Source: Candidatus Atribacteria bacterium (GTDB lineage: Bacteria; Atribacterota; JS1; SB-45; 34-128). Taken from it: a stretch of DNA of 64,000 nt. Under the pieces are notes generated by a model that saw only the letters and a program-made list of their open reading frames with translations, had not been told where the DNA came from and ran no database searches. Position numbers and translations under genes: made by a program. Numbering within the stretch: position 1 is the stretch's first letter; each line of letters starts with the position of its first letter. Shown here in pieces: positions 1 to 64,000 of this stretch. The stretch is from positions 4,203-68,202 of the forward strand of contig DMCY01000093.1 of the NCBI GenBank assembly GCA_003451675.1, written 5' to 3'.

Positions 1-143
1 GATTTTACAATCATCTCTTTGGCAACGTGATTTATGGAGACATCCAGATATTCATAGTCAATACCTTCATCATCTAAATATTTTTTAGTCCTCCTGCAAA
101 CAGGACAAGTTGGAAGTCCGTATAATTTTACTTTTTTATTCAT
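1..143 (-). CDS. Glutaredoxin/NrdH-like thiol-disulfide protein (3' end cut by window)
   Basis: Reading the minus strand from the ATG at 143 gives about 47 codons that run off the left edge. The start MNKKVKLYGLPTCPVCRRTK is a thioredoxin-fold beta strand followed by a CPVC redox motif (residues 13-16) and a helix, as in glutaredoxin-like/NrdH proteins. The following stretch, a YLDDEGIDYEYLDV-type second strand, also fits that fold. An AGGG-type ribosome site lies just upstream. The rest of the protein is outside the window, so its length and any extra domain cannot be judged. It probably reduces small disulfides in the cytoplasm. Confidence 0.75.
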   Translation of the reverse strand, partial: MNKKVKLYGLPTCPVCRRTKKYLDDEGIDYEYLDVSINHVAKEMIVK

Positions 144-290
144 AATAACCCTCCATTATTTTATTTTCCAGGGAAAGCTATACTTCTCTGCTTTAGTTAT
201 ATGTTTATTTATAAAATAATTTACATAATAAATGGGACAAGGGACGGCCTTATTTATTTAATTTAAAAGTAAAATATTAATTGTCTAAGA

Positions 291-313
291 AAATAGGATG
301 TAGGCACCTATTT
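291..313 (-). terminator. Possible terminator after the diguanylate cyclase gene
   Basis: An AAATAGG arm at 291-297 and a CCTATTT arm at 307-313 form a 7-bp hairpin just beyond the stop of the minus-strand cyclase gene. A short T-rich stretch follows on the minus strand. The stem is AT-rich and the T-run is interrupted, so this is a weak call. Confidence 0.35.
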
Positions 314-328
314 ATTTAAACATTTATT

Positions 329-1216
329 TTACTTTTTCTTTTCCTGATTAACAGTCTTTTTTCTTTTTTCCTGATACATCCGCCGATCAGCAAGACTAAG
401 GATATCTTCTAGGCTTTCCGTTTTGTCCGGTTTCCACAGTGCAGTCCCAATCGATAATGAAAGAGGGAAACCAGTCATGATTTCATCAATATTTAGCTTT
501 TTCAGCTGTCGTATTAATCTCTCTTTTACACTCTCCAATTCCTCTCTCGATTCCGGGAGGACAATTAAAAATTCATCCCCACCATAGCGGATCACTTTAT
601 CAACAGTTCTCAACTGATTTTTTAAAAATAGTGCTACTTTTTTTAATATCCTATCTCCCTGCTGGTGACCAAAGCGATCATTAATCTCTTTAAAACGGTC
701 AATATCAAGCATCATAAATCCGATGGTATGACCATAGCGCCTGGAACGATCTATCTCCTGTTTCGCTGTCCTGGTAAAATAATGACGATTATAGGAACCG
801 GTGATACTGTCATGATCAGCCAAATAACTTAATTTTTTTTCAATTCTTTTTTGTTGAAAATAATGAATATAAAAGCCGTAGGCAATAATCAATAATCCCG
901 TGATAGTGATGATACCTTCCAGAATAGTGTCAAAAAATTCCGGTTCCTTGGTAAATTCATCCAGAAAATCTATAATCAATCCCCAGGTAAACAAGCCCCA
1001 CCCAATATTCAGTACCAATAAGTTCAGTCTTTTGATAAACAGTAAGGATACCAGGACAGCGAGTAAATACATTCCTTCAAAAAAGACATCCTCGATATCA
1101 AAGGTTTTTTTTATTTCAAAAACATACAACCATAAAACAATGGTTAATAAATAGATAATAAAAATCAACCAAAAATATTGATTAGATTTTTTATTATTCT
1201 TCAGATCTAATCCCAT
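329..1216 (-). CDS. Membrane-bound diguanylate cyclase (GGDEF domain)
   Basis: A 295-residue protein. The N-terminal half has four or five hydrophobic segments (about 14-33, 46-62, 67-86 and 97-117), so it is anchored in the inner membrane. A GGDEF domain follows from about 128 to 290. The metal/substrate motif DIDRFKEIND is at 171-180 and the active loop GGDEF at 212-216. An RxxD inhibitory site (RTVD, 203-206) lies exactly five residues before GGDEF, so feedback inhibition by cyclic di-GMP is expected. The domain is intact and should make c-di-GMP from two GTP. The membrane part shows no named sensor domain. The gene stands alone, with no EAL protein nearby. Confidence 0.93.
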   Translation of the reverse strand: MGLDLKNNKKSNQYFWLIFIIYLLTIVLWLYVFEIKKTFDIEDVFFEGMYLLAVLVSLLFIKRLNLLVLNIGWGLFTWGLIIDFLDEFTKEPEFFDTILEGIITITGLLIIAYGFYIHYFQQKRIEKKLSYLADHDSITGSYNRHYFTRTAKQEIDRSRRYGHTIGFMMLDIDRFKEINDRFGHQQGDRILKKVALFLKNQLRTVDKVIRYGGDEFLIVLPESREELESVKERLIRQLKKLNIDEIMTGFPLSLSIGTALWKPDKTESLEDILSLADRRMYQEKRKKTVNQEKKK

Positions 1217-1493
1217 TAGTTCTAACCTCTCAACATTATTTTTTAGTATTTTTATTTTAATTGAATTTATAAAATTTACTTATTTATTGTAATTTTTTTA
1301 CTTCCTTTTTTCAAATATTTATTCAACTCTCTTCATTGCCTCTGTCATTTTATTGAGAAATAATTAATTTTATCCGTATTCATATTCAAATATTTATTAG
1401 GGTCAAATCTTTATTCTGACAAAATACATTTGATTCTTTTAAATAAATCCTTCAATAATAGTAAATAGAGACATATCCTATTTTTTCTATAGT
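1217..1493. other. AT-rich gap, no gene seen
   Basis: This stretch upstream of the cyclase gene is very AT-rich with no convincing ORF or hairpin. It holds the left copy of the 15-nt direct repeat at 1463-1477. The cyclase promoter is presumably near its right side of the gene start, but I could not place it. Confidence 0.4.
1463..1477. repeat. 15-nt direct repeat, left copy
   Basis: The sequence AAATAGAGACATATC occurs here and again exactly at 3216-3230. The two copies bracket the block of broken mobile genes between them. This could be a target-site or recombination scar, or chance in AT-rich DNA. Confidence 0.5.
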
Positions 1494-1562
1494 TTAATTT
1501 TCCGTTTTACGAGGTCTTCCTTTAGGGCGTCTATCTATAATAATACCTAAAGCCTCAACCAT
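1494..1562 (-). pseudogene. Short C-terminal remnant of an unrecognised protein
   Basis: The minus strand reads MVEALGIIIDRRPKGRPRKT plus two residues and a stop. It is preceded in frame by only a few codons (GVPAR) before a TGA. The basic GRPRK tail looks like the end of a DNA-binding or transposase-like protein. It lies directly beyond the 3' end of the group II intron remnant and may be the 3' exon the intron inserted into. No function is assigned. Confidence 0.3.
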
Positions 1563-1592
1563 CCGGGCAGGAACTCCTCAGATCCTATTATA

Positions 1593-1669
1593 GATTGTCA
1601 CGGTAGGACAACCAGTTACCCGACTGCCCCCGCACAGATCCCAGCGTGCGGAATTACCGCACTGGGCCC
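1593..1669 (-). ncRNA. Group II intron 3' end: domain V and domain VI
   Basis: Downstream of the maturase remnant on the minus strand, GGGCCCAGTGCGG - TAAT - TCCGCACGCTGGGATC forms the compact hairpin of a bacterial group II intron domain V (about 1636-1669). A GTGCGGGGG linker and a second hairpin near 1593-1625, which fits domain VI, come next. The order ORF stop, domain V, domain VI, 3' splice end is the family's normal layout. The catalytic hairpin looks intact, but the intron's 5' half is missing, so it cannot be mobile by itself. Confidence 0.7.
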
Positions 1670-1700
1670 TTCAGAAATACTCGCTTCCGTAAAAGAAAAA

Positions 1701-2183
1701 CTAATAAGATTTAAACTGATAAGAAAACTCCGTAATTCTAGGTTTCTCAATATTATAGAATTTTGTAATCTGGTTAAATATATTATAGCAGAAACTACGT
1801 TTCTGACTACGACGATTCAACCACTTAAATAAGATTTTCATCGCTTGGCGGAAAAACTCTTGCAAACTCGTAAAGTTACCGATAACTCCATAATAGTTAT
1901 AATAGCCTCTTAGTTTGGCATTAAGTAGTTTAAAGATTACCCTAAGACGAAGATTTCTGCATTTACGACACCAGAGGCTAAATTTTATCAAGCTTGATAG
2001 TAATTTCTTCCTTGAGGTTCTCCGTTTAATTATATCTTTGCCCTTGCGGCTGGTACCCCAACGGAATTCAAAACCCAAGAATTCAAAGTAATTAGTCCCT
2101 TTCTCAAACCGACTGAATCTTATGATTCTAGTCTTATCAGGTGATAGAGAAAAACCGAACTTATTAAGCCTTCTAAGAAAGAG
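1701..2183 (-). pseudogene. Group II intron reverse transcriptase/maturase, C-terminal fragment
   Basis: The reading frame ending at 1701 carries the end of the reverse transcriptase thumb (about KTRIIRF...FLGF) and the maturase X domain. Characteristic blocks include SRKGKDIIKRRTSRKK and KLRGYYNYYGVIGN, followed by the F-K-W-L-NRRS region. Homology begins near 2183; the frame stays open to 2366 but there it is antisense to a helicase remnant. The whole polymerase palm, including the YADD box, is absent, so this is the 3' third of the intron-encoded protein. Domains V/VI lie just beyond its stop. Confidence 0.85.
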
Positions 2184-2590
2184 ACCCGAAAGTGGGCGGG
2201 ATGGCTGGCAGAAGAGATAGATGCTCCGAGGGCAGAAGAAGCCATTGCTAAGCTCTCCCGGCTGGAGGAGACCAGGTCTCGTGATGAATTTTATACCTAT
2301 TGGAAAAAGGTATCGCCTATCATAATACTGACCTTTCCTGGGAAGAAAGAAACCTGATTGAATCATATCTGAAAAAAGGTGAAATAAAAATAATCTGCGC
2401 CACTACTACCCTGGCTATGGGAATAAACCTGCCTTTTAAAAATGTAATCTTATCAGGTGATAAATATGTATCTGACAACGGGGATTATAAGAGCAGTTAC
2501 TGCACCAGTCTTAGTCTGGCCGATGTGGAGAATATGGGAGGAAGGGTCGGAAGGTTAAACTGGAAAAAAGAGGAGTTCGAACATAAGGGG
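2184..2590 (+). pseudogene. Ski2/DEAD-like helicase fragment with a frameshift
   Basis: One frame reads WLAEEIDAPRAEEAIAKLSR and continues to about 2300. A second frame then carries GIAYHNTDLSWEERNLIESY, the helicase C-terminal motif block ICATTTLAMGINLPF, and motif VI-like ADVENMGGRVGR. Both belong to the second RecA-like domain of a superfamily 2 helicase (Hel308/Ski2-like). The domain is therefore split by a frameshift near 2300. The N-terminal ATPase half is gone, and homology stops at about 2585 where a transposase remnant begins on the other strand. Non-functional. Confidence 0.8.
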
Positions 2591-2720
2591 TCAGGTCTTG
2601 CAATGCCACTTTTCATCTTCCTGCTCGACCCTTTTAATTGCTCTACTCACTGTAGAATAATGTACACCAAGATATTCTGCTATATCTTTTAAGGATTTTA
2701 CGAGAAGAAGAATTTTTTGC
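2591..2720 (-). pseudogene. Tail of a REP-associated/IS200-type (Y1) transposase
   Basis: The minus strand encodes VKSLKDIAEYLGVHYSTVSR followed by AIKRVEQ, a tryptophan-containing tail and a TGA at 2591-2593. The 'IAxxLGVHYSTVSRAIKR' helix-turn-helix followed by a short K-W-x-C-K-T end is typical of the C-terminus of REP-associated tyrosine transposases. The catalytic HUH domain upstream is missing. It abuts the helicase fragment, showing at least two insertion/deletion events in this block. Confidence 0.65.
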
Positions 2721-2780
2721 ACCTGGATGTCCGACCTACCAAAAGAACCAGATGGAGGGAATAAATTAGTCGTTAGTAGG

Positions 2781-2797
2781 ACAGGCGTCTCGCCTGT
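2781..2797. repeat. Palindromic element ACAGGCG-TCT-CGCCTGT
   Basis: A 7-bp inverted repeat with a 3-nt loop. Elements of this kind (GACAGGCGAGACGCCTGTC) are scattered in the intergenic regions of many bacteria. An open frame crosses it (2727-2924), but its sequence is only translated repeat, so I do not call a gene. Words such as CTGGTAGACTGGTTAAC follow, related to repeats later in the window. Confidence 0.55.
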
Positions 2798-2951
2798 CTA
2801 TAGATGTTTAGGCAAATGTAGGAGTTTGATTTATCAAGCCCGTCAGCATAAAGGGGGAACTGATAAACTGGTAGACTGGTTAACGGGTATACTGGTTAAC
2901 TTGGCAACCAATTTAATCGCTTAATCGGAATATTGTAAGAGGAGTGGAATA

Positions 2952-3221
2952 ATGAATGTTGAAATATTATCAAACATCATCGCTAATCAGGGCTTTCCTA
3001 TCGCCCTATCGATACTCTTAATCTTTCGAATTGATAAATTTATGCAGGAGATAGTAGTTGCTCAGAAAGAAGGATATCGGCAAGTCCTGGAGAACACTAA
3101 AGAGATTCACAATACTATCACCACACTAAATCAGCAAAACAGAGAATATTCCTCCCTGCGCTTTGCAGAGGTGCAGAAAGAACTCTCTGGAATGAAAGTA
3201 GTGTTGGGTAAAATTAAATAG
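2952..3221 (+). CDS. Small holin-like (BhlA/UviB-like) membrane protein
   Basis: An 89-residue protein with a good ribosome site (AAGAGGAG, 7 nt before ATG). Residues about 12-27 form one hydrophobic segment near the N-terminus. A charged, probably coiled-coil tail follows (EIVVAQKEGYRQ through KELSGMKVVL). This is the plan of the BhlA/UviB bacteriocin- or phage-associated holin-like family, though the sequence match I can see is only general. It sits alone among mobile-element debris and its stop codon overlaps the right copy of the 15-nt repeat. It may be a remnant of a prophage or bacteriocin locus. The function is not proven. Confidence 0.6.
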   Translation: MNVEILSNIIANQGFPIALSILLIFRIDKFMQEIVVAQKEGYRQVLENTKEIHNTITTLNQQNREYSSLRFAEVQKELSGMKVVLGKIK

Positions 3222-3230
3222 AGACATATC
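3216..3230. repeat. 15-nt direct repeat, right copy
   Basis: The exact second copy of AAATAGAGACATATC, first seen at 1463-1477. It overlaps the stop codon of the small holin-like gene. Confidence 0.5.
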
Positions 3231-3234
3231 ATTA

Positions 3235-3330
3235 AAAAGCCAAACCTATTAAAAAAATTCTTTGGTTTATTTTATAATGACTTTTCGAAATTTTATCTTT
3301 TATTAATACAATTGTAGGTTTGGCTTTTTT
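3235..3330. terminator. Long-stem hairpin between convergent genes
   Basis: AAAAAGCCAAACCTA at 3234-3249 and TAGGTTTGGCTTTTTT at 3315-3330 are inverted repeats separated by about 65 AT-rich bases. The arms end in A-run and T-run, as in a bidirectional terminator serving the small plus-strand gene and the minus-strand arsC. The loop is unusually long, so a MITE-like element is an alternative. Confidence 0.5.
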
Positions 3331-3347
3331 ATATACATTTTTATTTT

Positions 3348-3788
3348 CTATTTCATAAGTAAATAACTAATTATATAGGATTTAATATTGTCCCGAACTT
3401 TTCGGAATACTTTGGCAATTTCTTCTTCACTTCCTTGAGCTTTGGCAGGGTCCTCTATTTCCCAATGAATCCTTTCAACCTTACCTGGTAAAACTGGACA
3501 TCGTTCAGCAGCATCTCCACATAAAGTAACCACTAAATCTATTTTATCAATAGGAATCTCTGAAATATTTTTTGATTTCTGATGAGAGATATCAACGCCT
3601 ATTTCTTGCATTACTTCTATCGCCATAGGATGTACACCTTTTGGCTCCAGCCCCGCACTAAAGATTTCCATATTTTCGGGAAGCATTTTTTTAACAAACC
3701 CTTCCGCCATCTGGCTACGGCAGGAATTTCCGGTACATAAAAATAAAATTCCTTTTTTTGAGACAAACATTTCTTTACTTCTTTCCAT
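3348..3788 (-). CDS. arsC: Low-molecular-weight phosphatase-type arsenate reductase
   Basis: 146 residues with the LMW-PTP fold. The P-loop CTGNSCRS gives a CX5R nucleophile (C18, R24). Two further cysteines, C90 in TLCGDAAERC and C97, match the Cys relay of thioredoxin-coupled ArsC. An acidic loop (EDPAKAQGS) supplies the general acid. With all three cysteines present, reduction of arsenate to arsenite is more likely than plain tyrosine phosphatase activity. No ArsR, ArsB or Acr3 is adjacent, so the arsenite exporter must lie elsewhere or be absent. The true start may be the second methionine (residue 7). Confidence 0.85.
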   Translation of the reverse strand: MERSKEMFVSKKGILFLCTGNSCRSQMAEGFVKKMLPENMEIFSAGLEPKGVHPMAIEVMQEIGVDISHQKSKNISEIPIDKIDLVVTLCGDAAERCPVLPGKVERIHWEIEDPAKAQGSEEEIAKVFRKVRDNIKSYIISYLLMK

Positions 3789-3828
3789 TAAGTAATCTTT
3801 CTTTTTAATAGAAAATATTATTAAAGGT

Positions 3829-3870
3829 AGATTCCCGCTTCCGCGGGAATGACATAAGTGGAGCGGGAAT
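3829..3870. repeat. ATTCCCGC-type inverted repeat with GGGAATGACATAAG
   Basis: ATTCCCGCTTCCGCGGGAAT (3829-3848) is an inverted repeat, followed by GACATAAG and another GAGCGGGAATGA half-unit. The same TTCCC..C-TTTCG..GGAAATGACATAAG pattern is found near 43684-43711. It belongs to the widespread family of GGGAAT intergenic repeats. Confidence 0.55.
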
Positions 3871-3922
3871 GATAGAATTCTTCTCTTGCTGAGAATTATA
3901 AACCTAGCAATATTTTATAAAA

Positions 3923-5281
3923 TTATTTTGATAATAAATCTTTAATCTGCTTTTCCGGATATCGGGTCATAATTATAAGCCCTAAAAGGGCTACTATACT
4001 CCCTAATACCGGAGCTAATCTTACTCCCAGGGGGTTGCTGATGTCTTTCCCGAAAATAGAATATAAAAGAGCAAGGCTTGCGGTAGAAAGTCCTAAATTG
4101 AGTTTCATAAAGAAACCCTGGACCCCAAAATACATAGCTTCTCTTCTCTCTCCGGTTTTTTTATAATCAACATCGCAAAGTTCAGAAAGTATTACATTAG
4201 GAATAATCATTAGAACTGCTGCAGGAAAGCCCATAAGTCCTACAAAAATAAGTCCCCATGTCTTGGGATTGACCGGGGTCAGACCGGTGAGGGATAGAAA
4301 AATAGAAAATATTGAGAATAAACCAAGACTTATAATCATAATAACTTTCTTTCCTCGAACCCTCGCCAAAAATCCCACAACCGGAAAACAGATAGCCGCA
4401 ATGATAAAGAGGATAGTAAACATATTACTGGCAAAAGCCTCATCAGCACCCATCAGAGTAATTACAATAGGTATGGCAGATGAGCGGACAATATTAAAAA
4501 GAAACCATAAAGACATATTGGCAAAAAGGTAGATAATAAAAGCCTTATTCCTCACTGTTTTTTTAAAGGAATCAACAAGGGGAACCTTACTGGGTCTGGC
4601 ATTGGAGAATCTTTTCTCATCTACCGCAAATACAGCTGCATATAATAATATAGCTCCAAAAATAGCCAGACAAATAACCATTTTCCGGTAAGACCCTACA
4701 TAATCAGTGTTCTGCATAAATAAAGTCAAAAGAAAAGGTCCGCCAATCATCACTACTGCTGAACCAATTAGAGAGAAGTATCCTTGAGCTGTGGTAATAC
4801 CAATTCGAGCTTTTTCATTATGACCGAGTTCAGGAATTAGGGCAAGATAGGGAACGACATATACAGTAAAGAAAAAAAAGTAGAAACCAAAAACAATTGC
4901 CAGATAGATACCATTAATGAAGGAAGTATGGACTACAGGTGGGAAAAATATCAGAACTGTAGATAATGCCAGAGGAAGTCCGCCCATAATAAGGAACAAT
5001 CTCCTTCTCCCAAATCTTGAGGTGGAACGATCAGTCCAGGAGGCTACCAAGGGATCTGCAACAGCATCTATTATCCTTCCAAAGAGCATCACTGCTCCTA
5101 ACACAGTAATAATTCCCAAAAATCTCTCATTCGAAATAAAAGAAATCATACCTTCTGCTACCTTCTCTTTGGGGGGAAGTAGAAAGGCTATAGCAAAAGT
5201 TAACCAGATCGAATCTAACAATACCCATCCTGCTGTGGATAGGTTATATAGAAAAAGTCTCTTGCCTTTAAATTCTTCCAT
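3923..5281 (-). CDS. GPH/MelB-type sugar:cation symporter (MFS)
   Basis: 452 residues with about twelve hydrophobic segments. The N-terminal region carries the SWTDRSTSRFGRRRLFLIMG segment, the hallmark loop between helices 2 and 3 of glycoside-pentoside-hexuronide symporters (MelB, XylP, GusB). A second loop, DVDYKKTGERREAMYFGVQG, is also diagnostic. It should import a glycoside or uronide with Na+ or H+. It is the last gene of the minus-strand series glycosidase - two nitrilase-like proteins - transporter, which suggests a common substrate that contains both a sugar and an amide. The exact sugar cannot be read from the sequence. Confidence 0.85.
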   Translation of the reverse strand: MEEFKGKRLFLYNLSTAGWVLLDSIWLTFAIAFLLPPKEKVAEGMISFISNERFLGIITVLGAVMLFGRIIDAVADPLVASWTDRSTSRFGRRRLFLIMGGLPLALSTVLIFFPPVVHTSFINGIYLAIVFGFYFFFFTVYVVPYLALIPELGHNEKARIGITTAQGYFSLIGSAVVMIGGPFLLTLFMQNTDYVGSYRKMVICLAIFGAILLYAAVFAVDEKRFSNARPSKVPLVDSFKKTVRNKAFIIYLFANMSLWFLFNIVRSSAIPIVITLMGADEAFASNMFTILFIIAAICFPVVGFLARVRGKKVIMIISLGLFSIFSIFLSLTGLTPVNPKTWGLIFVGLMGFPAAVLMIIPNVILSELCDVDYKKTGERREAMYFGVQGFFMKLNLGLSTASLALLYSIFGKDISNPLGVRLAPVLGSIVALLGLIIMTRYPEKQIKDLLSK

Positions 5282-5310
5282 CTCTTTCTCCTTTCTTAAA
5301 AAATTTATTA

Positions 5311-6390
5311 TTAATTTATACTATAGGTTCTTTCAATATATTTTTTTTCAAACTTAGCATTCTTATCTTCGTGATACTCTGCTTTTTCTCTTGCTTCATA
5401 TAATTTCTTTATGTTTAGATTGGCTGTTATCAGGTGATTTCCCTCATAAGAGGGAGATAAAGATAAAACTCCATCTTTTCCTTCAGTCATTAATAAGGGA
5501 GCAAATATTCCGGCCTTTCCTGTAAAATGCATCCCGGCAATCCATCCATTTAATGAGGATTTTAAACCATACAGATATGATTCTTGCACTCTCGGCCAGA
5601 TTCCTCTGAGGGCTTTCCATATAGTATATTCTTCTAAATTAGCAATAGGTAAAATAACCATATCTGCTCCTATCTCTCTGGCAATACGGAAAGTCTCAAA
5701 GTAAGTGGCATCCATACAAATGGGGCATGCCACCTTACCAAAAGGCAAAGAATAAATCTCCATTTTATTACCTCTTTTTATTCCTATTTTAACCTCGAAA
5801 TCAGTAAGGTGTATTTTCTTTTGAGTTCCTATTAAATTTCCATCAGGGCCAAAAAGAGAACCGGCATTATAAATTTCTTCTTTCTCCTTTAAAATATAAC
5901 TTCCGGTATAAATATATATTCCATATTCCTTTGCTAACAGAGAAACAATTCTTTTAATCCCCGCCTCTATTGGCTTGGCAACTCCTTTAAAAATAGTGGT
6001 CAGAAAATAATTGCTCCCTTTTAAATGAGATCCTTTTTCTTCTTCTTTTGCCTTTATTGCTTTTTTATTTAGAATTTGATTTAAGAAGTTAAACCCGGGA
6101 ATTAGACCGAATAAATCAAAAAAGTTATATTCGGGGAAGATAATCAGGTGACTACCCTCTTTTACAGCTTGGTCTACAAAACCACAAAGTATATCTATAT
6201 ATTTTTCTATACTATTTACCGGATGAATCTGCCTTTGAACACAGGAAACTCGAATGTTTTCCAGGTTAATATTTTCTGAAAGTCTTCTTTCTTTTATCCT
6301 TAATTGTTTATAATATTTTCCTATTCTTTCTAAAGATATTTTTTTATTAAACCATTTTTCTATCAAGACTTCTATATTCACGGCACTCAT
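5311..6390 (-). CDS. Carbon-nitrogen hydrolase (nitrilase superfamily), catalytic triad intact
   Basis: 359 residues, with an N-terminal extension of about 45 residues before the usual fold. All three catalytic residues are visible: Glu87 in IIFPEYNFF, Lys192 in QKKIHLTDFE and Cys225 in PICMDATYF. It should hydrolyse or transfer a carbon-nitrogen bond of an amide or carbamoyl compound in the cytoplasm. The start codon overlaps the stop of the upstream paralogue by four bases, so the two are translationally coupled. Its partner lacks the triad, so the pair may form a mixed oligomer. The substrate is unknown; the sugar genes on either side suggest an amide of a sugar derivative. Confidence 0.85.
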   Translation of the reverse strand: MSAVNIEVLIEKWFNKKISLERIGKYYKQLRIKERRLSENINLENIRVSCVQRQIHPVNSIEKYIDILCGFVDQAVKEGSHLIIFPEYNFFDLFGLIPGFNFLNQILNKKAIKAKEEEKGSHLKGSNYFLTTIFKGVAKPIEAGIKRIVSLLAKEYGIYIYTGSYILKEKEEIYNAGSLFGPDGNLIGTQKKIHLTDFEVKIGIKRGNKMEIYSLPFGKVACPICMDATYFETFRIAREIGADMVILPIANLEEYTIWKALRGIWPRVQESYLYGLKSSLNGWIAGMHFTGKAGIFAPLLMTEGKDGVLSLSPSYEGNHLITANLNIKKLYEAREKAEYHEDKNAKFEKKYIERTYSIN

Positions 6391-7235
6391 CTTCCTCTAA
6401 ACATTTTCATCTGCTGATAAAATTCTCGATTTAATTGGGATAGCACATCAAATTTTGAAATTACTTTTCTTCTCTGCTCATTATCCAACTCAGCAATTAT
6501 TAAACTTTGTTGTCCACTACTTCTCTCTAAATATCCATCTCCCTCTTCAGTTATTTCCAAAGGGGCATAAATGACCGATTCTCCCCAAAAACTTTGCTCC
6601 TCCAGAAATCCATTAAATCCACTCTCTACCGCAAAAAATTGATTCTGCTGGGCTTCTTGCCACATACCACTTACTTGTAAAGCTCGATTTTTTTCTCCTA
6701 TAAAGCCTACCGGAGATAGAACAATTTCTGCACCCCTTAAAGCCGCCATCCTGGAAACCTGAGGATAAAAAACATCAGTGGAAATTATTAGCGCAAGTCT
6801 CCAATCTTTTATTTCTCTTAAATCAATCTTTTCTCCCCGGGAAAATTCTAATTCTCTTTCCCAGCGGGCTAAATAAATTTGCCGTTGTTTAAGCTGGACT
6901 TCTCCATTTATTATCAAACTGGATTCATGATAGATATTGCTTTTTTCTTTTTGCCAATAAGTTCCCGGACAAATTGTTATCTTACACTCTCGAGATAATT
7001 CTTTAACCTGTTCGATGTATTCTGTGGAATCTGCTTCCTTTATTAAACTCTGTATACTCCTATCCGGGTAGCTCAGCTGTTGAAAAAAACACCCCGTAAA
7101 TCCGGGAAACACTATTATATCAACCTGTTCTTTTATCGCTTTTTCCAGATATTCTTTTATTTTATCCACTAAAATCTTTGGTTTATCTATCCTTTTCCAT
7201 TCATTTTTCTTCCATTCTACTGAAGCTACCTTCAT
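6387..7235 (-). CDS. Nitrilase-superfamily protein lacking the catalytic triad (probable pseudoenzyme)
   Basis: 282 residues with the overall nitrilase sandwich pattern and good similarity of layout to the next gene. All three catalytic positions are changed: the Glu of FPE is Gly45 (IVFPGFTG), the Lys of KxHL is Gln119 (QRQIYLARWE) and the Cys nucleophile is Ser152 (IISTDVFYPQ). The rest, including the RMAALRGAEIVLSPVG region, is well kept, so the gene is not a decaying one. It overlaps its neighbours on both sides by four bases. A structural or regulatory partner of the active paralogue is the simplest reading. Confidence 0.8.
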   Translation of the reverse strand: MKVASVEWKKNEWKRIDKPKILVDKIKEYLEKAIKEQVDIIVFPGFTGCFFQQLSYPDRSIQSLIKEADSTEYIEQVKELSRECKITICPGTYWQKEKSNIYHESSLIINGEVQLKQRQIYLARWERELEFSRGEKIDLREIKDWRLALIISTDVFYPQVSRMAALRGAEIVLSPVGFIGEKNRALQVSGMWQEAQQNQFFAVESGFNGFLEEQSFWGESVIYAPLEITEEGDGYLERSSGQQSLIIAELDNEQRRKVISKFDVLSQLNREFYQQMKMFRGR

Positions 7236-9040
7236 TCCCTCCCCTCCTTAATCAAGACATAATAGAGAGAATAAGCCAGATACCCACATCCGGAAGCAAA
7301 CCCGACTCCGGTCTTAGCTTCTCCTGAATCTTTATCAAAACTCTCCGCAAGAAGACCATAGTCCATATTCGCTTCTTTTAACCATTTCAGTGCCGCATTT
7401 GATAATAATGGATTTAGAATACTCCCGCATAGCCCCAGCCCTGAAGGGGTATTAGGATGGTGATCACAGGCCAATTCATTTATCCTGGCATTTTTAAAGT
7501 AATAAGGGTATTGAGAAGAATAATAATAATCTATAGTATTTTTAAATATGGGATCATCTTTATTTACAAATCTATAAAAACAAAGAGTGCCTAAACTCCC
7601 GGGAGGGTCATTATATAATCTGAAATTTTCCTTCCCATCAGTAGACCATAAAAATATTTTCTTCCCTTCTATTTCCTTAACTAAATATTTATAGATCCCT
7701 TTATGGATGTTTTCTATTTTTTGATTTATAAGCTGTGCCTTTTTTATCTCCCCTTTTTTTAATAAAATATCTCTCAAATTCTGCAACCCTCGCCATAGAA
7801 TAACATTATCAATAGTAACCAGGGGATAATCTGACGGGTCATCAGAAGGGAGTAAGAAAGTTTTATATAGACCGGTTCGGGGGTCATACTCTCTTTCTAC
7901 CCGTTCAAATACTTCTTCCAGAGCTCTTATTAACATCTCATCAAAAAGATGGTCTTCCAGGTTATCTAAAAGAATAAAATAACTGGCTGCTTCATCCAGC
8001 TCAAAACCCGGATACAAAACGGTACCATCAATATAATAGGCATGATCCCCGGGATTTTTGCTGTGCAGAAGAATCATTTCTCTTGCCAAATGTTGATATA
8101 ATTGAGGACAAACCAATTTGATAGCAGGAAGAGACCATAAAAAACAATCTCTTTCCCAAAATGCTCCGGAAACATAATAGCGGGGACTTCTCGAAGTTAA
8201 TGCCAGATATCTATCGCTCTCCATATCTTTGGCTATAGAGTAAAAATAATTAAAAAATAGATTTTCATTTAACCTGGTTTCTAATGCAGGGTCTTTAGGA
8301 TAGGGAATGGTTTTTTTCTTCAACCAATCCAGAAATTCATTGTAGATTCCGCTACACCCTTTTCTTTTCAAGTGAATAAGAGTAGCAGAAGCACCATCTG
8401 GGTCATAATTTACAGCTATATAAAAGCAATTTTTATTTTGGCAGGATATCTTTAAATTTAAGGTTTGTTTTCCTTTAAAGTCATCAACTTCGAAATCTTT
8501 ATCTCCGCCAAAGGCTAAGGCCAGCGAAACTTTTGAAGAAAAAATATTAGCTACCGGATTGCCCAGCCATTTATCTCTTTTTATTATCTTTTTAGTGTCT
8601 ATCTTGTGAGAATCGAATCGTAATAAACATACATCTTTTACATCAAAAAATAAAGAAATATCAATTTCTTCTGAACTTTCAAAGCTATAAATTAGCCCCT
8701 TTTCCTTAAGATCGGTAAATATTCTTCCGGTTACTCTTATCCCGCCTTTTAAAAAGTAGTCTAAACGGGGTAGATAATACTGCTCTTTAGAGACATTTAT
8801 CTTTTCTATTTCAATTTCTTTTCCTTCTTTGTAAAAATGTGGCGTAAATAAATTTGCTTCTCCTTGTAATTCTACCAAAGCTTTATTAGAAAGAGATACC
8901 ACATTTATATTTTTGATAGCACCATTTTGGCAATCAATGATAGGTATGCTCAGGTAATGATTCCCGGCATACAAAACTCGCTCATTCTTTACTATTTCTT
9001 TAGGCCTGGTAATAATCCTATTCATATCCTTCTTGTTCAA
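7232..9040 (-). CDS. Six-hairpin (alpha/alpha-6 barrel) glycosidase-like protein
   Basis: 602 residues. The N-terminal half is beta-rich, the C-terminal half is an all-helical toroid with the GH125/GH63/glycogen-debranching-like signature SGAFWERDCFLWSLPAI (around residue 293) and a later DEAASYFILLDNL block. These acidic positions are the usual catalytic area of inverting clan-GH-L-type enzymes. No signal peptide is seen, so it acts in the cytoplasm on an imported sugar. It is first in the tightly overlapping operon with the two nitrilase-like proteins and the GPH symporter. The family is assigned by motif only; substrate unknown. Confidence 0.65.
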   Translation of the reverse strand: MNKKDMNRIITRPKEIVKNERVLYAGNHYLSIPIIDCQNGAIKNINVVSLSNKALVELQGEANLFTPHFYKEGKEIEIEKINVSKEQYYLPRLDYFLKGGIRVTGRIFTDLKEKGLIYSFESSEEIDISLFFDVKDVCLLRFDSHKIDTKKIIKRDKWLGNPVANIFSSKVSLALAFGGDKDFEVDDFKGKQTLNLKISCQNKNCFYIAVNYDPDGASATLIHLKRKGCSGIYNEFLDWLKKKTIPYPKDPALETRLNENLFFNYFYSIAKDMESDRYLALTSRSPRYYVSGAFWERDCFLWSLPAIKLVCPQLYQHLAREMILLHSKNPGDHAYYIDGTVLYPGFELDEAASYFILLDNLEDHLFDEMLIRALEEVFERVEREYDPRTGLYKTFLLPSDDPSDYPLVTIDNVILWRGLQNLRDILLKKGEIKKAQLINQKIENIHKGIYKYLVKEIEGKKIFLWSTDGKENFRLYNDPPGSLGTLCFYRFVNKDDPIFKNTIDYYYSSQYPYYFKNARINELACDHHPNTPSGLGLCGSILNPLLSNAALKWLKEANMDYGLLAESFDKDSGEAKTGVGFASGCGYLAYSLYYVLIKEGRE

Positions 9041-9154
9041 TTTAAATTCCTTTTATATTCTGGTTCCTCAATAGCTGAAGCAGTCCCTTAAATTTCTCAT
9101 AATATAAACATTCTACATTCCCCACTAATTATCCTTCTTTTTTATCTCAAAAAC

Positions 9155-9182
9155 TAAAAAATCCGAATATTAATTCGGATTA
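9155..9182 (-). terminator. Rho-independent terminator after nagB
   Basis: On the minus strand, AATCCGAAT-TAAT-ATTCGGATT is followed by TTTTAGTTTTT. It lies about 100 bases past the nagB stop and ends the long minus-strand salvage transcript before the glycosidase gene. Confidence 0.75.
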
Positions 9183-9278
9183 TCAATAAAACGATCTATA
9201 AATATAGGAATAGGAAATATTTGGAAATGTCAACAAGGAGAGGCTGTATTTATATATTTATAATATTACTACTATCAA

Positions 9279-10040
9279 TCATATCTTTTCTGGATAGGAA
9301 AGCGAATTAGTTACTGTAGAAGATGGATAAATCTTTTTATCCACTATCAAAATCACATCATTATGGACTTGTAATAATGAAGCGGGGACTTCAGTAGCAA
9401 TATGTCCCGATGTAACTTTTAGAATTGGTTTTTTCTTCTCTGCCCCCCAGGCCATAAGAATAATTTTTTTTGATCTCATTATCGTTGCCATTCCCATAGT
9501 TATTGCTTTCTTGGGAACTTTATCTAAACTTTCGAAAAATCGGGAATTTGCTGTAATTGTATCATCAGAAAGTTGTATGACATGAGTTTTCGCTTCTAAA
9601 TTAATATCAGGTTCATTAAACCCTACATGACCATTTATCCCAATTCCAAGAATTTGTAAATCAATTCCTCCGACTTTCTCGATTTCTTCTTCGTAATTCA
9701 GACATTCCTGAACAGGATCTTTGGCATCACCTTTAGGTATATGGATGTTCTTTTCTTCAATGTTTACATAGTTAAAAAAATTCTCGTGCATATAGTAGTG
9801 ATAACTTTGTGGATGATCAGGAGATATTCCTAAATATTCATCAAGATTAAATGTTATCACCTGCGATAAATCTAAATCGCCCTCTTTATGCATTTTGACT
9901 AACTCTCTATACATCCCTTCGGGCGTACTTCCGGTAGCAAGACCTAACACAGTGTTCGGTTTATCTTTAATCTGCTTTGCAACCATTTTAGCTGCTAATT
10001 TACTCATCTCATCATATGAACTTATTGGTTTAATTTCCAT
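9279..10040 (-). CDS. nagB: Glucosamine-6-phosphate deaminase
   Basis: 253 residues, normal length for the short NagB form. Motifs seen: GLATGSTPEGMYRELV phosphate loop near 33-48, FNLDEYLGI with the catalytic Asp, and GIGINGHVGFNEP with the active histidine. It converts glucosamine-6-phosphate to fructose-6-phosphate and ammonia, the last step in feeding amino sugars into glycolysis. Its start overlaps the 3' end of nagA by 11 bases. It is the last gene of the salvage cluster, before a strong terminator. Confidence 0.96.
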   Translation of the reverse strand: MEIKPISSYDEMSKLAAKMVAKQIKDKPNTVLGLATGSTPEGMYRELVKMHKEGDLDLSQVITFNLDEYLGISPDHPQSYHYYMHENFFNYVNIEEKNIHIPKGDAKDPVQECLNYEEEIEKVGGIDLQILGIGINGHVGFNEPDINLEAKTHVIQLSDDTITANSRFFESLDKVPKKAITMGMATIMRSKKIILMAWGAEKKKPILKVTSGHIATEVPASLLQVHNDVILIVDKKIYPSSTVTNSLSYPEKI

Positions 10041-11205
10041 AATCTTTACTATAAATTACCTTTCCTTTTTTAATTGTATAAATAACATTAAAATTATCAT
10101 CTAAAACGACAATATCTGCCCGTTTACCAGGAGTCAAAGAGCCTCTGTATTTATCCAAACCTAAAAGTTGAGCAGGATTTAGTGAGGCCATTCTGATTGA
10201 TTTTTCTATACTTATACTCATTTTTTCTACCATATTTTTAACTGCCCTATTCATTGTTAAAGTACCCCCGGCCAGATTTCCAGACTCAAGGCGGGCTTCA
10301 CTATTTTTAACTATAACCTTCAAGCCTCCAAGGTCATATGTCCCATCCTGCAAACCAGCTGCTCTCATAGCATCTGTTATGAGAATTATTTTATCTACAC
10401 CCTTTGCCTTAACGAGTAAATTAACAATTGCCGGATGGACATGAATACAATCTGCAATTATCTCCGCAAATAGATTTTTTTCGGTTAGAATTGCTCCAAC
10501 AGTTCCCGGTTCTCTGTGATGAATTCCTTTCATCTGATTAAATATGTGGGAGGATGATTTTAATCCAAGTCTAATAGCAGAAATTATAGTTTCATAATCT
10601 GCAAAACTGTGTCCTGCAGAGGGAATAACTCCATTGTCATTAAGAAAAGATGTAAATTTAAAACCTGTATCCAGTTCGGGTGCATAAGTTACAATTTTTA
10701 TTAATCCACCTGATTCTTTAATAAATTTCTTCATTACTTCTACAGATGGAGGTATTATTAAATCTTCCCTTTGGGCACCTTTTTGCATTGTATTAATAAA
10801 GGGGCCTTCCAGATGGACTCCAAGTATTTCAGCACCTTCTTTCGGAGACTGCTTACTATACTCGCAAATATTATTAAGGGCTTTGAAGGTGTCTTTTATT
10901 GAAGATGTAACCGTTGTGACTAAAAAACCTGTACAGCCATTTTTTGCTTTAAATTTACTAATCTCCTTTAATGCCTCATATGTTGAATCCATGGTATCAT
11001 ATCCATTACCGCCATGACAGTGAATATCTATAAACCCTGGAACAATATATTCGCCTTTATAAATATTGTCATATGAAGTTAAATCTCTGCTCTCTCCCTC
11101 TCCAACATATTCAATTACACCATCATTAATTACAATAATACCGTTCTCTATTATTTTTAAGGGCGTTATAATTTTATTACCTAAAATAATCTTTTGTTTT
11201 TTCAA
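10030..11205 (-). CDS. nagA: N-acetylglucosamine-6-phosphate deacetylase
   Basis: 391 residues of the amidohydrolase superfamily. The metal motif HCHGGNGYDT lies near residue 62, HLEGPF in the middle, then GHSFADY, HIFNQMKGIHHREPG and the catalytic Asp in ITDAMRAAG. It removes acetate from GlcNAc-6-phosphate, the product of MurQ encoded upstream. It lies 26 bases downstream of the FAD dehydrogenase gene and overlaps nagB. Length and motifs are those of a standard active NagA. Confidence 0.96.
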   Translation of the reverse strand: MKKQKIILGNKIITPLKIIENGIIVINDGVIEYVGEGESRDLTSYDNIYKGEYIVPGFIDIHCHGGNGYDTMDSTYEALKEISKFKAKNGCTGFLVTTVTSSIKDTFKALNNICEYSKQSPKEGAEILGVHLEGPFINTMQKGAQREDLIIPPSVEVMKKFIKESGGLIKIVTYAPELDTGFKFTSFLNDNGVIPSAGHSFADYETIISAIRLGLKSSSHIFNQMKGIHHREPGTVGAILTEKNLFAEIIADCIHVHPAIVNLLVKAKGVDKIILITDAMRAAGLQDGTYDLGGLKVIVKNSEARLESGNLAGGTLTMNRAVKNMVEKMSISIEKSIRMASLNPAQLLGLDKYRGSLTPGKRADIVVLDDNFNVIYTIKKGKVIYSKDYGN

Positions 11206-11231
11206 CTTTAATTTTACCTCGTGATATTTTT

Positions 11232-12644
11232 TTAGAATAGTTTTCCGGGATTTAAAATTAAGTTGGGATCAAGGGCTTTTTTGATATTTTTCATCATTTC
11301 AATCTGTGCCGGCTCTAATGCCATTGACATATACGTATTACGTTTACTTCCTATGCCATGTTCACCGCTAATTGTCCCTCCAAGTTCAATTGCTGCTTTA
11401 TATAACTCCGGAAGTAATGCATTTAACTTTTCATACCACTCATTCATTAAAAATTTTGGATTTTTTATAGGGGTGGGATGCAAATTCCCATCGCCCGCAT
11501 GACCATAGCATGGAATAGGTACATCATATTTCTCTGAAAGCTCTTTTATCTTTGTCATAAATTTTGGTATTTCTGATATAGGAACTACAATATCTTCTAT
11601 GCTTTGGTGGGGGCTTATAAGTTTCCAGGCCTCTGCGATATTTTGTCTTATCTTCCATATCCTCTCTGATGTAGTAGCATTATCTGCAACATAAACTTCA
11701 ATTGCTCCATTTTCCGTACATAAATTTCCTATTATTTCATATTGTCCTTCCAATTCCTTTTTACTGTTACCATCAAGTTCTATCAAAAGCATTGCACCTG
11801 CTTTTTCAAAAGGTATTTTCTCATTTAGGTATTCACAAGATGTCTTAAATGATAATTCATCCATAAATTCTATTGAGGTAGGTATAATTCTACCAAAGGT
11901 CATTATCTTTGGTACAAGCTTAATTGCACTTTCTATGTCTTTAAATAAAACAAGTAAGTTTACATTCGCTTGTGGAAGAGGTATTAGTTTTATATATATT
12001 TTTGTAAATATTCCAAGAGTACCTTCAGAACCTACCATAAGATGTATGAGATCATACCCCGTTACATCTTTCATTCTCTTGCCGCCGAGATGTACAATTT
12101 CACCCGTAGGTGTCACTACTTCAAGGCCATATATATATCTCCCTGTCACACCGTACTTAACAGCCCTTCCGCCTCCGGCATTTTCTGCAACATTCCCGCC
12201 TATATAACATGTCTCAACACTCATAGGATACCCTGCATAAAAAAGTCCATCATCTTTTACAAGATTATTTATATCATTCGTGACAACACCCGGTTCCACA
12301 ACAGCTATAAAATTTTTCTTATCTATTTCGATAATTCTATTCATCTTTTCAACAGATAACACAATACCGCCATTTACAGGTATTGCCCCACCTGATAGAC
12401 CGCTTCCTGCCCCTCTCGGAGTTACCGGTATTTTATATTTATTGGCAAGCTTCATAATTTTTGATATTTCTTTTGCAGTAGATGGTTTTACTACCACTTC
12501 GGGCATATGAGCATAAGATTTTTCTGCAACCTCATCATGGGAATACTGTTCCATAGCCTCAATATCATCATAAATTACATTTTTAGCACCCAATATCTTA
12601 ATAAGTTCATCAATAATTTCGGAAGTAACTTTCTTGTATATCAT
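11232..12644 (-). CDS. FAD-linked D-2-hydroxyacid (probable D-lactate) dehydrogenase, GlcD type
   Basis: 470 residues. The N-terminal FAD_binding_4 domain contains TPRGAGSGLSGGAIP (about 76-90). The C-terminal FAD-oxidase domain has PCYGHAGDGNLHP, GGTISGEHGIG and an NPGKLF end. The start codon overlaps the etfA stop by four bases, so it is the partner dehydrogenase of this EtfAB pair. The order etfB-etfA-dehydrogenase equals the lct operon of acetogens, where the complex drives lactate oxidation with NAD+ by electron confurcation with ferredoxin. Sitting between murQ/anmK and nagA, the likely substrate is D-lactate cut from N-acetylmuramate; that is inference. Confidence 0.88.
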   Translation of the reverse strand: MIYKKVTSEIIDELIKILGAKNVIYDDIEAMEQYSHDEVAEKSYAHMPEVVVKPSTAKEISKIMKLANKYKIPVTPRGAGSGLSGGAIPVNGGIVLSVEKMNRIIEIDKKNFIAVVEPGVVTNDINNLVKDDGLFYAGYPMSVETCYIGGNVAENAGGGRAVKYGVTGRYIYGLEVVTPTGEIVHLGGKRMKDVTGYDLIHLMVGSEGTLGIFTKIYIKLIPLPQANVNLLVLFKDIESAIKLVPKIMTFGRIIPTSIEFMDELSFKTSCEYLNEKIPFEKAGAMLLIELDGNSKKELEGQYEIIGNLCTENGAIEVYVADNATTSERIWKIRQNIAEAWKLISPHQSIEDIVVPISEIPKFMTKIKELSEKYDVPIPCYGHAGDGNLHPTPIKNPKFLMNEWYEKLNALLPELYKAAIELGGTISGEHGIGSKRNTYMSMALEPAQIEMMKNIKKALDPNLILNPGKLF

Positions 12645-13648
12645 TTTTGAGCCTCTTTTGCCTTGTATTCTTTAAGTCTTTCAATTAAAAGTGGAACTAC
12701 CTCGTGTAAATCACCTACAATACCAAGATCTGCAAGTTTAAATATCTGTGCATCAGGTTCTTTATTGATGGCAATAATATTTTCCGATGTTTGCATCCCT
12801 GCGATATGCTGAACAGACCCGGATATACCGTTAGCAATATATAATGAGGGTGAAATAGTCTTACCGCTTAACCCTATCTGGTGGGGATATGTTTTCCAAC
12901 CTCTATCAACAACATCACGGGATGCACCGACCGCACCACCTAAGATCTCAGCCAATTCATCTATCATCTTAAATTTTTCTTTTTTCCCAATACCTCTGCC
13001 AGCAGACACAACTACTTTTGCATCCTGCACAGCGACCTGTTGAGATTCATCTTTTATAAATTTTATAAATTTTGCTCTCGATTTAAAAATCTCATCACTA
13101 TATTTTTTATATATTACTTCTCCTTTTCTGTTTTTATCAGGAAGAGCCGATTTCGTTGAATGCGGTCTTACTGTTGCCATCTGCGGTTTTGTATTTGGCG
13201 TTTTTATTGTTGCAAGAATATTTCCGCCTATTGCCGGTCGTGTTTGCAAAAGATTGTTTGTGCTCTCCTCTATATCAAGAACAGTACAATCCGCTGTAAG
13301 CCCCGTCTTTTTCTTAATTGCAATATAGGGCATTAGTGTCCTGCCCAATGTTGTAGCTGCGGCTATAAATATATGCGGATTATATTCATCTAAAAGTGAA
13401 ACTAAAATTCTTGCATATGGTTCAACGAGAAAATTTTCCAAATGTTTATTATCAACAACGAATACTTTATCTGCACCTCTTGAAATTAGTTCATCTATAT
13501 CCTCTTTTTTTATATTATAACCCAATATTACTGAAGTAAGCAGAGAATTTAACTTTTCTGTAAGCTTTTTCCCCCTGTTTAATAGTTCAAACGAAACTTC
13601 GCTTAATACGCCATGCCTTTGCTCTGCAAATGTCCACACTTCAGCCAT
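12641..13648 (-). CDS. etfA: Electron transfer flavoprotein alpha subunit
   Basis: About 335 residues. The open frame begins seven codons earlier, but an AGGAGG box lies inside that extension, 6-7 nt before the ATG at 13648 (MAEVWTFAEQ), so I use that start. The C-terminal FAD domain shows VVSAGRGIG, GGAVGASRDVVD, LYIANGISGSVQHIAGM and ADLGIVGDLHEVVP, the normal EtfA signatures. It lacks the N-terminal ferredoxin domain present in the LctC subunit of acetogens. Together with EtfB it passes electrons between the GlcD-like dehydrogenase and NAD+/ferredoxin. Confidence 0.93.
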   Translation of the reverse strand: MAEVWTFAEQRHGVLSEVSFELLNRGKKLTEKLNSLLTSVILGYNIKKEDIDELISRGADKVFVVDNKHLENFLVEPYARILVSLLDEYNPHIFIAAATTLGRTLMPYIAIKKKTGLTADCTVLDIEESTNNLLQTRPAIGGNILATIKTPNTKPQMATVRPHSTKSALPDKNRKGEVIYKKYSDEIFKSRAKFIKFIKDESQQVAVQDAKVVVSAGRGIGKKEKFKMIDELAEILGGAVGASRDVVDRGWKTYPHQIGLSGKTISPSLYIANGISGSVQHIAGMQTSENIIAINKEPDAQIFKLADLGIVGDLHEVVPLLIERLKEYKAKEAQK

Positions 13649-13665
13649 CTTTATCCTCCTCATAT

Positions 13666-14463
13666 TCATATCAATTCTTTTAAAATAAGATAATTCACTA
13701 TTTTATCTATTGCTTTTTCTAAATCATCTTCATCTTTGGCTATAAATTTTTCGCCTTCTCTTGATATCTTTTGAGCAAATATTTTAACTACCCTTGTAGG
13801 AGATCCTTTAAGGCCCAAACATTCATCTTGCGCATCAATATTTTCAGGTCCCCATATAGGTATTTTTATTTCCTTTGCCTTTAGCTTGCCTTTCAGAGTC
13901 GGCAATCTTGGATTATTTATTTCTTTTACAACTGTCACCACAGTCGGTAATTTTATATCTAAAAGTTCATAGCCTTCCTCTACAAGCCTTTTTACCTGAA
14001 TCAAATCTTTTTCCAATCTGGCTATTTCACTTGTAAATGTAGATAATGGCAAATTAAGAAATGATGCTATACCCGGACCCACTTGTGCTGTATCACCATC
14101 TGTAGCTCTTTCGCCACACAATATAAGATCAAAATTCCCCATCTTGTTTATGCATTGTGATAACACATAAGAGGTAACCCAGGTATCAGATCCAGCAAAT
14201 TTCCTATTCGATAGAAGTATTCCATTATCACACCCCATCGCAATTGCTTCTTTTATGGCCTCAATAGCTTTACCGGGGCCCATAGATATAACAGTAACTT
14301 CGCCGCAGAATTGTTCTTTTAGTCTTATTGCTTCTTCGATAGCATATAAATCAAGAGGATTTATAATACTTTCAACCCCTTCTCTAATCATCGTCCCTGT
14401 TTCTTCGTCCATTTTTACATTACTCGTTTCAGGTACTTGTTTTATCGGTACAATAATCTTCAT
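13666..14463 (-). CDS. etfB: Electron transfer flavoprotein beta subunit
   Basis: 265 residues, starting MKIIVPIKQVPETSNVKMD. The segment CGERATDGDTAQVGPGIASF near residue 116-135 is the nucleotide/FAD-binding loop and resembles the version found in bifurcating ETFs rather than the AMP-binding mitochondrial type; a motif-based comparison would be needed to confirm. It is upstream of and nearly contiguous with etfA and glcD. The complex is soluble and cytoplasmic. No separate ferredoxin gene is adjacent. Confidence 0.93.
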   Translation of the reverse strand: MKIIVPIKQVPETSNVKMDEETGTMIREGVESIINPLDLYAIEEAIRLKEQFCGEVTVISMGPGKAIEAIKEAIAMGCDNGILLSNRKFAGSDTWVTSYVLSQCINKMGNFDLILCGERATDGDTAQVGPGIASFLNLPLSTFTSEIARLEKDLIQVKRLVEEGYELLDIKLPTVVTVVKEINNPRLPTLKGKLKAKEIKIPIWGPENIDAQDECLGLKGSPTRVVKIFAQKISREGEKFIAKDEDDLEKAIDKIVNYLILKELI

Positions 14464-14534
14464 TTACTATATTTTCTCCCTCAAATAAAATTAACTGATT
14501 TTCCGAGCTTTAGATATTTATTTTATAAACATCC

Positions 14535-15722
14535 TCACCATTTTAAATGATTATAAAAATTTCTACCTGGTGTAATATCGCCTAAAACAACATGTTTTTT
14601 AGCTTTGGTAACCCGGGGAACATTGTTGGCTATTCCTTTCATAGTTTGATAAGCCAGAACTGCAAAAGCAATTGCTTCTTTAGCCTCACTGGAAAATCCC
14701 AACTCTTCCTGAGTTAAAACATTTATCTGCCTATTAGTAAGTAGTTTATTACAGTAATTTTTAATCATTTCCAACAGAGTCAAATTAAAACTTCCTCCCC
14801 CGCCGATAATAATTTGATCAATCTTACCTTTAATAAATCTTCGATAAGAATCAACTATTGAATAAGCTGTAAACGCAGTAGCAGTAGCAAGAATATCAGC
14901 TGCGCTTAATCCTATTTTTTGCCCTTGGGAAATAATTTCTCTGGCATATAAAAGACCAAAAACTTCTCGGCCGGTTGTCTTAGGAGCCTTTTGGCAAATA
15001 AAAGGATGTTTCATCAACTCTTCTAAGAATTCTTCAGAAACTTTGCCTTCTTTTGCCCACTTGCCATCCTGATCATGTTTTAACCGACCATTGCTTAATA
15101 CAGAAACTATCCCATCAAGCAACATATTCCCCGGACCGGTATCTGTACCTTCAATCTCAGTAAAATTAGCTTTTGCAGGAAGATAAGTATAATTAGCAAT
15201 TCCACCGATATTTTGCAATATTCGAGAATATTTTGAATCACTATATAAAATATAATCAACATAAGGCACTAAAGGGGCTCCTTCTCCACCCCCTGCCACA
15301 TCCCTAATCCGAAAATTGCTTACTGTTGTAATCCCTGTTCTCTCAGTTATTACTCCTCCTGCCCCAATCTGCAAAGTAGAAATAAATTTTTTTTTCCTTA
15401 CATCGTGATAAATTGTTTGCCCATGAGAACCAATTAAATCAACCTCTTCTAAACTTATGCCTGCCTTTTTTACAACCTGCAAAGCTGCATCAGCCAATAA
15501 TTCTCCTAATTTAAAATTCAACCTGCAAATCTTATCAACGGTCCCAAGTTTTTTATCACAGCAATTTAAAATTTCTTCATATACTGCTCGGCTATATTTT
15601 AAAGTGATAAATTCCACTAATTCAACTTCTAAACAATGCTTTTCTCCTATTTTAACTAAAGCTGCATCAATTCCATCCAAGGAAGTACCAGACATTAACC
15701 CAACTACAAGTTTATAGCTCAT
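14535..15722 (-). CDS. anmK: Anhydro-N-acetylmuramic acid kinase
   Basis: About 395 residues. I use the ATG at 15722 (MSYKLVVGLMSGTSLDGID) because a GGAGGTGAG box sits seven nt before it; the frame extends five codons further. The kinase motifs are GLMSGTSLDGID for ATP phosphate binding, GIANYTYL, EGTDTGPGNMLLDG and IIGGGGSFN. It hydrates and phosphorylates 1,6-anhydro-MurNAc to MurNAc-6-phosphate, the substrate of MurQ. Its presence means that cell-wall turnover products made by lytic transglycosylases are being recycled. It lies between the ETF genes and a serine hydrolase of the same pathway. Confidence 0.96.
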   Translation of the reverse strand: MSYKLVVGLMSGTSLDGIDAALVKIGEKHCLEVELVEFITLKYSRAVYEEILNCCDKKLGTVDKICRLNFKLGELLADAALQVVKKAGISLEEVDLIGSHGQTIYHDVRKKKFISTLQIGAGGVITERTGITTVSNFRIRDVAGGGEGAPLVPYVDYILYSDSKYSRILQNIGGIANYTYLPAKANFTEIEGTDTGPGNMLLDGIVSVLSNGRLKHDQDGKWAKEGKVSEEFLEELMKHPFICQKAPKTTGREVFGLLYAREIISQGQKIGLSAADILATATAFTAYSIVDSYRRFIKGKIDQIIIGGGGSFNLTLLEMIKNYCNKLLTNRQINVLTQEELGFSSEAKEAIAFAVLAYQTMKGIANNVPRVTKAKKHVVLGDITPGRNFYNHLKW

Positions 15723-15807
15723 CCTTCTCACCTCCAAAAAAACCGAAATTTATCTATTATTTAAGCCTTTTACGCATACATCTCTCTCTTATTAAATTTG
15801 CCTTATT

Positions 15808-16893
15808 CTAAGAATTACAAAATAAACGTACAACTAAATTATGTAACAAGGGGCGAAATGAAATAATTTTTCTATTCTCTCTTGTTGGATGAACCCGATT
15901 AGTTAATAAGGCCACTCCTATCTTTAATTCGGGATCAATCCAAAGAGATGTCCCTGTAAAACCGGTATGTCCAAAAGCCGCTTCACTAAAAAATACCCCG
16001 CCGGAAGAATGAGAATTTTTAATCAAATCCCACCCCAGGCCTCGGTGATTACCCAAATTAGAAGTCCAATCCTTCCTCATCAACTCTACTGATTTAAAAG
16101 ATAATATCTTGACACCCTTATGCTTCCCATCGTTTAACAACATTTGTAAAAATTTAACCAAATCATCAATTACAGAAAAAAGTCCTGCATGCCCGCTAAC
16201 TCCATCGAAAGAAAATGCATTCTCATCATGCACTTCTCCAATCATCATTCTATCCCGCCACCCACACATCTCAGTGGCAGCATAATCTTTACTTTTAGTA
16301 CAAGGTAAATTTTTTAGAGGATTAAAAACGGTCATCTTCATCCCTAATGGTTGAAAAATATGTCGCTCGGCATATTCGCCCAATCTCTTATCAGTTACTC
16401 GCCAGATCAAATCTCCCAAAAGAATAAAATTCAAATCACTGTATATAACTTTTCCCCCCGTTTTAACTTCTAAAGGACTTTCTAAAACATGTTTAATTTT
16501 TTCTTTATAATTAAGACCTTGATCCCACAGACGAATAATCGCTGGAAATCCTGAGGTATGAGTTAATAGATGAAAAATGCTTATCTCTTTTTTTTCACTG
16601 GGAAGCTCAGGATATAAATGCTTAATATAATCCCAAAGATTGATCTTCCCTTTTTCAATCAATTGCATAACAGCAATGGTGGTAGCCATGACTTTGGTTA
16701 AGGAAGCTAAATCAAAAATGGTGTTCTCTTTCATTTTAATCTTATCTGGCTCCAATTGGGCATAACCAAAACTATCTTGATATAAAACTCTTTTATCATT
16801 CACTACTGTTAAAACAGCACCAGGAAAAACTCCTTTTTTCAAGCCGAACTGAATAAACCGGGCTACTTTTTCTTTTTTATCCTGTTCAATCAT
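15808..16893 (-). CDS. Beta-lactamase-family serine hydrolase, possible muropeptide amidase (AmiE-like)
   Basis: 361 residues, class C beta-lactamase/penicillin-binding fold. The catalytic SxxK is SLTK (S64-K67), the second motif is YSDLN (Y151) and the third is the HTGFTG segment near the C-terminus. No signal peptide is visible, so a cytoplasmic location is likely. In Bacillus subtilis the murQ-murR-murP cluster carries a protein of this family (AmiE) that cuts the peptide from MurNAc. The position here next to anmK supports the same job, acting on peptides imported by the adjacent ABC system. A general esterase cannot be excluded. Confidence 0.75.
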   Translation of the reverse strand: MIEQDKKEKVARFIQFGLKKGVFPGAVLTVVNDKRVLYQDSFGYAQLEPDKIKMKENTIFDLASLTKVMATTIAVMQLIEKGKINLWDYIKHLYPELPSEKKEISIFHLLTHTSGFPAIIRLWDQGLNYKEKIKHVLESPLEVKTGGKVIYSDLNFILLGDLIWRVTDKRLGEYAERHIFQPLGMKMTVFNPLKNLPCTKSKDYAATEMCGWRDRMMIGEVHDENAFSFDGVSGHAGLFSVIDDLVKFLQMLLNDGKHKGVKILSFKSVELMRKDWTSNLGNHRGLGWDLIKNSHSSGGVFFSEAAFGHTGFTGTSLWIDPELKIGVALLTNRVHPTRENRKIISFRPLLHNLVVRLFCNS

Positions 16894-17198
16894 TTCTAAT
16901 TTTCTCCTACAATCTACTTAATTGTTGATTTTCCTGTAATTTTTAATAATTATAAATACTTTTTCGTGCTATTTTTTCTCATATAATATACCAAGAAAGC
17001 AATATATTTTCTAAGATGATAGCAATACATCTGTATCGACAGTCACAATTGGATATTTTATTTCTTTCTTTACCTTATCTGCATATTTTAAGTTTTCTTA
17101 AACCTTTTTTCTATCTTAATCTCAACTTTAATGCCTAACATTAAATAAACCGAATTTCAAAGACTTGAGGATATAAATTAGTGAGTACTACAATATTG
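16894..17198. other. Gap of about 300 bases, no gene seen
   Basis: AT-rich DNA between the permease gene dppC and the serine hydrolase gene. I see no long ORF, clear terminator or riboswitch. It could hold a promoter for the downstream part of the cluster. Confidence 0.4.
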
Positions 17199-18041
17199 CT
17201 ATCTCACATTTTTTAATCTTGGGTCCAGAATATCTCTCAAACCATCTCCTAACAAATTAAAACCAATAACTATTAAAAAAATAGTTATTCCAGGAAATAT
17301 AGCACTCCATGGAGCAATAATAATAAACCTTCTAGCATCACCCAACATACTCCCCCAAGAAGGAAATGGAGGTTGTACGCCTAATCCCAAAAAACTTAAG
17401 GACGATTCCAGAAGAATTCCTAGAGAAAGACATAAAGAAATTTGAACTATAAGAGAAGGTATAATATTAGGTAAAAGATGTTTAAATAAAATACGATTTC
17501 TAGTTCCTCCAATAGCTAAAGCTGCCTCTACAAATTCCAAATTCTTTATAGCTAAAATAGCTGCTCGGCTTATTCTAGCAAACTGAGGAATATAAACAAT
17601 GCCTATGGCAATTATTACATTATAAGTATTTTCTCCAAGAACTCCCATAATAAATATAGCTAGAAGAAGGGGAGGGAAAGAAAAAATAATATCATTTATT
17701 CTCATTATAATATTATCGTAAATTCCTCCTAAAAATCCTGCCCAAATACCCATTAAAATTCCAAATGTAGCTGCTATAAGTGTTGCACTAAAACTGACAC
17801 TAAGAGATATCCTGCTACCATATATAATACGTGATAAAACATCTCTTCCAAATTGGTCAGTTCCCATAAAATGCCTTGTTTTAAAGCATGGGGGCTGCAA
17901 CATCTCTTCAAAATTCATCTCCAAAGGGTCGAAAGGTGTCCAAAAAATGCCCATAATTGTAATAAAACCATAAAATAAAATAATTAAAAGACCTACAAAG
18001 GCTACATGATTTTTATTTATCTTTAAGTAAAAAAGTTTCAT
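17199..18041 (-). CDS. Peptide ABC transporter permease, DppC/OppC family
   Basis: 280 residues with an N-terminal anchor and five further hydrophobic helices. The ATPase-contacting EAA loop reads EAALAIGGTRNRILFKHLLP, and the N-terminal MGTDQFGRDVLSRIIYGSR segment is diagnostic of OppC/DppC permeases. It pairs with the DppB-like protein encoded 12 bases upstream to form the membrane channel. In this cluster the likely cargo is murein peptide or muropeptide. No ABC ATPase gene follows, so a shared ATPase must be supplied from another locus. Confidence 0.93.
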   Translation of the reverse strand: MKLFYLKINKNHVAFVGLLIILFYGFITIMGIFWTPFDPLEMNFEEMLQPPCFKTRHFMGTDQFGRDVLSRIIYGSRISLSVSFSATLIAATFGILMGIWAGFLGGIYDNIIMRINDIIFSFPPLLLAIFIMGVLGENTYNVIIAIGIVYIPQFARISRAAILAIKNLEFVEAALAIGGTRNRILFKHLLPNIIPSLIVQISLCLSLGILLESSLSFLGLGVQPPFPSWGSMLGDARRFIIIAPWSAIFPGITIFLIVIGFNLLGDGLRDILDPRLKNVR

Positions 18042-18052
18042 TTTTCCCCTTC

Positions 18053-19003
18053 TTATTCATATCTAATTCGAGGATCTATATATACATAAAGGATATCAGT
18101 AAAAAGATTTATAAGGACAAAAAATACAGTAGTAATCAATACAATTCCTTGCAAAAGGGGGTAATCTCTCTGATATATGGCATAAAGAACCAATCTCCCC
18201 ATTCCTGGTAAAGCAAAAACTTCTTCTATTACAATGGCTCCTCCCATTAAATATCCTGCATTAAAACCCAATACAGTGATTACAGGCAAAAGGGCATTTT
18301 TCAAGACATGTTTTGCCAGTATATTTTTTTCAGAAACTCCTTTAGATCTTGCAGTTCTAATATAATCCATTTGGGTAACTTCTAATATATTATATCTCGT
18401 AAATCTCATAATTACTGCTGCTAAACCTCCTCCTAAAGCCAGAGAAGGAAAAAACATCATCTTTAAATTAAGAATAGAATTTTTTGATAAAGAAATATAG
18501 GTTCCCATAGGAATCCACCCTTTAAAGGAAGAAAAAAACATCACAAATAAAATTGCTAAAAAAAATTGAGGAATAGAAAGTCCTAAAAGTCCTGCAATCC
18601 TTATAACCAAGCCCATAAATGGATTTTGTTTCCTGCTCGAGAGAATGCCAAGAGGTATCCCTATTAGGACTGAAAAACATAAAGCAAAAATAGTAAGCTC
18701 TAAAGTTAAAGGAAGGCGACTTAAAATATCAGAAAGAACGGGACGACTAGTTCTTAAGGAACAACCAAAGTCACCTCTGATAATTCTAGAAAGCCACTCT
18801 CCGTAAAGAACAAGCACAGGTTTATCTTCTCCAAAAATTGCTTTTAACTCCTCCATCTGTTTAGGTGTTGTCTCTACCTGCGTTCCCAAATATACTTCTA
18901 AAGCACTACCAGGAATAAGCCGAACCATAAAGAATATTAAAATAGAAACTCCTAAAATAACAAAAACGAGACTGATAAATCTTTTTAAAATATATCCATA
19001 CAT
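18053..19003 (-). CDS. Peptide ABC transporter permease, DppB/OppB family
   Basis: 316 residues, six membrane helices. The N-terminus MYGYILKRFISLVFVILGVS and the loop YIRTARSKGVSEKNILAKHV are typical of DppB/OppB proteins. It follows the substrate-binding protein gene, separated from it by a strong hairpin that probably lowers permease expression relative to the binding protein. Confidence 0.93.
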   Translation of the reverse strand: MYGYILKRFISLVFVILGVSILIFFMVRLIPGSALEVYLGTQVETTPKQMEELKAIFGEDKPVLVLYGEWLSRIIRGDFGCSLRTSRPVLSDILSRLPLTLELTIFALCFSVLIGIPLGILSSRKQNPFMGLVIRIAGLLGLSIPQFFLAILFVMFFSSFKGWIPMGTYISLSKNSILNLKMMFFPSLALGGGLAAVIMRFTRYNILEVTQMDYIRTARSKGVSEKNILAKHVLKNALLPVITVLGFNAGYLMGGAIVIEEVFALPGMGRLVLYAIYQRDYPLLQGIVLITTVFFVLINLFTDILYVYIDPRIRYE

Positions 19004-19020
19004 AAATTACTCCTTAAAAG

Positions 19021-19052
19021 GAAAAGGAGGACTCACAAAGAGTCCTCCTTTT
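19021..19052 (-). terminator. Intra-operon hairpin between binding protein and permeases
   Basis: On the minus strand AAGGAGGACTC-TTTGT-GAGTCCTCCTT forms an 11-bp stem followed by TTCCTTTT. Placed just after the solute-binding gene, it fits a partial terminator or mRNA-stabilising stem, common in ABC operons where the binding protein is needed in excess. Confidence 0.75.
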
Positions 19053-19057
19053 ATAAC

Positions 19058-20578
19058 TTATTTCTCCAGCCAAGTTTGGGAAAGATACTGGATGGAACCA
19101 TTCCCTATTTGTCTAAAATTTTTCACATTTGGACTTAAAACTTGAGTCTCTAAGGGAACATAAAGAAAGATTACGGGCATTTTTTCTGAAAGTAAAACTT
19201 GAATTTTATCATATATAGGCTTTCTATCCTCAAATTTTACAAGCCCTCTTCCTTCATCTAACAAATTATCCACTTCTTCATCTTTAAATAACCAATTATT
19301 TACGCCACCCGTACTGTGGAGACTACGATAAAGGAATCTATCAGGCTCAGGAGATCCTCCTCTAAGTTCTACGATAGAATCAAAATCTCTCTTCACCCAA
19401 CGATTAATATATATTCCCCATTCTACTACCTCTAGCTCAGGAATAAGACCAATTTCCTTTAACTGACTCTGAATTACTTGAGCTACCGCTAATCCACCCT
19501 CATACGAATTAGAAGTAACAATATTAAAGGAAAAACCATCGGGATACCCTGCCTCAATAAGAAGCTCTCTAGCTTTCTTTAAATTCCGCTTAGAAAAAGG
19601 AAGTTCCTCTAAGGGTTTTGCCCACTTTTTTACAGAAGCAGAGAGAGGCCCTGAAGGCTGTGCCATTCCAAATTCAGCTGCAGTTACTATTTCATCTCTA
19701 TCTATTGCCAAAGCAATTGCTTCTCTTACTCTTACATCATTAAAAGGTTTTCGGGTATTATTAAATCCAAACGTCCTTAAGTTAAGTCCTGGAATTTGCA
19801 TTACTACAAGATTCGGATCTTTTTTGGCTTGCAATATTATACTTCCTTCATTAATAGTTGCCATATCAAGACTTCCCGATTTAATTCCAGCAAGAAGCGA
19901 TGTTTGCTCTGGAATAACTCTAAAAATTACAGCATCAAGATATGGAAGCCCCTTTTCGAAATAATTAGGATTTTTTACAAGTTTCATATAATTATCAGGA
20001 ATCCATTCTTCTAATTTAAAAGGTCCTGTTCCCACTGCATTCCTTTGAAGGTTCCCATATTTTTCCACTTCTTCCTTTGGAACTATGGAACAATTTTTGG
20101 AAGCAAGCCCATTTAAAAAAGAGGCTAAGGGAGACGAGAGTTTTATCCTTATAGTATATTTGTTAATTGGTTCAATGTTTGATATGGGAGCTATATATGA
20201 GCGACCGGGAGAAGTCGTCTCAGGATCAAGTATTCTTTCTAAGCTAAATTTTACATCATCAGCAGTAAGTTCTCTTCCATTATGAAATTTTACACCCTTC
20301 TTTAAATGAAAAATGTAAGTTAGACTATCTGGGATTTCCCAAGAATCTGCTAAGTCTGGTACAATATTAAGGTTATAATCCAGTTTTACCAATGTATTAT
20401 AAAGAAGGTCTATACGTCGAAATGAAGAGAAAGCAGTAACTATGTGAGGATCTAACCCCACCACCTCTTGGTCCACACCAATAACAAGGGTACCCCCTTT
20501 TGATTCTGCTAACGCAAAAGGGGTTAATAAAATTACAATTAACATTAAACTAATTAGCAAAGTAAAAAAAATTTTCAT
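19058..20578 (-). CDS. Extracellular solute-binding protein, family 5 (peptide/muropeptide)
   Basis: 506 residues. A Sec signal peptide (about 1-25, hydrophobic core LLISLMLIVILLTPFALA, ending near AES) precedes a family 5 domain with DPHIVTAFSSFRR, the typical YHFKKGVKFHNGR-like block (FHLKKGVKFHNGRELTADDV) and the D-R-D-E-I-V helix region. No lipobox cysteine is seen. It captures oligopeptides or muropeptides outside the membrane for the DppBC permeases encoded next. Context, not sequence, suggests cell-wall peptides. Confidence 0.9.
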   Translation of the reverse strand: MKIFFTLLISLMLIVILLTPFALAESKGGTLVIGVDQEVVGLDPHIVTAFSSFRRIDLLYNTLVKLDYNLNIVPDLADSWEIPDSLTYIFHLKKGVKFHNGRELTADDVKFSLERILDPETTSPGRSYIAPISNIEPINKYTIRIKLSSPLASFLNGLASKNCSIVPKEEVEKYGNLQRNAVGTGPFKLEEWIPDNYMKLVKNPNYFEKGLPYLDAVIFRVIPEQTSLLAGIKSGSLDMATINEGSIILQAKKDPNLVVMQIPGLNLRTFGFNNTRKPFNDVRVREAIALAIDRDEIVTAAEFGMAQPSGPLSASVKKWAKPLEELPFSKRNLKKARELLIEAGYPDGFSFNIVTSNSYEGGLAVAQVIQSQLKEIGLIPELEVVEWGIYINRWVKRDFDSIVELRGGSPEPDRFLYRSLHSTGGVNNWLFKDEEVDNLLDEGRGLVKFEDRKPIYDKIQVLLSEKMPVIFLYVPLETQVLSPNVKNFRQIGNGSIQYLSQTWLEK

Positions 20579-20867
20579 TTTTCCCTCCTTTAAACTTTTT
20601 TTCTAATTTTTAGTATTTAGTTTTCATATTTTTTCCATAGAGACATCCGAAAAACTTATAAGATTTTTGATATCATCTTATCAATACCTCCTCTCTCTTA
20701 ATATTTCCTCAATTATCTTAGTTAAAACTTCTGACTCCACCCTCCTCTAATTCATTTAGTGAGATGCTAAATATACTTGATTTTTCTCAATAGATAAATA
20801 TCATATTTATGTAGATACCCCAGGCATACCTGTAATATTCTACCCTTCTGGTTAACAAAGAATATTC

Positions 20868-21365
20868 TTAAACCAATTTAGCCATATAAATATCGTTAAT
20901 ATAGCAACCATTCACAAATAAAGAATGTTCTTTTACCCCTTCCACTTTAAAATCCATTTTTTTGTATAGCGCTTGGCCAGCTTTGTTGTTTTCCATTACA
21001 GTTAATTCCAAACGATGAATTTTATTTTGAATAGCCCACTTTTCCAATTCGATAAACAGTTTTGTTCCAATACCCTGTCCTACATAATCCTGTAATATCC
21101 CAATGCTTATGTGCACACAATGCTTGACTCTGCTAATATCACGTCCTAAGGCTAAAAGATAACCTACTAGCTGTCTATCTACATCTACAACTAATAAGGT
21201 TGATTTTTTATTTTTGGTTAAATCCCGAATAATTTTTCTCTGCTGGTCAATGGATATATTTAACTCCCCGGGTTCATAGAGCCTGAATTCCGTTTCCCTA
21301 TCAAGCTTTTTACATAAATTTAAATAATTTTTTGCATCTTCCGTTCTTATCATTCTTATAAGCAT
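20868..21365 (-). CDS. GNAT-family N-acetyltransferase
   Basis: 165 residues with the acetyl-CoA binding motif A (DYVGQGIGTKLFIELEKW, about 114-131) and the motif B end NNKAGQALYKKMDFKVEG. It resembles RimI/SpeG-type acetyltransferases. It is placed between murQ and the peptide-binding protein, so a role on amino sugars, peptides or an antibiotic-like compound is possible, but the acceptor cannot be deduced. The flanking gaps (about 290 bases each side) show it may have its own promoter. Confidence 0.88.
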   Translation of the reverse strand: MLIRMIRTEDAKNYLNLCKKLDRETEFRLYEPGELNISIDQQRKIIRDLTKNKKSTLLVVDVDRQLVGYLLALGRDISRVKHCVHISIGILQDYVGQGIGTKLFIELEKWAIQNKIHRLELTVMENNKAGQALYKKMDFKVEGVKEHSLFVNGCYINDIYMAKLV

Positions 21366-21650
21366 TAAATACTACCCCCTTTACCTTTCAATAGAAATAC
21401 TAACTTGAACATTCCCATTCATCAAAAGACATTAGTAGTACTCGGTAAGCTATTTGAAAAATTATATCTAGATTACCTTTAGAAAATTCGTCTCTTACTA
21501 TAATAAAAGCTATAGCTTCGTTATATTACTCGAAAAATCATACTTTTCAACAAAAGTAAACCTCTGTTTATTTTTTTCAAACTCTCAATTATCGCAAATT
21601 AATTTATTAATCATCATAAACTAATAACTAATATTTTCTTCTCTACTATC

Positions 21651-22550
21651 TCAATCAATTATCTTAACCAAAACTTCTTCCTTTTCTTTCAACAGTTTCA
21701 ATGCCTTCTCCAGAGTAACTCCTTTTTGATACATTACAATAGCCGCTTTTATATTAAAATCAGCTTTTTTCAAATATTCTGCCGTTGTTTCGTAATTGGC
21801 ATTAGTAATTTCCATAAAGATATTTTTAGCCCTCTCTCTCAGTTTGCAATTAGAAGGATTAAGATCAACCATTAAGTTTGAATAAACCTTGCCTAATTTA
21901 ATCATCACTGTAGTAGATATCATGTTTAAGACCATCTTCTGGGCAGTCCCCGCTTTCATCCTGGTGGATCCTGTAATTACTTCAGGTCCTACAATAGGAA
22001 CTATTGCCACTTCTACTTTTTTTTCTAAAAGTGAACCAATGATACAAACAAGTCCAATAATAAGGGCTCCATGTTTTTTAGCTTCTTCTATAGCTCCTAG
22101 CACATAAGGAGTATTCCCACTAGCAGCTATTCCAATTACACTATCTAAATCATTTATGCTATATTTTTTTATTGCTTTTGCCCCCATATCAAAATCATCT
22201 TCTGTTTCTTCCTGTGAAGCAAACATAGCCTTTTCCCCTCCTGCTAAAATCCCTAGCACTTTACCCTTTTCCACACTAAAAGTGGGTCCACATTCTATTG
22301 CATCTAATATCCCCAGCCGGCCACTGGTTCCTGCCCCTACATAAAACAATCGACCCCCTTTTCTCATTCTATCAGCAATCATATCAACTGCTTTTTTAAT
22401 AGCAGGTATCTCCGCTCTAACAGCCTCGGCTACTTTGGCATCTTCCTGATTAATTAAACGTATTATTTCCTCTGTGTCCATCTGATCAATTTTCATACTA
22501 ACAGGATTTCTTTCTTCGGTAATTATAGAAATTTTATTATTTAGTACCAT
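21651..22550 (-). CDS. murQ: N-acetylmuramic acid 6-phosphate etherase
   Basis: 299 residues with the SIS fold. The sugar-phosphate loop and catalytic region read VGAGTSGRLGILDAIECGPTF (about 96-116), and GPEVITGSTRMKAGTAQKM is the second signature. It splits MurNAc-6-phosphate into GlcNAc-6-phosphate and D-lactate. GlcNAc-6-phosphate is then handled by NagA and NagB encoded downstream. The gene lies 43 bases after its probable regulator. The sequence is complete and typical. Confidence 0.96.
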   Translation of the reverse strand: MVLNNKISIITEERNPVSMKIDQMDTEEIIRLINQEDAKVAEAVRAEIPAIKKAVDMIADRMRKGGRLFYVGAGTSGRLGILDAIECGPTFSVEKGKVLGILAGGEKAMFASQEETEDDFDMGAKAIKKYSINDLDSVIGIAASGNTPYVLGAIEEAKKHGALIIGLVCIIGSLLEKKVEVAIVPIVGPEVITGSTRMKAGTAQKMVLNMISTTVMIKLGKVYSNLMVDLNPSNCKLRERAKNIFMEITNANYETTAEYLKKADFNIKAAIVMYQKGVTLEKALKLLKEKEEVLVKIID

Positions 22551-22593
22551 ATTATCTCCTCACTGTTAACTTTTTTATGTATTCATAATTTAA

Positions 22594-23466
22594 TTACAAT
22601 TTGCTTTCTTGCATAACCAATCTCGTTTTAGTTAAGGCCTCCAGGGTTTTATCATATTCAGTAGTAGCTACTCCTAAAAACAATACATCAATTACAGCCA
22701 ATTGAGCCATCCTCGAAGCTAAGGCACTTCCTCTAAAAGGTGTCTCTTGGGATGAAGTAAGCAAAGTAATATCTGCTAATTTAGTGATAGGGGAACCTAA
22801 ATTAGATGTAATAGCAATAATTTTTGCCATTGTGTTCTTAACTATTTTAAGTGACTCAATTAATTCTTTAGTCCTTCCAGAATCGGATATGGCAATTACT
22901 ACGTCTTCCTTGGTTAATAAAGCTCCTATTGTCTTCTGCTTGTGATTATCTATTAAAGCCTCAGATATATAATTAATCCTTTTAAATTTCAAATCTGCAT
23001 CCTTTGCTACAATTCCTGAAGCCCCAAAACCAAAGAAATATAACCTGCGAGCTTTTAAAATCATCTCAATACCGGTTTTTATATCAGTATTTTGTAGTAA
23101 TTCTTTTGTATTATTCAATGATTTACTGTAAATTTGAAAGATCTTTTTAATAATGATATTAATGTCGTCATTGGCCTCAATTTCGCCATAAATATGCTCT
23201 CTGTGTTCTTTTTCCCCTGCTTGTGCCAAGATAATTTTTAGCTCCTGGTAACCTGAATAACCAATATGCTGACAAAATTTAACTATTGTCGCCTCACTTA
23301 CCCCCACATTCTCGGCCATCTTTGTAATAGAAAGATGAATAACTTCATTAATATTATTTAATATATAATCAGCCACTCTTCTTTCCGCTGGCTTTAAAGA
23401 AGTAAGCTGGCTTTTAATCCTTAAAATACCATTGGGCAAACTGTCTTTACCCTGTATTTGTATCAT
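22594..23466 (-). CDS. RpiR-family regulator, MurR-like
   Basis: 290 residues. An N-terminal RpiR helix-turn-helix (about 14-80, containing ENVGVSEATIVKFCQHIGYSGYQ) is followed by a SIS sugar-phosphate-binding domain (about 120-260, FFGFGASGIVAKDADLK). It should bind MurNAc-6-phosphate or a related sugar phosphate and control the cluster. It is the first gene of the murQ unit, which is the usual arrangement. Whether it represses or activates cannot be told. Confidence 0.9.
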   Translation of the reverse strand: MIQIQGKDSLPNGILRIKSQLTSLKPAERRVADYILNNINEVIHLSITKMAENVGVSEATIVKFCQHIGYSGYQELKIILAQAGEKEHREHIYGEIEANDDINIIIKKIFQIYSKSLNNTKELLQNTDIKTGIEMILKARRLYFFGFGASGIVAKDADLKFKRINYISEALIDNHKQKTIGALLTKEDVVIAISDSGRTKELIESLKIVKNTMAKIIAITSNLGSPITKLADITLLTSSQETPFRGSALASRMAQLAVIDVLFLGVATTEYDKTLEALTKTRLVMQESKL

Positions 23467-23786
23467 CCTTATTCACATCCTTATTTTATTTTTACCTTCT
23501 TTTTTTATTATTATAATTATAATACCACATAAAAGTAAAAAAATCTTCTTTTTTTTATAAATATAATAAAATAATTTTATTATTATTTAATTTAACCTCA
23601 ATTTACCATTTTCTAAGAAAATTATTATGGTCTTGCAGAGAAATAAAAATTAAGAAGAAAACTGAAATGGTGAAGTCTTTAATTAAAGGATTGAAGATAT
23701 CTAAATTAAATCTGGTACCATTTTATTGATAGAAATCAAACAAGCAGTACGAAAAGCAGTAGAAGTAGTAAGGATGATATTTCACA
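23467..23786. other. AT-rich upstream region of the murR-murQ unit
   Basis: About 320 bases without a credible ORF. It contains the inverted repeat at 23564-23582 and is the likely promoter region of the minus-strand salvage cluster. Confidence 0.5.
23564..23582. promoter_or_regulatory. Perfect 9-bp inverted repeat upstream of rpiR-like gene, possible operator
   Basis: TAATAAAAT-A-ATTTTATTA is a perfect inverted repeat with a one-base centre, about 100 bases upstream of the regulator gene. RpiR proteins bind such symmetric sites. The DNA is so AT-rich that chance symmetry is quite possible. Confidence 0.3.
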
Positions 23787-24085
23787 TTATTGAATTTGAA
23801 ATTGACGTGCAGTTGTAAATGCCTCTAAATAACTTTTTTCTCCGCTCATTAGCAATTGGTGTACTTCCATAACAAAAACGCCATGAACGGTTATCGGTTT
23901 TATACTTCCATCTTTATTTTTTATACCATACCCCGCTCCAGAATGAATCACATAATAATTATTCCCAACTCTGCCCAAATACATTACCACATGCCCTTTC
24001 ATATAAATAGGGTCACCTGCTTCTAATCGATTAAGAATGTTTTCTCTGTTTTTAATAGAACCTGTAAATTTAATATATTTACCTT
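23787..24085 (-). pseudogene. NlpC/P60-like cell-wall peptidase, C-terminal remnant
   Basis: From about 24085 the minus strand reads KFTGSIKNRENILNRLEAGD, then PIYMKGHVVMYLG, VIHSGAGYGIKNKDG and a stop at 23787. The GDPIYMKGHVVMYLG...YYVIHS pattern is the His-containing half of an NlpC/P60 endopeptidase. The N-terminal part with the Cys nucleophile is absent: an IS200-like element abuts the remnant, and beyond that element the tldE gene begins. An in-frame TAA lies immediately upstream. It is non-functional. Confidence 0.7.
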
Positions 24086-24523
24086 ATGTAAAAATTCCTG
24101 TTGCTCACTCTCTTCTTGTCTTTCTCTTTCTTCTTGATACTTTACATATTTTCTAATTTTGTTCTCATCCAGACCTATAGAACTTACACAATATCCACGA
24201 CTCCAAAAGTGATTTCCCCAATAGGGCTTCTTCCTGAGAGCAGGAAAGCTTTTGAAGAGTTTTATCGCTGTCTTACCTTTTAGCATTCCCATTACTTGGG
24301 ATATTGATAATCTGGGAAGTATAGAAAGTATCATGTGTATATGATCCTCTTTTACATTCATTTCCAGTATCTCTATAGTTTTCCATTCACACAGCATTCT
24401 TAGGGTTTGTTCTACATATTCAGCCACTTGACCTTTTAGTATCCTGTATCTGTACTTTGGACACCATACGATATGATATTTACATTGATAGATTGTATGA
24501 GATAATTTCTTCCATTTAGTCAT
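24023..24523 (-). CDS. tnpA: IS200/IS605-type Y1 transposase TnpA with a foreign C-terminus
   Basis: 166 residues. The HUH nuclease motif is DHIHM (about 60-64), and the catalytic tyrosine lies in ENKIRKYVKYQEER (about 130-140). Normal IS200 transposases end shortly after this helix. Here the frame continues through NILNLQVLLKTEKTFLID, which is the neighbouring NlpC remnant read in another frame. The natural stop and right end of the element therefore appear lost. The catalytic domain itself is complete. No TnpB/IscB gene accompanies it. Confidence 0.88.
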   Translation of the reverse strand: MTKWKKLSHTIYQCKYHIVWCPKYRYRILKGQVAEYVEQTLRMLCEWKTIEILEMNVKEDHIHMILSILPRLSISQVMGMLKGKTAIKLFKSFPALRKKPYWGNHFWSRGYCVSSIGLDENKIRKYVKYQEERERQEESEQQEFLHKVNILNLQVLLKTEKTFLID

Positions 24524-24605
24524 ATCTTATCTTAACATATATATCGGTTTTTATGGTAAAACCCTTTACCCATTACCACCTTCAAAGAAGGTGGTTTTTT
24601 AAGGT
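24090..24605 (-). mobile_element. IS200-like element, right end truncated
   Basis: The left end is marked by the hairpin ACCACCTTC-AAA-GAAGGTGGT at about 24579-24599 upstream of tnpA, in the position where IS200 elements carry their subterminal hairpin. The other end runs directly into NlpC-gene sequence without a recognisable right-end hairpin. The borders are approximate. Confidence 0.65.
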
Positions 24606-24632
24606 GAAATAAAAAACAATATTAATAAGTCC

Positions 24633-25949
24633 TTAATTATTTTTAGCAGAAACGGAAAGAGACTTAAGGTAGATATGAGGAAATTTATATTTTCCTTCTA
24701 CCCATTTTGCTTTATTTCCTAAAGCAGCTATATTTTTTAGTTCTTCTATGGCATTACCGGCAATCATAACATCCTTAACCCTCCCTACTATTTTGCCCTT
24801 TTCTATTTTATAGCCCAGCTGTACATTATTAGAGAAGGCTCCACTTATTATATTGCCCTGGCCCAGTCCAAGAACCTGGTCGATAACTATCCCCTCTGAA
24901 ATATCTTTAATCATCTCCTTAAAAGAAACTTCTCCTTTCTCCATTACCAAATTGCTTATACCGGGGGCAGGTCCACTCTGTAAACCAGCTCTTAAACCAT
25001 TTCCGGTACTCTCTACCTGGGCCATTCCCGCAGTCTGTAGATCATAATAAAAATTCTTAATCTCTCCTTTTTCTACCAAAGGAACTCGTTTCATTTCTAC
25101 TCCTTCATCATCAAAAGGAGCACTACCTAAAGCAAAATCTATAGTACCATCACTATAAATAGTTAACAGGTCACTCCACAACTTCTTGTTTTTCCGGGCA
25201 GCAAACGGTGAAATCTTCTTCAAGACCATTTTTCCATTTAGACCGCTAATTATAGGAAGAATTAAAACCAAAGCCGCTTTGGGAGTAAGGATAACCGGCA
25301 TCTTCCCACTTTCTATGGGGACAATATTTTCTCCCCATTTTAAATTTTCAATTATCTCAGAAGTCAATTCTTCAAGCTCAAGATTGTCTTTCCCAGATTC
25401 AAGAGAGGAATAAATCATCAACATATCTTGATTCTCGATCTGTTGTACCATTATCGAATAAGCAATCGCCGTCTTGTTATAAGAAAAATTCCCTCCCCTG
25501 GAATTAAAATATTCTATTTCATTACAATCTTTTACTATGGTGACATCACAACGCAATTTTCGGCTAAAATCTTTTAATCTTTCTACAATGCTTTCGCCAA
25601 CTTTAACCATCTCTTCAACACTCTTATCTACCACTTTTTTATCGTATATATTTATCTTTTCTTTCCCCCCTCTTTTAATTTCCCCTGGGAAATCAAAAGA
25701 AGCTTCTGAACCAAATTCTGAGGTAGCTACTGCTTTTTCAAGCATTGAATCAAAGTCTTCACTCCCCGTAGATGAAGAAAATCCTACCATTCCCTTATTA
25801 ATCACTCGTAATGCCTTCCCTTCACTCTCAGAAATATCGATAGATTTTAATCTATTTACTTCAAAATTTACCGGGATAGTCTTGCTCTTTACTTTAAATA
25901 GTTCGGCTGAATCTACTTTCTTACAGGCTTGCTGTAACAATTTTTCCAT
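24633..25949 (-). CDS. tldE: TldE/PmbA metalloprotease-complex subunit
   Basis: 438 residues of the TldD/PmbA family without the HExxxH motif, as expected for the TldE (PmbA) partner. Recognisable blocks include KVINKG-like N-terminal beta strands and GLRAGLQSGPAPGISNLVM with the LGLGQGN/ISGAFSNNVQLGYKIE core. It forms a heterodimeric protease with TldD that trims small peptides, known from microcin B17 maturation and CcdA turnover. It starts immediately after tldD, with the order tldD-tldE on the minus strand. Confidence 0.93.
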   Translation of the reverse strand: MEKLLQQACKKVDSAELFKVKSKTIPVNFEVNRLKSIDISESEGKALRVINKGMVGFSSSTGSEDFDSMLEKAVATSEFGSEASFDFPGEIKRGGKEKINIYDKKVVDKSVEEMVKVGESIVERLKDFSRKLRCDVTIVKDCNEIEYFNSRGGNFSYNKTAIAYSIMVQQIENQDMLMIYSSLESGKDNLELEELTSEIIENLKWGENIVPIESGKMPVILTPKAALVLILPIISGLNGKMVLKKISPFAARKNKKLWSDLLTIYSDGTIDFALGSAPFDDEGVEMKRVPLVEKGEIKNFYYDLQTAGMAQVESTGNGLRAGLQSGPAPGISNLVMEKGEVSFKEMIKDISEGIVIDQVLGLGQGNIISGAFSNNVQLGYKIEKGKIVGRVKDVMIAGNAIEELKNIAALGNKAKWVEGKYKFPHIYLKSLSVSAKNN

Positions 25950-25950
25950 C

Positions 25951-27321
25951 TCATCTACCTCCTACTACTACCTTTTTTATTCTAAGGTGAGGACTACCAA
26001 AAGAGACTGGTAGAGGGCTTTGCCCCGCTTTTCCGCATCCACCACCTGTTTCAATCATTTTCAAATCATTTCCTACCCCCTCAATATTAAGAAGGGTGGT
26101 AAATAAATTCCCACTCAATACTACATCTTTAACCGGTTCAGCAATCTCCCCGTCTCTTATCATATAACCTTCCCCGGCACTAAAAGTAAACATCTCAAAG
26201 GTAGTCATCCCTCCATAGCAATCCTTGGCATAAATTCCTTTCTTTATTCCGGATAATAAATCTTTAAAAGGAACATCTCCATTTTCGATATAAGTATTGG
26301 TCATTCGAACAATAGGTTTAAAGCGATAATTGAGGGCACGGGCATTTCCGGTTGGCTCTTCCCCCATTTTAACAGCAGTTTCCCGCGAATGTAATCTACC
26401 TGTTAGGATTCCATCTTTTATCAGATAATTTTTCTTTGTTCTAACTCCTTCATCATCATATTTGGCAGAACCTAATAAATCCGGAATAGAACCATCATCA
26501 ACTACATTAAGTTTGGGTGAGCCATATTTCTTCCCTAATTTCATTAAACCACTCATCCTCTCATCTTCATATAAAAAATCAGCTTCACTAAGATGTCCAA
26601 AAGCCTCATGGATAAAAACTCCGCCTAATATTTGATCTAAAATAACCGTATATTCCCCACCTTCCACTGGCTGTGCCTTAAGAAGATTGACTGCCCGAAA
26701 AGCTGCCTTTTGTGCTTTGGTAGAAATTTTTTCCATTATTTCAAAACCCTTGGTAGTTCCAATGCTTTCACTGGCCAGCTGAACATTATCTCCCTCCCGA
26801 GCTATAGCCGTAAAACGCGCACTCAAAAATGGTTTTTCCTGTTCGATATAACTACCTTCAGAATTGGCAAAATAAGTAGTAGAAAACCTGTCTGTATAGA
26901 TTACGTTAGAGGATTGGATCAGAGGATTAGATTTCATAATTATATTATTATAATTTTCCATTAATTTCTTTTTCTCTCTCAAACTTATCTGGCGAAAATC
27001 CTTATCTAATTCCCGCTTAATTATTTCCACCACTGGCGAAACAACAGCCAATTTGCTCTCTTCTTTGCCAATTAAACTCGCCACTTCTATTGCCTCTCTA
27101 ACTTTCTCTTCTAAATTATCAAACTGATTAAAGGAAACAAAGCCCCATCCCCCTTTTACCAGAACACGAACATTTCCTCCTGTCTGCTGGGAGCAATTTA
27201 TCTTTTCTAATTTCTTCCCCTGAAAATGAATGGTAGCGGCTTCTTTCTTTTCCGCCCTTATCTCGATATAATCTGCTTTATACTTATTATTTTCTAAAAT
27301 CTTTTTTAAAATCTCTCTCAC
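25951..27321 (-). CDS. tldD: TldD zinc metalloprotease subunit
   Basis: 456 residues. The zinc-binding HEAFGH motif lies near 238-243 in GGVFIHEAFGHLSEADF, and the C-terminal third zinc ligand region includes KDCYGGMTTFEMFTFSAGEGYMI. Together with TldE it forms the cytoplasmic TldD/E protease. The gene is 14 bases downstream of the YhaM-like gene and one base from tldE. No modified-peptide (RiPP) precursor was found nearby, so a housekeeping role is assumed. Confidence 0.95.
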   Translation of the reverse strand: MREILKKILENNKYKADYIEIRAEKKEAATIHFQGKKLEKINCSQQTGGNVRVLVKGGWGFVSFNQFDNLEEKVREAIEVASLIGKEESKLAVVSPVVEIIKRELDKDFRQISLREKKKLMENYNNIIMKSNPLIQSSNVIYTDRFSTTYFANSEGSYIEQEKPFLSARFTAIAREGDNVQLASESIGTTKGFEIMEKISTKAQKAAFRAVNLLKAQPVEGGEYTVILDQILGGVFIHEAFGHLSEADFLYEDERMSGLMKLGKKYGSPKLNVVDDGSIPDLLGSAKYDDEGVRTKKNYLIKDGILTGRLHSRETAVKMGEEPTGNARALNYRFKPIVRMTNTYIENGDVPFKDLLSGIKKGIYAKDCYGGMTTFEMFTFSAGEGYMIRDGEIAEPVKDVVLSGNLFTTLLNIEGVGNDLKMIETGGGCGKAGQSPLPVSFGSPHLRIKKVVVGGR

Positions 27322-27335
27322 TATTATTTTCTCCT

Positions 27336-28337
27336 TTAACCTTCTTCAGTCTCATTTATTTTATTTTTTAATATTGCTTCTTCATCTAAATAAATTGACC
27401 TTTCTAACCACCAAATCCATTTGCTCCATTTTTCTTTAAAATCTTTATTCTCTTCTTTGACATTTATAAAGCCACTTACCTTAGCATCCATCTCATCAGC
27501 ATAATGAAGAGCTATAGCTGTTAAAATACTGGGAAGTCTGGGGGAACCGAATTCAAAATGGCCATGATGGCTTAAAAGGGTATGTTTTACCATTAGTTCT
27601 AAGTCTTTTGGAAAATTATCCAAACCTTTTATTTTTTGGTCAATCATCTCTATACCTATGGTAATGTGGCCCAGAAGCTTACCTTCATCAGTATGTTCCA
27701 TAACCTTATCGTAGGCATATTCCCTTATTTTACCTATATCATGAAGAATAGCCATAGTAATTAAAAAATCACGGTTCATTTCTTTATAGATATTACCTAC
27801 AGTCTCACAAATATTCACTACATTTACAGTATGCTCAGCTAAACCGCCGATATAAGGTTGATGTACTTTCATTGCTGCTGGTGCCCTTGTAAACTTTGCC
27901 GTAAATTCCGGGTCATCAAAAAAACTCTTTAAAAGATTCTTTAAGTGATAATCTTCGATAGAATTAATCTTTGAAAAAATCTTACGCATCAGTTCATCTA
28001 AATTTTCTTTTGATTGAGGTAAATAATCTGAATAATCTAAATCCAAGGGGGGAGTTTCGGTAAGAGAAGAAACAGTTGCCTGAAGGGTCCCGTCAATCTT
28101 TTTTTTAGTTACATACCCCTGGACTCGGGCAAATTTAATCTTGCTTAATTTCTCCACTCTATCATTAGGAACATCCCAATTAATGGCTTCAATTTCTCCG
28201 GTCTTATCGGCGATTTTAAAGAACATATCTATAGTTTTTTTATCCCGCCTTACTTTAAACTCTACATCTTTCAAGAAAAAAATGTCGTTAATCCTGGTAT
28301 TTAAATTTAAATCAGTCACCATTTGTTTTTTAACCAA
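27336..28337 (-). CDS. YhaM-family 3'-5' exoribonuclease (OB fold plus HD domain)
   Basis: 333 residues. An OB-fold domain at about 15-95 (FFLKDVEFKVRRDKKTIDMF and VQGYVTKK) precedes an HD phosphohydrolase domain with LAEHTVNVVNICETVGNIY and MAILHDIGKIREYAYD (His-Asp metal ligands near 195-205). This two-domain layout is that of YhaM/CbfI nucleases that trim 3' ends of RNA or DNA. No extra domain is present. The gene begins the tldD-tldE unit. Confidence 0.9.
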   Translation of the reverse strand: MVKKQMVTDLNLNTRINDIFFLKDVEFKVRRDKKTIDMFFKIADKTGEIEAINWDVPNDRVEKLSKIKFARVQGYVTKKKIDGTLQATVSSLTETPPLDLDYSDYLPQSKENLDELMRKIFSKINSIEDYHLKNLLKSFFDDPEFTAKFTRAPAAMKVHQPYIGGLAEHTVNVVNICETVGNIYKEMNRDFLITMAILHDIGKIREYAYDKVMEHTDEGKLLGHITIGIEMIDQKIKGLDNFPKDLELMVKHTLLSHHGHFEFGSPRLPSILTAIALHYADEMDAKVSGFINVKEENKDFKEKWSKWIWWLERSIYLDEEAILKNKINETEEG

Positions 28338-28484
28338 AGCACTTCACTCCTTTTCTGATATTTTTGATACAGGGATGGTTTTTGTAATAAAAACTTGACA
28401 ATAATATCTATTTTCTTTATTCTATTTTCAGTAAAGACTCTTTCAGTTACCTATTAATTTTAAATTTATTCTCAAAAATAATAA

Positions 28485-28568
28485 GCCGAAGTGGCGGAAC
28501 TGGTAGACGCGCTACGTTCAGGGCGTAGTAGGTGTATGCCTGTGGGGGTTCAAATCCCCCCTTCGGCA
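28485..28568 (+). tRNA. tRNA-Leu (anticodon CAG)
   Basis: Acceptor GCCGAAG pairs with CTTCGGC. The anticodon stem CTACG/CGTAG encloses loop TTCAGGG with anticodon CAG at 28519-28521. The long variable arm (AGGTGTATGCCT) and T arm GGGGG-TTCAAAT-CCCCC are typical of class II tRNA-Leu. CCA is not encoded. The 3' half is overlapped by the end of the aminotransferase ORF on the other strand. Confidence 0.95.
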
Positions 28569-29594
28569 CCTCTTTACATAATCAGATAGCGCTTCTACTA
28601 CTCTATCCATTTCCCAATCTTCTCCAATGGTAAATCTGATAAATTGGTCGCCCAAACCAGAAAACTCATTTTCCCAGCCAGGTAAAGCATAAACTCCTCT
28701 TTCCTTTAAATGCTTCCAAATTTTTTTACATTCTTCTTTATCTCTAAACTCTACTAAAACAAAATTTGCTTTTGAATCATAAGCGAAAAATCCTAACTCA
28801 TTTATTTGCCTTACAAACTTATCTCTTGTTTTCTTTATTTTCTCCCAAGCTTTTTGATAATAATCTAAATATTTCAGGACCTTTTCTGCAGCCTTCTCGG
28901 CCATTCTATTCACTCTAAAATATTGACCAAAAGCTGCCAATCTTCTTATATTTTGCGGGTTAGAAATGGCAAAGCCCAAGCGCAATCCGGCTAATCCAAA
29001 ATTTTTAGAAAAACTTCGGGAAATAACCAAATTATCATATTTGTCAATTAAGTCTACCATAGTTTCTTCTAAATATTCATAATTACACTCATCAACTACC
29101 ACCATCCCTTTTGTTCTTTGTAGAATATCAATAATCTTTTCTCTGGGGATTCCTGTCCCGGTAGGATTATTAGGATTACATATCCATATCAATGAGGTTT
29201 TCTTTAGTTGTTTAGCAGAATAATTAATATTATATTCTCTATTATGCAGACAATTAACTAAAACCTTGGGTAAACCTGATCTATCAGCACTGACCTCATA
29301 TTGAAAAAAAGTAGGAATGGGGATTAAGACCTCTCCTTGATAAGCTCGAGTAACTATTTCAATAACTTCATCTGAACCATTAGTGGGCAAAATATTCTCT
29401 CTATTTACTCCTACATGCTCTGCTAAAACTTGACATAGTTGGGAATACCCTCCTCCTGAAGGATAAAGATTAATGTCCTTTAATTCTGTAGACAACTCTT
29501 TTAGTAGCATGGCAGGCAGAGGATATTTAAAATAGGAATGACTTAAAAATATTTTTTCTTTTTTAAAAGGTTTTATCTTCTCTTTGTTTTTCAT
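28518..29594 (-). CDS. Class I/II aminotransferase, histidinol-phosphate aminotransferase type
   Basis: 358 residues of PLP fold type I. The cofactor site is shown by WICNPNNPTGTGIPREKI, VVDECNYEYLE and the Schiff-base lysine in RSFSKNFGLAGLRLGF. The protein is closest in style to HisC or CobD-like threonine-phosphate decarboxylase; no his or cob genes are near, so the substrate is left open. The last ~18 residues (RRGDLNPHRHTPTTP) are the antisense of tRNA-Leu, so the frame has lost its own stop or was always this way. The real family end is near DYVKR. Confidence 0.85.
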   Translation of the reverse strand: MKNKEKIKPFKKEKIFLSHSYFKYPLPAMLLKELSTELKDINLYPSGGGYSQLCQVLAEHVGVNRENILPTNGSDEVIEIVTRAYQGEVLIPIPTFFQYEVSADRSGLPKVLVNCLHNREYNINYSAKQLKKTSLIWICNPNNPTGTGIPREKIIDILQRTKGMVVVDECNYEYLEETMVDLIDKYDNLVISRSFSKNFGLAGLRLGFAISNPQNIRRLAAFGQYFRVNRMAEKAAEKVLKYLDYYQKAWEKIKKTRDKFVRQINELGFFAYDSKANFVLVEFRDKEECKKIWKHLKERGVYALPGWENEFSGLGDQFIRFTIGEDWEMDRVVEALSDYVKRCRRGDLNPHRHTPTTP

Positions 29595-29631
29595 CTTTTT
29601 GTTCTAATTATTTTCTCCTCTTTTTATCATT

Positions 29632-30723
29632 TTATCCTTTAAGATATTTAGAGATTAGCTCTTTCCATTCTTTATCGAAAACTCCTCTTAAAGAATCTTT
29701 TTCTCTTTCGGTCATAAAAGAAGCTTCGATAGAATTAAAACTAATCTTTCTAATCTCCTCTAAACTAAATCCAAACTTTTTAATTAAAATTAAATATTCT
29801 TTAGTAATCGAAGTATCAAACATAGTAGGGTCATCAGAATTGATAGTTACCATTAACCCTTCTTTAAAATAATTTCTAACTGGATGTTCTGCAAATTTTT
29901 TACATGCCCGCGTCTTGATATTACTTACTACACACACCTCTAAAGGTATCTGTCTTTCTTTAAGAAAAGCAATTAATCGGGGGTCTTCATAAGCCCTTAA
30001 TCCATGACCTATCCGCTCTGCTTTCAATTCATTCACAGCTGCCCAAATAGATTTAGCACCATCAGTCTCACCAGCATGGGCAGTAAGCCGAAAACCTAGT
30101 TCTCTGGCTTCCCCATAGACTTTGGCAAATAGACCTGCCAGGAATATTTTTTCACTTCCTCCCAGCCCAATGCCTATAAGCCCCCGCCCTAAATAACCGC
30201 TCAGTTCTTTCACCAAATTAAGCCCCATGCGCGGACCATAATCCCTGACTACATCTACAATCAATTCACTTCGAATTCCAAAATCATCAAAAGCTTTTTT
30301 CTTACCTTTAATCAAACTTTCGGTTATTCCAGATGCAGATAATCGCTTATTTCTGAAAGTGAAATCTCGAGGAGAATAGAAAGCCTCTACATATTTCACA
30401 TTTTGTTCACTCAGACTCTTTAGAACCTGGTAAGATAATTCCTCAAAATCCTCATATTCAGTAATAAAACTGTTCTTCCATAACCAAACTTTAATAAATT
30501 GAGTAAAATTAGAGTAGGTTAAATGCCTTTTAAGGTCTTTAAGATTCTTGATGGAGGAATTTTTATTTCGTTTTTGAATAAAGTTTAATAAAGTTGGTAA
30601 AGGAATTGCTCCTTCTAAGTGGAGATGGAGTTCAACTTTAGGTATTTCTCGCATAAATTGCGCTAATTTGTCCGAATGTTCTATTTCATTATTATTAAGA
30701 ATTTGTATCTCTCTCCCTTTCAA
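29632..30723 (-). CDS. add: Adenosine deaminase
   Basis: 363 residues. All zinc and catalytic motifs are present: KVELHLHLEGAIP, TAHAGETDGA with the catalytic Glu region, RIGHGLRAYEDP and TINSDDPTMF. It deaminates adenosine to inosine. The open frame begins with a TTG preceded by overlap with the zincin gene; a start at MREIPKVELH (24 residues in) is also possible. It connects functionally with the nucleoside transporter and phosphorylases at the far end of the window, although not in the same operon. Confidence 0.93.
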   Translation of the reverse strand: MKGREIQILNNNEIEHSDKLAQFMREIPKVELHLHLEGAIPLPTLLNFIQKRNKNSSIKNLKDLKRHLTYSNFTQFIKVWLWKNSFITEYEDFEELSYQVLKSLSEQNVKYVEAFYSPRDFTFRNKRLSASGITESLIKGKKKAFDDFGIRSELIVDVVRDYGPRMGLNLVKELSGYLGRGLIGIGLGGSEKIFLAGLFAKVYGEARELGFRLTAHAGETDGAKSIWAAVNELKAERIGHGLRAYEDPRLIAFLKERQIPLEVCVVSNIKTRACKKFAEHPVRNYFKEGLMVTINSDDPTMFDTSITKEYLILIKKFGFSLEEIRKISFNSIEASFMTEREKDSLRGVFDKEWKELISKYLKG

Positions 30724-31084
30724 TCTTTCTCAAATCTGCCTCTCCCAAACCAAAATAATGCCCAATTTCATGAATAACCACTTTTCTGACCGATTCTTTT
30801 ATGTCTTCTTTATTTTTACAACGAATTTCTATAGGTTTTTTAAAGATAATAATCTTATCAGGTAAAACATTCTTATACCAGATACCTCTTCTGGAATAAG
30901 GAACCCCCCGATAAAGACCTAAAAGACCATAGGGCGATCTGATCTTCATCTCCCTAAGAAGTTCTTGAGAAGGCAAATCTTCAATAACTACGGCAATATT
31001 TTCCATCCTTTCTCTGAATTTTTCAGGAAGGGTGCTTATTGCCTCAGTTACTAATTCCTCAAATTCTTCTTCGGTTACTTTCAT
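30695..31084 (-). CDS. Small zincin-like metallopeptidase (PF06262 type)
   Basis: 129 residues. The C-terminal KVVIHEIGHYFGLGEADLRK carries HExxHxxGxxE, the zinc site of the minimal zincin family often annotated as possibly acetylated or 'metallopeptidase family protein'. The N-terminus (EEFEELVTEAISTLPEKF) is also typical of this group, with a GLYRGVP segment before the active site. The cellular substrate is unknown. It overlaps the start of the adenosine deaminase frame by up to 29 bases and follows the flavodoxin gene by one base. Confidence 0.88.
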   Translation of the reverse strand: MKVTEEEFEELVTEAISTLPEKFRERMENIAVVIEDLPSQELLREMKIRSPYGLLGLYRGVPYSRRGIWYKNVLPDKIIIFKKPIEIRCKNKEDIKESVRKVVIHEIGHYFGLGEADLRKIERERDTNS

Positions 31085-31085
31085 T

Positions 31086-31571
31086 TTACTTTTTTAGCTT
31101 TTCTTCCAAATTTTTTATAAATTCTTTCACTTTCTGCAGGTATTGGTCCCTGTTTACTTCTCGGGAGGTCAACTCAAGTAAAGCAAGTGGAGGTTTTTGG
31201 CAGATATCTTCCATATCTGTAAATACCTTCTTAGCATCTGAACCCAAACAGGTGCAGAAAAAAGCTACATTTTTAAAATCTTCCTTATGTAAAGAAAGAT
31301 AGGTCCTGATAGGAGCAGATATATTTCCAGCCCAAATAGGAGTTCCAATAATTACCAGATCATATATAGAGGGATTTTTCTTAAGTTCTTTAATTGTAGT
31401 AAATCTTCTATTAACAGCATCATTGCCAGCGCTTAAAAATCCTGAAACTCCTCTTCTATCTTTTGTATCAAAAATTTCTTCAATGTCACACTTTAAGATT
31501 TCAGAAATAGCTTTGGCTACTTTTTTAGTTCTGCCGCTTCTCGAATAAAATACTACCAATATTTTTTCCAT
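31086..31571 (-). CDS. Flavodoxin-family FMN protein
   Basis: About 161 residues from the ATG at 31571, chosen because GGAAGGGAAG lies eight bases before it; the frame extends 12 codons further. MEKILVVFYSRSGRTKKVAK is the FMN phosphate loop, and VIIGTPIWAGNISAPIRTYL lines the flavin ring. It is similar to the single-domain flavodoxins that serve as reductases or electron carriers in anaerobes. It follows a nitroreductase gene with which it may share electrons. Confidence 0.85.
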   Translation of the reverse strand: MEKILVVFYSRSGRTKKVAKAISEILKCDIEEIFDTKDRRGVSGFLSAGNDAVNRRFTTIKELKKNPSIYDLVIIGTPIWAGNISAPIRTYLSLHKEDFKNVAFFCTCLGSDAKKVFTDMEDICQKPPLALLELTSREVNRDQYLQKVKEFIKNLEEKLKK

Positions 31572-31669
31572 TTTATAACTTCCCTTCCATTTTTTCTTAC
31601 TTTCCATTATAGCTAATTTCCTTCATAAAAAAAGCTTTAGAAATAGTTATGAATTATTATCGGAAAAAT

Positions 31670-32299
31670 TTAGTCAATAAATTCTAATACCTCGTCTATT
31701 TTCTTTACAATCTTGGGTTTTGGCTCTTGATCAGGAATACCCATCGGAACTAATGCCATTAACCTCCATGGTTCTTCTATTTTCAGTATTTCCTTTAATG
31801 CCGGTGCAGCAATTAGAGGGCCACACATCCAGCAGGTTCCATAACCTTTTTCTGTAGCAGCCAACAATAAATTCTCCACTGCAGCAGCAACACTTTGAAT
31901 CTCTACCTGGGAGCGCAAGAGCTCTGCTTGGCCCTTCTTTAACCCCTCTAACTTTAATACCTCGTCAATCATTGAATGATAAGGTTTTACCAGTACAGCA
32001 AAAACCAGGGGTGCCTTTACAAAAAAAGTAGAATAAGCCCTCATCCCCTTTACTTTAACTCCTGCTCCTTTTAATTCTTGCCAGTTACTAACTTCTTCTA
32101 TTTCGTTCATAATTGCCCTTTTCATCTCTCTCAATATATCTTTATTGCTTATAGCTATAAAACGCCACATCTGTTTATTGTGAGCACTAGGGGCAAGGGT
32201 AGCTGCATAAATAATATCATAAATATCTTCTTTGGGAATTTTATCTGATCTAAATTTACGTATACTCCTTCTTTTTTTAATTGCCTCTATTAATTCCAT
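31670..32299 (-). CDS. Nitroreductase-family FMN oxidoreductase
   Basis: About 209 residues from the ATG at 32299, which has an AAGGAG box eight bases upstream (the frame extends six codons more). MELIEAIKKRRSIRKFRSDK is the classic N-terminal FMN-binding block and APSAHNKQMWRFIAIS the second. GYGTCWMCGP near 155 is the C-terminal loop. A cytoplasmic flavin enzyme that reduces quinones, nitro compounds or serves as a dehalogenase-like protein; substrate not deducible. Confidence 0.92.
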   Translation of the reverse strand: MELIEAIKKRRSIRKFRSDKIPKEDIYDIIYAATLAPSAHNKQMWRFIAISNKDILREMKRAIMNEIEEVSNWQELKGAGVKVKGMRAYSTFFVKAPLVFAVLVKPYHSMIDEVLKLEGLKKGQAELLRSQVEIQSVAAAVENLLLAATEKGYGTCWMCGPLIAAPALKEILKIEEPWRLMALVPMGIPDQEPKPKIVKKIDEVLEFID

Positions 32300-32317
32300 T
32301 GTTATTACTCCTTCCAT

Positions 32318-32602
32318 TTATAATGTCCCACTGGCATTACGTATAAGGGGATAGGTTGCGCCCGCAGAGGGTGCAATCCTGAAACCTATTCTTTTTTCAA
32401 TAATTCCCTGGGCTGACCACAAGAGTTGCGAAACCTGTTCCAGAGTTAAAGAATAATCTTTAAATTCTCTTCTTGATCTCCTTCTGGCTAAGGCCTCTTC
32501 CACTGACATTTTCCCTTCTAACTGAGGTAAAGGGAGTTTAATCTCCTCTTCTGAAAAGGCATAAGCTATCAAAGGAGTTATAAAGATACTAATCATTATC
32601 AA
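32318..32602 (-). pseudogene. SagB/ThcOx-type nitroreductase, N-terminal fragment
   Basis: 94 residues. A signal-peptide-like start (MIMISIFITPLIAYAFSE) precedes VEEALARRRSRREFKDYSLT and LLWSAQGI...RIAPSAGATYPL, the first half of a SagB-type dehydrogenase of the kind found as secreted nitroreductase-like proteins. The frame then ends after RNASGTL, where the family would continue for another ~100 residues. The C-terminal half is missing, so a deletion has fused or cut it just before the intact nitroreductase gene. Confidence 0.7.
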
Positions 32603-32619
32603 AATAAATATTTTAGCAA

Positions 32620-33078
32620 TTAACCAACCTCCTTAAATTGCTCTTTTTCCCAGTCATATTTTTCTACCAATTCCCCAAAACTCATCTGGCCACACTTCAC
32701 CTTTTCTATATATCCCTTGCTCTGAAAGAAAAAGTTCTCTAAAGGATCTAATCTCTCGCCCTCTAACATCTTCAAAAGTATCTTAGAATATAAGCGGTCA
32801 TACAGCTTTATAATATTTTCTTCTTTTTGTTTAATACCTACTTTTGTGTTATCAATTCTCTCTATCCAATATCCCAAATTTACCAAATCTGGAGTTTCTT
32901 CATATCCTGACTGAGCAAAAAATTCTAAATCCTTCTTATGAGGTCTCAACTCCTCCAACCTTCCAATATTATAGCCCAACATATTCTCCAAAGCTATAAT
33001 TGATTTTTCCTCTGCTCGCACTTTTTCCACAATATTTACCTTTATATCCTTATCAATCAATAAAGTGTTATTAAACAA
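32620..33078 (-). CDS. Protein of unknown function
   Basis: 152 residues, not recognised. The composition is charged and mainly helical (for example IVEKVRAEEKSIIALENMLG, KQKEENIIKLYDRLYSKILL), with no membrane segment or signal peptide and one cysteine. The C-terminal EKYDWEKEQFKEVG is acidic. It lies 17 bases before the truncated SagB-like gene and faces away from lexA, with the lexA promoter and a long palindrome between them. No function is suggested. Confidence 0.6.
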   Translation of the reverse strand: MFNNTLLIDKDIKVNIVEKVRAEEKSIIALENMLGYNIGRLEELRPHKKDLEFFAQSGYEETPDLVNLGYWIERIDNTKVGIKQKEENIIKLYDRLYSKILLKMLEGERLDPLENFFFQSKGYIEKVKCGQMSFGELVEKYDWEKEQFKEVG

Positions 33079-33181
33079 TTCTCATCATTCTCCCTATTCT
33101 ATATTCTGCCTAAATAATAGCCATATATAAAATTTATATATAATTTTTTCTTTTTAATTTTATCACATTATTCTATTAAGG

Positions 33182-33224
33182 CAAGATGTAAACAAAAGTG
33201 CCAGGCACCTTTGTTTACATCTTG
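33182..33224. repeat. 43-nt near-perfect palindrome beside the lexA promoter
   Basis: CAAGATGTAAACAAA-A-GTGCC-A-GGCAC-C-TTTGTTTACATCTTG pairs over 20 positions with one mismatch. Its core GTGCCAGGCAC is a widely seen intergenic motif. The right arm overlaps the lexA -35 box by three bases, so it may be a mobile palindromic element that now contributes to the promoter. Confidence 0.75.
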
Positions 33225-33251
33225 ACAATAAACATACGTTTGTTTTATAAT
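33222..33251 (+). promoter_or_regulatory. lexA promoter with SOS operator
   Basis: TTGACA (33222-33227) and TATAAT (33246-33251) are separated by 18 bases and match the sigma-70 consensus exactly. The spacer holds TAAACATACGTTTGT (33229-33243), very close to the Gram-positive SOS box GAACATACGTTC. LexA therefore very probably represses its own gene. An AGGAGG ribosome site precedes the TTG start. Confidence 0.8.
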
Positions 33252-33285
33252 ATAATTAAATCAGTAGACAAGGAGGTAGAATATT

Positions 33286-33897
33286 TTGTCCAAATATTCA
33301 CTTTCCTCCAACCTTACTAAAACTTTTCAGTTAATTCAAAAAAAGATTAAAGAGAGTGGTTATCCACCCACTGTTCGAGAAATCTGTAAAGCAGTAGGGG
33401 TGACTTCTTCTGCTACTGCCCATAAATATCTTACTATTCTGGAAGAAAGAGGTTATATCAGTCGAGAGAAAGAAAGGTCTCGGGCTATTAAAATTATACC
33501 CCAGACCAAGAAAGTGCCTGTAGTAGGAAGTGTAGCTGCCGGAGAGCCTTTGTGGGCCTTAAAAGATATCACCGAAATTATCCCTATCCCCGAAGAACTT
33601 TCTGGTAGCGAAGAAAGTTTTATGGTAAAAGTTGAGGGTGATAGCATGATTGGCGACCACATTCTTGATGGAGATTATGTTATGGTTAAACCCCAGCAAG
33701 ATGCAGACAACGGGGATATCGTCATCGCTCTTTTAAATCAGGAAGAAGTTACCGTAAAAAGATTGTACAAAAAAGATAATCAGATTACCCTGCAACCTTC
33801 TAATCCTCTTTATAAACCTATAAATACTAAAAATGTAATTATTCTGGGCAAAGTTGTCGGAATTTTAAGAAGATTTAAGGGAGGGAAAAAACAGTAG
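33286..33897 (+). CDS. lexA: SOS repressor LexA
   Basis: 203 residues, starting at TTG nine bases after AGGAGG. The N-terminal winged helix (PPTVREICKAVGVTSSATAH) binds DNA. The C-terminal S24 peptidase domain has the Ala85-Gly86 cleavage site in GSVAAGEP, Ser120 in EGDSMIGD and Lys158 in TVKRL, so RecA-stimulated self-cleavage should work. It heads a plus-strand series with a DUF72 gene, dnaE and dinB. Its own operator lies in the promoter. Confidence 0.97.
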   Translation: MSKYSLSSNLTKTFQLIQKKIKESGYPPTVREICKAVGVTSSATAHKYLTILEERGYISREKERSRAIKIIPQTKKVPVVGSVAAGEPLWALKDITEIIPIPEELSGSEESFMVKVEGDSMIGDHILDGDYVMVKPQQDADNGDIVIALLNQEEVTVKRLYKKDNQITLQPSNPLYKPINTKNVIILGKVVGILRRFKGGKKQ

Positions 33898-33899
33898 AT

Positions 33900-34730
33900 A
33901 TGTTATATGTTGGCACTTCTGGTTTTAGCTATAAAGATTGGATAGGGCCCTTTTATCCTGAAAATATTGATAAAAAAGAGATGCTTAAATTGTATGCTCA
34001 AAAATTCAAGGTTACCGAAATTAATTCTACTTACTATAGTATACCCCACCCAGCATCTTTTTATTATTTACAACAAAAGGTCCCTGCTGACTTTAAATTT
34101 GTAGTAAAAGCTAATCAAGAAATGACTCATAGCCGAGAGGAAAATCCCACCGTCTTCAATGATTTCAAAAAATCTATAAAACCCCTAATAGAGTCAGGTA
34201 AATTCGCTTGTGTATTAGCCCAATTCCCTTATTCTTTTTATAATACTCCCATCAATCGGGATTATCTTCTCCGCTTTAAAAAAAGGATGGAAGATATACC
34301 TCTGGTGGTAGAATTTAGAAATTCCTACTGGATAAATGATGAAATATTTAGAATTTTAAAAAACAATGATATAGGCTTTTGTTGTGTAGACCAACCCCAG
34401 ATCAAAGGCTTAATTCCTCCTATAGCTGAAGCTACTTCTAATCTGGGTTATGTCAGATTTCACGGTCGAAATAAAATCAATTGGTGGGAACATGAAAAAG
34501 CTTATCAAAGATATGATTATCTCTATACTGAAGAAGAATTAAGAGAATGGGTGCCAAAAATAAAAAAGATTGCGGAAAAAACCACCGACCAATATATCTT
34601 TATGAACAATCATTATAAAGCTAAAGCAGTTAAAAATGCCTTGATGTTAATCAAACTCCTTAGAGAAGAAATAAAAGCTGGAGAAATTAAAGAAGTAGAG
34701 AAAGGGCAGGAAAAAGAGGAACAGGATTAA
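33900..34730 (+). CDS. DUF72 (YecE-like) protein
   Basis: 276 residues, a TIM-barrel DUF72 protein, recognised by MLYVGTSGFSYKDW, FYPENIDKKEMLKLYAQKF, EINSTYYSIP and the YVRFHGRNKINWWEH region. The ATG is two bases after the lexA stop, so the two genes are co-transcribed and would be SOS-controlled together. The family's biochemical role is unknown. A lysine-rich tail (KAGEIKEVEKGQEKEEQD) is low-complexity. Confidence 0.9.
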   Translation: MLYVGTSGFSYKDWIGPFYPENIDKKEMLKLYAQKFKVTEINSTYYSIPHPASFYYLQQKVPADFKFVVKANQEMTHSREENPTVFNDFKKSIKPLIESGKFACVLAQFPYSFYNTPINRDYLLRFKKRMEDIPLVVEFRNSYWINDEIFRILKNNDIGFCCVDQPQIKGLIPPIAEATSNLGYVRFHGRNKINWWEHEKAYQRYDYLYTEEELREWVPKIKKIAEKTTDQYIFMNNHYKAKAVKNALMLIKLLREEIKAGEIKEVEKGQEKEEQD

Positions 34731-35027
34731 AAAAGATTACTTATATTTTTTTTGCCCTCCGATACAAACATTAGTTCGGGATACGAGTTGCAAAATTAAT
34801 TCGTATCTCGTATCCCCATTTTCACGAGGACAAGTCTCGTGAATCGTATCTCGTTAAGAAGAAAGAAAAGATAGCGGATATAGTTGGTTAGTTAGTTAGC
34901 TGGTTAATTGATAATTAGTAATTAGTGATGAGTAATAAGTGATAGGTGACAGGTTTATAACTTCGGAGGTAGGGGTGTATTGTATCCGCTCACTAACGAC
35001 TGATTTAGTAAGAAAGGATTTTAAAAA
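34731..35027. repeat. Intergenic block of degenerate word-like repeats
   Basis: Between the DUF72 gene and dnaE. It contains ATTCGTATCTCGTATCCCC, CGTGAATCGTATCTCG, TTAGTTAGTTAGCTGG, and AATTAGTAATTAGTGATGAG followed by TAATAAGTGATAGGTGACAG. The same words recur near 38170-38440, 43490-43620 and 48370-48620. No gene is present. A weak AGAAAGGATT ribosome site precedes dnaE. Confidence 0.6.
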
Positions 35028-38000
35028 ATGGATATGGTGCATTTACATGTACATTCTCAATACAGTATGCAAGATGGACTTTGCAGTATTGAGGATTTAA
35101 TAAAAAAAGCTGCAAAATTTAAGATGGCAGCATTGGCCTTGACTGACCATGATGGGCTCTATGGTGCTATTCAGTTTTATAAAAAAGCAAAGAGTGCAGG
35201 AATAAAACCCATTATCGGCTGTGAAATAAGGATCAAAACTAATCAAAAATCTAAAGAGGTGTATCACCTTCTTCTTTTAGCCAAAGATAAAAAGGGATAC
35301 AATAATCTCTGTCAGATTATTACCAAAGCCCATTTATCTAATCCTAACTCTATCCCAGCTATAGAAAAAGATATCTTGGTTAAATACAGCAAAGGAATTA
35401 TTGGTCTAAGCGGGTGTAATAACGGAGAAATACCTCTTCTTCTTTCCCAAAAGAAGGTCAGACAAGCCGAAAAAGCTGCTTGCTGGTATCAACAGGTATT
35501 CGGTAAAGAAAACTTTTACTTAGAATTGTATTTTCATGGCTTCGCTCAAGAAAAAGAAATTAATTCCCAATTGATAGAAATGGGACGAAAATTAAATATT
35601 CCCGTAGTAGCAACTAATAATGTTCATTACTTAGAAAAAAATCAAGCCTCCTCTCAGCGTCTTTTAAACAAGATTGCTAATTTGGGAACAAAGGAAAGGT
35701 TTTATCACCAAAGACTGGAGACTGACGAATACTACTTTAAGTCCCCCTCAGAGATGGAAAAAATATTTTCCCGGGTGCCTCAAGCCCTTAAAAACTCAAT
35801 TAAAATCGCTGAAAAATGCAACTTAAAACTTGATTTAGAAGAAATTCATCTCCCGGCATATCCCCTCCCCTCTTCTTATTGTTCTGCTCAGGATTATTTA
35901 AAAAAACTTTGTCTGGATGGACTCAAAAAATATTATTCTCTCCCCTCACCAGAAGTCAAAACCCGTTTAGAATATGAATTAAAAATAATCAATCAGATAG
36001 GTTTTGCCGGATATTTTCTAATTGTCTGGGATATAGTCCGCTTTGCTAAACAGAACAATATCCCAGTAGGACCGGGAAAGGGTTCTTCGGCTGGCAGTTT
36101 AGTCTCTTATCTTCTTAATATCACTGAGGTAGACCCTCTAAAATACCGACTCTTTTTTGAAAGATTCCTCAACCCGGAAAGAATAGACCTTCCGGATATA
36201 GATATTGATTTTGGTCAGCTGGGGAGAGAAAAAGTAATCTCTTATATATTTAAGAAATTTGGGAATAATCGGGTAACCCATGTCAGCACTATTTCCACTT
36301 ACGCTGCCCGCTCAGCCATTCGAGATGCGGGGAGAGCACTGGGATTCCTCCCTCAGGAAATAAATAAAATTGCCCAATTTATGCCTATATTCTCCTCACC
36401 AGGAGTAATTAAAGCTGCTCTTAAACATTTACCTGAACTGCAAAAACTTCCCTGTGACCAGGAACCCCTTAAATCACTATTCTCTTTTGCTCAGGCCATA
36501 GAAGGAAAACCTCGACATCTCTCCGTACACGCCTCCTCAATGATAATCTCAGATAGACCGCTTTCAGAAGTAGTCCCTCTGGAGGTAACTAATCAGGGAG
36601 AGATAGTCAGCCAATATGAAAAAGAATCCATCAAAGATTTAGGCTTATTGAAGATGGATATCCTGGGCTCCCGCAGCCTTACTGTAATTAAAAAGACTTT
36701 AGAAATGTTAAAAGAAAATAATACAGATATTGATCTTAATAAAATTCCTCTTGACGATAAAGCTACTTTTTTTGCCCTGCAAGAGGGCAAGACTCTGGGA
36801 GTCTTCCAGTTGGAAAGTTCAGGGATGTCCTCTCTTCTAAAGAAGGTTTCTCCTTCTTGCTTAGACGATTTAATTGCTGCCTTATCTTTATATCGACCAG
36901 GTCCCTTAGATAGTGGAATGACTGAACACTATCTTAAAAGAAAACGGGGAGAAGAAGAAATAATTTATCTACATCCCAAATTGGAACCCATTTTAAAAGA
37001 CACTTTTGGAGTTATCCTTTATCAGGAACAGGTTATGCAGGTAGTTTCTGCTTTTGCCAATCTTAGCTTAGGAGAAGCCGACCTCTTTCGTCGAGCCATC
37101 AGCTCTCGTTCGCCGGTAGAAATGGAAAAACAGAGAGATAATTTCCTTAAAAAAGCCATAAATCAAGGGAATACTCAAGAAGAAGCAGAAAATATTTTTA
37201 ATCTAATTTCCAAATTTGCTCACTACGGTTTTAATAAAGCACACAGTACCTCCTATGCCTTGATCTCTTTTATAACCTGTTATCTTAAAGTACATTATCC
37301 CGCTTACTACCTGGCTTCCCTACTCACCTGTGGTATGGGTTATTATTCTCCTGACCGTTATATTCAGGAAGCCCGACGCCTTAAAGTTAAAGTACTCTCT
37401 CCTGATATAAATAAGAGTGAAGCTGGCTTTACCGTAGAAGAAGGAGCTATCCGGGTGGGATTGAGTAAAATAAAAGGTATGGGGGAAAAACATTTAAAAT
37501 CGATTCTATCCCTCAGAAAGGAATACCAAAGGTTTAATTCCCTGTATGATTTCTGCTGCAAAACTATATCTTCAAGAATCAATCAACCATTGATAGAAAA
37601 TCTAATTAAGGTGGGTGCTTTTGATTTTACTACTTATTCTCGTTCCGCACTATTGACTTTACTTCCTCTTACTTTAAAAGAGGTTAGAAAAAAGGCTAAA
37701 GATAGGGTTAAAAATAAAATATCCGAAGAGAGAGAATTACGGAATACTGAACTTATTGCCTCTGACTCAATCCCCGCATATCCCTTTTCTAAATCTTTCC
37801 AAATGAATTTAGAAAAAGAAATACTCGATTTATATATAAGTGACCATCCCTTAAGCAGATACTACAAAGAACTAGCCTGCTTTTCAATTATAAAGTCCAA
37901 TCAAATAGAAGATATTTGCAACCAGAAACCCATCTTCGTAGTAGGAATACTAATTCAAGTGAGAAGACAATTCACCAAACAAAGACAAGTTATGGCTTTC

Positions 38001-38231
38001 CTGCTCCTGGAAGATGAAGCGGGTTTCTTTGAGGCAATTACCTTTCCAGCAGTCTATCAAAAATATTCTAATCTATTTCGTAAGGAAGCACCTCTTTTGA
38101 TAGAAGGTACTTTAAGTAAAAATGATGGTGATTCTAAAATAATCGCCCGAAAGATTGTGAATATAAATTCGTATCTCGTATCTCGTGAATCGTATCTCGT
38201 GAAGGAGATGGAAACCAGGTGCCTGAAGTAG
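35028..38231 (+). CDS. dnaE: DNA polymerase III alpha subunit (DnaE family)
   Basis: 1067 residues. The N-terminal PHP domain has HLHVHSQYS and TDHDG. The polymerase core includes VGPGKGSSAGSLVSYLL, the catalytic aspartates in LPDIDIDFG, FQLESSGM and YQEQVMQV. A helix-hairpin-helix (near 860) and an OB fold (FVVGILIQVRRQFTKQRQV) follow. The usual QxxLF/QADMF-type clamp-binding peptide is not evident around 920-940. The last ~20 residues (NSYLVSRESYLVKEM...) are encoded by the local TATCTCGTGAATCG repeat. It is slightly shorter than the E. coli protein; in this SOS context a DnaE2/ImuC-like role is possible, but it may be the replicative enzyme. Confidence 0.94.
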   Translation: MDMVHLHVHSQYSMQDGLCSIEDLIKKAAKFKMAALALTDHDGLYGAIQFYKKAKSAGIKPIIGCEIRIKTNQKSKEVYHLLLLAKDKKGYNNLCQIITKAHLSNPNSIPAIEKDILVKYSKGIIGLSGCNNGEIPLLLSQKKVRQAEKAACWYQQVFGKENFYLELYFHGFAQEKEINSQLIEMGRKLNIPVVATNNVHYLEKNQASSQRLLNKIANLGTKERFYHQRLETDEYYFKSPSEMEKIFSRVPQALKNSIKIAEKCNLKLDLEEIHLPAYPLPSSYCSAQDYLKKLCLDGLKKYYSLPSPEVKTRLEYELKIINQIGFAGYFLIVWDIVRFAKQNNIPVGPGKGSSAGSLVSYLLNITEVDPLKYRLFFERFLNPERIDLPDIDIDFGQLGREKVISYIFKKFGNNRVTHVSTISTYAARSAIRDAGRALGFLPQEINKIAQFMPIFSSPGVIKAALKHLPELQKLPCDQEPLKSLFSFAQAIEGKPRHLSVHASSMIISDRPLSEVVPLEVTNQGEIVSQYEKESIKDLGLLKMDILGSRSLTVIKKTLEMLKENNTDIDLNKIPLDDKATFFALQEGKTLGVFQLESSGMSSLLKKVSPSCLDDLIAALSLYRPGPLDSGMTEHYLKRKRGEEEIIYLHPKLEPILKDTFGVILYQEQVMQVVSAFANLSLGEADLFRRAISSRSPVEMEKQRDNFLKKAINQGNTQEEAENIFNLISKFAHYGFNKAHSTSYALISFITCYLKVHYPAYYLASLLTCGMGYYSPDRYIQEARRLKVKVLSPDINKSEAGFTVEEGAIRVGLSKIKGMGEKHLKSILSLRKEYQRFNSLYDFCCKTISSRINQPLIENLIKVGAFDFTTYSRSALLTLLPLTLKEVRKKAKDRVKNKISEERELRNTELIASDSIPAYPFSKSFQMNLEKEILDLYISDHPLSRYYKELACFSIIKSNQIEDICNQKPIFVVGILIQVRRQFTKQRQVMAFLLLEDEAGFFEAITFPAVYQKYSNLFRKEAPLLIEGTLSKNDGDSKIIARKIVNINSYLVSRESYLVKEMETRCLK

Positions 38232-38460
38232 GGGCAAACCTTGTGTTTGCCATAGGATTCATTCACCATTGACTAAATTGACCGGGAGACTGGTAGACTG
38301 GCTGACCGGTAGACATAAAAAATTGGCGAATTGTTAAATCGGGCAATTGGACAATTGGTGAATTGGTGAATTAATATTAACTGGCAAACCGGGTAACTGG
38401 CTAACTAAATACTAACGACTATTCACCAACGACTAATTAGTCAGAAAGGAATAAAAAATA
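38232..38460. repeat. Intergenic repeats between dnaE and dinB
   Basis: Contains tandem-like degenerate units: GACTGGTAGACTGGCTGACCGG, AATTGGCGAATTG, AATTGGTGAATTGGTGAATT, ACTGGCAAACCGGGTAACTGG. It starts inside the 3' end of dnaE, where CGTATCTCGTATCTCGTG is translated. No gene. Confidence 0.6.
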
Positions 38461-39675
38461 GTGGACAACATCAATCGTCTATCCATAATTCATCTGGATC
38501 TCGATGCCTTCTTTGCTTCCGTAGAACAAAGAGATAACCCGGCCTATCGGGATAAACCTCTTATTGTAGGAGGAATAAGTGGCGGAGGAGTAAGTAATTT
38601 GAATCGTGGAGTAGTCTGTACCGCTTCCTATGAAGCCCGTAAATATGGTATTCGTGCTGGTATGCCTATCTGGGAAGCTCGCCAAAAATGCCCCCGAGGA
38701 ATTTTTGTCCCCACCCAAATGAACAAATATTTAAAGGAATCCCGCAAATTCTTTCAGGTATGCAGCACTTATACCCCTCTAATAGAACCGTTGAGTGTAG
38801 ATGAACTTTTTTTAGATGTATCCGGGTGTGAATCACTCTTTGGCTCATCTGAAATAATCGGCAGAAAAATTAAAGAAAGAGTTTATCAAGAATTAGGACT
38901 CAAGGTTTCGGTAGGAATAGCAGAGAATAAATTCTTAGCCAAGATAGCCACCAACCTGGGGAAGCCGGACGGTTTCTACATCATCCCTTCAAAAGATATT
39001 CAAAAAATTCTCTATCCCCTCCCCATCTCTGCTCTCTGGGGCATAGGGAAAAAGACGGAAGAATTACTTAACAAATCCGGTATTTACCGGGTAGAACAAT
39101 TAGCCCGGATGCCTGATTCTATCCTGGAAAATCTTCTGGGGAAAAACGCAAAAAAGATAAAACTTCTGGCTCAGGGGATAGACGAGAATCCGGTTACTCC
39201 TCCATCAACCGCAAAATCTATCGGCAAAGAAACGACTTTTAGCACTAATATAACCGAAAAAGAAATTTTGGTAAAAGAATTGCTCAAACTTTCTCAGCAG
39301 GTGGGTTATGTCGCCCGAAGAAAAAGTTATAAAGGCCGAACCATTACCTTAAAAATAAGATTTCAGAATTTTACTACCTTTAACAGGTCTAAGACTTTAG
39401 AAAACCCTACCAATCTTGATGATATCATCTTTAAAACCGTGGTAGAACTCCTGGGCAAAGTAAGATGTAAAAAAGGCGGGGTTAGACTTTTAGGGATAAA
39501 ACTCTCCAATCTTGCTTCGGGAAATGAAAGAAAACAATTGAAGCTCTTAAGAGAGGAAGAGGATAAAAAAGGTGATAAATTAGAACAGCTTACTCAGTCC
39601 TTAGATAAAATCAGAGAAAAATTTGGCACTAAAGCCGTAACCCGGGCTAGTCTCTTATCTAATCCAAAGAGGTAA
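38461..39675 (+). CDS. dinB: DNA polymerase IV (Y family, DinB)
   Basis: 404 residues from a GTG start with an AGAAAGGA box upstream. Palm motifs are IIHLDLDAFFASVEQRDNP with the first metal-binding Asp, and PLSVDELFLDVSG with the catalytic Asp-Glu. The thumb HhH (LWGIGKKTEELLNKSGI) and little-finger domain are present. It carries out translesion synthesis. No clear C-terminal clamp-binding QxxLF is seen. It lies downstream of lexA and dnaE, consistent with SOS regulation, though no separate SOS box was found before it. Confidence 0.95.
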   Translation: MDNINRLSIIHLDLDAFFASVEQRDNPAYRDKPLIVGGISGGGVSNLNRGVVCTASYEARKYGIRAGMPIWEARQKCPRGIFVPTQMNKYLKESRKFFQVCSTYTPLIEPLSVDELFLDVSGCESLFGSSEIIGRKIKERVYQELGLKVSVGIAENKFLAKIATNLGKPDGFYIIPSKDIQKILYPLPISALWGIGKKTEELLNKSGIYRVEQLARMPDSILENLLGKNAKKIKLLAQGIDENPVTPPSTAKSIGKETTFSTNITEKEILVKELLKLSQQVGYVARRKSYKGRTITLKIRFQNFTTFNRSKTLENPTNLDDIIFKTVVELLGKVRCKKGGVRLLGIKLSNLASGNERKQLKLLREEEDKKGDKLEQLTQSLDKIREKFGTKAVTRASLLSNPKR

Positions 39676-39713
39676 AACCTTAAAATTATGTAAAAAATTA
39701 ACTTTCAAATTAG

Positions 39714-40718
39714 CTATTCCTTGCAGTCCCCTCTCTTCTCTTTCAGGGCTTTTAGAATCTTTTCCGGAGTGATAGGAAGGTCGCAGATTCTTGCCCCTGT
39801 GGCATCATAAATGGCATTGGCAATGGCCGGAGCAGTGGCAATAGTAGCCGGTTCCCCGATTCCCTTGGCTCCAAAAGGCCCTTCTGAATCTTCGTTTTCT
39901 ACTATCCGAGTAGTGAAGAGAGGAGTGTCCATAGAAGTAGGAATTAGATAACCGGTTAAATCCGGATTCAAGGTGATGCCTTCTTTAACAACCTGCTCTT
40001 CCATCAGAGCCATACCTATCCCCTGGACGGTTCCTCCTTCTATCTGCCCTTCCACGTTCTTAGGATTTACAGCTTTACCGATATCTGCCGTAGTATACAC
40101 ATTTAATACTTGAACAATACCCGTATCGGTATCAACTTCCACTTCAACCACCTGGGTAACAAAGGTATAAGCCACATAAACTTTTTCGCCCTGTCCGGTT
40201 TTGGGGTCGGGTTTATCAGTGTGAGGGAAGAAGGACGCTTCTGCCTTTAAACAATCACCTTTTTCTTTTACCCTCTTGGCTAATTCCCAATAACTTATTT
40301 TATTATTTGGATTATCATTTCTAAAAACATAACCATCTTTTATTCCTAATTCTACATAATTGCTTCTAAACTCAATACTGGCATAATGATAAATATTACT
40401 CAACAACCCTTCTGAAGCCTTTTTCACTGCATTGCCAGTAAAAAATGTCTGCCGGGTTGCTGAAGAAGAGCCGGAATTTTTAGTTAAATGAGTATCGCCA
40501 GGAATAATTCTGATTACCTCCGGCTTCACCTTTAAAACCTCTGCTGCAATCTGAGTAATTACAGTTAAAACACCCTGTCCTACATCTGCTGCAGCAGTTC
40601 TTATTAGAATCTTTCCCTCATCTTCAACTTCTGCTGAAGCAATGGAGTGGTCAGGAAATCCTTCTCCATAACCAAAACCGAACATAATAGTAGCTATTCC
40701 TCTCCCACGTTTCTTCAT
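39714..40718 (-). CDS. Molybdenum hydroxylase, medium Mo-binding subunit (C-terminal half of XdhA-like)
   Basis: About 334 residues. The ATG at 40718 overlaps the stop of the upstream subunit as ATGA and has GGAAGGAGGG upstream, so I choose it over the earlier in-frame start. The sequence corresponds to the second half of the large xanthine dehydrogenase subunit: VGQGVLTVITQIAAEV, the FFTGNA region, and the catalytic Glu in FGAKGIGEPATIATAPA. The upstream gene supplies the first half. Separate large and medium molybdopterin subunits are known for nicotinate dehydrogenase of Eubacterium barkeri. A xanthine or purine substrate is equally possible here. Confidence 0.85.
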   Translation of the reverse strand: MKKRGRGIATIMFGFGYGEGFPDHSIASAEVEDEGKILIRTAAADVGQGVLTVITQIAAEVLKVKPEVIRIIPGDTHLTKNSGSSSATRQTFFTGNAVKKASEGLLSNIYHYASIEFRSNYVELGIKDGYVFRNDNPNNKISYWELAKRVKEKGDCLKAEASFFPHTDKPDPKTGQGEKVYVAYTFVTQVVEVEVDTDTGIVQVLNVYTTADIGKAVNPKNVEGQIEGGTVQGIGMALMEEQVVKEGITLNPDLTGYLIPTSMDTPLFTTRIVENEDSEGPFGAKGIGEPATIATAPAIANAIYDATGARICDLPITPEKILKALKEKRGDCKE

Positions 40719-41995
40719 AGTCTTCCCTCCTTCCATTCCTCCCAGCCAGCTAAATCTACCGCTCCTTTAATGGTCTCTTTCACTCCTACACTATGGGTCA
40801 ATACCTGCCCATTGGGGGTAGAAGAACCGATACTATAGGCATTTTGTAAACGGAATTGAACCGGGTCAATCCCCAATTTATGAGCTAAAATATCCATCTG
40901 GGATTCATAAGCAAAAGCCATCTGAGTAGCTCCAAAACCACGCATCGCTCCCGCGTAAGTATTGTTAGTATAAACAGTATAGGCCACACCTTTTACATTA
41001 TCTACATTGTAAGGCCCCGTACAATGATACATACCTTTATGTACTACAGCTGGACCACTGGAGGCATAAGCCCCAGTATCGCCAATCACTTCCACCTGCC
41101 AGGCAGTTAAATAACCTTCTTTAGTCGCTCCAGTTTTTGCTCGAACAATAAAAGCGTGCCGTTTAGATTGAGTAATCATTGATTCTTCTCTAGTATAAGT
41201 GAGTTTAACTGGCTTTTTAGTAATCATTGCCGCTAAAGCCAGATGGATATGAACCGAGATATCTTCTCTCTTACCAAAGGCACCTCCGATAACTGGTTGA
41301 ATAATCCTTATCTTTTCTTTAGGTAAACTTAAAGATTGGGCAATATCTGCCTGAGTGTCATGAAGCCATTGAGTAGCTACCCAGAGTTTGATAATCTCAG
41401 TTTCCGGGTCAAAAACCCCCACCCCAGCCTCTACCTGAAGGGGAACCTGATCTAAAAAGCTTGTTCTGTATTCATTTTCTACAACCACATCTGCCTGGGC
41501 AAAACCTTTTTTTATGTCCCCCTTTTCTAGGTAATGGGTAGCCAGGATATTGCCATCTTGGTGAATAAGAGGGGCATCTTTTTCCATAGCTCGCAAGGGG
41601 TCGGAAATTATTTCTAATTCTTCTACTTCCACCTCGATTAATTTAACTGCCTTAGACGCGATCTCTTTACTTTCGGCAATTACTATTGCCAAAGCATCAC
41701 CCATATAACGCATTTTCTGACCAACTCCAACAAGAACCGGTTGGTCTTTAATAATCAAACCAAAATTTTTAACCCAGGGGATGTCAGCAGCAGTGATTAT
41801 CCTTACTACCCCTGGTAATTTTTGTGCTTTACTAATATCTATTCGGCGTAAATAAGCATGGGGATAAGTGGCTCTTTTAATCTTTATATACAACATATCA
41901 TCAAAATATATATCATCAGCATATATAGCCTTGCCGGTTACTTTGTCATAGGCATCTACTTTGAAAATATTTTTACCTACATATTCTTTAGGCAT
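40715..41995 (-). CDS. Molybdenum hydroxylase, large Mo-binding subunit (N-terminal half of XdhA-like)
   Basis: About 426 residues from the ATG at 41995 (MPKEYVGKNIFKVDAYDKVT), the best-placed start after AAGGGGTGAAG, overlapping the Fe-S subunit stop by 8 bases; a start at 42016 is possible. It carries the first molybdopterin-binding half: VTGKAIYADDI, IQPVIGGAFGKREDISVH, and AGAMRGFGATQMAFAYE. It ends at GWEEWKEGRL, where one-piece enzymes continue without a break. The neat ATGA overlap argues for a genuine split rather than a sequencing error. Confidence 0.85.
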   Translation of the reverse strand: MPKEYVGKNIFKVDAYDKVTGKAIYADDIYFDDMLYIKIKRATYPHAYLRRIDISKAQKLPGVVRIITAADIPWVKNFGLIIKDQPVLVGVGQKMRYMGDALAIVIAESKEIASKAVKLIEVEVEELEIISDPLRAMEKDAPLIHQDGNILATHYLEKGDIKKGFAQADVVVENEYRTSFLDQVPLQVEAGVGVFDPETEIIKLWVATQWLHDTQADIAQSLSLPKEKIRIIQPVIGGAFGKREDISVHIHLALAAMITKKPVKLTYTREESMITQSKRHAFIVRAKTGATKEGYLTAWQVEVIGDTGAYASSGPAVVHKGMYHCTGPYNVDNVKGVAYTVYTNNTYAGAMRGFGATQMAFAYESQMDILAHKLGIDPVQFRLQNAYSIGSSTPNGQVLTHSVGVKETIKGAVDLAGWEEWKEGRL

Positions 41996-42491
41996 CTTCT
42001 TCACCCCTTCCCCCATCTCTACTGGATAACCTATCTGCCGCTAATCTGATAGCATCAAATATTTTTTGATAACCGGTACAGCGGCAGAGGTTTCCAGAAA
42101 TACCCCGCTTTATTTCTTCTTCGGTAGGATGGAGATTTTCTTCGAGCATTTTTTTAGCAGCTAAAATCATTCCCGGGGTACAGAATCCGCATTGAATTGC
42201 CCCGCTCTCTATAAAAGCCTCTTGAACTGGATCCAGACCTTTGTCATCTCCTACTCCTTCAATAGTAGTGATAACTGCTCCATCAGCCTGAGGCGCCAGC
42301 ACTAAACAGGATGCTACTAACTCACCATTCATTATCACTGTGCAGGCTCCACATTCACCTTTTCCGCAACCTTCTTTGGTTCCGGTTAAATGCAGGTCAT
42401 CTCTTATTAAATCCAGTAAACGAGTTGAAGGAGTAGTCTCTACCTTTTTTTTCTTACCATTAATGGTCAACTCTATTATTAATTTAGTCAT
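41988..42491 (-). CDS. Molybdenum hydroxylase, 2x[2Fe-2S] small subunit
   Basis: 167 residues. The plant-type cluster ligands are in GCGKGECGACTVIMNG, and the second cluster ligands in IQCGFCTPGMILAA and GNLCRCTGYQKI. All eight cysteines are present. It passes electrons from the molybdenum centre to FAD. Its start overlaps the FAD subunit stop by four bases. Standard XdhC/CoxS family size. Confidence 0.95.
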   Translation of the reverse strand: MTKLIIELTINGKKKKVETTPSTRLLDLIRDDLHLTGTKEGCGKGECGACTVIMNGELVASCLVLAPQADGAVITTIEGVGDDKGLDPVQEAFIESGAIQCGFCTPGMILAAKKMLEENLHPTEEEIKRGISGNLCRCTGYQKIFDAIRLAADRLSSRDGGRGEEDA

Positions 42492-43417
42492 TTATATGAC
42501 CTCCACCAACTTGAATACACTTCTTCTAAGGCATTGATCATTATTTCTTTGGCTACATCTTTGCGGTATTCCCTGGTCCCTCTAATATCATCAATAGGTG
42601 AAATCTTGTCTTCTACCATCTGTCCTAACTGATTAAAATCTAATTGATTAAAGTTTTTTCCTATCATTCTTTCTCTAATCTCTTTTATTTGAATAGGAGT
42701 GGGTGCTACTGAGCCCAAGCAGGCTCTTGCCTCTTTAATTGTTTTATTATCTTCAGCCATTTTAACTACCAAAGCTAAAGTAATAGTGGCAATGGCTAAA
42801 GCCCTTCTCTTACCAATTTTAATCCAGCTATCATAAGTTTTTTCATATGGCAGAGGAAGGATTACCTGAGTCAATAATTGGTCTGGTTTTATAATAGTTT
42901 GTTTAGGTCCTACAAAAAATTCTTCCGCGGGAATTAGCTCTTCTTTTTGAACAGAGAGCAATTTAAATTGAGCGTCATAAGCCATTAAAGGAGGCAAAAG
43001 GTCACCAGCTGGTGAGGCATTAACAATATTCCCTCCCACGGTCCCTCGATTTCTTATCTGGGGAGAACCAATATCAGCAGCTGCTTGACTTAAGATGGGA
43101 AAGTACTTTTTGATATCTTCAGAGTTTTCTAATTGGGAGTGGGTAACCGTCGCCCCAATTTCCATTTGATTCTTGCTTATTCTTATCTTCTTTAATTCTA
43201 TAATGTTTTTTAAATCTAACCAGTTATTGATTTCATAAAGTCGGTCATAATATTGAACTAACAGGTCGGTCCCTCCAGCAATTATTTTAATTTCTTCTCC
43301 ATATTTAGATAAAATTTCCAGTGCTTCCTCTATTTTCTGAGGAGCAAAATACTGAGAGAGAGCAGTTTTCTGATAAGTTTTTTGGCATCCCTTTAAATCT
43401 CCGAATGATTCTTCCAT
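42488..43417 (-). CDS. Molybdenum hydroxylase, FAD-binding subunit
   Basis: 309 residues, CoxM/XdhB family. IIAGGTDLLVQYYD and the diagnostic GSPQIRNRGTVGGNIVNASPAGD bind FAD. A C-terminal CO_deh_flav_C domain follows (ARACLGSVAPTPIQ). It is first in the order FAD - Fe-S - Mo large - Mo medium, all overlapping, so one transcript encodes the whole enzyme. The order is the one I recall for ndhF-ndhS-ndhL-ndhM of E. barkeri. Confidence 0.94.
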   Translation of the reverse strand: MEESFGDLKGCQKTYQKTALSQYFAPQKIEEALEILSKYGEEIKIIAGGTDLLVQYYDRLYEINNWLDLKNIIELKKIRISKNQMEIGATVTHSQLENSEDIKKYFPILSQAAADIGSPQIRNRGTVGGNIVNASPAGDLLPPLMAYDAQFKLLSVQKEELIPAEEFFVGPKQTIIKPDQLLTQVILPLPYEKTYDSWIKIGKRRALAIATITLALVVKMAEDNKTIKEARACLGSVAPTPIQIKEIRERMIGKNFNQLDFNQLGQMVEDKISPIDDIRGTREYRKDVAKEIMINALEEVYSSWWRSYK

Positions 43418-43777
43418 AAGTCGGATTCACCACCTCCTAATCCAATATATATTTTATCACTTAAAAAATGCTCTTGCCAAGTTATTATAAAATATAGTAT
43501 CGAGTATATAGTATCCAGTATCGAGTTAAGAAAGAGAAGAAAAGATACAAAAAAGTAGTATTCTTATTTCTACCTAACTATACCACTAAAGTTTACACTA
43601 ACTTATTGCGTATTGCGTATCGCCATACAACTCTTTTCTGTCATTCCCGTGGAAACAGGAACTTATCTTTAAATATTATTCTGGGTTCCCACTTTCGTGG
43701 AAATGACATAAGATACTAGAATGATACTGGTAAAGCCAAAATTACATTACTATCGTCATAAATTTTGAATTTTAAAG
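43418..43777. repeat. Intergenic region with two repeat types
   Basis: First part: words such as TATCGAGTATATAGTATCCAG and ATTGCGTATTGCGTATCGCC. Second part (43640-43707): TGTCATTCCCGTGG ... GGGTTCCCACTTTCGTGGAA ATGACA, an element with outer inverted ends TGTCATT/AATGACA and internal TTCCC units, ending ATGACATAAG like the copy near 3829-3870. No gene is seen. The hydroxylase promoter is probably here. Confidence 0.6.
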
Positions 43778-46700
43778 TTAAATTAAATAATTGTAATCTT
43801 TTAATACAGTGCTTATTATTGCGCTGGCTTTTTTAAGTTCTTTGATGTTATAATCATCCGGACATTGTGAATCTACAGGAATCAATTTACCGTCTTTACC
43901 CAATTTTAATTTCCACAGATTATCATTCAACCTCAGGGTTATTAACTGACTATCGGTGTAATCGGCAGCTATAAAACCGTTATTAGTGCTATTTTCAAAG
44001 TCCTCTTTGGTTGTAAAAAGAGTCAGCTTATCTTTATATGGTTTGCCATCATAGGGACAAAATGTAGCACAGTTTCCACATTCATTACACAGTGCATCAA
44101 GATGGAGAATCTGAAAGACATCTTGAAAATCTTCTTTCTTATCAATCTCAATCGCCACATTTGCCCGATTTGGACAGACATCCATACATTTATTGCAGAT
44201 AATCTTACACTCTAGGCACCGCTCTGCTTCACTTTCAGTTATTACCCTATCGTCTTCGGATATTACCTCAGGAATGAGACGACTTTTTTTACGGTAAATC
44301 TCGGAAATCTGTTGTTTTTTATTGAATTTCAGTTTAAAATCCTTATCTAAACCTTTCCAGCCTGGCATCTCCTTTTTAATAATAGCCTCTGCTGCCTTTC
44401 GGGCATCGGCAATAGATTGGACCACGGTCGAGGGTCCACGATAGGCATCGCCGCCTATAAAAACATTTTTCACATTAGTCTCCAGAGTTTCTGGGTCTGC
44501 ATAAGGCTTGTTTCCAGTCTCAAGTTTTATTCCTTGAGCAGTTAGGAACCTGATATCTGGAATCTCTCCAATAGCACTGATTACAGAATCTACATCAATT
44601 TCTTCGGTCTCTTCAGTGGGGACAGGACGTCGACGACCACTTTCATCAGGTTCGCCTAAAGTCATTCGACGGCATTTTAGAATACCTTTTTGAGAAAATG
44701 ATTCTGGTAACAAGAGGGATTTGAAAATTATCCCTTCTTCAAGTGCGTGTTCATATTCCTCACGGTCTGCCGGCATTTCTTCCTCAGTACGACGGTAAAT
44801 GATAAAAACCTTCTCAACACCGTCAACCTTCAGCGCTGCTCTTGCGCTATCCACAGCAGTATTCCCCCCTCCTATTATGGCAACCCTTCGACCAAGATTA
44901 AGAGCTCCTGCATTTTTATTAAAAGACCTTAAAAAATCCAGAGCTTTATAGTTGTTGCTATTGTCACACGCTAACTTTAGTTCCCTTGAAACTTCTGCAC
45001 CAATCCCGATAAAGATATATTTATATCCCTCTTTACTTAAATTATTAATAGAAAACTCTTCTGATACCCCAAACTGGAAATCCACCCCTAGTGTTTTGAT
45101 AATCGCAATATCTTTTTCGATAGCAGAGACAGGGATTCTAAAATTAGGCAGTATATGGCTCACTACCCCACCGGGAGAATCTTGTTTCTCAAATACAGTA
45201 ACCTTAAATCCAGCTTTAGCCAGAAAATAAGCTACAGATAATCCTGCTGGTCCTGCACCGATAACCGCTACTTTTGTATCCAACTCATTAAACTGTTCAC
45301 CAGTGATGTAACTCTTAACATTGTAGGTAACTTCTCCCTGTTCAGCCGCAATCTTTTTCACTTCGCGAATATTAACCGCTCCTTCATAATCGAGTCGAGT
45401 ACAATTATACATACACTGATGGTCACAAATATAGCCAGTTATATGGGGAAGCGGATTTTTTGAATAGATAAGTTCCAAAGCTTTATTATATTGTCCACTA
45501 CCTGCTAATCGAATGTATTCAGGAATATCCTGTCGGATGGGACAGGAAAAAACACAGGGAGCTGTATAGCAATCAATTAAAGGTAGTTTTTGATCAACGC
45601 AAATTTCCTTCGTGCCTCTCCAACCCTTCCGATAATATTTTTCCCCAAGGGCTTCTTTGGCTAATTTTTCGAGTTTTTTCACATCAATAATTTTGAGTTG
45701 CCTCTTCCCGCTAATAATTGGTTCTAATTTTCGGGCCATCTCCACCATTCTAAGATAGCCACCTGGTTTTAAGAGGTTGGTAGCCATTGTAATTGGTTTA
45801 ATTCCTGTTTCAAAAATCTGAAGGATATTTAGCTGGGATGCTCCTCCTGAGTAAGATATAGGAAGAGTCCCTTTAAACTCCTTCGATAAACGGGAAGCTA
45901 AAGTGATAGTAATCGGGAAGAGAATGCGTCCCGATAAATACATCTCCTCTCCCGGAAGGACACCGAGGGTATTTACCGTTCCCAGCGTATTGGAGAGTTT
46001 AACCCCAAAATTACAGCCACAATCAGTGGCTACTTTAGAAAGTCGTTCAAGCATACCTATCGCATCATTCCATTGCAAATCTTTAGTAAATGTAGATTCT
46101 TTAAGGGATATATAATCGAAACCCAGGTTATCCAGTATTTCCCTGACCTTTCTAAATCCCAGGAGAGTTGGATTTAATTTCACATAAGTATTAAGTTTTT
46201 TTTCTGTCAAAAGATATTTACAGATCGCTTCTATTTCAAGGGGAGGACATCCATGCATAGTAGAAAGTGTTACAGAGTGAGTAATAAAAGGGGAAATAGT
46301 TCTGGAAATATTCTTTAGGTTTTCAATATTTCCTTTTAGATTATTAATCTCTTGAAAATTTGTTCCTTGAACAAAAAAATCTAATTCCTCCAGATAACGT
46401 TTAAATACTGGTTGTTCCGAGGCATCAATTAAACCATTAATAAATGAATCCATACGTTGTGTTTTAATTCCCTCTAAGTCATAACCAACACTCATATTAA
46501 AAATAAAAGAAGGTTTTGTAGTAGCTCGTATATCAAGAACTGATTCTATAAAGTGAAGCAGTATCCAGGCTTTAACATATTCACTATATGCCTGTTCCAG
46601 AGAAAGTTCAGTAGACCATTCGGTATTATAACCCTCATCTCGGGCATCAATACAGGGCTTGTCAAATTGCAGGCTATCTAGTTTTTGTACGGTTTTAAGC

Positions 46701-46942
46701 TCAAAAAAGCGCCCCCCAACCAGATAGGCAGCGATAATATTCTGAGTCAACTGAGTGTGGGGCCCTGCTGCTGGCCCTATAGGAGTGTCACAAATTTCGT
46801 TAAATATCTGAATACTTTTTGGGTTTTCTTTCTTAAAAAATTGTGATTCTGGTATCCCAAAAATGGTTCGCTGTTTCCTATATTCCTCAGTTATCCAATA
46901 AAGTAGTCGTTTAAAGGATATTGGCCGCATAATATCTCCCAT
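43778..46942 (-). CDS. ygfK: YgfK-like flavo-iron-sulfur oxidoreductase (putative selenate reductase subunit)
   Basis: 1054 residues. N-terminal third: dihydroorotate-dehydrogenase-like barrel (GPAAGPHTQLTQNI, SGGASQLNILQIF). Middle: GltD-type domain with CYTAPCVFSCPIRQDIPEYI Fe-S binding, GAGPAGLSVAYFLAKAGF for FAD and GGGNTAVDSARAALK for NAD(P)H, up to about 880. C-terminal: two 4Fe-4S motifs (CLECKIICNKCMDVCP and CNECGNCATFCPYDGKPY). This is the layout of YgfK, which occurs with selD, ssnA and xanthine dehydrogenase in bacteria with selenium-dependent molybdenum hydroxylases. The 'selenate reductase' name is an old inference; the true reaction is unsettled. Confidence 0.9.
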   Translation of the reverse strand: MGDIMRPISFKRLLYWITEEYRKQRTIFGIPESQFFKKENPKSIQIFNEICDTPIGPAAGPHTQLTQNIIAAYLVGGRFFELKTVQKLDSLQFDKPCIDARDEGYNTEWSTELSLEQAYSEYVKAWILLHFIESVLDIRATTKPSFIFNMSVGYDLEGIKTQRMDSFINGLIDASEQPVFKRYLEELDFFVQGTNFQEINNLKGNIENLKNISRTISPFITHSVTLSTMHGCPPLEIEAICKYLLTEKKLNTYVKLNPTLLGFRKVREILDNLGFDYISLKESTFTKDLQWNDAIGMLERLSKVATDCGCNFGVKLSNTLGTVNTLGVLPGEEMYLSGRILFPITITLASRLSKEFKGTLPISYSGGASQLNILQIFETGIKPITMATNLLKPGGYLRMVEMARKLEPIISGKRQLKIIDVKKLEKLAKEALGEKYYRKGWRGTKEICVDQKLPLIDCYTAPCVFSCPIRQDIPEYIRLAGSGQYNKALELIYSKNPLPHITGYICDHQCMYNCTRLDYEGAVNIREVKKIAAEQGEVTYNVKSYITGEQFNELDTKVAVIGAGPAGLSVAYFLAKAGFKVTVFEKQDSPGGVVSHILPNFRIPVSAIEKDIAIIKTLGVDFQFGVSEEFSINNLSKEGYKYIFIGIGAEVSRELKLACDNSNNYKALDFLRSFNKNAGALNLGRRVAIIGGGNTAVDSARAALKVDGVEKVFIIYRRTEEEMPADREEYEHALEEGIIFKSLLLPESFSQKGILKCRRMTLGEPDESGRRRPVPTEETEEIDVDSVISAIGEIPDIRFLTAQGIKLETGNKPYADPETLETNVKNVFIGGDAYRGPSTVVQSIADARKAAEAIIKKEMPGWKGLDKDFKLKFNKKQQISEIYRKKSRLIPEVISEDDRVITESEAERCLECKIICNKCMDVCPNRANVAIEIDKKEDFQDVFQILHLDALCNECGNCATFCPYDGKPYKDKLTLFTTKEDFENSTNNGFIAADYTDSQLITLRLNDNLWKLKLGKDGKLIPVDSQCPDDYNIKELKKASAIISTVLKDYNYLI

Positions 46943-46989
46943 TATTCTCCTCCTAATTAAAAATAGTGATACATTCCATTTTTATAATT

Positions 46990-48183
46990 TTACCATTTAA
47001 AGAATTCTTTTACCAACTCACTATGATCACCTTTGCAAATCAGATGGTGATTACCCAACGAACTTTGTAAAAAATATTTTATATCTTCATCTATCCTCAT
47101 CCTGATTTGTGTACGGCATAGATTTTCTTTGTTTAAATTTTCTAAAATCTCCCCACCGGATACAAAATAATTTTTAGCATCGCTGGAGAGTTTAAAGATA
47201 GTGGCTTCCCCTTCCTCAATGACTCCCTGAATCCCCACTCCCAGACCTGATTCGAAGTGGGTTTTTAAATAAAATTTATCAGGCATATTTAAAGGCAAAG
47301 TACAATGAGCTAAAATTACTTCATTCTGGTTAATATCAATACTGGAAGGATTAGCCATAAAAATAGGCCCGCCAGTTAAATAGTGCAGAATAACCATAGA
47401 TACAAGAGCGGGAATATCGCCTTCACAACCAGCTATAATCCCCTCATCGTTTAATAAGGAAAGACCAAGGCAACCGGTATTTTTATAAATTTCCAGCAGG
47501 TCAAAACATCTTACGGTAATGCCATCAAGTTTATATTTGTTTATGATAGCTTTAAACCCGCTATATATTTTCAGTGCCCCATCGATTGATTTACTATCAA
47601 ACTCTTTATTCTTAATATCGTTTAATTTAGGATGGTCAAAACGATGACCCCGGTCAATTTCTTTAACCAATTCATCCATTTCAATATCAATTAATGAAAT
47701 CCCTAAAGTTTCTTTTACCTTCAGATAATCTACATCACTGGCTATAAGCCAATCGGACGGCTTACCGATAACTCCTAATTTAGTGGAGGCTAATTTACTT
47801 TTCACTTCAAATATTTTACTAAGTTCCTTTATCCTCCTGGCAATATAATCACTGTCACCATGGATTATCTCTACTTTTTCTCTTTTCTGTTTTAAAAAGG
47901 AAGCAATCTCTAAAGAGGCGGCAAAAGAATTATGCCATCTACTGGATAAAAGCAGGTAAGGTCCATTAATTTGGGTAAAAATCTGTTTAAAATTTCCCTC
48001 CACTCCGCCAGATTTAATAAAGATAAGAGAAAAATAATTTCTTTGGTTAAAATCTATTAAACTTATATTCTCAAACTTTTCACCTAATTTTTCTTCAATA
48101 TCTGTTAAAAAACCTTGCAAAGTACTATCAATATGTTTTTCATTGTGTACTTCTGAAACCAGATTATATAATCCTATTTTCAT
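46990..48183 (-). CDS. L-fucose/L-arabinose isomerase-like protein
   Basis: 397 residues of the FucI-like fold, the type annotated as 'fucose isomerase-like' or hypothetical. Typical pieces are LLLSSRWHNSFAASLEIASF, the TVRCFDLLEIYKNTGCLGLS segment, GIIAGCEGDIPALVSMVIL with the acidic metal position, and the C-terminal NHHLICKGDHSELVKEFF. It lies 47 bases upstream of the YgfK-like gene. No sugar-catabolism gene is beside it, so a role in purine or selenium metabolism rather than fucose use should be considered. Confidence 0.7.
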   Translation of the reverse strand: MKIGLYNLVSEVHNEKHIDSTLQGFLTDIEEKLGEKFENISLIDFNQRNYFSLIFIKSGGVEGNFKQIFTQINGPYLLLSSRWHNSFAASLEIASFLKQKREKVEIIHGDSDYIARRIKELSKIFEVKSKLASTKLGVIGKPSDWLIASDVDYLKVKETLGISLIDIEMDELVKEIDRGHRFDHPKLNDIKNKEFDSKSIDGALKIYSGFKAIINKYKLDGITVRCFDLLEIYKNTGCLGLSLLNDEGIIAGCEGDIPALVSMVILHYLTGGPIFMANPSSIDINQNEVILAHCTLPLNMPDKFYLKTHFESGLGVGIQGVIEEGEATIFKLSSDAKNYFVSGGEILENLNKENLCRTQIRMRIDEDIKYFLQSSLGNHHLICKGDHSELVKEFFKW

Positions 48184-48698
48184 ATCAAGTATCCTTTCTT
48201 TTATGAACTTAGTATCTATAATTAGTAAATTAATTTTTCTTAATTCTCAAAATTATATTACCTTATTTATGTTATTTATATTCTACAAAATTTACAAATT
48301 TCCTCTTTTTTTTCTAAAATAAATAAAAAATGATTATGCTTATTAATTTTTCTTTCTCTTTTTCTTAGCGCAATACCTGATACGAATTAGTTATCCAGTT
48401 ACCCAGTTTACCAGTCAAAATCAATTAGCCGATTTCACCAATTGACCAATTAACCAATTGAATTTAGTTTATCAACCAGCCGGTTTACTTATAGGGTGAA
48501 TAGTAATGTACCCCTATTTTTTAAAATTTAATACTCGTAACTTGTCACTAATTACTCATTACTTATCACTGTATCCTCTACGCTATTCGCTAAACGCTTT
48601 ACGTTATAATACGAGATACGAATTTATACATACTCTTGTAAAGTCTTGCAATACAATTTATAATTAAAAATAAAATATCTTAAAAAGTTAAATTAAGA
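48184..48698. repeat. Long intergenic region with word-like repeats, upstream of selC
   Basis: 515 bases. From about 48370: GCAATACCTGATACGAATTAG, AGTTATCCAGTTACCCAGTTTACC, then CAATTGACCAATTAACCAATTG, TCACTAATTACTCATTACTTATC, and GATACGAATTTATAC. The same vocabulary is in the gaps near 34.8 and 38.3 kb, but in reverse orientation. No protein gene is present. A selC promoter is expected at the right end (a weak TTGCAA near 48646). Confidence 0.6.
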
Positions 48699-48797
48699 GG
48701 GAGCGGATAGGCTCTGGTGGGCCTTGCGGACTTCAAATCCGTGGGCGGTAATTAATGGTAATTGCCGCGGTGGGTTCGATTCCTACCCCTCCCGCCA
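48699..48797 (+). tRNA. selC: Selenocysteine tRNA (anticodon TCA)
   Basis: 99 bases with CCA encoded. The acceptor GGGAGCGG/CCCCTCCC has one mismatch. A six-bp D stem (AGGCTC/GGGCCT), anticodon loop CTTCAAA with TCA, a long variable arm (GCGGTAATTA/TAATTGCCGC) and T arm GTGGG-TTCGATT-CCTAC are all present. The long D stem and very long variable arm separate it from tRNA-Ser. It is directly followed by selA. Confidence 0.95.
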
Positions 48798-48841
48798 TTA
48801 ATATTTATCTTCAAATATCACCAAAGGAGAAGTTTTGCTAA

Positions 48842-50260
48842 TTGAAGAATAATGAGAATAATAAAGATTTAAACAATAATAATTTAAATTTATTACTATC
48901 CAAAATACCCAGTGTAGAAATAATTTTACAAAATAAAGCCCTAAAACCTTTAATACAAAAATATTCCCGAAAAATACTTACCCAAACAGTAAGAAAAGTT
49001 ATCTCCGAAGAGAAAAAAAATGCTCGCAAAAATAGCCACCTCTATTCAGCACAAGAAAGGATAAATAAAATTAAAGAATATTTAGAAAAAGAAAATGTGT
49101 CTTATCTGCAAAAAGTTATAAATGGCAGTGGGGTAATCCTCCATACCAATCTGGGAAGAGCACCTCTGGGCGAAGAAATACTTAAAACAATCCAGAATAC
49201 ACTTCAGGGTTATATTAATTTAGAGTATGATCTTATAGAAGGGAATAGAGGGAAAAGAGGAGAAATTGTCGAAAAATTACTCTGTACCCTCAGCCATTCA
49301 GAAAAAAGCCTAATAGTTAATAATAATGCTGGTGCCATATTCTTGATACTAAATACCCTGGCTAAAAACAAAGAAGTGATTGTCTCCAGAGGAGAATTAG
49401 TGCAAATTGGGGGAGGATTTCGCATTCCAGAGATATTGGAACAGAGCGGTGCTCACCTTCGAGAAGTAGGAACTACTAACCAGACTTTTATTGGTGATTA
49501 TGAAAAAGCAATTAATGAAAATACTTCCCTAATCCTAAAAGTCCATCAAAGTAATTTTCATATGAACGGTTTCGTTCACCAAGTTGAAGTTAAAGAACTT
49601 AAAAAATTAGGGGGAAAATATAATTTACCGGTAGTAGTAGACTTGGGAAGTGGGACATTCTTAGCCACCGAAACTTTTGGACTAAAGCACGAACCAACTG
49701 TTCAAGAAAATATTAGGGCAGGTGCTGATATTGTCTGTTTTAGTACAGATAAACTCTTAGGAGGCCCTCAGGGAGGAGCTATTTGTGGAAAAGAGATTTA
49801 TCTGAAGAAAATATCCCAACACCCTTTATTTCGAACCCTCAGAGTAGACAAAATGGCTTTAACTATCTTACAAGAAGTTTTATTGTATTATTTAAAGGAT
49901 GAAGCGGTTACTAAAATTCCCATCTGGAAGATGATTTCCTGCCCCTTAGAAAAAATTGAACTACGCAGCCAAAATATCTGTCAAGAATTAAAAGAAGAAG
50001 GTATCCCAGCATTTACTAAAGAAGGGCAAACTGCTATTGGGGGAGGTTCTTTGCCCGGACAAACTTTACCCACAAAATTGATAATCATCAAACCCCCTTG
50101 TCCAGTAGAAATTTTTTCTAAAGAATTGCGATTATCCCACCCTCCTCTTCTGGGAAGAAAAGAAAAAGAATATTTTGTTTTAGATCCACGTACTATTGAC
50201 CCTTCAACAGATAATTTAGTAATAAAAATAATTAAATCAGTTTATTCCAAGATGAAATAA
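48842..50260 (+). CDS. selA: L-seryl-tRNA(Sec) selenium transferase
   Basis: 472 residues from a TTG with AAAGGAG twelve bases upstream. The PLP enzyme core contains INGSGVILHTNLGRAPLG, IVNNNAGAIFLIL, VVVDLGSGTF and the cofactor lysine K304 in VCFSTDKLLGGPQGG. It converts seryl-tRNA(Sec) to selenocysteinyl-tRNA(Sec) using selenophosphate. Normal length. It sits between selC and selB, the usual order. The N-terminal 15 residues are asparagine-rich. Confidence 0.96.
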   Translation: MKNNENNKDLNNNNLNLLLSKIPSVEIILQNKALKPLIQKYSRKILTQTVRKVISEEKKNARKNSHLYSAQERINKIKEYLEKENVSYLQKVINGSGVILHTNLGRAPLGEEILKTIQNTLQGYINLEYDLIEGNRGKRGEIVEKLLCTLSHSEKSLIVNNNAGAIFLILNTLAKNKEVIVSRGELVQIGGGFRIPEILEQSGAHLREVGTTNQTFIGDYEKAINENTSLILKVHQSNFHMNGFVHQVEVKELKKLGGKYNLPVVVDLGSGTFLATETFGLKHEPTVQENIRAGADIVCFSTDKLLGGPQGGAICGKEIYLKKISQHPLFRTLRVDKMALTILQEVLLYYLKDEAVTKIPIWKMISCPLEKIELRSQNICQELKEEGIPAFTKEGQTAIGGGSLPGQTLPTKLIIIKPPCPVEIFSKELRLSHPPLLGRKEKEYFVLDPRTIDPSTDNLVIKIIKSVYSKMK

Positions 50261-50272
50261 AAAGAGGTTTCT

Positions 50273-52162
50273 ATGTTTGTTTTCGGTACAGCAGGACATA
50301 TTGACCATGGTAAAACAGCCTTAATCTATGCTCTAACTTCCATAGATACTGACCGTCTACCCGAAGAAAAAGAAAGAGGTATGACTATTGATTTGGGGTT
50401 TGCCTGGATGAAACTTCCCTCGGGAGAAAAAGTTGGAATAGTCGATGTTCCTGGTCACGAAAACCTGGTAAAGAATATGATAGTTGGAGCAACCGGAATC
50501 GATGCGGTAATTTTAGTTGTTGATGCAAAGGAAGGATGGATGCCTCAAACTGAAGAACATTTCCAAATTACTGAACTCCTCCACATAAAGTATGGTATCA
50601 TTGCTATAACTAAAACTGATCTGGTAGACCAAAGTAGAGTAAATATTGTAGAAAGACAGATTAAAGAGAGGTTAAAAAATACTGTCCTCTTCAATGCACC
50701 AATAGTAAAAGTAAGTACGGTAAAAAAAACAGGAATTGAACAAATAAAATTAGCCATTCAAAACTTGATTCCTCAGATGAAACCCCAGAGAGATATAGGG
50801 AAACCAAGACTATACATCGACCGGGTCTTTAATATTAAAGGAAGTGGCACAATAGTAACCGGTACTCTTAAAGGAGGCACTCTTTATAAAGGAATGGAAG
50901 CAACCATCTTCCCTTCTTATCAAAAAACTCGCCTGAGAAGTTTACAAACTTACAAAGAGAAAGTAGAAAAAGCTCTTCCGGGAAGCAGAGTAGCCCTTAA
51001 CTTAGCAGGAATAGAAAAAAACGAACTTCATAGAGGAGACATCGTCTTTGGAACTAAACAGATTAAAGCCAGTAAATACTTAGATGTCCAGATACAACTT
51101 CTCTCCCAACCTCAACTTAAAAATTATTCCTTAAAAAATCGGTCAGAAGTAGTTTTTTTTACTGGAACCAAAGAGACCCTGGCTAAAATATTTTTTCCCG
51201 AAAACAAACCTCTTTGTCCTGGTGAAACAGGATTCGCCCAACTTCGCTTTAAAGAACCGCAGGCAACATTTTTGGGAGACCGCTTTATCTTAAGAATACC
51301 GAGCCCTCCTAAAACTATTGGTGGGGGATTAATTATCGACCCTTTAGCCTACAAGCATCATTTTAAAGACAAAGACATAGTTAATCTTTTACAGAAAAGC
51401 GCAAAACTTGACTTAAGAGAATTAATCTTAGCTGAACTAAAAAAGGATAACTTTATTAAAAAGGATAATTTATTAATTAATAGTAATTTTTCGTATTCAA
51501 ACATTATGAATATAACAGAGTTGTTAGAACAAGAAGGTAAATTAATTGCTACCTCTTCCTGGCTAATTGATAAAAACTACTGGCAAGAGCAGATAATAAA
51601 TTTTATGAAAAGATTGAACCAGGAATATGAATTATCTCCTTTGCAAATCGGCTTCCCCTTAAACAAATTTCAAAGTTATTTCTATTATCTTAAACCAGAA
51701 ATATTTAATGGCCTGATAAAATCTCTGATTAAGGCAAATAAGATAAATTTAAAAAGGGGAATGATATTTTTACCTTCCCGCAAACCTAAACTTTCTGCTT
51801 CCCAAAAAGAGTTAATGGATAAAATATTAAAAATCCTGAAAGAAAATTTTACCAATCCCCCCAAGGAGAAAACACTTATCTCTCAAATTGCTGGCAGCAA
51901 AGAAATTATAGATTTTTTGATTCAAGAAGGAGAAATTATCAAATTAAGCGACGGAATTTTACTAGATAGTAAAAATTATGATATTATGAAAAATAAATTA
52001 ATAGATTTTTTAAAAGTAAAGGGCTCCATCTCTATTGGTCAGGTGAGGGACTTATTAGGGATAAGCCGCAAATATATAATTCCTTTGCTTAATAAGATGG
52101 ATGAGGAAAATATTACTCAACGAAAAGAAAATGTTAGAATATTAAAAAATAAACTTAGCTAA
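50273..52162 (+). CDS. selB: Selenocysteine-specific elongation factor SelB
   Basis: 629 residues. GTPase motifs: FGTAGHIDHGKTAL (G1), GMTIDLGFAW (G2), DVPGHENLVKNM (G3) and AITKTDL (G4). Translation-factor beta barrels follow, then the C-terminal winged helices that bind SECIS RNA (for example IGQVRDLLGISRKYIIPLLN). It delivers Sec-tRNA to in-frame UGA codons. It starts twelve bases after selA. Two such UGA genes lie just downstream. Confidence 0.97.
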   Translation: MFVFGTAGHIDHGKTALIYALTSIDTDRLPEEKERGMTIDLGFAWMKLPSGEKVGIVDVPGHENLVKNMIVGATGIDAVILVVDAKEGWMPQTEEHFQITELLHIKYGIIAITKTDLVDQSRVNIVERQIKERLKNTVLFNAPIVKVSTVKKTGIEQIKLAIQNLIPQMKPQRDIGKPRLYIDRVFNIKGSGTIVTGTLKGGTLYKGMEATIFPSYQKTRLRSLQTYKEKVEKALPGSRVALNLAGIEKNELHRGDIVFGTKQIKASKYLDVQIQLLSQPQLKNYSLKNRSEVVFFTGTKETLAKIFFPENKPLCPGETGFAQLRFKEPQATFLGDRFILRIPSPPKTIGGGLIIDPLAYKHHFKDKDIVNLLQKSAKLDLRELILAELKKDNFIKKDNLLINSNFSYSNIMNITELLEQEGKLIATSSWLIDKNYWQEQIINFMKRLNQEYELSPLQIGFPLNKFQSYFYYLKPEIFNGLIKSLIKANKINLKRGMIFLPSRKPKLSASQKELMDKILKILKENFTNPPKEKTLISQIAGSKEIIDFLIQEGEIIKLSDGILLDSKNYDIMKNKLIDFLKVKGSISIGQVRDLLGISRKYIIPLLNKMDEENITQRKENVRILKNKLS

Positions 52163-52192
52163 ATAACTTATCAGAAAGGAGACAGAAAAGGT

Positions 52193-53230
52193 TTGATAGA
52201 CAAAAGAAAATTAACTCAAATGGCTTCTGCTGCTGGATGAGCAGCTAAATTAAATCCTAAAGATCTCGGTGAGGTCTTAAAAAAAATTAATGTTCTAAAA
52301 GATAATAATTTATTAGCTGGGTTTGAAAAATATGAAGATGCTGCTGTTTATCGATTAAACGATAAACAAGCCCTTATTTTTACCCTGGATGTCATTACCC
52401 CGATAGTTGATGACCCATACACTTTTGGACAAATTGCCGCAGCTAATGCCTTAAGTGATATTTTTGCTATGGGAGGAAACCCTCTTCTTGCTTTAAATAT
52501 AGTTGCTTTTCCCGAAGATAGAGTAGATGATCTTGGACTTATTTTAAAAGGAGGGGCAGATAAAGTTGCAGAAGCTGGCGCTCTTTTAGTGGGTGGACAT
52601 ACCATAAAAGATAAAGAACCAAAGTATGGATTGGCTGTAGTGGGATTAATTCATCCTCAGAATATTATTTATAATGATACTCCTCAAGAAGGAGATTTAC
52701 TGATATTAACCAAACCCCTGGGTACCGGAATATTATCTACTGCCCTTAAGGCTAATATTGCCGAGCCAGACACTGTAAAAAAAGCTATTTTTTGGATGGC
52801 CAAACTAAATCAACTTCCCAAAGAACTATTAAAATTATCCATACACGGTTTGACTGATATCACCGGTTTTGGTCTGATTGGACATTTAAGTGAGATGCTG
52901 ACTAAAAATAAACTGGGGGCTGAATTGTGGATTAATGATATTCCGGTAATAGACGGCCTGGATAAATATATTTCTTCGGGGATGATTCCGGGAGGGACAT
53001 TGAAAAACAAGGAAATTTACTCCTGTTCGGTTGAAACAAAACAGGACATTCCTTCAGAAAAGGAAATCATCCTATATGATGCGCAAACCTCAGGAGGATT
53101 ATTACTATCTATTAGTCCTGAACAGGCAGAAAAAGCAAAAGAATTGCTCTTCCAAAAAGGATTTACTTCCAGCCAAGTTATTGGTAAAGTCATAAAAGTT
53201 TCCTCTGGTAAAAAAATACGGATAATTTAA
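52193..53230 (+). CDS. selD: Selenide, water dikinase containing selenocysteine
   Basis: 345 residues including Sec at position 16 (TGA at 52238-52240), from a TTG start with AAAGGAGAC upstream. The region reads LTQMASAAG-Sec-AAKLNPKD; the Sec occupies the position of the catalytic Cys of SelD (GAGCGCK), and Lys19 follows as expected. The rest shows DAAVY, TLDVITPIVDDPYTFGQIAA, LSDIFAMGGNPL and a C-terminal AIRS domain. It makes selenophosphate from selenide and ATP. Ordinary callers would begin after the TGA and miss the first 90 residues. Confidence 0.96.
52241..52275 (+). promoter_or_regulatory. Putative SECIS hairpin in selD
   Basis: Downstream of the in-frame TGA, GATCTC-GGT-GAGGTC (about 52262-52276) forms a six-bp stem with G residues in the apical loop, roughly 25-30 nt from the UGA. 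This is the spacing and loop type of bacterial SECIS elements read by SelB. Confidence 0.65.
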
Positions 53231-53281
53231 ATAATATATTTTAAGATAGATATATTATTTTTTTGTTTTTCCAGAAAGGAG

Positions 53282-53926
53282 GTGATTATCATTAAAAATA
53301 AAAAATTATTGCTCAGTTTAAGTGTATTTTTTATTGCATTTTTATTTACTGGTTGTTTTCTTTTCAACATTTCACCATCAATTGAATCTGATCCAATAAC
53401 TACTGCTAAAGAAGGTGTGGCCTATACTTATGATGTCGATGCCACTGACCTTAACGGAGACACTTTAACTTATTCCCTAATTATTTATCCCTCTGGTATG
53501 ACCATTAATTCTACCACCGGGGTAATCAGTTGGACTCCGATAGAAAGTCAAATTGGTGAAAACGAAGTCGTGGTAGAGGTCTCTGATGGTAGTAAATCAG
53601 ACACTCAATCGTTTACTATTACAGTAAATGAAGCCTTACTTACTTCGATAGAAGTACTTCCTACCACTATGTCGATAGCAGCAGGTAGCTCAAAGAAAAT
53701 AACTTCCGTTACTGCTCATTATGATAATGATACTTCTGCTGATATAGCACTTAGTGCTTGTACCTATGCATCAAATAACACTAAGGTCACAATCGCTAAT
53801 GGAGTAATTACAGTATTGTCATCATGCTCAACTACTACCGCGATTATCACCGTAAGTTATACAGAAGGCGAGATAACTAAAAGTGATACCGTAAATATTA
53901 CTGTTACTTCAAGTGGCGGCGGCTGA
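53282..53926 (+). CDS. Lipoprotein with immunoglobulin-like domains
   Basis: 214 residues. A lipoprotein signal peptide (LLSLSVFFIAFLFTGC, lipobox LFTGC) anchors it to the cell surface. The first domain (about 33-112) is a He_PIG/cadherin-like putative Ig fold (YTYDVDATDLNGDTLTYSL, TGVISWTP). The second (about 118-208) resembles a Big_2 domain (SIEVLPTTMSIAAGSSKKIT). It ends in SSGGG, a linker usually followed by more domains, so it may be truncated. An AAAGGAGG box is placed nearer an ATT at 53291 than the GTG used here. Function unknown; not linked to selenium. Confidence 0.8.
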   Translation: MIIIKNKKLLLSLSVFFIAFLFTGCFLFNISPSIESDPITTAKEGVAYTYDVDATDLNGDTLTYSLIIYPSGMTINSTTGVISWTPIESQIGENEVVVEVSDGSKSDTQSFTITVNEALLTSIEVLPTTMSIAAGSSKKITSVTAHYDNDTSADIALSACTYASNNTKVTIANGVITVLSSCSTTTAIITVSYTEGEITKSDTVNITVTSSGGG

Positions 53927-53940
53927 GGGAGCTAAGTTCC

Positions 53941-53961
53941 ACCGGTAGTTTACCGGTGAAA
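53941..53961. terminator. Hairpin after the lipoprotein gene
   Basis: CACCGGTA-GTT-TACCGGTG is a perfect 8-bp stem just past the stop codon. It is not followed by a clean T-run, so it may be an RNA-stabilising hairpin or a factor-dependent end. Confidence 0.5.
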
Positions 53962-54086
53962 ATAAAACCTTTCTAAAATTTAAAATTAATTTACCATTAA
54001 TGTTGACAAAATTACTCATATATAGTATTATTACATTTACATGTTAATATCAAATAAATAATTTAATTATTTAGAAAGGATAAGAA

Positions 54087-54389
54087 ATGTCGATAAAAGT
54101 AACCAACAAAGCTTTAGGGGAAATAAAAAAAGTTTTAGAACAAAAAAATGCAACGAACAAAAAGATAAGAATATTTTTAGCAGGAATTGGCTGAGGCGGC
54201 CCAAGCTTTAATCTTGCTCTGGATGAGCAAAAAGAAAATGACGAAATCTACTCAGAAGATGGTATTGATTTTGTGGCAGATAAAAGTTTAATAGATCAAT
54301 ATAAAGGTTTTAAGATTGACTATTCTAACTTTTTTCTTCAGAGAGGATTTTTAGTCCATCCCTACAGCGGCCCAGCTTCTACTTGTTAA
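54087..54389 (+). CDS. HesB/IscA-like selenoprotein
   Basis: 100 residues including Sec36, encoded by TGA at 54192-54194. Start ATG follows an AGAAAGGATAAG ribosome site. The segment IRIFLAGIG-Sec-GGPSFNLALDE is the known HesB-like selenoprotein motif (GIGC/UGGP in Cys homologues), and the protein ends in GPASTC. The small fold is related to IscA/HesB Fe-S proteins, but with only this Sec and one terminal Cys its function is unclear; a redox or selenium-handling role is likely. It is encoded next to selA-selB-selD. Gene finders stop at the TGA. Confidence 0.92.
54195..54231 (+). promoter_or_regulatory. SECIS hairpin of the HesB-like gene
   Basis: TTGCTC (54214-54219) - TGGAT - GAGCAA (54225-54230) forms a perfect six-bp stem with GG in the loop, 19 nt after the UGA. 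Distance and loop match bacterial SECIS elements. Confidence 0.75.
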
Positions 54390-54400
54390 CAATAGAAAAC

Positions 54401-54446
54401 AAAAAACCTATCAGGAGTTAAATCTCCCGATAGGTTTTTTATTTTT
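54401..54446. terminator. Bidirectional terminator
   Basis: AAAAAACCTATCAGGAG - TTAAAT - CTCCCGATAGGTTTTTT is a strong stem with T-runs on both sides, between the convergent selenoprotein gene and the DUF6506 gene. Confidence 0.88.
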
Positions 54447-54453
54447 CAATTTT

Positions 54454-54771
54454 TTAGGAAAACCAACCTTCTCTTTTCATTACTTCTCTGGTTACCTTAC
54501 TACTCGGGCCATCTCCTCGAGCTACTGAAATTCCTACATTCTCTCCTACTGCTTTGGATATCTCTGCCACATTCTGATGGGTAAATCCCGGGCAGAGGAG
54601 TACGGAATGAATACCCTCTTCTCTAACCAACTTTTTGCAAACTTCTACCGCCTGCTCCTGATTCTTTACTAACCTTACCAGGAGTTTGTATTTAGGTGTT
54701 TCGACTACACACTGGTGTTTTTCCGGTTCTGCATCAGGGGTATGAGCGATAAAAACTACATTAAAAGCCAT
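54454..54771 (-). CDS. DUF6506 family protein
   Basis: 105 residues. MAFNVVFIAHTPDAEPEKHQ and the C-terminal VLLCPGFTHQNVAEISKAVG plus SVARGDGPSS are characteristic of DUF6506, a small alpha-beta family of unknown function found in anaerobes. No signal peptide or membrane segment. Two cysteines are conserved-looking. It is a single-gene unit between convergent and divergent neighbours, so context gives no hint of its role. Confidence 0.75.
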   Translation of the reverse strand: MAFNVVFIAHTPDAEPEKHQCVVETPKYKLLVRLVKNQEQAVEVCKKLVREEGIHSVLLCPGFTHQNVAEISKAVGENVGISVARGDGPSSKVTREVMKREGWFS

Positions 54772-54967
54772 AGTGGTTACCTCCTAATTTATTTTTTAGA
54801 TTTTACTATCTTTATCTACTAAATTATATATATTAATATTCTACAAAACTTTTAGAAATCCTCTTTTTAATTGACGGAGTTTTTAAAATAGACTATCATT
54901 AAATATATTACCAATACAAAGAACTGTTTCTTGCATTATTTTTTATTATTTAAAAGGAGTGGGAAAA

Positions 54968-55723
54968 TTGGAACAAGTACAATATCATATAAGATGCAAA
55001 AAAGGTGAAGTGAATAAAGCGGTATTGCTACCCGGAAATACCGAAAGAGCAGACTATATTGGGGCAAAATTTTTCCAGGATTCTGAAAAAATTGTAGAGA
55101 ACAGGGAATTTCATATTTACAACGGCAGCTACGAAAATAAGCCTATGGCGGTCTGCTCCACCGGAATCGGATGTATGTCAGCTGCTGTAGCCATAGAAGA
55201 ACTGACCAATATAGGCTGTAAATATTTTATCAGAGTGGGGACCTGTGGTTCCCTCTCCCCCGAAATAAACCCCGGGAATATAATTATTGCAACCGGAGCT
55301 GTTCGCGGGGACGGGGCATCTAAAGAATATATCCCCATAGAATACCCGGCAGTGGCAGATTATCACACTGTTACTGCCCTACGAAATCGGGCTAAAAAAG
55401 AAAGCACTGACTATGATTTGGGAATAATTAGAACCCATGATGCTTTTTACATGGAATCTCCTTTTGCCTTCGGAAATTATAAAAAAAGAGTCGCCATCTG
55501 GGCTGAAGCTGGAGTCTTAGCCATCGAGAATGAAGCTTCTGCCCTTTATGTGATAGGCTCTCTGAGAAAAGTACAAGTGGGTGCAATACTGGTGGCTGCG
55601 GGAAATTTAATCACCGGCAAAAAAGGTACAAAAGACGAACTGCAAAAAAGCATTGATAAGGCAATAACCATCGCTGCTGGAGCTTTGGTCGACCTTCAAA
55701 AGGGAGAGGGGAAAAAGATATGA
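54968..55723 (+). CDS. Nucleoside phosphorylase (PNP/UDP family), first of tandem pair
   Basis: 251 residues. I choose the TTG at 54968 because AAGGAG lies about eight bases before it; a GTG nine bases earlier would sit on the ribosome site. Phosphate and base motifs: LLPGNTERADYIGAKF, STGIGCMSAAVAIEEL, FIRVGTCGSL and the ribose-binding ENEASALYVIG. It splits a nucleoside with phosphate to free base and (deoxy)ribose-1-phosphate. It overlaps the next, related gene by four bases. Base preference (uridine, purine or other) cannot be decided by eye. Confidence 0.93.
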   Translation: MEQVQYHIRCKKGEVNKAVLLPGNTERADYIGAKFFQDSEKIVENREFHIYNGSYENKPMAVCSTGIGCMSAAVAIEELTNIGCKYFIRVGTCGSLSPEINPGNIIIATGAVRGDGASKEYIPIEYPAVADYHTVTALRNRAKKESTDYDLGIIRTHDAFYMESPFAFGNYKKRVAIWAEAGVLAIENEASALYVIGSLRKVQVGAILVAAGNLITGKKGTKDELQKSIDKAITIAAGALVDLQKGEGKKI

Positions 55724-56457
55724 AAAAGATGCATCATCTTCAGATAGAACCGGGTCAAATAGGAGAATTTGTAATAATGCCAGGTGATCCCGGCCGTTGT
55801 CATCTGATTGCTGAACATTTCGAAAATCCTCAATTAATTGCTCAACACCATGAATATACAACTTATACTGGAAAATATAAAGGATTAACGGTCAGTGTTA
55901 CCTCAACCGGTATGGGCTGCCCTTCTGCTGCCATCGCCCTGGAGGAACTTATCATGTCCGGCGCAAAGTATTTAGTCCGTCTTGGCACCACCGGAGCACT
56001 GCAAAAAAATATAAACTTAAGGGATATTATCATACCCACCTCAGCAGTGAGATTGGAGGGCACATCAGTAGAATATATACCAATAGAATTCCCCGCTGTC
56101 GCGAATGTTGATATTGTAGATGCCCTCATAAAAGCAACCCGCAGCAAAAATCTAAAATCTCACATAGGAATAATTATGAGCCATGACGCCTTCTACAAGG
56201 GCTCAGTATTTGCCGATCCTGATTTTCTGAAAAGGGAACAGGTATGGATTGATTCCAATGTTTTAAGTGTGGAAAATGAATCTTCTGCCCTCTTTACTAT
56301 CGGTTACCTCCGAAAAGTTAAAATAGGAACCATCCTTACCGTAGTAGCCAATCACTTGACTCGGGAAGTTGTTACTGATGAAGAAAAAATAAATCCCATA
56401 TTTCACCAGATGACTGACCTCTGCCTGGAAGCTTTTAAAAATATAAGAAAGGAATAA
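55720..56457 (+). CDS. Nucleoside phosphorylase (PNP/UDP family), second of tandem pair
   Basis: 245 residues, similar in plan to the gene before it: MPGDPGRCHLIAEHF, SVTSTGMGCPSAAIALEEL, VRLGTTGALQ and VENESSALFTIG. The active-site GCGT region differs (LGTTGAL versus VGTCGSL), so the two probably prefer different nucleosides or form a heterohexamer. Co-translated by an ATGA overlap. With the nucleoside ABC transporter opposite and SsnA beyond, it fits purine or pyrimidine salvage. Confidence 0.93.
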   Translation: MKKMHHLQIEPGQIGEFVIMPGDPGRCHLIAEHFENPQLIAQHHEYTTYTGKYKGLTVSVTSTGMGCPSAAIALEELIMSGAKYLVRLGTTGALQKNINLRDIIIPTSAVRLEGTSVEYIPIEFPAVANVDIVDALIKATRSKNLKSHIGIIMSHDAFYKGSVFADPDFLKREQVWIDSNVLSVENESSALFTIGYLRKVKIGTILTVVANHLTREVVTDEEKINPIFHQMTDLCLEAFKNIRKE

Positions 56458-56462
56458 AAAAA

Positions 56463-56512
56463 GGGCGGCTGCCCTCTTTTAGTGAAGGTTACCGCCCGAT
56501 TTTTTTTAACTT
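56463..56512. terminator. Terminator between phosphorylase and transporter units
   Basis: GGGCGG at 56463 and CCGCCC at about 56491 pair across a short AT-rich interior, followed by GATTTTTTTT. It terminates the plus-strand phosphorylase transcript and lies near the end of the minus-strand transporter transcript. Confidence 0.8.
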
Positions 56513-56520
56513 CTCTTATT

Positions 56521-57699
56521 CTATTCCCAGGGACCGACGATGCCGTCCACCGCCCAGTCCATAGTGGTTAACTCAAACACCGACATGCGTAAGCCCTCTG
56601 GAACTTTAAGGTTTCCTTCGCGGTCGTAGACCGGCCCGTTAAATGGATCGAAGACCATTGACGGATCAGCCATCTGCTCCAGCCGCTTCAAAACCAGGTC
56701 GTAGACACTGATCATCCCCAGAACGGGGTCATTGATGTGGATCGCTTTTAGTTTATCCTCATAGGTGGGATTTATCAGCATTCCCGGCTTGGCTCCCATC
56801 TCTACTGCCTTTTCCTTAAGCAACCACCAGTAGTCAACATCGGCAAGGTTGTGCGCCGTGTATACACCAGCATAGACCTTTGCCAGGAAGTCAAGGTAAA
56901 TTTCCTCCCAGTGCGCGATCTGTCCAGAGACAACATGTTCGGGACTAAAATCGTACATCGGTGAGTAATGCCCGAAGGACGGGAATCCTTTTTCTGCGGC
57001 AACCTGTACGACCGTTGGTGAATCCTCGGTAAAAGCAAATACATCACATCCGTCAGCAATCAATGCCTCGGCAGCCTCCTTGGCGGCTGTGGGACTAAAC
57101 CATTCGTAGATCCATCGTATATGCACCTCGGCTTTGGGTTTGGCTTCCCGGACTCCCACAGTGAAAGCACCCATATGGCGTTTTAGTTCAGGAATTGGGA
57201 AGGCACCTACATAAGCAGTCTTATTTGTTTTAGTAAGCGCTCCAGCGATTAACCCATTCAGATAGTAAATCTGATAAAAATCTGCCATATAGGTCATCAT
57301 ATTAGGATTACGTTTGAACCCGGAGCAGTGGGCAAATATCTTGTCTGGATACTTCTGTGCTGAAATCAGTGTTCCATCCATAAAGCCAAAACTGGTGGTA
57401 AAGATGACATCACAACCCTCTTCCCTGATCAGCTTGTCAATATAGAGCCCTTCACTCCCCTCGGGAACAGCCTCTACATAGACTGTCTCCAGCCAGGGGA
57501 AGGTATCATCACAGATTCTCCGTGCCTCATCATGGGCATAACTCCAACCCAGATCACCGATCGGTCCGACATAGATGAACCCTGCCTTGAGTGGCGTGCC
57601 AGGAACATACTCCTTTGCCATCATTACTGAAGTAAGACTGAAGATGACTACTATTATTAATGTAGTTACCAACACAACTTTATTTCGTTGAGTAAACAT
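56521..57699 (-). CDS. BMP-family nucleoside-binding lipoprotein-like protein of the ABC transporter
   Basis: About 392 residues from the ATG at 57699, placed eight bases after a GGGAGG box; the frame extends 22 codons further. A signal peptide (VVLVTTLIIVVIFSLTSVMMA) precedes a BMP/PnrA domain: KAGFIYVGPIGDLGWSYAHDEARR, VIFTTSFGFMDG, YVGAFPIPELKRHMGAF and DVFAFTEDSPTVVQ. No lipobox Cys is seen, so it may be attached by an uncleaved signal. It binds purine nucleosides for the permeases upstream. It is the last gene of the transporter unit, whereas the binding protein is often first. Confidence 0.9.
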   Translation of the reverse strand: MFTQRNKVVLVTTLIIVVIFSLTSVMMAKEYVPGTPLKAGFIYVGPIGDLGWSYAHDEARRICDDTFPWLETVYVEAVPEGSEGLYIDKLIREEGCDVIFTTSFGFMDGTLISAQKYPDKIFAHCSGFKRNPNMMTYMADFYQIYYLNGLIAGALTKTNKTAYVGAFPIPELKRHMGAFTVGVREAKPKAEVHIRWIYEWFSPTAAKEAAEALIADGCDVFAFTEDSPTVVQVAAEKGFPSFGHYSPMYDFSPEHVVSGQIAHWEEIYLDFLAKVYAGVYTAHNLADVDYWWLLKEKAVEMGAKPGMLINPTYEDKLKAIHINDPVLGMISVYDLVLKRLEQMADPSMVFDPFNGPVYDREGNLKVPEGLRMSVFELTTMDWAVDGIVGPWE

Positions 57700-57946
57700 T
57701 TTATAACCTCCCTTATTATATATTATAGGCTGTATAAACAGCCTTTTGATTTTCACAATCTTCACTGCTTATTTTACTACATATTCAGGATAGTGCAGTA
57801 CTAACTATCCAGAATACAGATGAGATAGATTTAGGAATAAACGCCTCACCTCCCTCATTTTTAATAGTTTGCACAAACATCAAGCAATAAAATATTTCCT
57901 TCATCTTGCTATGCCCTTAGTTATATTTTTTCATTATTTTCCATAC

Positions 57947-58876
57947 TTACTCTTCACCCCTTGTATAAGGTAAGCCTAATGCAGCTGGCGCTCCCATTCG
58001 CTTCTGTAATGTCCCTCGGGATACAAAGATCAAAACCAATATTGCGAAGGCATATGGCATCGCCTTAAGTAGTTCCGGTGACACCCATATCTGCATGCGG
58101 AATGCCAGGTGGTAGAGAGCCGCAAATAAATAAGCCCCCAGCATACCGTAGACTGGGTTCCAGAAGGCAAATATGGTCAACGCAATAACAATCCATCCCA
58201 TTCCGGCAGTCATTCCTTCGGTCCATGCCGGTCGATAGGCAACCGAGAGATACCCTCCAGATAGACCCGCAAGGATTCCACCAATAAAAACGCATACATA
58301 GCGGACTCGAGCAACATTTATCCCCAACGAATCAGCAGTAGCAGGGCTCTCACCTACAGAGCGTATCGTAATCCCAATTCGCGTTCGATAGAGAATATAC
58401 CACAATAAGGGGACGAGGAGGATTGTCATATAGACAATCAAATTCTGCCCCTCGAAAAAGATCGGTCCCAAGAGAGGAATTTTAGAAAGACCCGAAATAG
58501 TAATTTTAGAAATAGTAGCAGGAAGTGGTTTACCCTCCCAACCGCGTCCAAACATACCTGACAGACCAAGACCAAGCATGGTAAGGGAAAGTCCGGAAAC
58601 GACCTGATTCGCCTTAAGTGTTACACTGGCAAAAGCATGGACCAGGGAGAAAACACCGCCGACAATTGCTCCTACCAGGATTCCCTTCCATGGATTTCCG
58701 GTAATATAGGTAGTAGTGAAGGCCGAATAGGCTCCCATAATCATCATTCCCTCAACGCCAAGGTTTAGCACGCCGGAACGCTCCGCGTATATCTCACCAA
58801 GCGTTCCCAAAAGAAGCGGAGTTCCGTAGGCAAGAGAACGACTAAGTGTTGTAATTATCCAGGTTTCCCAACCCAT
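57947..58876 (-). CDS. Nucleoside ABC transporter permease (NupC/YufQ type)
   Basis: 309 residues with about nine hydrophobic segments. GEIYAERSGVLNLGVEGMMIMGAY and the ATPase contact TRIGITIRSVGESPATADSLG are diagnostic of the BPD_transp_2 permeases that partner BMP proteins. A 247-base AT-rich gap separates it from the binding-protein gene downstream. Confidence 0.92.
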   Translation of the reverse strand: MGWETWIITTLSRSLAYGTPLLLGTLGEIYAERSGVLNLGVEGMMIMGAYSAFTTTYITGNPWKGILVGAIVGGVFSLVHAFASVTLKANQVVSGLSLTMLGLGLSGMFGRGWEGKPLPATISKITISGLSKIPLLGPIFFEGQNLIVYMTILLVPLLWYILYRTRIGITIRSVGESPATADSLGINVARVRYVCVFIGGILAGLSGGYLSVAYRPAWTEGMTAGMGWIVIALTIFAFWNPVYGMLGAYLFAALYHLAFRMQIWVSPELLKAMPYAFAILVLIFVSRGTLQKRMGAPAALGLPYTRGEE

Positions 58877-58878
58877 AA

Positions 58879-59958
58879 CTACCTCCTCAAAAAAAAGGAT
58901 ATTTTGTAGCGAAGAAGAATCTCACTTCCAATAAGGAAGAATAATATTAATCCGTTAAATACATTAATTAATTGGAACGGTAGCCCAAGTGATACTTTAA
59001 TTACATCCCCTCCGGACATAATAACCCCAAACAGAAGAGATGTTACTATCACAGCTAAGGGATTGCGTCGTGCTAACCAGGCGACGATGATTGCGGTATA
59101 CCCATAACCCATTGAGATATGAGTCGGCCCCAATAGCCGCATATGAATACCCGCAATCTCCCCCACTCCAGCCAATCCCGCAAAACCCCCGGAAATAAGC
59201 ATTACAAGTAGAGTCGTCTTGAGTTGACTAATACCCGCATACCTTGCTGCATCAGGGTTCTCTCCAATAACCCTGATCTCAAACCCACTCCTGGTGTAGT
59301 TAATTAATATATACATTACAACAGCAAGAACAAGTCCCAAGACTAAGGTCGGCCAATGGATGCGGGTACCATAGATGGTCGGCAGCCATGCAGCACGCGG
59401 GAAAGTATCAGAATAGGCAAATCCACGCGCGGATGGCCCTTTCCAAGGACCGTGGATTAACCACTCAACAAAGTATATGGCAACATAGTTCATCATTAAA
59501 GTCGTAATGACATCATTTACCCCCAAAATAACTTTTAAGATGGCTGGAATAAGTCCCCATGCGGCTCCGCCCAAGAACCCACCTATAAACATCGCTGGTA
59601 AGAGTAACGGACCAGGTAGCTTACTAAAAAGAGCAATTCCAGCTGCGGTAACTGCTCCCATAAGAAGCTGTCCTTCGGCTCCAATATTCCAGAAGAAAGC
59701 ACGGAAGGCAATCGTTAACCCAACCCCACAAAGTAATAGAGGAATCGCCCGACGTATTGTTTCGGTCAGCCCAAATGTGCTTCCCAATGATCCCCGTAGC
59801 AGTAATTGATAGGCTCTAATGGGAGAGATTCCATAAATCTGGAAGAATATCCCTGCTACCGCCAACGCTGCAAAAATAGCAATAAGCGAGACTAAGAACA
59901 CGATGAATCCAGATGCAACTGGTCTTCTTTCAATTTTGAAATCCACGCGTCCCGTCAT
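58879..59958 (-). CDS. Nucleoside ABC transporter permease (NupB/YufP type)
   Basis: 359 residues, an N-terminal anchor followed by about eight membrane segments. ETIRRAIPLLLCGVGLTIAF, AFFWNIGAEGQLLMGAV and the contact loop RSGFEIRVIGENPDAARYAGI mark the NupB/YufP family. It forms the channel with the second permease, two bases downstream, and overlaps the ATPase gene by four bases. Confidence 0.92.
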   Translation of the reverse strand: MTGRVDFKIERRPVASGFIVFLVSLIAIFAALAVAGIFFQIYGISPIRAYQLLLRGSLGSTFGLTETIRRAIPLLLCGVGLTIAFRAFFWNIGAEGQLLMGAVTAAGIALFSKLPGPLLLPAMFIGGFLGGAAWGLIPAILKVILGVNDVITTLMMNYVAIYFVEWLIHGPWKGPSARGFAYSDTFPRAAWLPTIYGTRIHWPTLVLGLVLAVVMYILINYTRSGFEIRVIGENPDAARYAGISQLKTTLLVMLISGGFAGLAGVGEIAGIHMRLLGPTHISMGYGYTAIIVAWLARRNPLAVIVTSLLFGVIMSGGDVIKVSLGLPFQLINVFNGLILFFLIGSEILLRYKISFFLRR

Positions 59959-61490
59959 AATTCTTCTCCTCTATATCGTGTACCGGCCATCATCAAACCA
60001 ATCTCTTCTATATTGGCGCCTTCCGCATCGAGGATTCCCATTACCTCACCATTAAATAGGACCATTATCCGATCAGACAGTGTCATAATCTCCTCCAGAT
60101 CCTCTGAGATAAGTAGAGTTGCGGCACCCCGTTCCCGTTGTGCTAAGAGTATTTGCCGGACCTGCTCGGTAGCACCGATATCGAGACCATAGGTAGGGTG
60201 AACCGCTATAATCAGGATAGGATCTTCGGATAATTCACGTGCCAGGACTACCTTTTGAATATTTCCTCCTGAGAGGAGCTTAACAGGTATCTCGTAGCTG
60301 GGAGCAACTATTTTGTAGTCTAATATCGCACGGCGAGTATTTTCTTCAATTTCCTTATTATCAAGAAACTCTCCATGGGAAAAGGGGGAATGGCGATATT
60401 TTTTTAGAATTAGATTCTCGCAAATGCTAAGAGAGGGGACAATCCCCATCCTGATTCTCTCTGCCGGGATATGAGCAACTTTAAGGTCATTTATTTCTCG
60501 TGTGGAACAATTAGTAATTTCCTTTTTCCTTAAGAATACTCTACCCTTTGCCGACTTACGCAGTCCAGTAAGTACCTCGGCAAGTTCATGTTGACCATTT
60601 CCTGATACCCCAGCTACACCAAGTATCTCTCCACCAAAGAGTTCAAACGATACCCCACGAAGGGCAAGAAGTCCACGGTCATTTAGTGCATACAGATCAT
60701 TCACCTCAAGGAATTTTTCTCTTCGTTTTATCGGGCTCTTTTTAAGTCGAAAGACTACTTCTCTACCGACCATTAGCTTAGCCAGAGTAGGTTTGTCTGT
60801 CTCAGCGGTAGACAGGGTTGCCACGTGCTTCCCCTGTCGTAGTACTGTCACTCGGTCGCTCACTTTCATTACCTCGTCGAGTTTGTGAGTAATAAAAATG
60901 ATAGTCAGCCCATCGTCAACTAAAGTACGCAGTGTAGTAAATAGTTGATCGACCTCTTGGGGGGTAAGAACACTCGTTGGCTCGTCCATAATCAGAATAT
61001 CGACCTCACGGTATAGAGCCTTTAAGATTTCAACACGTTGCTGCTGGCCAACCGCTAGTTGCCATATCTTAGCCTGTAGATCTACTGGTAGACCATACTC
61101 ATCAGCAATTGCCGAGATCTTTTCACGTGTCTTACGAAAATTCATGAGGGGTCCGGTACCTTCATCTAGCCCAAGGATAATGTTCTCCTCTACTGATAAC
61201 GTAGGAACGAGTCGAAAGTGTTGGTGAACCATACCGATATGGTGATTGAGTGCAGCCCGGGGGGAAGTCATATGAACCGATTGGCCGTTTAAGATAATTT
61301 CCCCTTCTTCGGGTCGATAAAGGCCATAGAGAACTCGCATTAGAGTTGTCTTACCTGCGCCGTTCTCTCCGAGAAGGCAGTGAATCTCGCCACGACGAAC
61401 CTTAAGATCGATACCGTCATTGGCAACTACACCAGGAAACCGCTTGACGATTCCGTGTAATTCGATTGCATAACCTTTCGAATTATCCAA
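59955..61490 (-). CDS. Nucleoside ABC transporter ATPase, duplicated ABC domains (NupA/YufO type)
   Basis: 511 residues with two ATPase modules. First: Walker A GENGAGKTT (residues ~38-46), signature LAVGQQQRVEILKALYREVD and Walker B ILIMDEPTSVL. Second, degenerate: GVSGNGQHELAEVL, LSGGNIQKVVLARELSEDP with ILIIAVHPTYGLDIG. This double arrangement, with one weak module, is normal for nucleoside and ribose-type importers. It is the first gene of the operon. The operon has visibly higher GC and different codon use from its neighbours. Confidence 0.94.
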   Translation of the reverse strand: MDNSKGYAIELHGIVKRFPGVVANDGIDLKVRRGEIHCLLGENGAGKTTLMRVLYGLYRPEEGEIILNGQSVHMTSPRAALNHHIGMVHQHFRLVPTLSVEENIILGLDEGTGPLMNFRKTREKISAIADEYGLPVDLQAKIWQLAVGQQQRVEILKALYREVDILIMDEPTSVLTPQEVDQLFTTLRTLVDDGLTIIFITHKLDEVMKVSDRVTVLRQGKHVATLSTAETDKPTLAKLMVGREVVFRLKKSPIKRREKFLEVNDLYALNDRGLLALRGVSFELFGGEILGVAGVSGNGQHELAEVLTGLRKSAKGRVFLRKKEITNCSTREINDLKVAHIPAERIRMGIVPSLSICENLILKKYRHSPFSHGEFLDNKEIEENTRRAILDYKIVAPSYEIPVKLLSGGNIQKVVLARELSEDPILIIAVHPTYGLDIGATEQVRQILLAQRERGAATLLISEDLEEIMTLSDRIMVLFNGEVMGILDAEGANIEEIGLMMAGTRYRGEEL

Positions 61491-61844
61491 AGCTACTCCT
61501 TTATACCTGCTTAATTTAATACAGGCTATTATTTATACTATCTATAACATCACTGATTATTCTGGTAGGATGTTTTGCTTCTACAAAATTCTATTACAAT
61601 TAAGGCAGCAAATCAGTCTATCTTTAGTCATACTATTCGAATATTTTTATACTGTTCTTCCCGGATTTTATTTCCCTCTTTATATGGTTACAATTATAAA
61701 TATACCAAACGCCCAGAAAAAAAACAAGAATTTAGTTCCAGATACAGTATATTTTTATTAATCTAATTTGCTTAATTTACTGAAATATAATTAAATAATT
61801 AATATTATTACTAAAAATCCAAATTTAAAAGGTATTTCTCAATT
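61491..61844. other. AT-rich gap upstream of the transporter operon
   Basis: About 350 bases; short open frames here are fortuitous. It should contain the operon promoter, but I see no operator or riboswitch I can name. Confidence 0.4.
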
Positions 61845-62030
61845 TTATTTATATCTTTCCACAAGTCCTATTCCATAACCTTCGATATAGAGTATGTCCC
61901 CATAGCGGAACACTCCATATTCCGGGTCAATAGCTATACTTCCATATCCTGCCTTATAATTAGTTGAAGTAAAACCGTCGGCATAAGGCCAGCAAGATCT
62001 TTCGTGGGGAGTGTAAGTAGATAATTTCAT
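61845..62030 (-). pseudogene. 3D-domain (Asp-Asp-Asp) cell-wall protein fragment
   Basis: 61 residues: MKLSTYTPHERSCWPYADGF, AGYGSIAIDPEYGVFRYGD, LYIEGYGIGLVERYK. This matches the start and middle of the 3D domain of MltA/YabE-like peptidoglycan-active proteins. The domain's last part, including the third catalytic Asp (usually in a AxDTGGxIKG block), is missing. There is no signal peptide and no ribosome site. Probably a gene remnant. Confidence 0.65.
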
Positions 62031-62066
62031 AGTAAATTATAATTTTAGTTATAATTAAGTTGTTGG

Positions 62067-62134
62067 AGCACAATGAATTGTGCCCTCTTAATATTATTAT
62101 CTAATTTCCCCTATGGGCACGATGCATCGTGCCC
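62067..62134. repeat. Two related GGGCAC palindromes
   Basis: GAGCACAATGAATTGTGCCC (about 62066-62085) and GGGCACGATGCATCGTGCCC (62115-62134, perfect palindrome). Both belong to the common intergenic GGGCACGATGCATCGTGCCC family. They lie head to head about 30 bases apart. Confidence 0.65.
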
Positions 62135-62240
62135 CTACCTTACTATTTTGTCTACTTTTTGGGTCACAATCATATTATATATAATTTATAATTCTACAAA
62201 TCCCTTAAAAAATCCTCTTTTTTGTTAATAAAAGCATAAA

Positions 62241-62275
62241 AATCAAAAAGCCCGCTTTGCTTACCTCAAAACGGG
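62241..62275 (+). terminator. Hairpin before the short signal-peptide ORF
   Basis: AAAAGCCCG - CTTTGCTTACCTCAAAA - CGGGCT, a six-bp GC stem with a long loop. It lies upstream of a ribosome site and short ORF, so it may be a leader hairpin rather than a terminator. Confidence 0.4.
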
Positions 62276-62298
62276 CTCATTATAAAGGAGGTATAATT

Positions 62299-62364
62299 AT
62301 GAAAAAGATTGTTTTGTTGTTTGTTGCTTCAAGTCTGTATGGCCTGCAAACAATTATTAATTAA
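62299..62364 (+). CDS. 21-residue ORF resembling a cut-off signal peptide
   Basis: A strong AAAGGAGGT ribosome site lies 6-7 bases before the ATG. The peptide MKKIVLLFVASSLYGLQTI ends after two more residues. Its positive start and hydrophobic core are those of a secretory signal peptide. Either it is the surviving 5' end of a deleted exported-protein gene or a real small membrane peptide. The following 160 bases are AT-rich without a gene. Confidence 0.4.
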   Translation: MKKIVLLFVASSLYGLQTIIN

Positions 62365-62529
62365 TTATACAATGGTTATTATATCTATTCTTTAAATAAT
62401 GTCAAGAAAAAATTGAAAATATTTTTTAATTTTTTTAAAAAAATATATAATAACCTGGTAATTCCAGATTTTAAAAAATATTTGGTAATATTTTAATAGG
62501 TAATTTTATCTTGAGGAAGGTGAGGAGTT

Positions 62530-63861
62530 TTAAAATCGTTTCCAGAAGTCTTCGGCTTGTTCTTTTACTCTTCGGGTGATTCTTTGATAATCCAAACCAC
62601 TTATTTCCCTATCTTCCATTAATATATTACCACCCACAATAGTAGTATCGACCATGTCGCCACTTATACCAAATAGGATGTGAAAGTAAGCATTCTCGCT
62701 GGTAATGGGTGTGGGTGGATAATAATCTACCACTATAATATCAGCAGGGGCCTCTGCCTTAAGTATGCCTAAAGTTTTGTCAAAAGATCTGGTGGCAATC
62801 TCACGGTTATTCTTAAAAGCCATCTGAAAGACCTCATTCCAGCCAGCCTGAGGATGATGTAATTCATGTTTTTGCAAGAGGTTGGCTACTTTAATGCTTT
62901 CAAACATATCTGAAGTGTAACCATCAGTCCCCAATCCTACTACTATACCTTTATCTAAGGCAGTCTTAATCGGAGCAAATCCTACCGCATTACCCATATT
63001 GGACTCAGGATTATGAACTAAAGAACTGTCATTGTTCTTTAAAATTTCCAATTCTTCTTCCTGAAGATGAACTCCGTGGATAGCTAAAGTACCGGGCCTT
63101 AAGATATGAAAACGATCGAGACGATATGCCACCCCCTTATACCCTCGAGTTTTACTTTCATAAAAATCTTCTATACCTTCTGCGACATGGATATGAAAAG
63201 GTACCTCCAACTCATCAGCTAAGGAAGCTGCTTGGGATAAAGTCTCGTTTTTCAGGGTAAAAGAAGCGTGAAGCCCGATCATTCCTCTTAAATAGCTATT
63301 ACCCTCACGTTGTGTTTTTTTTATAAACCGTTCGTTTTCCCTAATCCCCTCTAATGCCTTTTCGTGACCATCCCTATCAGAAATTTCATAAGCTAAACTA
63401 GCTCTGATACCGCTTTGACGAACTGCTTCCGTAATTATATCTAAACTACCATCAATAAGATTACCGCTGGCATGGTGGTCAAAAATAGTTGTAGCCCCTT
63501 TCTTTACACAATCCAGAATAGCATAAATTGCACTATAATATATATCTTCTTCATTTAAAGTTCTATCTAATCTCCACCATAATTTTTCCAAAATCTCCAC
63601 AAATTTCTTAGGGGGCTGGCCAGTTTTAAGGTCCATTCCTCGAGCAAAGGTGCTATAAAGATGCATATGAGTATTAATCATACCCGGCATTATTATTTTG
63701 CCCTGGACATCCTTAAAAGTAGCTTCCGGATATTTTTTTTGTAATTCTTCTGTATCTCCTATATCTAAAATTTCCTCTCCCTCAATGGCTATACCTCCGT
63801 TAGAGATAACCCGAGAATCTTTATCAAAAGTAAGAACCGTTCCGTCTCCGATTATCAACAT
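62530..63861 (-). CDS. ssnA: SsnA-type aminohydrolase (amidohydrolase superfamily)
   Basis: 443 residues. Metal ligands: NTHMHLYSTFARGMD, IFDHHASGNL, FHIHVAEGIEDF, HGVHL and VVGLGTDGYTSDMF. The protein matches SsnA, a COG0402 deaminase found with ygfK, ygfM and xdh genes in purine-degradation and selenium-linked clusters. It may deaminate guanine or another purine or pterin. It is the rightmost gene, 500 bases upstream of the 3D fragment; the transporter operon follows on the same strand. Confidence 0.9.
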   Translation of the reverse strand: MLIIGDGTVLTFDKDSRVISNGGIAIEGEEILDIGDTEELQKKYPEATFKDVQGKIIMPGMINTHMHLYSTFARGMDLKTGQPPKKFVEILEKLWWRLDRTLNEEDIYYSAIYAILDCVKKGATTIFDHHASGNLIDGSLDIITEAVRQSGIRASLAYEISDRDGHEKALEGIRENERFIKKTQREGNSYLRGMIGLHASFTLKNETLSQAASLADELEVPFHIHVAEGIEDFYESKTRGYKGVAYRLDRFHILRPGTLAIHGVHLQEEELEILKNNDSSLVHNPESNMGNAVGFAPIKTALDKGIVVGLGTDGYTSDMFESIKVANLLQKHELHHPQAGWNEVFQMAFKNNREIATRSFDKTLGILKAEAPADIIVVDYYPPTPITSENAYFHILFGISGDMVDTTIVGGNILMEDREISGLDYQRITRRVKEQAEDFWKRF

Positions 63862-63974
63862 TTTTCTTTCTCCCTCTCTTCAAAATAAGTATAAACTTAA
63901 TAATTTTATCCCAACTATTTCCAATTTATTAACCTTAGGTATTACAAAATAAATTATTTAGCAACTCTTTCTCT

Positions 63975-63993
63975 CTTGTCATTGCGAGTCCTG
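63975..63993. repeat. Fragment of a TGTCATTGCGAG-type repeat
   Basis: CTTGTCATTGCGAGTCCTGA resembles the GTCATTGCGAGG half-unit of widespread intergenic palindromes. It continues beyond the window, so pairing cannot be checked. Confidence 0.4.
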
Positions 63994-64000
63994 ATTTATC

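Follow-up and report, generated by a model that had tools for sequence, protein, structure and literature searches.

A MurNAc salvage gene cluster in a Candidatus Atribacteria genome with its own putative D-lactate disposal unit

The window analyzed here comprises 64,000 nt of contig DMCY01000093.1 (Candidatus Atribacteria bacterium, assembly GCA_003451675.1). Positions 9279-23466 contain 13 ORFs, all on the minus strand and transcribed in the order rpiR, murQ, GNAT, SBP, dppB, dppC, serine hydrolase, anmK, etfB, etfA, glcD, nagA and nagB:

22594..23466, minus strand: RpiR/MurR-family regulator (HTH_6 + SIS; Pfam PF01418 and PF01380 above cut-off)
21651..22550, minus strand: murQ, MurNAc-6-phosphate etherase, the D-lactate-releasing step (TIGR00274, 359.7 bits, cut-off 302)
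20868..21365, minus strand: GNAT acetyltransferase (15 GNAT-type NCBIfam matches, each under cut-off)
19058..20578, minus strand: family-5 solute-binding protein, SBP (PF00496, 331.9 bits)
18053..19003, minus strand: dppB-type permease (PF00528, PF19300)
17199..18041, minus strand: dppC-type permease (PF00528, PF12911)
15808..16893, minus strand: serine hydrolase of the beta-lactamase/PBP4B/AmiE kind (PF00144, 212 bits)
14535..15737, minus strand: anmK, anhydro-MurNAc kinase (NF007142 and NF007148 above cut-off)
13666..14463, minus strand: etfB, bifurcating type (DGDTAQVGP 122-130, RKFAG 87-91, SPT 221-223)
12641..13669, minus strand: etfA, lacking a ferredoxin domain at the N terminus (in alignment, Arg144 corresponds to LctC Arg205 and Asp127 to LctC Asp189)
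11232..12644, minus strand: predicted glcD-type FAD D-lactate dehydrogenase, LctD-like (363 bits to its top PDB match, 7QH2 chain C)
10030..11205, minus strand: nagA, GlcNAc-6-phosphate deacetylase (TIGR00221, 377 bits, cut-off 225.65)
9279..10040, minus strand: nagB, glucosamine-6-phosphate deaminase (TIGR00502, 309.6 bits, cut-off 236.9)
9160..9181, minus strand: terminator-like stem 3' of nagB, possible unit end (pattern scan)

NCBIfam and Pfam comparisons confirmed that all 13 ORFs are real and had been correctly named in the preliminary description, with Pfam confirming the domains of 10 of the proteins. The MurNAc salvage set, namely MurQ, anhydro-MurNAc kinase (455 and 451.3 bits against cut-offs of 435 and 387) and NagA/NagB, scored above curated cut-offs throughout. 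EtfB, EtfA, GlcD, the GNAT protein, the serine hydrolase and RpiR matched the expected NCBIfam families with no listed model reaching its cut-off (best 25 of 44 families for the serine hydrolase); among the best 25 of 26 for RpiR, the specific MurR, HexR and AlsR models scored below cut-off. The serine hydrolase belongs to the broad beta-lactamase Pfam family, scored 229.2 bits with the curated PBP4B model PRK03642 (cut-off 385) and is 46% identical to a hydrolase that adjoins NamZ and NagZ at another locus (L043); it is likely an N-acetylmuramyl-L-alanine amidase. Muropeptide import by SBP-DppB-DppC is suggested by synteny, and the order SBP-dppB-dppC-anmK also occurs in another genome (G025, locus L083); none of the 13 genes encodes an ABC ATPase. 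Single queries for NagZ, NamZ and a BadF-type kinase gave no match in the 64 kb, nor did single queries for LctP and LarA at E 1e-15. A remnant upstream of rpiR, suspected by eye from what we took to be an NlpC/P60 motif, was dropped because it had no Pfam match even at E 10. An IS200-like transposase adjoins the cluster.

The genes from the hydrolase to nagB form a tight run (hydrolase-anmK-etfB-etfA-glcD-nagA-nagB) with intergenic gaps of 70, 71, -4, -4, 26 and -11 nt, and are presumably co-expressed. Gaps of 285-305 nt separate murQ from GNAT, GNAT from SBP and dppC from the hydrolase, placing murQ about 7 kb from etfB and suggesting several transcription units, so that the 13 genes are probably not one transcription unit. 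A repeat search found no clear operator common to rpiR and the anmK-etf unit. Promoter scanning was uninformative, giving 57 sites vs 68.2 in shuffled sequence, and 12 terminator-like sites were found in the region vs 8.5 (sd 3.2) after shuffling.

EtfB carries all three motifs given for bifurcating ETFs in section 8 of PMC9232219, namely the DGDTAQVGP beta-FAD motif, stated there to be absent from non-bifurcating ETFs, the RxFxG NAD motif and the SPT anchor. In EtfA, Arg144 is equivalent to LctC Arg205, the arginine at N5 of beta-FAD, and was kept in all 21 sequences compared. The proposal of a bifurcating-type ETF is thus borne out at the motif level. Compared with ETF structures, EtfB scored 192-215 bits for five bifurcating ones and 62-108 for five others, in classes that we in part presume. 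Three mur-linked Bacillota EtfB sequences have KxFxG for RxFxG and DGDTGQVGP for DGDTAQVGP. The window EtfA (342 aa, residue 13 aligning with LctC residue 76) lacks the N-terminal [4Fe-4S] ferredoxin domain of the A. woodii type, including its C..C..C...C motif. In A. woodii this domain is needed and its removal abolishes confurcation, whereas Bcd-EtfAB has no such domain and CarCDE still bifurcates after its loss.

GlcD conserves H382, H389, E428, H429 and R333, equivalent to LctD His377, His384, Glu422, the base His423 and Arg328, but its substrate pocket departs from that of LctD in three residues, having A337 in place of L332, I349 in place of E344 and T391 in place of Y386. Its top NCBIfam model is the glycolate oxidase TIGR00387, at 439.8 bits, below the cut-off of 567.9. 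The module resembles A. woodii Ldh-EtfAB (LctBCD, 7QH2) in the beta-FAD, NAD and SPT motifs, the EtfA arginine and the metal ligands and base of the dehydrogenase, but differs from it in the missing ferredoxin domain, the three pocket residues and the lack of a lactate permease or racemase. The etfB-etfA-glcD order matches that of lct operons, as had been noted; in A. woodii we take it to correspond to lctB-lctC-lctD.

The closest relatives of the module lie in lactate operons with the layout GntR-LctP-etfB-etfA-glcD-LarA, which belong to Thermoanaerobacterium, Tepidanaerobacter and a further genome (G063), with identities of 81-83% for GlcD, 73-80% for EtfA and 70-74% for EtfB. LctP and LarA scored above NCBIfam cut-offs in both lactate operons tested. 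The EtfA ORFs of these operons measure 334-337 aa and therefore also lack the ferredoxin domain. Their GlcD proteins share the Ala and Thr of the window pocket but have Leu at 349, and the LctP/LarA neighbors make glycolate an unlikely substrate for them. Whereas these operons combine the module with uptake and/or racemase genes for external lactate, the window combines it with MurNAc salvage genes and has neither permease nor racemase alongside. Neither LctP nor LarA was found in the mur-linked stretches examined, as would be expected if MurQ yields D-lactate inside the cell.

Co-occurrence of the module with murQ or anmK, proposed as a check in the preliminary description, was found outside the phylum. 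The etfB-etfA-glcD genes lie in mur/nag clusters of Caldanaerobacter/Thermoanaerobacter, and a more distant version adjoins murQ-anmK in G189, a single further genome of the Bacillota, so that refutation by absence of co-occurrence fails. Linkage was seen in G064, G075 and G189, in G065, where nagA adjoins the module and murQ lies on different contigs, and as a decayed remnant in G069. The murQ and glcD starts lie at most 22 kb apart in 5 of 25 genomes with both genes (0.55 expected), a limit chosen after the distances had been seen and a count in which G064 and G075 are sisters. Two of the five pairs (G374 and G255) share a contig with unrelated genes between and were therefore not regarded as convincing linkage. 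Within the order of G189, GlcD occurs in 5 of 12 genomes; the copies in G305 and G281 have a LarA-family neighbor and no mur gene within 20 and 18 kb, respectively. The stretches around the copies in G255 (contig C94, 13 kb) and G329 (6.3 kb) also contain no mur gene. The link was not found again in the window's phylum. Of its 13 genomes with GlcD, 7 were tested for murQ and all lacked it; AnmK occurred in 1 of 50.

As judged from sequence, the locus is probably a MurNAc salvage cluster with its own D-lactate disposal unit, most likely operating via confurcation. Anhydro-MurNAc peptides, imported or recycled internally, would lose their peptide to the AmiE-like hydrolase, AnmK would phosphorylate the product to MurNAc-6-P, and MurQ would cleave this into GlcNAc-6-P and D-lactate. 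NagA and then NagB would carry the sugar to fructose-6-P, while the D-lactate would be oxidized to pyruvate by GlcD with the bifurcating-type EtfAB. The likeliest mechanism is electron confurcation, in which D-lactate, reduced ferredoxin and 2 NAD+ yield pyruvate, oxidized ferredoxin and 2 NADH. The loop would close if pyruvate:ferredoxin oxidoreductase re-reduces ferredoxin.

The absence of the EtfA ferredoxin domain would also fit oxidation of D-lactate with the ETF acting as an ordinary carrier that passes two electrons to a different acceptor, without confurcation, as in Fusobacterium Ldh-ETF-Bcd; according to PMC12630350, F. nucleatum uses a canonical ETF for D-lactate oxidation. The retained beta-FAD and NAD motifs of EtfB argue against such a carrier, as does the lack of an acyl-CoA dehydrogenase among the 13 genes, and we consider it improbable. 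It is very improbable that GlcD acts on another 2-hydroxyacid, such as glycolate or hydroxyglutarate, and that its position is coincidental: no equivalog cut-off was reached, glycolate oxidase being the best model, and three pocket residues are unlike those of LctD, but its closest kin adjoin lactate permease and racemase genes and the mur linkage is seen in separate lineages.

Arrival of the module as a hitch-hiker (carried in by mobile DNA or by recombination, or produced by a faulty join) with no functional tie to MurNAc salvage, a reading that overlaps the other two, would be compatible with the neighboring transposase, with the nearest genome, whose flanks are joined without 9026-24632 (15.6 kb missing), and with the identity to that genome, which at 28364-28385 jumps from 79% to almost 100%. 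The jump lies 4.9 kb outside the cluster, however, glcD-nagA-nagB-GH is repeated in a separate metagenome (L013), and similar linkage exists in other genomes, making this reading quite unlikely. The hypothesis that the phylum passed the module down vertically was rejected (window plus seven phylum copies as one clade, p-AU 8.3e-5), whereas a clade of the window with the mur-type modules was not (p 0.09). Transfer of the whole cluster at once from Caldanaerobacter/Thermoanaerobacter-type bacteria is disfavored by uneven identities (GlcD 79-80%, MurQ 54-56%, NagA 45-48%, hydrolase 45-46%). Because module and mur genes differ in history, they were likely joined by separate recruitments.

Known MurNAc recycling clusters, as outlined in parts of PMC5061867, include the E. 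coli murQ operon and B. subtilis murQ-murR-murP-amiE-nagZ-ybbC; they share with the window MurQ, a MurR-type regulator and an AmiE/PBP4B-like hydrolase. Those parts describe no lactate oxidation genes, and to this set the window adds anmK, nagA, nagB and etfBA-glcD. At the pathway level, the D-lactate-to-pyruvate route proposed for the window is that of muropeptide catabolism in the anaerobe Fidelibacter multiformis IA91, for which excerpts of PMC11652737 give cleavage of MurNAc-6-P to GlcNAc-6-P and D-lactate, then a D-lactate dehydrogenase yielding pyruvate. That an anaerobe can oxidize the D-lactate derived from MurNAc is thus already published; a literature search found no published cluster link of MurNAc salvage to an ETF-type dehydrogenase, and novelty can hold only for that link.

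Each MurNAc unit's lactyl side chain is a source of carbon and electrons. Lactate oxidation by NAD+ alone is strongly uphill (PMC9232219), so the fate of this side chain in fermenting anaerobes needs an answer. We regard as evenly balanced the broader proposition that such anaerobes attached a confurcating D-lactate dehydrogenase to MurNAc salvage on at least three separate occasions. The cell-wall lactyl ether would then be a self-contained source of energy, with MurQ supplying the lactate, confurcation consuming it and pyruvate oxidation restoring the ferredoxin, and neither lactate uptake nor racemisation would be needed. The linkage of MurQ to an ETF-type dehydrogenase in these genomes offers a testable route for anoxic life on dead cell walls, relevant to uncultured Atribacterota, and the marker to seek in genomes is etfBA-glcD adjoining murQ/anmK without lctP/larA.

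The thirteen genes read in the preliminary description as a cell-wall amino-sugar salvage cluster were all present on the minus strand and carried the correct names, and the cluster is real and was correctly read.

9279..23466, minus strand, cluster of 13 genes in the order rpiR, murQ, GNAT, SBP, dppB, dppC, serine hydrolase, anmK, etfB, etfA, glcD, nagA, nagB
11232..14463, minus strand, the etfB-etfA-glcD module

MurQ, AnmK, NagA and NagB exceeded their NCBIfam cut-offs; EtfB, EtfA, GlcD, the serine hydrolase and the RpiR protein belonged to the expected families, with all listed NCBIfam models below cut-off. Successive gaps in the tight run hydrolase-anmK-etfB-etfA-glcD-nagA-nagB were 70, 71, -4, -4, 26 and -11 nt, and the joins upstream of this run were looser (285-305 nt), so that the claim of one cluster of contiguous genes stands whereas that of a single operon is unproven. 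No ABC ATPase was found among the 13 genes, nor NagZ within the 64-kb window, and a NagZ acting on GlcNAc-anhydro-MurNAc fragments would thus have to come from elsewhere. The order SBP-dppB-dppC-anmK is shared with locus L083 of G025, a genome of the same phylum (identities of 54, 59, 55 and 38%, respectively), which supports a tie of the putative transporter to anhydro-MurNAc. A 24-nt direct repeat (88%) at 20709-20732 and 21655-21678 places sequence resembling the murQ end inside the GNAT-SBP gap, perhaps as a trace of duplication or by chance.

The window EtfB scored 192-215 bits against five ETF structures, which we take to be of the bifurcating kind, versus 62-108 bits against five others. 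It carries DGDTAQVGP, RKFAG and SPT, and mutation of the equivalent segments in Acetobacterium woodii is reported to have abolished or cut coupled activity (PMC9232219). Arg144 of the window EtfA is the aligned counterpart of LctC Arg205, and the best match of the window GlcD was LctD (7QH2; 363 bits), of which His377, His384, Glu422, His423 and Arg328 are all conserved, whereas Leu332, Glu344 and Tyr386 are replaced by Ala, Ile and Thr. GlcD proteins of related lct operons share this Ala and Thr but have Leu in place of the Ile, and the three mur-linked Bacillota sequences carry KxFxG and DGDTGQVGP instead of the window motifs. The window EtfA lacks the ferredoxin domain, the removal of which reportedly ended confurcation in A. 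woodii, yet its loss does not end bifurcation by CarCDE, and Bcd-EtfAB lacks it (PMC9232219); confurcation by the window module is thus likely.

GlcD relatives were detected in eight of 24 genomes in the order of Caldanaerobacter (E up to 1e-120) and in six of 26 in the class of Tepidanaerobacter (E up to 1e-150). LarA adjoins the module in six of these 14 genomes, accompanied by LctP in five; in the sixth (G062) the contig begins at etfB. LctP without LarA lies beside the module in three more, mur/nag surroundings were found in three (G064, G065 and G075), and neither in two (G089 and G102, contigs of 11.2 and 8.7 kb). LctP and LarA exceeded NCBIfam cut-offs in both operons tested, and neither was found in the mur-linked stretches read, of 8 to about 37 kb each. 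Because the 'lct' label was itself assigned from LctP/LarA, the pattern carries information only in that neither gene turned up in the mur group, as an intracellular source of D-lactate would predict. Oxidation of D-lactate by the module, as the proposed mechanism, is well supported by comparative evidence.

Release of D-lactate by MurQ is established (PMC5061867, PMC3022706), and GlcD-EtfAB lactate operons are reported from many anaerobes (PMC5910564). Mycobacteria are described as using the lactate part of MurNAc with oxygen by a MurQ-free route, and Corynebacterium glutamicum engineered with MurQ as accumulating lactate (PMC6572805, PMC6165865). Fidelibacter multiformis, reported to live on muropeptides and use D-lactate, is stated to oxidise MurNAc-derived D-lactate with a D-lactate dehydrogenase (PMC11652737). 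At least three GlcD relatives among the matches listed are named Neomarinimicrobiota or Marinimicrobia (67% identity), from which we infer that the same kind of enzyme may serve in Fidelibacter. RT761, an isolate of the window phylum, reportedly possesses Rnf (PMC7736352). No paper joining murQ with ETF or electron bifurcation was found in the open-licence literature searched; the individual pieces of the link, proposed as new in the preliminary description, are already known, and their combination is new and recurrent.

On one contig of G064, a Clostridia metagenome-assembled genome, the order is rpiR-murQ-AmiE-like-NamZ-NagZ-BadF-type kinase-anmK-four genes-etfB-etfA-glcD-Opp-type transporter-nagA. 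Its sister G075 has murQ starting 20.4 kb from glcD on one contig, with AmiE-like, NamZ, NagZ, kinase and anmK between them and nagA after. The module precedes nagA in Caldanaerobacter subterraneus (G065), where murQ lies on other contigs; a second murQ is split across two short ORFs (L045 4212-5119). Thermoanaerobacter sp. A7A has murQ, decayed etfB and glcD remnants (L046 11496-12212) and nagA, and seems to have lost the module. GlcD was found (E up to 1e-150) in 36 of 398 genomes drawn from the phylum of Caldanaerobacter, with at most four candidates scored per genome. These 36, eight from the order and class searches and seven of the 13 window-phylum genomes gave 51 GlcD genomes, 25 of which contained MurQ. 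The murQ and glcD starts lay within 22 kb in five of the 25, where randomly placed genes would give 0.55 (Poisson 3e-4); this limit was chosen after the distances were seen, and sister genomes among the five are not independent. Unrelated genes separate the pair in two of the five (G374 and G255). Linkage is convincing in G189, another Bacillota genome, with murQ-anmK-two short ORFs-etfB-etfA-glcD on one strand and a GlcD 52% identical to that of the window. Two genomes of its order (G305 and G281; GlcD 80% identical) have a LarA-family gene adjoining and rpiR-nagZ-murQ on another contig, so the joining in G189 looks recent. Distribution in the window phylum counts against the proposed link: AnmK was present in one of 50 genomes, murQ in none of the seven GlcD-bearing genomes searched (of 13), and anmK and glcD of G025 lie on different contigs.

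When EtfB, EtfA and GlcD were concatenated for a tree (21 rows, three of those from the window phylum being long branches), the window module fell in a 100/100 clade with the Thermoanaerobacter-Thermoanaerobacterium-Tepidanaerobacter group. A single group of the window module and seven copies from its own phylum was rejected (p-AU 8.3e-5). Within the clade it was nearer the lactate-operon type (support 82/88), and union with the mur type was not rejected (p 0.09). Identities to these Thermoanaerobacter-group bacteria were 79-83% for GlcD, versus 82-92% among themselves, 52-56% for MurQ (71-92%), 45-48% for NagA (74-92%) and 45-46% for the hydrolase (73-83%). These identities show, on sequence grounds, different histories for the module and the mur genes, and the window lineage likely acquired a lactate-operon module and put it into a MurNAc cluster separately from Caldanaerobacter/Thermoanaerobacter.

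Among at least 120 proteins matched to a flanking aminotransferase, six bear an organism name, in every case Candidatus Atribacteria or Caldatribacteriota, and the window is accordingly treated as Atribacterota. The nearest genome compared, G001 (81% complete), is colinear with the window; on its contig C71 some 70 bases separate the cluster-flanking pieces (79-89% DNA identity), window 9026-24632 is missing, and part of a GH gene is absent as well. The DNA search of G001 covered the cluster outside window 14001-20499, and GlcD and AnmK searches of this genome gave no match. The difference may reflect either gain of the cluster in the window lineage or its loss in G001. Outside the cluster, identity to the colinear contig switches at 28364-28385 from 79% (27341-28364) to nearly 100% (from 28385), reflecting either recombination between relatives or a faulty, chimeric join. 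A contig filed under Candidatus Omnitrophota in another metagenome (L013) repeats glcD-nagA-nagB-GH at 82.5-92% protein identity (glcD end only) and is probably a misbinned Atribacterota contig.

An IS200-like transposase (PF01797; 24023-24523) sits at one end of the sequence that G001 lacks. Past it, a short open fragment (23787-24044) had no match in a Pfam search; by eye, it resembles the end of an NlpC/P60 protein. In G022, of the same order as G001, a phylum-type etfB-etfA-glcD directly follows yhaM-tldD-pmbA (L078 3159-10179); these genes also flank the window cluster, though its module is of another lineage. Short motifs at about 33183-33224 and at 38160-38218 have many sites on both strands of G001, resembling dispersed repeats.
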